NCBI GenBank assembly: GCA_946886375.1
Contig: CAMPIL010000006.1
Span: 1-24,902 of the forward strand
Length of the DNA stretch: 24,902 nucleotides
Reading direction: 5' to 3'
From: an uncultured Phycisphaerales bacterium
GTDB lineage: Bacteria > Planctomycetota > Phycisphaerae > Phycisphaerales > SM1A02
Shown here: positions 1-24,902 of the stretch, in pieces
How positions within the stretch are numbered: the stretch's first letter is position 1
Layout of the letters: each line of letters opens with the position of its first letter
Notes under the pieces: generated by a model
The model's input: only the letters and a program-made list of their open reading frames with translations
Told to the model about the DNA's origin: nothing
The model's database searches: none
Made by a program: the position numbers and the translations under genes

Positions 1-85
1 GCTGTTGAACCGATAGTCCATTCAGAGTCGGCGAGGTGCTCAACATTCCCTCGCCCCGGTCCAATTCGCCTGTCGGAGCCCTACA

Positions 86-1198
86 ATGCAACTTGGTCAC
101 TCGTCAACGATCACTCGCAATCATCTTCGTCACGTTTCCATGCTGACCACCCTCTGTATTGCCGCTGCGATGTTGAATTCCTTGGTCGGTTGCGCCACCG
201 CGATGTACAGCGGTTACGACGCCTACCAGGAGCAGGACTACGCCAGCGCGCTGCAAACGTGGCAACCGCTTGCCGAGGAAGGTGATGCAAAGGCGCAGTA
301 CTTCGTCGGGTCAATGTACGATGAGGGAACCGGCGTTCCGCAAGACCACGTTGAGGCGGTCAAGTGGTATGTCATGGCGGCGCAGCAGGGCCACCCCCGT
401 GCACAGCATGCACTAGGCGTCAAGTACGAAAAGGGCGAGGGCGTTGCGCAAGACTTCAACCAGGCCGCCGCGTGGTATGAACGCGCTGCGCTTCAGGGTC
501 TTGCCAGTGCGCAGCACAATCTTGGCCTGCTCTATGTCAGCGGCAAAGGCGTGCAACAGGACTTCACCAAGGCACGGCATTGGTTCCAGCTTGCGGCGGA
601 TCAGAGCACTGCCGAATCTCAATTCACGCTGGGATGGATGCTCGACACTGGGCGCGGATCATCATCCGACAAAAAGGAAGCGGCTCGCTGGATTCGCCTT
701 GCCGCCGAACAGGGTCTCCCCGCGGCCCAGGCGTACTTTGGATCGATGTACGTTGAGGGTGCAGGCGTGCCGCAGGACTTCCAAGAGGCAGCCGCATGGA
801 CCAGTCGTGCAGCCAATCAGGGTCTCGCGGTGGCCCAGTACGATCTGAGCCTGATGCATCTGCGCGGACAGGGCGTGCCACGCGATCAGAGTGAGGCGTT
901 TAAGTGGATGCAACTTGCAGCCGAACAAAACCTGCCGGCAGCCCAGACCAAACTCGGCATGATGTATGAGCACGGCCGCGGCGTGTCCCAGGACAAGGTC
1001 GCCGCATACATGTGGTACACCATTGCCGCATCGCACAGCGAAGCCCAGGCACAATCAAAACGCGATTCGCTCAAGGACAAACTCACCGCCGAGGAAGTCG
1101 AGCTTGCAAAGCAACGATCCGACGAATGGCGAGCCGCGCATCCCACAACCTCTCAATCGACAGCGCCCCTGCGGCCCCTGCCAGCCGCCGATTGAATC
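86..1198 (+). CDS. Sel1-repeat (SLR) lipoprotein
   Basis: A 369-residue protein made almost entirely of Sel1-like repeats. These are 36-residue TPR-like helical pairs that usually act as protein-protein scaffolds in the cell envelope. Seven full repeats of the form AQxxLGxxYxxGxGVxQDxxxAxxWxxxAAxQG run from about residue 72 to 330, preceded by one half-unit (DYASALQTWQPLAEEG). The N-terminus is a lipoprotein signal: a hydrophobic stretch then LVGC, placing the lipidated cysteine at residue 36. The chosen ATG has GGAG at 75-78, seven bases upstream; an in-frame ATG at 140 would give a shorter and more typical signal peptide. The C-terminal 30 residues are a Pro/Ser/Thr-rich tail. No neighbour suggests a specific partner. 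The fold is secure; the role is unknown. Confidence 0.88.
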
Positions 1199-1434
1199 AA
1201 TACGCGCCGGTGGCCAGGCCCGTGAGATGCGCTCCACCTGCCAGAGATGCCGCGCGGACCTTTTCCTCTTCCGGGGGCGGCCATTCCACCAATCGCATCG
1301 TCCAGCATGTCTGGGGATTGCGGTATATTGATGACCTTGTGCTCAGCCGGCAGGACGAGACTTCGCCGATATGCACTCGATTCCTGAACTGCAATCGGGG
1401 TTTCGCGCTCAAGCGAGTTTCCTTGCGATCACTT

Positions 1435-1452
1435 GAATCTCTTGAGAGATTC
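1435..1452 (-). terminator. Hairpin just downstream of the SDR gene
   Basis: A perfect inverted repeat, GAATCTC / GAGATTC with a TTGA loop, lies 13 bases beyond the stop codon of the minus-strand dehydrogenase. It could end that transcript or protect its 3' end. No T-run follows on the minus strand, so it is not a classical intrinsic terminator. Confidence 0.35.
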
Positions 1453-1465
1453 GGACATAGGCTGA

Positions 1466-2218
1466 TCAACGAATGCCGCCGGCGATGACGAGTGTTTCTC
1501 CGGTGATCCATCCAGAGTCAGGTGATGCCAGAAACACCACGGCAGGCGCGATGTCCTGAGGCTGGCCGATGCGGCCCAGCGGTGTATTCGCTTCCGTGTG
1601 CTTGCGCATATCGCTGTCGGTGATACCTGCACTTTGGGTGCCTTCGGTCACCACCATGCCGGGGTTGATCGCATTGACGCGGATCTTCCGCGGCCCGAGT
1701 TCCTTGGCCAGGGACTTGGTGATCGCGTCAACCGAGGCCTTTGTTGCCGAGTAGACCGCGGCATTCGCAGGCGTCAACGTGCTCACGACGGAACTGATGT
1801 TGATAATGCTGCCTTCATTGGCAGGGAAATATTTCACCGCCTCTTGCGAAGCCAGAAGAACGCCAAGCACGTTAAGATCAAACAGCCTGTGGAAGTGCTG
1901 CTCGGTGATGCCTTCCAGAGGCAAAAACTCGTAGATGCCCGCGTTGTTGACGAGAATATCGACCTTGCCAAACGCCTTCGCTGCCTCGACAAACAAGCGC
2001 TCGACATCCGACTTCTTCGCAACGTTCGCCTGCACCGCAATTGCGTTTCCACCATTCTTCTTGATGTCCGCAACCGTGCGATCGGCGCCTTCCTTGCTCG
2101 AACTATAGTTGACAACAACGGCCGCACCCATATCGGACAGATGCTTGGCGATCGATGCGCCAATCCCCTTGGATGCGCCCGTCACGACAGCGACTTTGCC
2201 CTGGAGTTCTCTGCTCAT
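1466..2218 (-). CDS. Short-chain dehydrogenase/reductase, FabG-like
   Basis: A 250-residue classical SDR, an NAD(P)(H)-dependent oxidoreductase expected in the cytoplasm. The Rossmann nucleotide-binding motif TGASKGIG is at residues 13-20, NNAG at 91-94, Asn116 in the helix preceding the active site, and the catalytic Ser143-Tyr156-Lys160 set (…NISS…YSATK). The C-terminus WITGETLVIAGG matches the FabG/glucose-1-dehydrogenase-like branch. I start at the ATG at 2218 because the protein then begins MSRELQGKVAVVTG as in the family; upstream in-frame sequence is Cys/Arg/Trp-rich and not SDR-like. The Shine-Dalgarno is weak. It stands alone between the Sel1 gene and an empty region, so its substrate cannot be inferred, and a role in fatty-acid synthesis is not implied. 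Confidence 0.92.
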   Translation of the reverse strand: MSRELQGKVAVVTGASKGIGASIAKHLSDMGAAVVVNYSSSKEGADRTVADIKKNGGNAIAVQANVAKKSDVERLFVEAAKAFGKVDILVNNAGIYEFLPLEGITEQHFHRLFDLNVLGVLLASQEAVKYFPANEGSIINISSVVSTLTPANAAVYSATKASVDAITKSLAKELGPRKIRVNAINPGMVVTEGTQSAGITDSDMRKHTEANTPLGRIGQPQDIAPAVVFLASPDSGWITGETLVIAGGIR

Positions 2219-2760
2219 GATGGTTGCAATCCGACAGGTTGAGGGAATATCGCTCGACAATGAATGACAGCGCGTGACGAGTGTAGGTCGCCAGTCCAAC
2301 AGCCGCCAACAGCCCAGAGGCGTCACTTGAGGCCCTGCCTTGCGATCGACCGCGTCATCTGTTGCTGCGAGCGCCCAGCCGCAGCGCGTACGATGCACTC
2401 ATGCATGTGAACGCCACAGCGCCCGCACTCTGGCTCAGTGGCCATTCTCTCCGAACCCAAGCCGCTTGCATTTGGAACGACCTCTTCAGCAGTACACGCC
2501 GCGAATTTTTTCCTTCTCGTGTGCAATGGCCGTCTGAGACGCATCAAGCGCGGATTGCGTCTCAAACCTATTCAGAATCCTGTGTGGCAACTTCGAAATT
2601 ACAAGCGCCATGGCGATGAGACTCACGGAAGTGCAAATGAATTTGCCCTGTGAGTCCGTGCCAGAGGTGATGCATGAAGCCCGACGCAGCGCTGGCACGT
2701 CAATCGCCGCATCGTGCATGACACAATCCACTATGCGGATGCCGCGCAATCTCGGTCCAT
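2219..2760. other. Intergenic region without a convincing gene
   Basis: About 540 bases separate the dehydrogenase start from the end of the next minus-strand gene. Open frames exist on both strands, but they are Arg/Cys/His-rich, overlap each other and lack ribosome-binding sites. The only clear structure is the hairpin at 2618-2654, listed separately. Confidence 0.5.
2618..2654. other. Two-part hairpin in an otherwise empty intergenic region
   Basis: An outer perfect 7-bp stem (GACTCAC / GTGAGTC) encloses an inner perfect 5-bp stem GCAAA-TGAA-TTTGC, separated by a small asymmetric internal loop. It lies 106 bases beyond the stop of the minus-strand choice-of-anchor gene. No T-run follows on either strand. 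It could be a 3' structure or part of a small RNA; nothing decides between them. Confidence 0.35.
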
Positions 2761-3411
2761 TCAGTTGCGCCTGCGACGGATTCGCACCGCGCCTGCGATG
2801 GCGAGCAGCGCGGCCATTCCGGGGGCAGGCACGGCCGTGCCGTTGATGCGGAACACACCGCGCTCTGAATCGGTGCCGGGGATGCCCAGCGTCGGGTTCC
2901 ATGGGCCGTTGTTCACCTGCCAGGCGCGCAGGCCGAAGTCGTCGACGATGTTGAACGCCCAGCTCAGCCATGCATCCTGCTCGTCGGTTCGCAGCGCGAG
3001 CCAGTACGTCTGCCCGTTCTGCAGAATGAGGTCGCCGCCGAAGTTGGCGGTCATCGGCGATGATTGAGTGCCGGACGCGATGACGCCAGAAGCGCTGGAT
3101 GAATCGAGAATTGATCCGGGTGAGCCGTTGTCATCGGCATGCAGATTGAAGTGCACGAGATCGGGGCCCCAGAAGTGATTGACCGCGACGTCCGCTGAAT
3201 CGAAATAGAAGTCGCCTCCGGTGACGGTGAAGGCGACGGCGTCTTCATACGAGTCGCCGCCCAGCGGGCCGCCGTAGGCAAGCGTCCAGCCGTATTCGAG
3301 GTCGTAGGTGTCGCCCGCGCCGAAGTTGCTGTAGATCACATCGCCCGATGCAATTGTTCCGGGGACAACGAAGCACAGGAACGCACAAGCCGCGCTATTG
3401 AACGATTTCAT
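2761..3411 (-). CDS. Secreted choice-of-anchor protein with PEP-CTERM-like sorting tail
   Basis: A 216-residue exported protein. Residues 1-22 form a signal peptide (MKSFNSAACAFLCFVV…AS). The middle is a beta-rich domain with aromatic strands (GDTYDLEYGWTLAYGG, YWLALRTD), resembling the 'choice-of-anchor' (R-type) domains attached to different surface-sorting tails. Residues 194-216 read VPAPG, a hydrophobic stretch of about 12 residues, then RIRRRRN: the three-part PEP-CTERM-like signal common in planctomycetes, expected to be cleaved by an exosortase and to anchor or release the protein at the cell surface. A strong GGAGGA (3417-3422) sits five bases before the ATG. It appears monocistronic. 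The sorting signal is clear; the domain assignment is by resemblance. Confidence 0.82.
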   Translation of the reverse strand: MKSFNSAACAFLCFVVPGTIASGDVIYSNFGAGDTYDLEYGWTLAYGGPLGGDSYEDAVAFTVTGGDFYFDSADVAVNHFWGPDLVHFNLHADDNGSPGSILDSSSASGVIASGTQSSPMTANFGGDLILQNGQTYWLALRTDEQDAWLSWAFNIVDDFGLRAWQVNNGPWNPTLGIPGTDSERGVFRINGTAVPAPGMAALLAIAGAVRIRRRRN

Positions 3412-3833
3412 GGTCTTCCTCCGCGAGTTGGTGAGTAAACGAGCACACGACCAACCCCCACCTCGCTCTCTCCGGCGCCCCCGAGACCATCTAAAGTATA
3501 CAAGCGCCTTATCGCGCGCCTATAGGAAATCGGCGATTGTCGCCCGCCCCCGCCACGCTTTCATGAACGATTTGGTGATTCATGAGGGCCGCCAAGAGGT
3601 GATAAGATAGATAAATCGGCGCGCTGGTCTTGCACACCGCGAACGTCATCAGTTTGGCCCAGCCTCTGTGGATGCAAGAGCAACGCAAAAAAATTGAAGA
3701 TTCCGCCCCGCACCGGTCGATCGGATATGCATTGACCTTTGGCCCCCCCACAAGGGCCTGATGTGAGGCTTGCCTCCATTAGGCCTTTTGTTTGCGCCGC
3801 GGCCGCCAGCGGTTACGCTGTTGCCGCTGAGCG
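3412..3833. other. Intergenic region between the choice-of-anchor gene and the kinase unit
   Basis: About 420 bases. The part next to 3411 holds the ribosome-binding site of the choice-of-anchor gene and presumably its promoter. No open frame here has a plausible start and composition. A hairpin with a T-run on the plus strand lies near 3755-3793 and is listed separately. Confidence 0.5.
3755..3793 (+). terminator. Terminator-like hairpin with no visible upstream gene
   Basis: An imperfect inverted repeat, GGCCTGATGTGAGGC then GCCTCCATTAGGCC, is followed on the plus strand by TTTTGTTT. That orientation would end a rightward transcript, yet no plus-strand gene lies upstream. It also sits 40 bases past the minus-strand gene ending at 3834, where it would lack a T-run. 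Call is tentative. Confidence 0.35.
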
Positions 3834-4202
3834 CTAATCTTCGATGCCGGCCTTGTCCTTGTACCCCTTCTCGGCATCAACCATCCAATCGATGGTCTTG
3901 ATGTAGTTGCCGATGTCACGATAAACGGGGTTTGTCTCCGTGGACTCGCGGTATGCGTCGTCGGCAAGCGAGTGTGTCGTCACAGCGATCTCCGGCAGGG
4001 TGTCGGGCAGTTCGTTGCCCGGCGTGCCGATGTTGTCGATGATGGCCAACGCAGCGGCGATGTGGACTTGCGCGCTGTCGAGATACGCCTCCAGATCATT
4101 GCGCTCCTGTGGGTCCAGCGGGCCCTGGTTGGTTCCCACAATCTCCTTGGCGGCCCCCAAATCCTGCTCCAGGTCTTCCAGTTCATCAGAAAGCGCGCTC
4201 AT
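3834..4202 (-). CDS. Small acidic protein co-transcribed with the kinase, unknown function
   Basis: A 122-residue protein I do not recognise. It is strongly acidic at its N-terminus (DELEDLEQDLGAAKE), predicted mostly helical, with no signal peptide, membrane segment or cysteine, so it is probably a cytoplasmic helical bundle. AAGGAG lies five bases before the ATG, which supports this start. It follows the Ser/Thr kinase after only 40 bases on the same strand with no hairpin between, so it is probably in the same transcript. A kinase substrate or adaptor is a reasonable guess from position only. Confidence 0.75.
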   Translation of the reverse strand: MSALSDELEDLEQDLGAAKEIVGTNQGPLDPQERNDLEAYLDSAQVHIAAALAIIDNIGTPGNELPDTLPEIAVTTHSLADDAYRESTETNPVYRDIGNYIKTIDWMVDAEKGYKDKAGIED

Positions 4203-4242
4203 GTCATCTCCTTGAGGGTCCCCGGACGATCATGAATTGGTT

Positions 4243-5643
4243 TCAGCGGGGATTTTTTCCGGCAGCCTCAATCAAGGCATTGAGGTTCTGAATGAATAGG
4301 TCAAGCATTTCCCGATCGGTGGGACGCAATTCCTTAGCTTCTTCCGCAAAGTTGAGCAGCACGATCGTGGCGTCGAAGAGTTGGCCCTGCGCCAGGGCGG
4401 TCTTGACGCGCGCGACCTGACGCTCACGCAGCGCGATGCGCTTGGTCTCGGTTTCGAGCACCTTTTTCTCCCAATCCTTTTTCTGCTCCGCAACCTGTTG
4501 GGCTTCAACGCGCAGCCGGTCGGCTTCAACGGCGTTCGCGCGCTCACGCTCAGCAACACTGCGCTGCGAATACGCAGCGCCCATTGAGGCTGCGCACAAG
4601 ATGGCCAGCAGCCAGATCACGGTCTTGGCGAGGAACGCCCTGGGGTTGCGTCGCCACGCCAGCACCTGCCGGGTGAGCAGGAACGTGCGCTGCCACGGGA
4701 TCGGCTCGTTCTTCACCCAGCGGCGCAGGTCATCGGCGAGCAGGGTTGCGGAGGCGTACCGGTCCTCCGGCCGAGGAGCAATGGCGCGCTCGATGATCTG
4801 CGCCAGCCGCGGATCCAGTTCCGGGTTCAGATCGGCGGGATTGCGGGGCGGATCTTGCGCCACGCGCCGCACGGCCTCGTGGAATGCCACGTGGACATCG
4901 TGCGGCGTGTGGCGGGCGAGCAACAGGCATGCAATGGCGCCGAGCGAGTAAACATCGCTTCGGGTGGAGACAATCGCATGTTCGCCGCGCGCCTGTTCCG
5001 GCGCCATAAACCCCAATGTGCCGATCGGATCGCCCTCCCCGGTCAGAGATTCAATGCCCTCCTTGTCAAGGAGCCACGCAATTCCAAAGTCGATGATGAC
5101 AGGTTTGCCATCGTGTTGAACCATGACGTTGGCCGGCTTGAGGTCGCGGTGAATCACGCCGCGCTCATGCAGGCCTTGCACCAGGTCGCAGATGTCTGCC
5201 ATCAGAGCGGCCTTCTGCTGCATGCTCAGATCGCGTGCCTTGCAGAAATCCAGCAGCGTCTGGCCTTCGACCAGGGTGGTCGTGATGTAGAGCCTGCCTT
5301 CGGTGATGCCGTAGTCCAGCACGCGCGGCACGCCTGGCATTCGCAAATCTGAAAGCACATCCAATTCGCGCCAAGCGCGCTGGTCGGATCGCGCCGAGCC
5401 GAGCGCACGGCTGAGCACCTTGACCGCGAGCGGATCACCAAAATCCTCGCGAAAGGCCAGATACACTTCGCCTCCGGCTCCGCGTCCAATCAGGCTGTCC
5501 AATACATAGCCCTCAATGGTCGGCGCGCCGTCGGGCATGGCGACGGCCGGTTCATCCGCAAGCAACGCCCCCACAAGGCGGCTGGCGGATTCAAAACTCA
5601 TTTTGTTGGATTGCGTGGGTGTCAGGTCTTCAAGGCGGTTCAT
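4243..5643 (-). CDS. Membrane-tethered Ser/Thr protein kinase (PknB-like)
   Basis: A 466-residue Hanks-type protein kinase. The catalytic domain spans about residues 46-310: Gly loop GRGAGGEV 53-60, VAIK-type Lys75, alphaC Glu93, catalytic loop HRDLKPAN 165-172 (Asp167), DFG 185-187, APE 214-216, and SDVYSLG. All residues needed for phosphotransfer are present. One membrane helix follows at about 340-358, then a charged coiled-coil rich in Glu/Arg (about 360-420) and a short C-terminal helix. The usual planctomycete C-terminal sensor such as TPR or WD40 is reduced to this coiled coil. I chose the ATG at 5643 because AAGGAG lies six bases upstream; two further in-frame starts lie upstream at 5682 and 5709. 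It is divergent from an ECF-like sigma factor across 160 bases, a pairing typical of planctomycetes. Confidence 0.93.
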   Translation of the reverse strand: MNRLEDLTPTQSNKMSFESASRLVGALLADEPAVAMPDGAPTIEGYVLDSLIGRGAGGEVYLAFREDFGDPLAVKVLSRALGSARSDQRAWRELDVLSDLRMPGVPRVLDYGITEGRLYITTTLVEGQTLLDFCKARDLSMQQKAALMADICDLVQGLHERGVIHRDLKPANVMVQHDGKPVIIDFGIAWLLDKEGIESLTGEGDPIGTLGFMAPEQARGEHAIVSTRSDVYSLGAIACLLLARHTPHDVHVAFHEAVRRVAQDPPRNPADLNPELDPRLAQIIERAIAPRPEDRYASATLLADDLRRWVKNEPIPWQRTFLLTRQVLAWRRNPRAFLAKTVIWLLAILCAASMGAAYSQRSVAERERANAVEADRLRVEAQQVAEQKKDWEKKVLETETKRIALRERQVARVKTALAQGQLFDATIVLLNFAEEAKELRPTDREMLDLFIQNLNALIEAAGKNPR

Positions 5644-5803
5644 CACAGGCTCCTTCTGCGAATCGCCCCCGAAAAAAACCATGCCCCTCCCCGTAAATAC
5701 GCGGCTCAACTCAAAAACTGCACTGGCTAGTTACTTTTGTTTTTGTGGTAGGCTGTTTTCGGAGCCCAAATCGCGGTTTCGGGCGCGAATCAGGAGATTT
5801 CCG
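5644..5803. promoter_or_regulatory. Shared divergent promoter region, kinase / sigma factor
   Basis: The 160 bases between the two divergent start codons contain an unusually T-rich tract (about 5732-5758, TTACTTTTGTTTTTGTGG) in an otherwise GC-rich setting. This is where both promoters should lie. I cannot assign -35/-10 boxes with confidence. Ribosome-binding sites are clear on both sides (5650-5655 minus, 5792-5796 plus). Confidence 0.5.
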
Positions 5804-6529
5804 GTGCTTGAGCATTCCGACGCTGCTTTCCCCTCGACTCGATGGTCGCTGATCGATGCCATCGTCAAGGGCGACGATGCCCAGCGTCAAACAGCATCGA
5901 GCATCCTGGCCAACACCTATTGGCCGGCAATCTACGCGTTTCTCCGCAAGTCAGGAACGTCCGGCGAGGACGCCGCCGAACTCGCCCAGGCCTTCTTCAC
6001 GCACGTCATTCTCCGCCGCAAACTCTTTGAGCGAGCCGATCCGTCAACGGGTCCGCTGCGCACGCTGATCCTCCACGCGCTCAAGAACTACGCCACCGAC
6101 TGCCAGCGCCGCGAGGGCGCGGCCAGAACGAACATCCCCATTGAACCACGAGACTTGAAGTACGAGGAAGGACTGCTGGATCACAAGCCGTTTGATCCTG
6201 ACGCCTACTTCATGAAGCGATGGGCGCTGGCGGTGCTTCAAGAAGCGCTGCGTCGCTGCGAGGAGCACTATCGCTCCGCGGGCAAGGCGTCGCATTGGCT
6301 GATGTTTGAGGCGCGCGTGATCCGACCATCGCTGGCGATGCAGCCCCCGCCCTCGCATGAGCAGATCGCCAAGTCGTTGAATCTCGGCGGTCCCTCCGCT
6401 TCGATCATGGCGGTGCGTGTCGTGCAGAAGCGACTGATGGCGCTCATCCGCCAGGTGCTTGCGGAATCCAATCACGATGTCAAGGCACAGGAAGCCGAGT
6501 TCAACGAAGTCGTGGCGCTTTTGACCTGA
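5804..6529 (+). CDS. ECF-like sigma-70 family RNA polymerase sigma factor
   Basis: A 241-residue sigma factor of the type found beside Ser/Thr kinases in planctomycetes and verrucomicrobia. The N-terminus FPSTRWSLIDAI is the typical opening of that group. Region 2 includes YWPAIYAFLRKSGTSGEDAAELAQAFFTHV and continues through ALKNYATDCQRRE. Region 4 includes the helix-turn-helix SHEQIAKSLNLGGPSASIMAVRV followed by a basic helix. It would direct RNA polymerase to an unknown regulon. Translation probably starts at the GTG at 5804, with AGGAG at 5792-5796 seven bases upstream; sequence before it is in frame but lies over the divergent promoter and the antisense of the kinase. No anti-sigma factor is adjacent, so control by kinase phosphorylation is plausible but inferred. 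Confidence 0.88.
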   Translation: MLEHSDAAFPSTRWSLIDAIVKGDDAQRQTASSILANTYWPAIYAFLRKSGTSGEDAAELAQAFFTHVILRRKLFERADPSTGPLRTLILHALKNYATDCQRREGAARTNIPIEPRDLKYEEGLLDHKPFDPDAYFMKRWALAVLQEALRRCEEHYRSAGKASHWLMFEARVIRPSLAMQPPPSHEQIAKSLNLGGPSASIMAVRVVQKRLMALIRQVLAESNHDVKAQEAEFNEVVALLT

Positions 6530-6616
6530 GTCCGGCCTGGCGCTATCGAGAACCGCTTCAATCGGATCGGATCGACTCGGCATCCGTCTGTTTGGCTGTG
6601 CGCGCCCGTCTTGAGC

Positions 6617-6805
6617 CTCTGTGAAACAGGCGTTTGGAACTGCCATACGCGCGTGTGGCTCGTGCATATAGGGCGCTGGCTGTGTGAAACGCGCGTGTGG
6701 TTGTGTGAATCGCGCGCGTGGCTCGCCGGCGCGGCGGTTTCACCCAGCCAAACGCGCGTTTGGCAGAGCCACAAGCGCAGCGCGCACAGGGATTCGCGCG
6801 CGAGA
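6617..6805. repeat. Degenerate tandem array, 21-bp period, palindromic core
   Basis: Nine consecutive 21-bp units in exact phase. TGG closes units at 6637, 6658, 6679, 6700, 6721 and 6763; units six, eight and nine have drifted. The best units carry the core AAACGCGCGTGTGG. The seventh contains a perfect 18-bp palindrome, GCCAAACGCGCGTTTGGC, at 6747-6764. A further in-phase TGG ends at 6595, so the array probably once extended leftward. Because 21 bp is two turns of B-DNA, the palindromic cores all face the same side of the helix. There are no spacers, so it is not a CRISPR. Confidence 0.8.
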
Positions 6806-6955
6806 TTGTCGATGTGAACTGATTCGCAGCGGGGTGAAGGACGAGGTGGGAGCGAATTTTCAGCGGTACGGACCGTCGGTCGCACCCTGAAGCGGCGGCA
6901 TGACTCAACACGAATTTTCCGCGTGCAGCCGTCGGATGGCGTATAAATGATGCCC

Positions 6956-6961
6956 TACTTT
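6956..6961 (+). promoter_or_regulatory. Candidate -10 element (TACTTT) for the cyclase gene
   Basis: TACTTT fits TANNNT and ends five bases before the ATG at 6967, which has no Shine-Dalgarno. This suggests a leaderless or nearly leaderless transcript. TATAAA at 6942-6947 is an alternative -10 that would give a leader of roughly a dozen bases. Confidence 0.4.
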
Positions 6962-6966
6962 TCGCC

Positions 6967-8109
6967 ATGAATTCGATCCAGCAACAGATTTCCGTCGGCT
7001 TCCGCCATCCGATTCACTTCACCCGCGGCGTCTTTGATGCGGCCAATCCACTGTTGCGTGAGACTCTCGGTGAGAATCCCGGCAAGAACGGCGAGAAAAT
7101 CCTGTTCGTGATCGACGACGGCGTGCTGGCGCATCATCGGCGCCTGGTCGAGGCGATTGATGCGTACTGTCGTGCCACGGGGCTGGACCGAGGTGTCTCC
7201 CAGCCGCACGTTGTTTTGCCCGGCGGCGAGCGCGTGAAGAATGAGCCGATCCACCTGCAGGCGATGTACAGAGCGGTCAATGATCGCGGCATCTGCCGAC
7301 ACTCAACGATCGTGGTGATCGGCGGCGGCGCGGTTCTCGATCTCGCAGGTTATGCAGCGGCGACGGCGCACCGCGGCATCCGCGTCATTCGCATACCCAC
7401 AACCGTCTTGGCGCAGAACGATTCCGGCGTGGGCGTGAAGACGGGCATCAACGCCTTTGGCAAGAAGAACTTCATCGGTGCATTTGCTCCGCCCGCAGCC
7501 GTCATCAACGACTGGGATTTTCTCCCGACGCTCGACCAGCGCGACTGGCTGGCGGGGATTTCCGAGGCGGTGAAGGTCGGCTTGATCAAGGACGCAGCGT
7601 TTTTTCAGTGGATTCAGCAGAACGCCGCCGCATTGGTCAACCGCGATCTGCCCGCAATGCAGAAACTGATTCATCGCTGCGCCGAACTGCACTGCCGGCA
7701 CATCGCCACCAGCGGCGATCCGTTTGAATCGGGTTCGGCCCGCCCGCTGGATTTCGGTCACTGGGCCGCGCACAAACTGGAGCAGATGACCGATTTCAAA
7801 CTCCGTCACGGCGAGGCGGTGGCCATCGGCATCGCGCTGGACGTGCGGTATTCGCGTCTGATCGGCTCGATCACTGACGCCCAGGACCGCACGATCCATG
7901 AGACGCTCACCAATCTGAATCTGCCCGTCTCGCACCCGGCCATGTGCAGGCAGGATGAATTGCTCAAGGGACTGAATGAGTTTCGCGAACACCTTGGAGG
8001 GCGGCTGACGGTCACGATTTTGCGGAGCATTGGCGAGGGCTATGAGGTCAACGAGATCGACCTGCCGAAGATGCAGCAGGCGATCGCGCAGCAGACCGGT
8101 GCAGCGTGA
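6967..8109 (+). CDS. eboD: EboD-like sugar phosphate cyclase (3-dehydroquinate synthase family)
   Basis: A 380-residue member of the dehydroquinate-synthase-like cyclases, metal- and NAD-dependent enzymes that close a sugar phosphate into a carbocycle. It has the nucleotide-binding GGGAVLDLAGYAA (119-131), PTTVLAQNDSGVGVKTGIN (144-162), KKNFIGAF, and the three zinc ligands Glu200 (SEAVK), His265 (DFGHWAAH) and His281 (RHGEAVAIG). Against the true AroB in this window it has GVGVKTG for GGKTG, LDFGH for LNLGH, and lacks the Lys and DERE segment upstream of it. These changes and its neighbours (TatD hydrolase, EboE, EboC, EboF) identify it as EboD-like rather than a second AroB. In other bacteria the Ebo set is tied to export of a metabolite precursor; the substrate here is unknown. 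Confidence 0.87.
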   Translation: MNSIQQQISVGFRHPIHFTRGVFDAANPLLRETLGENPGKNGEKILFVIDDGVLAHHRRLVEAIDAYCRATGLDRGVSQPHVVLPGGERVKNEPIHLQAMYRAVNDRGICRHSTIVVIGGGAVLDLAGYAAATAHRGIRVIRIPTTVLAQNDSGVGVKTGINAFGKKNFIGAFAPPAAVINDWDFLPTLDQRDWLAGISEAVKVGLIKDAAFFQWIQQNAAALVNRDLPAMQKLIHRCAELHCRHIATSGDPFESGSARPLDFGHWAAHKLEQMTDFKLRHGEAVAIGIALDVRYSRLIGSITDAQDRTIHETLTNLNLPVSHPAMCRQDELLKGLNEFREHLGGRLTVTILRSIGEGYEVNEIDLPKMQQAIAQQTGAA

Positions 8110-8139
8110 TGCACACGCCCAAGTGCGCCCGCCTTCCCC

Positions 8140-8145
8140 TAGAAT
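8140..8145 (+). promoter_or_regulatory. Candidate -10 element (TAGAAT), leaderless arrangement
   Basis: TAGAAT matches TANNNT and ends exactly six bases before the ATG at 8152, which has no ribosome-binding site. A transcript would start at or next to the start codon, so this gene may be transcribed apart from the cyclase 42 bases upstream. Confidence 0.45.
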
Positions 8146-8151
8146 GCCATC

Positions 8152-8454
8152 ATGGCCAAGTCGAAATTGCCCCCGCCGCTGAATCGATCCGAGGCGATCG
8201 AGATGTACTTCATGGAGCACCGCGCGAAGTTGATCGACATCGCGGCGTTTCTGGACCGCCTTGATCGCGCTGACGCAGGCCAATCGAAGACGGAGGACTT
8301 CCGCATAACCGCATTTCGCAATGCGATCGAACTTTTGATTGATGGCAAACCAGACCGCGCCAAGCGCGTGCTGGAACATTTCAGCGATCCGACCACTGAT
8401 CCGATTCCCAAAGCGCCGATGAAGGGGGCGCTGGGAGCGTACAGAAAGGCATGA
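8152..8454 (+). CDS. Small conserved-looking protein within the Ebo-type cluster, unknown function
   Basis: A 100-residue soluble protein, predicted helical, with no signal peptide or membrane segment. It opens with a basic, Pro-rich tail (MAKSKLPPPL), then an amphipathic block EAIEMYFMEHRAKLIDIAAFLDRLDRA, then a helix ending KRVLEHFSDPTTDP. I cannot place it in a named family. It occupies a position inside the cluster where eboA might be expected, but at 100 residues it is under half the usual EboA length and shows no similarity I can recognise. It lies 42 bases after eboD and 70 before the TatD gene, with a TANNNT element six bases upstream and no Shine-Dalgarno. Codon use and surroundings make it a real gene; the function is open. 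Confidence 0.78.
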   Translation: MAKSKLPPPLNRSEAIEMYFMEHRAKLIDIAAFLDRLDRADAGQSKTEDFRITAFRNAIELLIDGKPDRAKRVLEHFSDPTTDPIPKAPMKGALGAYRKA

Positions 8455-8524
8455 GCCTTGTGTGTTGCGGCAAGCCGCCGACTCGCCAACTTTGACCTCT
8501 GACCCCTGAATCCAAACCTCTGCC

Positions 8525-9343
8525 GTGCGCTACATCGACCCCCACATTCACATGGTTTCCCGCACCACTGACGACTACGCGCGCATGGCGATGGCCGGGT
8601 GCGTGGCCGTCACGGAGCCTGCGTTCTGGGCGGGATTTGATCGCAGTTCCGCCGATGGCTTTTACGACTATTTCTGCCAACTCACCGAACACGAACCAAA
8701 ACGCGCGGCGAAGTTTGGCATTCCGCATTTCTGCTGGCTCTGCATCAATCCCAAAGAATCTGAAGACCCCGGATTCGCGCGCGAAGTGATCTCGCTTATT
8801 CCGCAGTTTCTGGACAAGCCCAACGTGCTGGGCATCGGCGAGATCGGCCTGAATAAGAACAGCCGCAATGAACTGATCATTCTCGAAGAACAGATCGCGC
8901 TGGCGGCCCAGCACGATCAACTCATTCTCGTTCACACGCCGCATCTTGAAGACAAACTCAAAGGCACCAGACTGATCATTGATGCGATCAAGCGCGTGGG
9001 CGGCGGAAACATTGATCCGGGCCGCGTGTTGATCGATCACGTTGAAGAGCACACCGTGGAACTGGTGCTGGATGCGGGATTCTGGGCGGGCATGACGCTG
9101 TATCCTGACACCAAGTGCACGCCCCAGCGGGCGGCCGACATCTTCGAGACGTACGGCACCGAGCGATTGTGGATCAACTCCGCCGGCGACTGGGGCCACA
9201 GCGACCCCTTGGCCGTGCCCAAATGCCAGCAGGAATTGAAACGCCGCGGCCACAGGGAACAGACAATCGCGAAGGTATCCTTCGACAATCCGCGCACGTT
9301 CCTGTCGCAGTCGAAGAAGTTTGAGGTGCAGGGCGATCGCTAG
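8525..9343 (+). CDS. eboB: EboB-like TatD-family metal-dependent hydrolase
   Basis: A 272-residue amidohydrolase-fold protein, probably cytoplasmic. The metal-binding set is complete: His7-x-His9 (DPHIH), Glu106 (GIGEIGLN), His137 (LVHTPH), His172 (LIDHVEEH) and Asp222 ([11 protein letters not shown]). This matches TatD/EboB hydrolases; the biological substrate in Ebo clusters is not established. The start is the GTG at 8525, which puts the HxH motif at residues 7-9 as in the family; no good Shine-Dalgarno or TANNNT is seen. It ends with TAG overlapping the AGGA and TAGGAT that precede the next gene, so it is packed directly against eboE. A general TatD nuclease is the main alternative, but the context favours EboB. 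Confidence 0.87.
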
Positions 9344-9346
9344 GAT
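9341..9346 (+). promoter_or_regulatory. TAGGAT element overlapping the eboB stop, six bases before eboE
   Basis: TAGGAT fits TANNNT at the same six-base distance from the ATG (9353) seen at other genes here. It includes the TAG stop codon of eboB. The same bases also supply a weak Shine-Dalgarno (AGGA, seven-base spacing), so either reading is possible. Confidence 0.3.
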
Positions 9347-9352
9347 GTTTCC

Positions 9353-10528
9353 ATGCGCGACGTCCTGGGACCCGGCACAACGCTCGGATACTGCACGAAC
9401 GTGCATGCGGGCGCGACGTGGGAGCAAACCAGAATCAATCTTGAGCAATACGCGGCGCGCGTGCAGCAGATCGCGACTCCGCAGTCACCGTTGCCGATCG
9501 GCTTGTGGCTTTCCGCCCAGACCGCACAGGAACTTCTGAAACACGATCGCGTCGGGGAATTGATGCAGACGCTGGACGCGAATGGGCTGCGCGCGTTCAC
9601 GATGAATGGTTTTCCGCATGACGACTTTCATCAGCCAATCGTGAAGCACGCGGTCTACCGCCCGCACTGGGGTCAGCGCGAACGGCTCGAATACACGTGC
9701 AATCTTGCAGCAATACTCGCTGAGTTGCTGGAGGAGGGCGAAGAAGGCAGCATCTCCACGCTGCCGCTGGGCTGGCCGTCCGACATGATGCGCCCGGCGA
9801 ATCTTCGGCAATGCGGAGTTCATCTGCACGAATTGTCCGCGGCACTTCAAACCATCGAAGATGAGCATGGCTGCCTCATTCACATCGATATCGAACCCGA
9901 GCCTGGGTGCCAATTGCAGGATAGTCTTGGGCTGGTTGCCTACCTGGGCCAGTTGTTCAATGGCAAGCGCGGTCACTGCGTGCAGAGGTACATTCGCGTC
10001 TGCCACGATGTCTGTCACGCCGCAGTGATGTTCGAAAATCAGGACGAGATGTTCGACCGCTATCGCGCAGCGGGTGTCAACATCGGAAAGGTGCAGATTT
10101 CAAACGCGATTCGGGCTGACCTGCGCAATCTCTCCGCGCGAGAGCGCCGCGATGCCTTGGCACAACTTCGGCAGTTCAGCGAAGACCGCTACCTCCACCA
10201 GACGATGGTCCGCGATGGTGATTCGCTGCGATTCTACGATGACTTGCCCAAGGCTTTTGCTGAGTATGGATTGACGGACCGGGCCGGTGATGAGTGGCGG
10301 GTTCACTTCCACGTGCCGGTGTATCTTGAATCCTTCGGTCTGCTCAAGAGCACGCGCGGTCACATCATCGAGTGCATGAAGTTGCTGCGCGGCTCCGAGG
10401 TCAGGCATTGGGAAGTCGAAACCTACGCTTGGAACGTGCTGCCGGATGAATTGAAAGTTCCCGATCTTGCCGAAGGCATCGCGCAAGAATTGAAGTGGGT
10501 GCAGGAGCAGGCGCGGGCGCTGATATGA
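9353..10528 (+). CDS. eboE: EboE-like TIM-barrel metabolite-traffic protein
   Basis: A 391-residue protein of the xylose-isomerase-like TIM-barrel superfamily, with the hallmarks I associate with EboE: LGYCTNVHAG at 11-20, HIDIEPEPGC 177-186, a Cys/His block CHDVCHAAV 217-225, KVQISNAI 246-253, RVHFHVPV 316-323 and EVETYAWNVLP near 354-364. The conserved acidic and His residues on the strand ends would bind a divalent metal. Its chemical role is unknown; in Ebo clusters it acts with EboC and EboF on a metabolite that is moved to the periplasm. It starts ten bases after eboB ends and its TGA overlaps the eboC ATG (ATGA), so translation is coupled to the prenyltransferase. Confidence 0.9.
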   Translation: MRDVLGPGTTLGYCTNVHAGATWEQTRINLEQYAARVQQIATPQSPLPIGLWLSAQTAQELLKHDRVGELMQTLDANGLRAFTMNGFPHDDFHQPIVKHAVYRPHWGQRERLEYTCNLAAILAELLEEGEEGSISTLPLGWPSDMMRPANLRQCGVHLHELSAALQTIEDEHGCLIHIDIEPEPGCQLQDSLGLVAYLGQLFNGKRGHCVQRYIRVCHDVCHAAVMFENQDEMFDRYRAAGVNIGKVQISNAIRADLRNLSARERRDALAQLRQFSEDRYLHQTMVRDGDSLRFYDDLPKAFAEYGLTDRAGDEWRVHFHVPVYLESFGLLKSTRGHIIECMKLLRGSEVRHWEVETYAWNVLPDELKVPDLAEGIAQELKWVQEQARALI

Positions 10529-11412
10529 GCGGCATCGCAGCGAAACTTCGCACGTTCGCGGAACTTGGCCGCGTGTCCAATCTCCCCACGACCATCAGCA
10601 ACGTGCTGACGGGCGCGGCGTTGGGAACCGTCGGTCTGCCATGGACCGGAGCGGATTTGTTGCGGGTTGGCGGCACGTGGATCGCGATCGCCTGCTTCTA
10701 CATCGCGGGCATGGCGATGAACGACGTGGTCGATGCGAAAGTCGATGCGGTGGAGCGGCCGAATCGGCCCATACCCTCCGGGCGTGTCCCGCGGCCGCAC
10801 GCTGCGGCGTTCACGATCGTGCTACTTGTTGTGGGGTTGCTCATCTTCGCGATGATGAACTTGATCGCGTTGGTTTGTGCGGTGGTTCTGGTCGCGCTCA
10901 TTGCAATTTACAATCTGATCCACCAGTCCACGGCTGCATCCGTCATTCCGCTTGGATGTGCGCGAGGCATGGTGTACGTTGTCGCGGCGGTTTCCCTCCA
11001 GCCGCGAGTGGACTGGGCGCATTTGAGCGTCTTCGCCGGCGCACTGGCGGCGTACACTGCGCTGTTTTCATTGGTCGCGCGAAGCGAGACGCAGAAGCAG
11101 CTTGATCGCCGGCGATGGGTCGCGGTGTTCCTGCCGTTCATCGCGGCGGCGCCGTTGGTGCTGTCGGTTTCCCTCAGTCGGCTGTTGCCGCTGCTTCCAC
11201 TGGCGATCATGCTGGCATGGCTGTCGCGCGGGATTGGAGCGGTTTTCGCCTCGCCCCCGCGAACCCGCGAAGCGGTGATGGCCTGGATTTCCGGAATCTG
11301 CCTCATCGACGCGGTGTACCTGGCGCAGCATGACCGACCCGCACTGATGGCGGCAGCCGGCGCGTGTTTCATTCTGACGCTCGTGATTCAGCGGCGGATC
11401 GCGGGAACCTGA
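10525..11412 (+). CDS. eboC: EboC-like UbiA-family prenyltransferase
   Basis: A 295-residue integral membrane protein with about eight or nine hydrophobic helices. It carries the first UbiA aspartate motif NDVVDAKVDAVERPNRPIP (residues 66-84), which binds Mg-diphosphate of an isoprenyl donor. The second motif is not a canonical DxxxD; the corresponding loop reads YNLIHQSTAASVIPLGCARG, as I recall for EboC-type members, so the acceptor chemistry may differ from ubiquinone or menaquinone enzymes. The start ATG at 10525 overlaps the eboE stop, giving an N-terminus MSGIAAKLRTFAELGRVSNLP that fits the family (ELxRxxNLPT). An in-frame start at 10495 would only add a Gly/Ala repeat. It presumably works in the inner membrane on the cluster's metabolite. 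Confidence 0.9.
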   Translation: MSGIAAKLRTFAELGRVSNLPTTISNVLTGAALGTVGLPWTGADLLRVGGTWIAIACFYIAGMAMNDVVDAKVDAVERPNRPIPSGRVPRPHAAAFTIVLLVVGLLIFAMMNLIALVCAVVLVALIAIYNLIHQSTAASVIPLGCARGMVYVVAAVSLQPRVDWAHLSVFAGALAAYTALFSLVARSETQKQLDRRRWVAVFLPFIAAAPLVLSVSLSRLLPLLPLAIMLAWLSRGIGAVFASPPRTREAVMAWISGICLIDAVYLAQHDRPALMAAAGACFILTLVIQRRIAGT

Positions 11413-11618
11413 TCGCTCAAGAAGAAGTGTCGTCGCATGTCATCGCGTCAGGCCGGTGGAGATCGCTTTGACGTAGTGGTTTCATGCCGCGCCTCTTGGC
11501 ATTTCGTCTGAACGGGACGAGACGATGCAGCAACGTCACTGCGCAGCGTCACCGAACCTCCGACCACGGGCACGCAATGATCCGACAGAGAACATATCTG
11601 TCTCGGACACTCTTTGTT

Positions 11619-11642
11619 ATCGTGTTTTTGTAATAACACGAT
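11619..11642. promoter_or_regulatory. 24-bp perfect dyad, operator-like
   Basis: ATCGTGTT and AACACGAT are perfect inverted copies separated by TTTGTAAT. The half-site spacing and AT-rich centre resemble a binding site for a dimeric repressor. It lies about 160 bases upstream of eboF inside the only long gap of the Ebo-type cluster. A transcript hairpin is an alternative; the T-rich stretch is within the loop, not after the stem. Confidence 0.4.
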
Positions 11643-11792
11643 CCACAGCCGACATCCGGCCAGTGTCGCTTGCGAAGGCCTGCGCCCAGGCGGCGCACGT
11701 CATCGAGCGCGGCCACAGATACTGCACGGAACTACTGCCCGCGACTCCCGCCTACGCCACGCGTGCAGCCGCAGCACGCTCATCGCTGCGTG

Positions 11793-11798
11793 TACACT
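11793..11798 (+). promoter_or_regulatory. Candidate -10 element (TACACT), leaderless arrangement for eboF
   Basis: TACACT fits TANNNT and ends six bases before the ATG at 11805, which has no Shine-Dalgarno. Same geometry as at 8140 and 20275. Confidence 0.4.
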
Positions 11799-11804
11799 GC
11801 GCAC

Positions 11805-13193
11805 ATGGCCAATCCCACGGCGGTCATCCTTGTCGTTGGCTTGAATCGTTCATTGATTGGCGACGCCTCGCCTCGCATCAGGGCCTTTGCCGATGCCGGC
11901 GCAGTCACCACGCTCACACCCGTACTTCCCGCAGTGACCTGTTCGGTGCAATCGAGCATGCTCACCGGACTAGCGCCTTCTCAGCATGGCATCGTCGGCA
12001 ACGGGTGGTACGATCGGGATCTGGCGGAAATTCATTTCTGGAAGCAGTCCAATCATCTGGTGCATGGTGAGAAACTCTGGGAAACCGCGCGGCAGCGCGA
12101 TCGCTCCATCACCTGCCTCAACATGTTCTGGTGGTTCAACATGTACTCGAGCGCGGAGTATTCGGTTACGCCGCGCCCGATGTACAAGGCTGATGGCCGC
12201 AAGATTCCAGATATCTACTCGCGTCCCGCCGCGCTGCGCGATGAACTTCAACACGAACTCGGCCGATTTCCGCTGTTTCATTTCTGGGGGCCTGCTTCAT
12301 CGATCAAATCCAGCCGCTGGATCGCCGACGCCTCGATGATCGTGCATCGCAGGCTTTCACCCACGCTGAATCTCATCTACCTGCCGCATCTGGATTACGC
12401 GCTGCAGAAACTGGGGCCGGAGCATCCGGACATTCCTCGCGCCGTATCTGAAGTTGATTCCGTCGTCGGCGATCTGCTTGACTATTTCCAGCAGCGCGGC
12501 GTGCGCGTGATTATCGCCAGCGAATACGGCATTGAAGGCGTCGATGACTCGGTGCATATCAATCGCCTGCTCCGCGATGAAGGCGGGTTGCGCGTGCGCG
12601 AGGAACAAGGGCTGGAAATGCTCGACGCAGGCGCAAGCGACGCGTTTGCCGTCGCCGATCACCAGATCGCGCATGTGTACATCAAGGATCACTCCAAGAT
12701 CGCACGCTACGCGAGTTTCTGCCGAGGCATTGCAGGAGTCGAGCAGGTCTTGGATCGTGACGCCCAGGCTCGCATCGGCCTCAACCACGCGCGAGCGGGA
12801 GAACTGGTGCTGATCGCTGAGTCTCGACGCTGGTTCAGTTATGACTATTGGCTGGATGATTCGCGCGCACCGGACTTCGCGCGCACAGTGGACATTCACC
12901 GCAAGCCGGGATACGACCCGCTGGAACTGTTCATGAATCCCGCTTTACGGGCGCCGAAATTGCAGGTCACTGGAAAACTGCTGCGCCGTAAACTTGGATT
13001 TCGCACACTGCTGGATGTAATCCCGCTGGACACCCGGCTGGTGCGGGGTTCGCACGGCCGAATCGATCAGGCGGAGCGACTGAAGCCGGTACTCCTCACG
13101 CAAGCCGATCTCGCGCCGCCTTCGCCTTCGGTGCCTTGCACGCACCTGCGCGATCTGGTGCTGCAGCATCTGGGCGTGGCGGAAGCGCTCTGA
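11805..13193 (+). CDS. eboF: EboF-like alkaline-phosphatase-superfamily phosphodiesterase
   Basis: A 462-residue member of the type I phosphodiesterase/nucleotide pyrophosphatase branch of the alkaline phosphatase superfamily. The nucleophile region reads TPVLPAVTCSVQSSMLTGLAPSQHGIVGN, with Thr45 as likely nucleophile. Later metal-site segments are YLPHLDY (His195, Asp197) with GPEHP 204-208, ASEYG 239-242 in place of the usual SDHG, and HQIAH 286-290. The first metal-binding Asp seen in classical members near residue 14 is replaced (VVGLNRSLIG), so metal use may differ. No signal peptide is visible, suggesting a cytoplasmic protein. I start at MANPTAVILVVG because upstream in-frame sequence is low-quality Arg/Pro-rich. 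It is the last Ebo-type gene and lies 392 bases after eboC. Confidence 0.87.
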   Translation: MANPTAVILVVGLNRSLIGDASPRIRAFADAGAVTTLTPVLPAVTCSVQSSMLTGLAPSQHGIVGNGWYDRDLAEIHFWKQSNHLVHGEKLWETARQRDRSITCLNMFWWFNMYSSAEYSVTPRPMYKADGRKIPDIYSRPAALRDELQHELGRFPLFHFWGPASSIKSSRWIADASMIVHRRLSPTLNLIYLPHLDYALQKLGPEHPDIPRAVSEVDSVVGDLLDYFQQRGVRVIIASEYGIEGVDDSVHINRLLRDEGGLRVREEQGLEMLDAGASDAFAVADHQIAHVYIKDHSKIARYASFCRGIAGVEQVLDRDAQARIGLNHARAGELVLIAESRRWFSYDYWLDDSRAPDFARTVDIHRKPGYDPLELFMNPALRAPKLQVTGKLLRRKLGFRTLLDVIPLDTRLVRGSHGRIDQAERLKPVLLTQADLAPPSPSVPCTHLRDLVLQHLGVAEAL

Positions 13194-13198
13194 TCGAA

Positions 13199-13246
13199 GT
13201 GAAATCATTGGAAATCGGCCCCATTGCGCGAGCCGAGCCATTTCAC
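13199..13246 (+). terminator. Stem-loop just after the eboF stop
   Basis: GTGAAAT (13199-13205) and ATTTCAC (13240-13246) pair perfectly, and an inner TCGGC / GCCGA pair (13215-13219, 13232-13236) lies inside. It starts five bases after the TGA. There is no T-run, so it could be a factor-dependent end or a 3' stabiliser. Confidence 0.3.
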
Positions 13247-13304
13247 AGCAGCCAGCGGATCGGCTGACTCATACGCTTTCTTGCTGGACCCGTATTGATC
13301 GTCC

Positions 13305-14228
13305 ATGAGAGCCGCATCGCCCATCGCGATCATTCTGAATCCTGCATCGGGAAGCAGACGCTTCAAGCCCGAGGTCATCGAGCAACTGTGCCGCAGCATG
13401 GATGTGCCTGCCGAGGTCATTTCGCCTGGCGAGCGCGATGACATTTCCCAGATCGCTCGCGAGCAGGTGCAACGCGGCTCCCGCACGATCGTTGCGGGCG
13501 GCGGCGATGGAACGGTCAACGCGATCGCCGCGGTGCTTGCGGAATCCGATACAGCCCTGGGCGTGCTTCCCCTTGGAACGCTGAATCACCTGTCGAAGGA
13601 CCTTGGCATCCCGCAGAATTTGAGCGATGCGATGCGCGTGCTTGCGGGCGGTGAGTCCCAGCGCATCGACGTGGGCGAAGTGAACGGGCGCATTTTCCTC
13701 AACAACGCAAGCCTCGGCATCTATCCACGCATCGTCGAGCAGCGCGAACGCGATCAGCAACAGCACCGGCTTCCCAAATTGCTGGCGCTGATGAAGGCCA
13801 CTTTCAATGCGATTCGCCGACTTGTGCTGCACCGCGTGCGCATCGTGTTCAACGGTCGTGAAATCCAGCGACGCTCGCCTTTCGTCATGGTGGGCAACAA
13901 CGAATACAGCCTGGAAGGAATCGACCGGGGAACGCGCAGAAGTCTCACGGCCGGCCGGCTCAGCCTGCTCGTCGCGACTCCTCGCAATCGCTGGGACATC
14001 GTCCGCCTGGGCTTTCGGGCCGTGTTTGGCCGGCTCCGGAAGGATCGTGATTTTGAAGTGTTCACCGCGCGCGAGTTCGATGTGCACGTCCGGGGCAAGC
14101 CGGTACGCATTGCGCTGGACGGCGAAGTCGTTCGCCTGCAATCGCCGCTGCGATTTCGAATACGCGCGTTGAGCCTTCGCGTCGTGCGGCCGAGCCTCAA
14201 CGCGCCTTCGAACGGGGCTCGTTCATGA
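13305..14228 (+). CDS. Diacylglycerol/sphingosine-kinase-family lipid kinase (YegS/DgkB-like)
   Basis: A 307-residue cytoplasmic lipid kinase of the DAGK_cat family, which phosphorylates a lipid hydroxyl using ATP. Visible motifs are LNPASGSRR near residue 11 (nucleotide loop), GGGDGTVNAIA 65-75, GTLNHLSKDLGIP 91-103, and LDGEVV near the C-terminus, the last supplying a catalytic acidic residue. The length is normal. The ATG at 13305 has no Shine-Dalgarno; TATTGA six bases upstream is a near match to the TANNNT pattern of its neighbours. Its TGA overlaps the ATG of the metallophosphoesterase (ATGA), so the two are translationally coupled. It follows eboF by 111 bases, so it may or may not belong to the Ebo transcript. 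Exact lipid substrate unknown. Confidence 0.9.
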   Translation: MRAASPIAIILNPASGSRRFKPEVIEQLCRSMDVPAEVISPGERDDISQIAREQVQRGSRTIVAGGGDGTVNAIAAVLAESDTALGVLPLGTLNHLSKDLGIPQNLSDAMRVLAGGESQRIDVGEVNGRIFLNNASLGIYPRIVEQRERDQQQHRLPKLLALMKATFNAIRRLVLHRVRIVFNGREIQRRSPFVMVGNNEYSLEGIDRGTRRSLTAGRLSLLVATPRNRWDIVRLGFRAVFGRLRKDRDFEVFTAREFDVHVRGKPVRIALDGEVVRLQSPLRFRIRALSLRVVRPSLNAPSNGARS

Positions 14229-15049
14229 CGACGCTTGTGCATCTTTCTGATCTGCACTTCGGAAGCGTCGAACCCGACGTGATCGCGCCGCTGCGCTCCA
14301 GCATCCTGGAGATTTGCCCTGATCTCGTCGCCGTCTCCGGCGATCTGACGCAGCGGGCCCGACGGGCTCAGTACAAGGCCGCGCGCGAATTTCTTGATTC
14401 ATTGCCGTTCCCGAAGATTATCGTGCCGGGCAACCACGACGTGCCGCTGTACGACGTGGCGCGGCGGTTCTTCAGCCCGCTGGGGCGTTATCGCCGGTAC
14501 ATCAGCCCCGACACCGAGCCAACCTGCATCGGCGAGGACATCGCGGTGATCGGCGTGAACAGCGCGCGGTCGGCGACGTTCCAGAGCGGGCGAATCAACG
14601 ACAGGCAACTTGCGCGCGTGCAGGATTTCTTCTCGGGCGTGACGGATGAATTCACCAGAATCGTGGTGTGTCATCATCCATTTGATATGCCGCCGGGCCG
14701 GCCGCATGGCCGGGTGCGCGGGGCCGGGCGGATCATCTCCTCGCTGGCCAGCGCGGGCGCTGAACTGGTGCTCTCGGGCCACTTCCATCTCAGTCACGTC
14801 GGCCATGCCATCGAGCAAATTGGAGCCAACGGCCGGCTGCTGCTGCTGATCCATTCGGGCACGGCCACCTCCAACCGCCGCCGGGGCGAAGCCAACGCGT
14901 TCAATTGCCTGCGCATCAACCGCCCCGCCATGGAAATCACCCGGTACTGGTGGAACGTGGAGGAGAATCGATTCGTGTCTGTGCTGCGCGAGGATTTCGA
15001 ACGGTCACGCTCGGGTTGGGCGGCAGCACCCGCCTCCAAGCGGGCCTGA
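14225..15049 (+). CDS. Calcineurin-like metallophosphoesterase
   Basis: A 274-residue phosphoesterase with the full two-metal site: DLHFG (Asp9, His11), GDLTQRAR (Asp40), GNHD 69-72 (Asn70, His71), CHHP (His150) and GHFHLSH (His186, His188). This branch resembles CpdA/Icc-type phosphodiesterases, but a lipid-phosphate or UDP-sugar substrate is equally possible. No signal peptide is seen. The ATG overlaps the stop of the lipid kinase by four bases, so a kinase/phosphatase pair acting on one lipid or its product is plausible from context. A CCGAG/CTCGG hairpin and a T-rich terminator-like structure follow within 60 bases, suggesting the transcript ends here. Confidence 0.91.
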   Translation: MTTLVHLSDLHFGSVEPDVIAPLRSSILEICPDLVAVSGDLTQRARRAQYKAAREFLDSLPFPKIIVPGNHDVPLYDVARRFFSPLGRYRRYISPDTEPTCIGEDIAVIGVNSARSATFQSGRINDRQLARVQDFFSGVTDEFTRIVVCHHPFDMPPGRPHGRVRGAGRIISSLASAGAELVLSGHFHLSHVGHAIEQIGANGRLLLLIHSGTATSNRRRGEANAFNCLRINRPAMEITRYWWNVEENRFVSVLREDFERSRSGWAAAPASKRA

Positions 15050-15064
15050 ATGCCTCCCGAACAG

Positions 15065-15107
15065 CCGAGAACTCCTCGGACTGTGAAAAGATGTCCGGTT
15101 TTGTTTG
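15065..15107 (+). terminator. Terminator-like region with two mutually exclusive hairpins
   Basis: Hairpin one is CCGAG-AACTC-CTCGG (15065-15079). Hairpin two pairs CGGAC (15077-15081) with GTCCG (15093-15097) and is followed by GTTTTGTTTG. They share bases 15077-15079, so only one can form. Hairpin two with its T-rich tail would act as an intrinsic terminator for the lipid kinase/phosphoesterase transcript, about 45 bases after its last stop codon. Confidence 0.4.
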
Positions 15108-15132
15108 CGATTGCGGCAACGCGGGGTACTCT
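15105..15132 (+). promoter_or_regulatory. Candidate promoter of the beta-helix gene
   Basis: TTGCGA (15105-15110), a 16-base spacer and TACTCT (15127-15132) make a plausible sigma-70-type promoter, 34 bases before the chosen start at 15167. It lies directly after the terminator-like hairpin. Match to consensus is moderate. Confidence 0.35.
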
Positions 15133-15166
15133 GATACCGAAGAGTCAGGTTAGTCCCGCCATTGCC

Positions 15167-17677
15167 ATGATCCACCTTTGCATGCTGAAATCCGCCACAT
15201 TGCTGGCGTGTGCCATCGCCACCCTCGGCGTCTGTGCGCCTGCCAACGCGGGCGGCATTCTGTATGTCGATGACAACGCACCCCCCGGCGGAAACGGCGT
15301 GGCTTGGAGCACCGCTTTTCGATACCTGCAGGATGCGCTCGCAGCGGCTTCCATTCCCGCCAATGGCGTTACCGAAGTGCGCGTCGCCCAAGGCGTGTAC
15401 CGACCTGATCAGAACGCCTCCAGTCCCGCCGGCACCGCCGATCGCGAAGCGACATTTCGCCTGATCGAGAACGTCACTCTCGCAGGCGGTTATCTTGGGC
15501 TGAGCGCCGGTCGCGGGCAGGACCCAAATGCCCGAGACGTCAGCGCGTATGAAACAATTCTCAACGGCGACCTGGCCGGCGATGACCTCCCGCCGCCCGC
15601 TCCCGGCACAATCGTCGCTCTGGAGAGTTTCGCCAACAGCACAGAGAACAGTTACCAGGTCGTGACCGCACTCAACGTGGATGAGACGGCGGTGATCGAT
15701 GGATTCACAGTCACTGGCGGGTATGCCGACGGCGCCAGCCTCGGCGCGACGCCAGACAGCCGTGATCAAGGCAGCGGGATGAACATCTATTTTTCATCGC
15801 CCACGCTCATCCGCTGCACCTTTCTGCACAACTGGAATTTCAATCACGGCGCGGTGAACGATCACGGCGATTTCACGTCGCTCGCGCAATGCACCTTCCG
15901 CGCCAACTACGCCAACCTGTTCGGCTCGGGACTGTACAGCCATCACCATTCCGCCACGACGGCGACCGATTGCGTTTTCCAGGACAATCGCACGCCGGGC
16001 GAAGGCGGCGGCGGGTACAGCCGCAGCATGCGATTCGCCGCCTACATCAATTGTGAATTCCACAACAACGCAGCCACAAAGGGCGGCGGCATGTACAACG
16101 CCCCGCAAAGCACCACCACGCTCACCAATTGTCTCATCCAGAACAACGGGGCGTTCTTCGGCGGCGGAACATACAGCGATGACAGCACCGCCCTCATCAG
16201 TCAATGCACGATTCAGAACAACTTCGCCGAAAGCCAGGGCGGCGGCATGTACAACAACGTCGGCGGGCCCTCGATCGTCGACTGCCACTTCCTGGCCAAC
16301 TACGCGCCGGGCGGCGGCGGAGGGACATGGAATGATCGCAGCAACGCATCAATGACCGATTGCGTGTACGAGGGCAATATCGCTGAGGGCGCGGGCGGGG
16401 CCGGACTTTACAACCTCGGCGGCCTGCCCAGCGTGACCGATTGCCTGTTCACCGCCAACGTGTCCGGTGGCGGCGGCGGCGGGTTGTGGAACGGTGAAAA
16501 CAGCCCCGTTGTTTCCAATTGCGTGTTCATCGCGAACGTCGCGGTGTCCGGCGGCGGCGCGTACAACACCGACAACAGTTCGCCCACTGTCATCGGCTGC
16601 ACCTTCACCAGCAACTACGCCGAAGAGGGCGCCGGGCTCTACAACGTCAGTTCCAATTCAATCGTCACCCAATGCACGTTCACAGGCAATATCGCGGCCG
16701 GCCCGAACTTCGCCGTTGGCGGCGGCATGTCCAATTATTTCTGTGACCCGCAGATCATTGAATGCGAATTCGTCGACAACCAGGCGCTATTTGGCGGCGG
16801 CGGCATGTACAACGAAGGCAATGCACCATCCATCCGCAACTGCACGTTCATCCGCAATACCGCCTACGGCGATGAACAAGGGTGGGGCGGCGGGATGTTC
16901 AACGCGTACTTCACCAGCGCGAACATCGTGAATTGCCTGTTCGCGGGCAATACGGCCAATTACGGCGGAGCGATTCACAACCTCGCCCTGAGCGAACCCA
17001 ACATCATCAATTGCACCATCGCAGGAAACGCAGCGGAATCGCTCGGCAACGGCGGCGCGGTCTTCAGTTTCAGCAACTCCGCCGGCTCCATCACCAACTG
17101 CATCCTGTGGCAGAACTCACCTGATGAAATTGCCGGCGATCCCACTGCCGTTCGATACAGTTGCGTTCAGGGCGGCTACGGCGAGCCGAGCGACAACAAC
17201 ATCAACGCCGATCCACAGTTTTTGACGCCGCCCGGATTCGGCGCCGATGGAATCTGGGGCACAGACGATGACGCCTATGGCGACTTGCGGCTGTCGCTGA
17301 ATTCGCCCTGCATTGACGCAGGCGATAATTCCGCCATGATCGCCGGCATCAACGTTGATCTTGGCGACGAGCCGCGCATCGTCGATGACCCACACACTCC
17401 CGACACAGGCTGGCCGGATTCATCCATCGCGATCATCGACATGGGCGCGCATGAGTTTCAGCCGCTGCTCTGCGTCGCGGACATCGCGCCGGCAGGACCT
17501 CCCGCAGGCGATGGCGTCGTGAACGTCAACGATCTGCTCCTGGTGATCAACCATTGGGGCGCGTGCCCCCCCGCTCCCGCGGCGTGCCCGGCAGACCTCG
17601 CGCCAGCAGTTCACGACGGCGTGGTCAACGTGATCGACCTTCTTGCGGTCATCAACGCCTGGGGCGCGTGCAGGTAA
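15167..17677 (+). CDS. Secreted right-handed beta-helix protein with GC-type dockerin-like tail
   Basis: An 836-residue exported protein. Residues 1-28 form a signal peptide ending PANA. The body has about fourteen repeats of GGGMYN…CxFxxNxA, the pattern of parallel beta-helix/POMP-like passenger domains, often surface adhesins or polysaccharide-active proteins. It ends in a 'choice-of-anchor Q' style segment (ADPQF…DLRLSLNSPCIDAG). Residues 769-836 are two dockerin-like calcium loops, GDGVVNVNDLLLVINHWGAC and DGVVNVIDLLAVINAWGACR, the GC-type dockerin typical of Phycisphaerae. No polysaccharide-lyase catalytic set is recognisable. The start is uncertain: ATG 15167 or 15182 both give a signal peptide; an in-frame ATG at 15050 would add 39 unlikely residues. 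No cohesin partner is encoded here. Confidence 0.88.
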   Translation: MIHLCMLKSATLLACAIATLGVCAPANAGGILYVDDNAPPGGNGVAWSTAFRYLQDALAAASIPANGVTEVRVAQGVYRPDQNASSPAGTADREATFRLIENVTLAGGYLGLSAGRGQDPNARDVSAYETILNGDLAGDDLPPPAPGTIVALESFANSTENSYQVVTALNVDETAVIDGFTVTGGYADGASLGATPDSRDQGSGMNIYFSSPTLIRCTFLHNWNFNHGAVNDHGDFTSLAQCTFRANYANLFGSGLYSHHHSATTATDCVFQDNRTPGEGGGGYSRSMRFAAYINCEFHNNAATKGGGMYNAPQSTTTLTNCLIQNNGAFFGGGTYSDDSTALISQCTIQNNFAESQGGGMYNNVGGPSIVDCHFLANYAPGGGGGTWNDRSNASMTDCVYEGNIAEGAGGAGLYNLGGLPSVTDCLFTANVSGGGGGGLWNGENSPVVSNCVFIANVAVSGGGAYNTDNSSPTVIGCTFTSNYAEEGAGLYNVSSNSIVTQCTFTGNIAAGPNFAVGGGMSNYFCDPQIIECEFVDNQALFGGGGMYNEGNAPSIRNCTFIRNTAYGDEQGWGGGMFNAYFTSANIVNCLFAGNTANYGGAIHNLALSEPNIINCTIAGNAAESLGNGGAVFSFSNSAGSITNCILWQNSPDEIAGDPTAVRYSCVQGGYGEPSDNNINADPQFLTPPGFGADGIWGTDDDAYGDLRLSLNSPCIDAGDNSAMIAGINVDLGDEPRIVDDPHTPDTGWPDSSIAIIDMGAHEFQPLLCVADIAPAGPPAGDGVVNVNDLLLVINHWGACPPAPAACPADLAPAVHDGVVNVIDLLAVINAWGACR

Positions 17678-17679
17678 AC
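17645..17679 (+). repeat. 35-bp direct repeat, copy 1 (dockerin tail and stop codon)
   Basis: These 35 bases, covering the final codons AVINAWGACR, the TAA stop and two bases beyond, recur exactly at 20188-20222 at the end of the propeller gene. Identity at third codon positions and past the stop suggests recent exchange between the two tails rather than protein-level selection alone. Confidence 0.8.
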
Positions 17680-17717
17680 ACAAATCCCGGCATACAGGCC
17701 GGCCTTGTCCGTTGTAA

Positions 17718-17735
17718 CTCATTGTCTCCAATGAG
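17718..17735 (+). terminator. Stem-loop between the two dockerin-tailed genes
   Basis: CTCATTG-TCTC-CAATGAG is a perfect 7-bp stem with a four-base loop, extendable by AAC/GTT across one bulged G. It is 40 bases past the beta-helix stop codon. T-rich sequence (TTCTTCCTTTGAATTTTTT) begins about 16 bases later rather than directly after the stem, so the terminator call is moderate. Confidence 0.4.
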
Positions 17736-17865
17736 GTTGCGCGGCGATGTGTTCTTCCTTTGAATTTTTTCATATTCGCGCAGGATTCGGGAGAAAACGG
17801 CGTAACTCCTCACGGAGCGATGTACAGCAGACTGTCGTGCAGCCGCTCCGACTGGAGGCAGTGCA

Positions 17866-20220
17866 ATGAACGCCCGAATCCTCAAAAACATGCCGTTCAG
17901 AACAATTGGCCTGACCTGTTTGATGGTGTCTGCGTGCACAGGTTCGCACGTACATGCTCAAGACTGCCTCTTTGAACAGTACGACGTCCTCTTACCCGTT
18001 CACGTGGCGGCTGGTGATCAATTTGGCGTGGCTGTAGCCGGCACGGGAAATTGGCTGTTCGTCGGCGCGCCTGGACATGAACACACCACGAACCAATCGA
18101 ATCCCGGGGCGGTGTTTGTCTTTCGGTTCGACGGCTCGCGATGGGTGTACTGGCAAGAGTTGATGCAAGCGGGGTTTCCGATTGCAGGCGAATTCGGTTG
18201 CGCCCTTGCAGCCGACAACGATTCACTTCTGATTGGCGCACAGGGCACAGCGATGAATTCACAGTGCGCAGCCTACGTCTATAAATTCAACGGTTCGCAA
18301 TGGGTCAAGTCGGCCACGTTCAAGCCGCGCGAGAGGGGCGATCTCCGCCAGTTCGGATCTTCCGTGGCGCTGCAAGGGAATCTTGCGGTGGTCGGCGTGG
18401 GATCGGTTCACGGCGAGCAAGTCGACGGCATGGGCGCAGTGTATGTTTATCGCTACATCGGAAACGCGTGGGTTGAAGACAGTCGACTGACTGCCGATGC
18501 TCCCTCGCCTTATGACCACTTCGGCGCGAGCGTGGCCATTCACAACAAGTCGGTGCTCGTCGGGGCTCCGGACGTCGATGGTGACTTGGGCGCCAACATT
18601 GGCGCGGTGTTCGCCTTCCACCACAACGGAACTCAGTGGGCGCAACAAGCCAAACTGCAAGCGCCGGATGCGGCGGCCGGGGATCGCTTTGGCTGGCGGA
18701 TCAGCAGCGATTCCGGCACACTGCTTGTCGGCGCACCGCTCGTCGATCCGGCCGGCCCTGATTCAGGCGCGGCGTATGTGTTCACATGGGACGGCGAATT
18801 CTGGACGGCAGCGCAAAAGATTGTTGCGTTCAATGAGACCGCCGGCGATCAGTTTGGCTTTGCCGTGCACGTGCGCGGAATGCACATGCTCATCGGAGCG
18901 CCACAGCACAAAATCGTTCGAGAGAACCACGCGCATGAGCGAGCCGGAACTGCATACCTGTTTCAGGCCGCCGGCGGAACATGGATTCATCAACGCAACC
19001 TCGAACTCTATCAGGCGTTCAATGAAATGGGGCTCCCTCCGTATGCATGCTGGCTCGACGGTGCGCCACCGTGGTTCCTCGAGGGCTTGTCTGAAGCACG
19101 ACTTGGAATTTCCGCAGCATTCACGGACCAGCATCTGATCATTGGCTCTGCCTTGGATCGTGGTTATTGCCCGGTGAATAATTGGAATTTGGCTCACAAG
19201 GGAGCCGTCAACATTTTTCAGATGGTTTTGGAAGAAGCCGATTGCGATGGTGACGGCTCGCCTGATGTGTGCGACGCCATGCCAGACTGCAACGGCAACG
19301 GATTGCCCGATTCCTGCGATCTCCAGACCAAATTCAGCGCCGACTGCAATGGAAACGCTTTGCCGGATGAATGTGACGCCATTCCGCTCTATCAGTATGA
19401 CGATGAGGATTGTCCAGGATTCTTCGGCGACCTGCTCACACCGCTCTCTGATCTGATTTGGCTCAATCAGTTCAGGGTTCGACCTGGAGGTCAGATGGTC
19501 ACGCACATTGTGCTGCCGACTTCGGCCTATGTTCCGGAGGGCGCGCCGGTGACCCTGTTGCTTTATTCTGACCCAAATCACGATGGCGATCCATCTGACG
19601 CCCGCCTGCTGCGAGCCGTGGATTCCGTCCGCATTGGATTCCCAGAGCAGCAGAGTCGCTATTGGCAGACCGTGCGTGTCCCAATCGAACCAACATTCGT
19701 CGGAGAGCCGGGCGAGTTCTTTTTCGTCGGCGCCATTGCCCGGCAGCCGGTTGCCGCCCTTTATGATTGGGATTGGCTTCCGGCCTTCGTCAGCACTTCG
19801 GGCCCGTTGAAACGATCGTGGATTGCAGCAGCGCGATTTGGCGAAGGCGATATCAATCATCTTGCGAACAATGAAATGCCCGTGCAACGAATACCGTCCG
19901 GAGTTTTTTTCCTTCGCGCGCTGGCCATGGATTGCAATCAGAACGGCGTGTGGGACCATTGCGACATTGCTTCAGGAACAAGCGTGGATGCAAATCACAA
20001 CGACCTGCCTGACGAATGCGAGGGCCCCGACTGTTTGGCGGATGCATTTCCTTCAGCCGGTGACGGCCTCGTAGACACAAGCGATTTGCTGTACGTGATC
20101 GACCACTGGGGCGCTTGTCTGCCGTGCTACGCCATGTGCGCCGGCGACATCAACGACGACTGCGCGGTGAATGTGATCGACCTCCTGGCGGTCATCAACG
20201 CCTGGGGCGCGTGCAGGTAA
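17866..20220 (+). CDS. Secreted seven-repeat FG-GAP propeller with GC-type dockerin-like tail
   Basis: A 784-residue exported protein; the signal peptide spans about residues 1-31 (…VSACTGSHVHAQ). Seven FG-GAP-like repeats of the form GDxFGxxVAxxxxxLxVGAP occur between about residues 48 and 430, the right number for a closed seven-bladed propeller. Next come calcium-type motifs DCDGDGSPDVCD, DCNGNGLPDSCD and DCNGNALPDECD (459-510), like thrombospondin type 3 repeats, then a beta-rich domain, two more such motifs (689-715) and a 62-residue tail (723-784) with two dockerin-like loops ending VINAWGACR. GGAGG at 17854-17858, seven bases before the ATG, fixes the start. Surface binding or adhesion is likely; no catalytic motif is seen. 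It is the neighbour of another protein with an almost identical tail. Confidence 0.88.
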   Translation: MNARILKNMPFRTIGLTCLMVSACTGSHVHAQDCLFEQYDVLLPVHVAAGDQFGVAVAGTGNWLFVGAPGHEHTTNQSNPGAVFVFRFDGSRWVYWQELMQAGFPIAGEFGCALAADNDSLLIGAQGTAMNSQCAAYVYKFNGSQWVKSATFKPRERGDLRQFGSSVALQGNLAVVGVGSVHGEQVDGMGAVYVYRYIGNAWVEDSRLTADAPSPYDHFGASVAIHNKSVLVGAPDVDGDLGANIGAVFAFHHNGTQWAQQAKLQAPDAAAGDRFGWRISSDSGTLLVGAPLVDPAGPDSGAAYVFTWDGEFWTAAQKIVAFNETAGDQFGFAVHVRGMHMLIGAPQHKIVRENHAHERAGTAYLFQAAGGTWIHQRNLELYQAFNEMGLPPYACWLDGAPPWFLEGLSEARLGISAAFTDQHLIIGSALDRGYCPVNNWNLAHKGAVNIFQMVLEEADCDGDGSPDVCDAMPDCNGNGLPDSCDLQTKFSADCNGNALPDECDAIPLYQYDDEDCPGFFGDLLTPLSDLIWLNQFRVRPGGQMVTHIVLPTSAYVPEGAPVTLLLYSDPNHDGDPSDARLLRAVDSVRIGFPEQQSRYWQTVRVPIEPTFVGEPGEFFFVGAIARQPVAALYDWDWLPAFVSTSGPLKRSWIAAARFGEGDINHLANNEMPVQRIPSGVFFLRALAMDCNQNGVWDHCDIASGTSVDANHNDLPDECEGPDCLADAFPSAGDGLVDTSDLLYVIDHWGACLPCYAMCAGDINDDCAVNVIDLLAVINAWGACR

Positions 20221-20222
20221 AC
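20188..20222 (+). repeat. 35-bp direct repeat, copy 2 (dockerin tail and stop codon)
   Basis: Exact second copy of 17645-17679. Flanking sequence upstream is similar but carries several substitutions. Confidence 0.8.
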
Positions 20223-20274
20223 GGATTTGACATTTGCCGTGGCGACTCGAAACGGCTCCGCCGAGGAGTGGGGA

Positions 20275-20280
20275 TAAGAT
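20275..20280 (+). promoter_or_regulatory. Candidate -10 element (TAAGAT), leaderless arrangement
   Basis: TAAGAT matches TANNNT and ends six bases before the ATG at 20287; no Shine-Dalgarno is at a usable distance. TTGACA at 20227-20232 is too far upstream (42 bases) to pair with it. Confidence 0.45.
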
Positions 20281-20286
20281 TCGGCC

Positions 20287-21120
20287 ATGTCGTTCCTGCC
20301 GCTGGTGTTGCTGCTGGCGATACATTTCATTCCTCCTCTTTCGCCGCAGCAGCGCGAGCGTCTGGCCGGCGCGGCTGATGGCGTGGATCATCACGAAGAC
20401 GCCTTCACGGCGTTGATTGAAAATGCAACCGCCCCGGCCGGCGGCAATCGCGCGAAAGGCATCGGTTCCGATTCCGATGCCGCGACCGGTGCCGAGGACG
20501 CGAACCTTTTTACCCAAAAAGGCAACTATGGCGACGCTCCGCCTCGGCATGCGAATGTTGATTCGCTGCTCGCCGACTCGCCGGCGCATCGGGGCGAACT
20601 CTGGCTGGTTGAAGGCGTGTTGCAGCAGCACGCCTTGCTGCAGTCGCCGCATGAATTGGTGATGGAATGTTTTGTGCGTGATGCAGACGACACGCCGCTG
20701 CTTTTGTTTCTCGCGGGCCCGCCACGGGGCACGCTGCGCGATGGTCAGCGCATTCGGACGCCGGCGCGCTACTACAAGCGCATCGATCTCATCGCGCGCG
20801 ATGGCCAGTTGCGAAGTTACCCGGCCTTTGTGGCCGGGGCGACATGGATGGAGATGCCAGCTGGGTCCCATCGCCGCGACGTTCGAATTGAGCGTTTGTG
20901 GTACATCGCCGCACCTGTCATTCTCATGACCATCATCTTTGCCGCCATGAACATTCGCACGCGGCGAAAACGTCACGCCCGTGGCGACCGGCTCGCCGCA
21001 TCGCAGGACCACTCCCATGACCAGCCGGGGGTTGAAGTGAACGCGGATTTGCCGGATGATCCCGCCGCGGCGATGGCGGAACTCCGCCGCCGCGCGCAAG
21101 GTCATCATGCCCAGGATTGA
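20287..21120 (+). CDS. Bitopic membrane protein of unknown function, upstream of aroB
   Basis: A 277-residue protein that I do not recognise. A hydrophobic N-terminus (residues 1-18, signal peptide or anchor) is followed by a variable Asp/Ala/Gly-rich stretch (30-100), a compact beta-rich domain from about 103 to 185 (GELWLVEGVLQQHALL…FLAGPPRGTLRDGQRIRTPARYYKRI) that resembles an OB-like fold, a membrane helix at 204-223, and a basic then acidic cytoplasmic tail. The central domain should face the periplasm. Its 3' end overlaps aroB by 14 bases, so translation is coupled. Such domains sit beside envelope-assembly genes in some bacteria, but no role can be assigned. Start supported by a TANNNT element six bases upstream. 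Confidence 0.75.
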   Translation: MSFLPLVLLLAIHFIPPLSPQQRERLAGAADGVDHHEDAFTALIENATAPAGGNRAKGIGSDSDAATGAEDANLFTQKGNYGDAPPRHANVDSLLADSPAHRGELWLVEGVLQQHALLQSPHELVMECFVRDADDTPLLLFLAGPPRGTLRDGQRIRTPARYYKRIDLIARDGQLRSYPAFVAGATWMEMPAGSHRRDVRIERLWYIAAPVILMTIIFAAMNIRTRRKRHARGDRLAASQDHSHDQPGVEVNADLPDDPAAAMAELRRRAQGHHAQD

Positions 21121-22213
21121 TGTGAATCTGCCCGCGAATTCCTACTCGATCACGATCGAGCACGGTCTGCTTGCGCACGTCGGCACGATGGCGGCCGGCG
21201 TCATCCGATCGCGGCGCGCAATGCTCGTGGTGGACGCCGCCATCGCGAAGAATCACGGCGGCGCGGTTGAGCGCTCACTGCGGCAGGCAGGCTTTGAAGT
21301 GACAATGCACCATGTGCGTGCAACTGAAGCGGACAAATCGCTGGAAACCGCGCAAGCTGTCTACCACGCGATGCTCAACGCCCGCATGGATCGATCAAGT
21401 TGTCTGATCGCAATGGGCGGCGGAATCGTTGGCGACGTCGCAGGCTTCGCCGCTGCGACGTATATGCGCGGTGTTGCGCTCATCCACGTTCCCACCACGT
21501 TGTTGGCGATGGTGGACGCGGCCATTGGCGGAAAGACCGGCGTCAACCTGCGTTTGCCCGATGGCGCATTGGGAAAAAATCTCATCGGCGCGTTCTGGCA
21601 GCCCACGGCGGTTTTCGCCGATCCTGAAGCGCTGCGCACGCTGGAGTCCCGCCAATTCCGCTGCGGCCTGGCCGAGTGCGTGAAGCACGGCATGATCGCC
21701 GATGGTGACCTGCTTCGCTTCATCGCCGACAATGCGCGCGCGATTCTCTCGCTGGACATGAATCTGGTGACTGAGTTGATCGCGCGCAGCGTTCGCATCA
21801 AAGCGTCGATCGTCGAGCAGGACGAGCGTGAATCGGACCGCCGCATGCTGCTGAACCTCGGCCACACCTTTGCGCACGCCATCGAAGCGCAGGAGGAACT
21901 CGCGCTGCCGCATGGAGAAGCCGTCGCGCTGGGGCTTCATGCCGCGGTGCGATGCGCATTGAATCTTGGAAAAATCGCCAAGTCCGATGCGGACCAGGTT
22001 CGAACGCTGCTGCACGATGTGGGGTTGCCCAAGGCGCTGCCGCACGCGGTTTCCCCAGAGCGGCTTCTCGCCGCGATGGCGCACGACAAGAAATCCTCAG
22101 GCGGAAACATCCGGCTCGTGTTGCCGGTCGGACTTGGCAGCGCGGGAGTGTTCGATAGCGTGCCGTCAGCGGTGATCGCCGATGCGCTGCAGGAAATTGG
22201 AGCGCGAACGTGA
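21107..22213 (+). CDS. aroB: 3-dehydroquinate synthase
   Basis: A 368-residue canonical AroB, the second enzyme of the shikimate pathway, converting DAHP to 3-dehydroquinate with NAD and a divalent metal in the cytoplasm. Motifs are intact: GGGIVGDVAGFAAA (104-117), PTTLLAMVDAAIGGKTGVN (129-147), KNLIGAF, zinc ligands Glu190 (LAECVKHG), His253 (LNLGHTFAHAIE) and His269 (LPHGEAVALG), with Lys232 and the DERES segment before the His253 loop. The ATG at 21107 lies inside the end of the preceding membrane-protein gene, with AAGG five bases upstream. An earlier in-frame start at 21056 adds 17 Arg-rich residues and is less likely. A paralogue of different type (EboD-like) lies 13 kb upstream, which makes the comparison useful. 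Confidence 0.95.
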   Translation: MPRIDVNLPANSYSITIEHGLLAHVGTMAAGVIRSRRAMLVVDAAIAKNHGGAVERSLRQAGFEVTMHHVRATEADKSLETAQAVYHAMLNARMDRSSCLIAMGGGIVGDVAGFAAATYMRGVALIHVPTTLLAMVDAAIGGKTGVNLRLPDGALGKNLIGAFWQPTAVFADPEALRTLESRQFRCGLAECVKHGMIADGDLLRFIADNARAILSLDMNLVTELIARSVRIKASIVEQDERESDRRMLLNLGHTFAHAIEAQEELALPHGEAVALGLHAAVRCALNLGKIAKSDADQVRTLLHDVGLPKALPHAVSPERLLAAMAHDKKSSGGNIRLVLPVGLGSAGVFDSVPSAVIADALQEIGART

Positions 22214-22231
22214 TGCAGGATGGGACGAATC

Positions 22232-23935
22232 ATGTCCGCGACTGATGCGACCACAATTCCTCCTCCAGCGCGCAGCGCTCCTGTGTGGCCGATGCTGGAT
22301 GCGTCGGCCTCCGCCCGCACATGGCGTTGGCCGGCATTCGCCGCGATCATCGGCCTGCTTTGGCTTTTCGCTGCGCGCTCGCTGGGACCGGGCGATTTGT
22401 GGGATCAGACCCAGCCCAAGACGATCAGTTACACCACTGACATCATCGCGCATGGAGGGAGTCACTGGCTGCTTCCGGTTGAGCGAGGCGTAATGCCTGC
22501 GACCAAGCCGCCGCTGTACAACTGGCTTGCGGTGCCCTTTGTGAAGGCACTTGGGTTTCACATCGAGGTGGCGCACAAATTTCCCAGCGTCATCGCGCTG
22601 TGTCTGTGCTGGCTCATCATCGTGCGGCTGGGGCGGTGGCTGGATCGCGATGGCGATCAATCCGTCGGCTGGCTGGCGGGTTTGATCCTCGTCAGCAACG
22701 CGACGATATTCAAACTCGGGTACCTGGCCCGGCCCGACATGGTCCTGACGCTCTGGCTGTTGCTGGCGTGGATGATCGCGACGCACCTGTACGTGCAGCA
22801 TGCGCGGCGAGTGGAAAATTTCTCCGAGCCAATCCGAGGTCAAGGCTGGCTTGCAGCCGCGTTCTGGATCTGCATCGCGCTGGCGGGAATGACCAAGGGG
22901 CCGGCTGCGGTTGTCGGCGTGGTCTATGCGATCGTTGCCGCTCGCATCATCGGGGGATCGTGGCGCGCGATGGGCTTGCTTCACCCTTGGATCGGCCTGC
23001 CGATCGTTCTCCTTGTCAACGGCGCCTGGGTGTATGCGGTCTGGCAGATTAATCCGCATCACTTGAAGGATCGGCTGTGGGGCAAGGAATTGCTCGGCCG
23101 GGTCACCGGCGACGGCCCGGAAGGCAATCCCAATCACGGCTGGCTCAAGACGCTGCCGTACCTTGTGCTGTATTTCCTCGTGCGGTTCATTCCATGGTCG
23201 CTCGCAGCCATCGCAGCGATCGTGGGGTTGTGGCAGAAATCTCACCCCGGCGAACGTGCGCTTCGTACCTGGCGCAGCATCGGCGGCGAGACTGGCCCGT
23301 GGCTGTGTGCCGCGGCGATTCAGGTCGTGTTGGTGATCGGATTGTTCTCGCTCAGCACCGGCAAACGCGCTGATTACATTGCCTCGGCTTTTCCGCCGGG
23401 CGCGCTGCTAGCCGCATGGTGGCTGCTGCGAATGAAACCGCACCTGGGGCTGAAGGCGCCCTGGCTGGCGCCGGCGATTGCCGCCGTTGCGCTCACCGCG
23501 ATGACAATCGTGAACGGCATGGAAATTGCCGCCCCGGTCGACCGCTACAACGTTCGTCTTCAACAGTTCATCGATCAATCCGCGCAGGCCATCTCCGACG
23601 ATCCCCTGCCCGTGGCGTTTTGGTGGACGGGCCAGACGCATCTGCAGGCGATGCTGGGGGCCAGCGAGATGGAAGGCCGCGATTCGGTGATGCGGCTGCT
23701 CGCGCTCAATCAGCCGTTCTGGGTGGTGGCGGGCCGGCGCGATCAAACGCTGGATTTCGCCGACTGGCTGCCGAGGCAGACGCGCAAGCGGCTGGACATC
23801 GAATTGGTCGCGCGGTCCGAGGAAATGCCTTGGCGAACACCCACGCCCGAGCCGATGTCGCTCTATCGGGTTTCTCCCAAGGCAGCCGTGGCGAACACGC
23901 CGGCCGCGCCCGCGACGCAGCCGCGCGCACATTGA
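22232..23935 (+). CDS. Glycosyltransferase family 39 / ArnT-like membrane protein
   Basis: A 567-residue integral membrane glycosyltransferase of the PMT/ArnT (GT-C) type, which transfers a sugar from a polyprenyl-phosphate donor on the periplasmic side. About eleven hydrophobic helices are visible. The first periplasmic loop GPGDLWDQTQPK (52-63) supplies the acidic residues of the catalytic site, and TKPPLYNWLAVP (91-102) is the characteristic KPP motif. A soluble C-terminal domain (about 450-567) follows the last helix. The chosen ATG at 22232 has GGGA six bases upstream; ATG 22220 is an in-frame alternative four codons earlier. It starts 6 to 18 bases after aroB and is probably in the same transcript. 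The acceptor (lipid A, protein or other glycan) cannot be told. Confidence 0.88.
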   Translation: MSATDATTIPPPARSAPVWPMLDASASARTWRWPAFAAIIGLLWLFAARSLGPGDLWDQTQPKTISYTTDIIAHGGSHWLLPVERGVMPATKPPLYNWLAVPFVKALGFHIEVAHKFPSVIALCLCWLIIVRLGRWLDRDGDQSVGWLAGLILVSNATIFKLGYLARPDMVLTLWLLLAWMIATHLYVQHARRVENFSEPIRGQGWLAAAFWICIALAGMTKGPAAVVGVVYAIVAARIIGGSWRAMGLLHPWIGLPIVLLVNGAWVYAVWQINPHHLKDRLWGKELLGRVTGDGPEGNPNHGWLKTLPYLVLYFLVRFIPWSLAAIAAIVGLWQKSHPGERALRTWRSIGGETGPWLCAAAIQVVLVIGLFSLSTGKRADYIASAFPPGALLAAWWLLRMKPHLGLKAPWLAPAIAAVALTAMTIVNGMEIAAPVDRYNVRLQQFIDQSAQAISDDPLPVAFWWTGQTHLQAMLGASEMEGRDSVMRLLALNQPFWVVAGRRDQTLDFADWLPRQTRKRLDIELVARSEEMPWRTPTPEPMSLYRVSPKAAVANTPAAPATQPRAH

Positions 23936-24118
23936 ACGCGCCGAATTCAAGATTCAAACCGGCGGGTTCCGATAAGACCATCAGACGGAGCACGGGAGAA
24001 AGATGTGCAGCCGCTCACAGGCGTGCCGCGTCTGTGACGGCCTTGTCGTTGCTTTGTTCTCAGCGTTTCCGGCGTCTCTTTTCACATCGCACCCCTTGGT
24101 CAGCAGTTTCCATCCGCC

Positions 24119-24902
24119 GTGCGCACTATCGCGATCGTGAACCAGAAGGGCGGCTGCGGAAAGACAACCACCGCGATCAACCTGGCTGCGCTGTGTGCGC
24201 AGCGCGGCTTGCGCACGCTGCTGGTGGACATGGATCCGCAATCGCATTGCGCCGCCGGCCTGGGCGTGCCGGAATCGCGCATCGAGTATTCCATCGGCGA
24301 CGCGCTGCTGGCGGACCTCAGCGCTGCGTTCGATCCGGGACCGCTGGTCTGGGAAGTGGCCCGCAATCTGCACCTTGCGCCCAGCACGGTCATGCTCTCC
24401 GCGCTCGAAGCGCCCGGCGGCGGTCTCCATCAGCTTCCCGATAAGGACCGAAGACTCGAAAATCTCCTTGCCGCGATCAAGGACAAATACGATCGTTGTC
24501 TCATCGATTGCCCCCCCACCATCGGATTGCTCACCTACAACGCGCTGCGTGCAGCCAAGGAAGCGCTGATTCCGGTGGAAACCGGATTCTTCTCGCTTCG
24601 CGGCGCCGAGAAGCAGTGGATGACCATTCAGCGCATGATCGCCCACATCGGCCGGCCGATCGCCTGTCACCTGCTGCCCACGCTGCACAATCCGCAGTCG
24701 CAACTGGCGTGCAACATTCTCGCTGCGCTGCGGCGGCAGTTTGCCGCCCGCAAGTGGCCGCTGGGACGCAAGCCACGGGCAAGTAGCCGCATGTGGCAAG
24801 CACAGTTTCATGCATTCGTTTCGCTTCTCTTAATGGCAATACCGCGCGTATGCACAGCTGCCACAGCCAATACTGAAATGCATCCGTCCTCTCTAAAGGT
24901 AC
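24119..24902 (+). CDS. ParA/Soj-family ATPase, truncated by the window end
   Basis: At least 261 residues, open to the last base. GTG at 24119 gives MRTIAIVNQKGGCGKTTTAINLAA, the deviant Walker A of ParA/MinD ATPases (KGGCGKTT 10-17), then DMDPQ 37-41 (motif A'), LIDCPPTIGLLTYNAL 128-142 (motif B) and TGFFSLRGAEKQ. Such proteins partition chromosomes or position cell components with a ParB-like partner, which is not in this window. The family continues with a conserved LP-V-I…EAASFGQP segment, but from about residue 209 (position 24743) the sequence becomes RKWPLGRKPRASS… and no longer resembles ParA. GC content also falls there. Either the C-terminus is divergent, or an insertion, rearrangement or assembly junction lies near 24745. 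No Shine-Dalgarno is evident. Confidence 0.85.
   Translation, partial: MRTIAIVNQKGGCGKTTTAINLAALCAQRGLRTLLVDMDPQSHCAAGLGVPESRIEYSIGDALLADLSAAFDPGPLVWEVARNLHLAPSTVMLSALEAPGGGLHQLPDKDRRLENLLAAIKDKYDRCLIDCPPTIGLLTYNALRAAKEALIPVETGFFSLRGAEKQWMTIQRMIAHIGRPIACHLLPTLHNPQSQLACNILAALRRQFAARKWPLGRKPRASSRMWQAQFHAFVSLLLMAIPRVCTAATANTEMHPSSLKV

Follow-up and report, generated by a model that had tools for sequence, protein, structure and literature searches.

Gene content of the cluster

Ebo clusters constitute a bacterial system thought to help a small molecule cross the inner membrane. At 6967-13193 of the window, which is the whole 24,902-nucleotide stretch of an uncultured Phycisphaerales bacterium analysed here, six co-directional genes on the forward strand lie in the order eboD-eboG-eboB-eboE-eboC-eboF and very probably form an EboG-type ebo operon. 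The original prediction had recognized five Ebo-type proteins in this run, and all six open reading frames were found where it had placed them, with EboE and EboD passing their models.

The product of eboD (6967-8109) is a sugar phosphate cyclase that scores 544.2 bits against NF004852 (cut-off 333) in the NCBIfam profile scan and 244.9 bits against the aroB model TIGR01357, under its cut-off of 305. The score pattern is reversed for the canonical AroB encoded apart from the run at 21056-22213 (TIGR01357 365.8 bits, NF004852 183.3 bits), and NF004852 is also matched by the ebo-cluster cyclases of Deinococcus (561 bits), Aureibacter (531 bits) and Azospirillum (571 bits). By its profile scores the window protein is assigned to the EboD-type cyclases and is distinct from the housekeeping AroB. 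The TatD-like metallohydrolase encoded by eboB (8525-9343) barely exceeds the PF01026 cut-off (27.9 bits against 27) and has a relative of known structure in the PDB (3guw, E 6.2e-20). Its identity to the EboB proteins of two Deinococcus clusters (57.5 and 57.9%), together with the trees described below, places it in the EboB group.

Downstream, the TIM-barrel protein encoded by eboE (9353-10528) passes the curated model NF035939 TIM_EboE (421 bits, cut-off 250), marking it as a member of an ebo cluster, and eboC (10525-11412) encodes a UbiA-like membrane prenyltransferase (PF01040, 71.8 bits, cut-off 34.2). Reading of the translations makes ATG 10525, which gives a 4-base overlap (ATGA) with the end of eboE, a more likely eboC start than the listed GTG 10495, and likewise favors ATG 11805 over the listed TTG 11670 for eboF (11805-13193), a type I phosphodiesterase/nucleotide pyrophosphatase (PF01663, 210.9 bits, cut-off 23) whose matches in related loci are 51-68% identical. 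The window EboC remains under both NCBIfam cut-offs, scoring 100.5 bits against the EboC model NF035940 (cut-off 250), and EboC from a Deinococcus ebo cluster is likewise under that cut-off (106.9 bits). Residues N76, D77, D80 and D84 of its NDxxDxxxD motif, along with R88 and R91, are conserved in more than 85% of 34 aligned EboC sequences. The expectation that these proteins would match Ebo models, beyond the general families, was borne out for EboE and EboD, while EboC was recognized by PF01040.

The 100-residue protein

Between eboD and eboB lies an open reading frame (8152-8454) that had been singled out as encoding a 100-residue helical protein. It is a real gene, since 898 proteins match its product at E<=10 (the best 120 of the 898 all at E<=1.7e-28) and the alignment of these relatives contains strongly conserved residues. 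Invariant in EboG are R24, D35, R36, R39, D49 and R69. In the AlphaFold2 model (mean pLDDT 85.5, pTM 0.68) the protein forms three predicted helices (residues 12-39, 50-62 and 69-77) and an extended C-terminal tail. The small proteins between eboD and eboB in the two Deinococcus clusters, WP_249394952 and WP_322474966, are its homologues (90.8 and 75.1 bits), and we identify it as the published EboG, a name that rests on taxon and position, rather than as a new accessory protein. Members of the family are about 75-110 residues long, and none of the EboG proteins scanned reaches the cut-off of a Pfam or NCBIfam model. The long planctomycete form is well conserved, whereas EboG is characterized as 'not well conserved' in the published account (PMC5133447).

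Conservation of gene order

The small protein was expected to recur beside eboB in other genomes, and eboG lies upstream of eboB in 79/80 related loci fetched; at the single exception (L070) eboG is followed by 100 N. One eboB match (L018) is a short piece at a contig end scoring under 40 bits. An eboD gene is found no more than 2 kb upstream of eboG in 63 of the 80 loci, and the complete D-G-B-E-C-F order is present in 33. The eboE gene is not adjacent to eboB in 46, in 8 of these for want of room. Two Deinococcus plasmids (NZ_CP097151 and NZ_CP140100) have a gene order identical to that of the window. Among EboG loci fetched from the Planctomycetota sample described below, eboB falls within a flank of roughly 1.5 kb in 24 of 30. 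Short, divergent EboG forms number 19 in that sample, and for 6 of them eboB is missing from such a flank.

Distribution of EboA and EboG

The claim that the cluster lacks EboA agrees with the NCBIfam scan, in which NF035938 matched none of the ten window proteins scanned. EboA had also been expected to be missing from genomes carrying the small gene. In a set of 18 such relatives the EboA model gave no match, which alone shows little because the model matched nowhere in that set. The same expectation was upheld in a sample of 246 Planctomycetota, where the model matched 66 genomes, EboG was found in 33 and no genome had both. Co-occurrence would be expected in 8.9 of the 246 (P 1.4e-5, uncorrected for shared ancestry and with many genomes incomplete). 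A wider EboG profile added only one weak match, in a genome without an EboA match. In a second phylum (149 genomes) EboG was found in 3, one of them weak, and EboA in 3, with none shared, although these numbers are very small.

An EboE match is absent from 3 of the 33 EboG genomes. EboE-positive Planctomycetota number 156 over the cut-off, of which 150 were listed; the figures 55, 28 and 67 refer to these 150, the 67 being genomes with neither EboA nor EboG. Homologues of EboB are present in 59 of the 67 (one of them weak), and therefore EboB can exist without either protein. Of 15 planctomycete EboA loci fetched, 14 have eboB in the flank, at a distance of about 0.9 kb in one, and the fifteenth (L095) lies at a contig end; in three named clusters eboA adjoins eboB.

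EboB divides by partner

In a first tree of 78 of the 146 extracted EboB sequences plus that of the window (76 different rows, bootstrap not settled), the 33 EboG-type and 16 EboA-type rows each fall on one side of a branch supported at 100/99, and the window EboB is placed inside the EboG-type side (100/99). The addition of six unlinked EboB sequences, from genomes in which eboG and eboB are separated, gave a second tree (71 rows, 70 different, bootstrap again not settled) in which 40 EboG-type rows lie on one side (100/100), with the window protein among them (100/100) and the six unlinked proteins still within the EboG clade. Residues H7, H9, E106, H137, H172 and D222 are conserved in more than 97% of 98 EboG-type rows, 97% of 16 EboA-type rows and 90% of 30 neither-type rows. 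Positions specific to the EboG clade (174, 176 and 141) are near the conserved H172 and H137 in sequence. The family assignments, the gene order, the Deinococcus homology of the 100-residue protein, the EboA/EboG non-overlap in the sampled Planctomycetota and the division of EboB by partner all stand as observations at the level of sequence.

Proposed role of EboG

The most likely reading is that EboG is a dedicated partner of EboB in a pathway to a prenylated cyclitol-type carrier. We consider it reasonably probable that EboG acts as a partner subunit of the metallohydrolase, likely positioned near its active site, and takes the place of EboA, the larger helical protein that would serve the other EboB clade. 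By analogy, EboD would convert a heptulose phosphate to a cyclitol, EboC would prenylate a product, and EboB, EboE and EboF may trim or rearrange the prenylated product to yield a lipid-linked carrier that could help metabolite transfer across the inner membrane. The Nostoc ebo genes have been given a role in export (PMC6282210) and EboC farnesylates quinoline acids (PMC9235831), but as a whole this scheme is tentative for the planctomycete, its chances being somewhat below even. A bolder version, held more tentatively still, is that EboG is an obligate subunit completing or gating the active site of the EboB of its own clade, with EboA, of unrelated fold, doing the same job in the other clade and additional EboB lineages functioning with neither. 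If so, the history of ebo would be one in which an essential enzyme partner was exchanged again and again, and EboB with its partner, not the prenyltransferase, would be its evolutionary core.

Several other explanations were weighed. That housekeeping AroB, TatD, UbiA and phosphatase genes are merely neighbours by chance is scarcely credible and we regard it as already refuted: the weak family scores of EboB and EboC would suit it, but EboE and EboD satisfy their models, a true AroB is encoded elsewhere in the window, and the order is repeated in related loci and on both Deinococcus plasmids. A new ebo variant, whose small protein would be related neither to EboA nor to the published EboG, is very improbable despite the missing family model and a name given by taxon and position, as both Deinococcus clusters, with their matching gene order, have a homologue in the same slot and Deinococcus is itself listed as an eboG genus (PMC5133447). 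Only slightly less improbable is a shortened or diverged EboA. The two proteins share a helical character, and each gene tends to sit upstream of eboB; however, profile-profile comparison of EboG and EboA returned a probability of 0.75%, the predicted layouts are unlike (3 helices in EboG, 15 in EboA), and the published HHalign test was also negative (PMC5133447).

Harder to set aside, though still unlikely, is the possibility that EboG functions in the pathway without touching EboB, the division of EboB reflecting only the inheritance of old operons. Operon types may be passed on whole, some EboB proteins occur without EboA or EboG, and the EboG-EboB contact is a prediction from sequence. Against this, the EboG-type EboB is retained together with EboG in six genomes despite separation of the genes, and eboG lies upstream of eboB even at loci where eboE does not adjoin eboB. 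The ebo system is widespread, and EboB of the EboG clade keeps company with EboG whether the genes are neighbours or apart; as a predicted EboB partner, EboG offers a small, concrete target for learning what EboB, and EboA, do.

Comparison with known ebo systems

The cluster is a clear example of the known eboG variant and not a new system. Ebo operons that have eboG in place of eboA were described by Yurchenko et al. (2016; PMC5133447, section 3.2), the eboG genera including Deinococcus, Truepera and Herpetosiphon; in the literature searched, only this paper treats several ebo genes by name together. The prediction of a variant with a different accessory protein was thus correct in that a small helical protein replaces EboA, and had been anticipated in that the variant was already published. 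Shared with that variant are the missing EboA, the small protein in its slot and the other five genes, while the host phylum differs: all three Planctomycetes in the same account are given without ebo clustering, and two of the three without eboD, whereas the window has all six genes in one run. What is added here are the eboG-eboB linkage counts, the EboA/EboG non-overlap, the split in the EboB tree and the six unlinked genomes.

The eboABCDEF operon of Bacteroidetes and Cyanobacteria and the Nostoc punctiforme cluster linked to scytonemin (PMC6282210) share the EboB, EboC, EboD, EboE and EboF families with the window but have EboA (NF035938, PF28008) where the window has EboG, a different gene order, and an EboB (represented by Aureibacter) in the other clade. 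UbiA-297, the EboC of marine Flavobacteria, resembles the window EboC in that it is UbiA-like, has an Asp-rich motif and belongs to an ebo cluster (PMC9235831). It preferred 8-hydroxyquinoline-2-carboxylic acid for farnesylation (PMC9235831), whereas the window EboC scores far under the EboC model.

A run of six ebo genes

The window carries six ebo genes in a single run, all on the + strand, in the order eboD-eboG-eboB-eboE-eboC-eboF (D-G-B-E-C-F). The product of the first gene (6967-8109) scores 544.2 bits against NF004852 (cut-off 333), with the ebo-cluster cyclases of Deinococcus, Aureibacter and Azospirillum at 561, 531 and 571 bits, and lies under the cut-off of the AroB model. Since a separate canonical AroB is encoded at 21056-22213 (TIGR01357 365.8 bits, cut-off 305; NF004852 183.3 bits, under cut-off), the first gene is, by profile score, an EboD-type cyclase and not the housekeeping dehydroquinate synthase. 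The product of eboE (9353-10528) matches the curated EboE model at 421 bits (cut-off 250). EboB (8525-9343) matches the general TatD family barely above cut-off and is 57.5 and 57.9% identical to Deinococcus EboB proteins. EboC (ORF 10495-11412, likely start 10525) belongs to the UbiA family, retains the first Asp-rich motif (NDxxDxxxD) in alignment and, like Deinococcus EboC, falls below the cut-offs of the EboC and SCO3242 models; eboF (ORF 11670-13193, likely start 11805) encodes a PF01663 protein. The EboD and EboE scores and the EboB identities bear out the original prediction of an Ebo-type run with EboD, EboB, EboE, EboC and EboF, and its expectation of matches to Ebo models holds for EboE and EboD and fails for EboC, recognised through the UbiA family only.

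In the 437-base gap upstream of eboD, imperfect palindromes and direct repeats form an array (6617-6802; 63-base spacing, core ACGCGCGT). Most related loci showed no comparable array in front of eboD; seven of them have 3-5 CGCGCG cores there. Upstream of the operon (4243-6529) a Ser/Thr protein kinase gene (-) is divergent from an ECF-like sigma factor gene (+) whose matches are below cut-off; because these ORFs as listed run into each other at the 5' side, at least one of them probably starts further inside. The long eboC-eboF gap (11413-11804) includes a perfect 8-base inverted repeat (ATCGTGTT/AACACGAT, about 11619-11642). Of 36 related loci in which eboC and eboF lie close together, 19 have a gap of under 20 bases. 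Directly downstream of eboF (13305-15049), a YegS/MamU-like lipid kinase gene overlaps a calcineurin-like phosphoesterase gene, a pair with no match above 60 bits in 80 related loci. Genes at 15050-17677 and 17866-20220 encode two long proteins, putatively secreted or surface-located, one with a marginal dockerin match as its only Pfam hit and one with FG-GAP repeats.

The small protein travels with EboB

The 100-residue protein encoded between eboD and eboB (8152-8454, + strand), assigned here as EboG, matches no Pfam or NCBIfam model at its cut-off. Searched against about 5.8 billion proteins, it has 898 matches at E<=10, of which the best 120, those listed, are all at E<=1.7e-28, and some of its residues are strongly conserved. 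A one-genome-per-species scan gave 271 stretches, 235 coding for a relative, and neighbourhoods were compared in the best 80 loci. Planctomycete labels attach to 72 of these; the other eight, with labels taken as given, are 'bacterium' only, Omnitrophota, Chitinophaga, Limnohabitans, Bryobacterales or Bacteroidia. Consistent recurrence of the small protein beside eboD/eboB was originally named as support for a variant system, and eboB lies downstream in 79 of the 80 (0 to 151 bases, from extrapolated match ends), the exception (L070) having 100 N after the small-protein gene. eboD is found <=2 kb upstream of the small-protein gene in 63 loci, and eboE adjoins eboB in 34, lies farther along in 17, would fall beyond the end in 8 and has no match despite sufficient room in 21; the complete order D-G-B-E-C-F occurs in 33. 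Across these 80 loci the eboG-eboB pairing is thus much tighter than linkage with the remaining ebo genes.

EboB also divides according to its partner. In a 79-row EboB tree, one branch (support 100/99) sets apart the 33 EboG-type rows, Deinococcus and Gemmatirosa among them. Another (100/99) sets apart the 16 EboA-type rows, made up of Aureibacter, Azospirillum, Streptomyces and 13 sequences of a 246-genome planctomycete draw; the rows accompanied by neither partner are outside both groups. Linkage is incomplete: eboB lies within roughly 1.5 kb in 24 of 30 EboG loci fetched from that draw, and is not nearby in six of the 19 short divergent forms (L113, L115-L119). All six genomes carry an EboB elsewhere (55-65% identical to that of the window), and in a second tree these unlinked proteins join the EboG-linked group, whose 40 rows a branch with support 100/100 sets apart. 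A pairing that persists after the two genes have moved apart speaks for a functional tie between EboG and EboB and against mere operon inheritance.

Residues H7, H9, E106, H137, H172 and D222 of the window EboB, which we take to be the metal ligands of TatD enzymes, are conserved in 98 EboG-type, 16 EboA-type and 30 neither-type rows. Among the residues particular to the EboG-linked clade are E174 and H176, which follow H172 at a distance of two and four, and L141, an additional position near H137, suggesting that EboG may act close to the EboB active site.

EboG and EboA do not co-occur in the genomes sampled

Of 246 Planctomycetota genomes taken in one even draw, 66 match EboA (NF035938; 65 above cut-off) and 33 match EboG, by a profile of the small protein. 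None has both (expected 8.9, P 1.4e-5, without correction for ancestry); absence of EboA from genomes with the small protein was originally named as support for a variant system. A wider EboG profile including short divergent forms recovered the same 33 genomes and one weak match. EboE occurs in 188 genomes (156 above cut-off), which include 30 of the 33 with EboG and 60 of the 66 with EboA. Among the 150 listed of the 156, 55 have EboA, 28 EboG and 67 neither, and the wider profile has no match in these 67. An EboB homologue is present in 59 of them (39-53% identity, one match being weak and partial at 44 bits). In the 30 such loci fetched, neither EboA nor EboG nor any further conserved small ORF was detected upstream of eboB; a putative thioredoxin reductase gene lies there in 9. 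EboA likewise gave no match in 18 genomes carrying the small protein, in a scan where its model matched nothing anywhere and which shows little by itself, and among 149 genomes of a second phylum EboG matched in 3 (one weak) and EboA in 3 others.

Profile comparison detected no homology between EboG and EboA, so that EboG is unlikely to be a form of EboA. In its AlphaFold2 model EboG consists of three predicted helices (12-39, 50-62, 69-77; mean pLDDT 85.5, pTM 0.68) and a less certain extended tail, and the model has no PDB match at E<=10 (Foldseek). The model of an EboA (P0302), of high confidence (mean pLDDT 96.6), has 15 helices and weakly resembles helical-repeat proteins. The C-terminal tail is common to window, Deinococcus and Gemmatirosa EboG and missing from 19 short forms of about 73-86 residues (L106-L122, L124-L125).

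Proposed role and relation to known ebo clusters

PMC6282210 describes Nostoc punctiforme mutants lacking eboA, B, C, E or F or the cluster as a whole, all of which accumulate scytonemin monomer confined to the cytoplasm; a lipid carrier that includes a cyclitol is proposed there (section 7). Sections of PMC5133447 place EboD near sedoheptulose 7-phosphate-cyclising enzymes (3.4.2) and EboC in the UbiA superfamily (3.4.1), and PMC9235831 describes an EboC, UbiA-297, that farnesylates quinoline acids. From this work on relatives and the NDxxDxxxD motif of the window EboC, we think that the operon may make a prenylated cyclitol-type molecule assisting movement of a metabolite, and from linkage and trees that EboG would be the partner of EboB.

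Apart from PMC5133447, no work with both EboE and Planctomycetes, or combining three or more of the terms eboA, eboB, eboG and 'metabolite traffic', was found in literature mostly outside subscription journals; later work may exist. Section 3.2 of PMC5133447 describes Deinococcales, Herpetosiphon, Thermithiobacillus and an acidobacterium in which eboA is absent and a short protein, provisionally called eboG, occurs instead; it also reports no detectable EboA-EboG homology and an EboB tree splitting the two types. A Gemmatirosa plasmid has a homologue upstream of eboB (87.6 bits), with eboE on the opposite strand. Two Deinococcus plasmids (PLSDB) share the window's D-G-B-E-C-F order, and a profile built on the window protein picks up their small proteins at 90.8 and 75.1 bits. 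The window protein is probably EboG, a name resting on taxon and position. The different accessory protein originally predicted is present, and the variant is not new: having been known since 2016, it gains in the window, with six clustered genes, a further member in a phylum where PMC5133447 saw no clustering.
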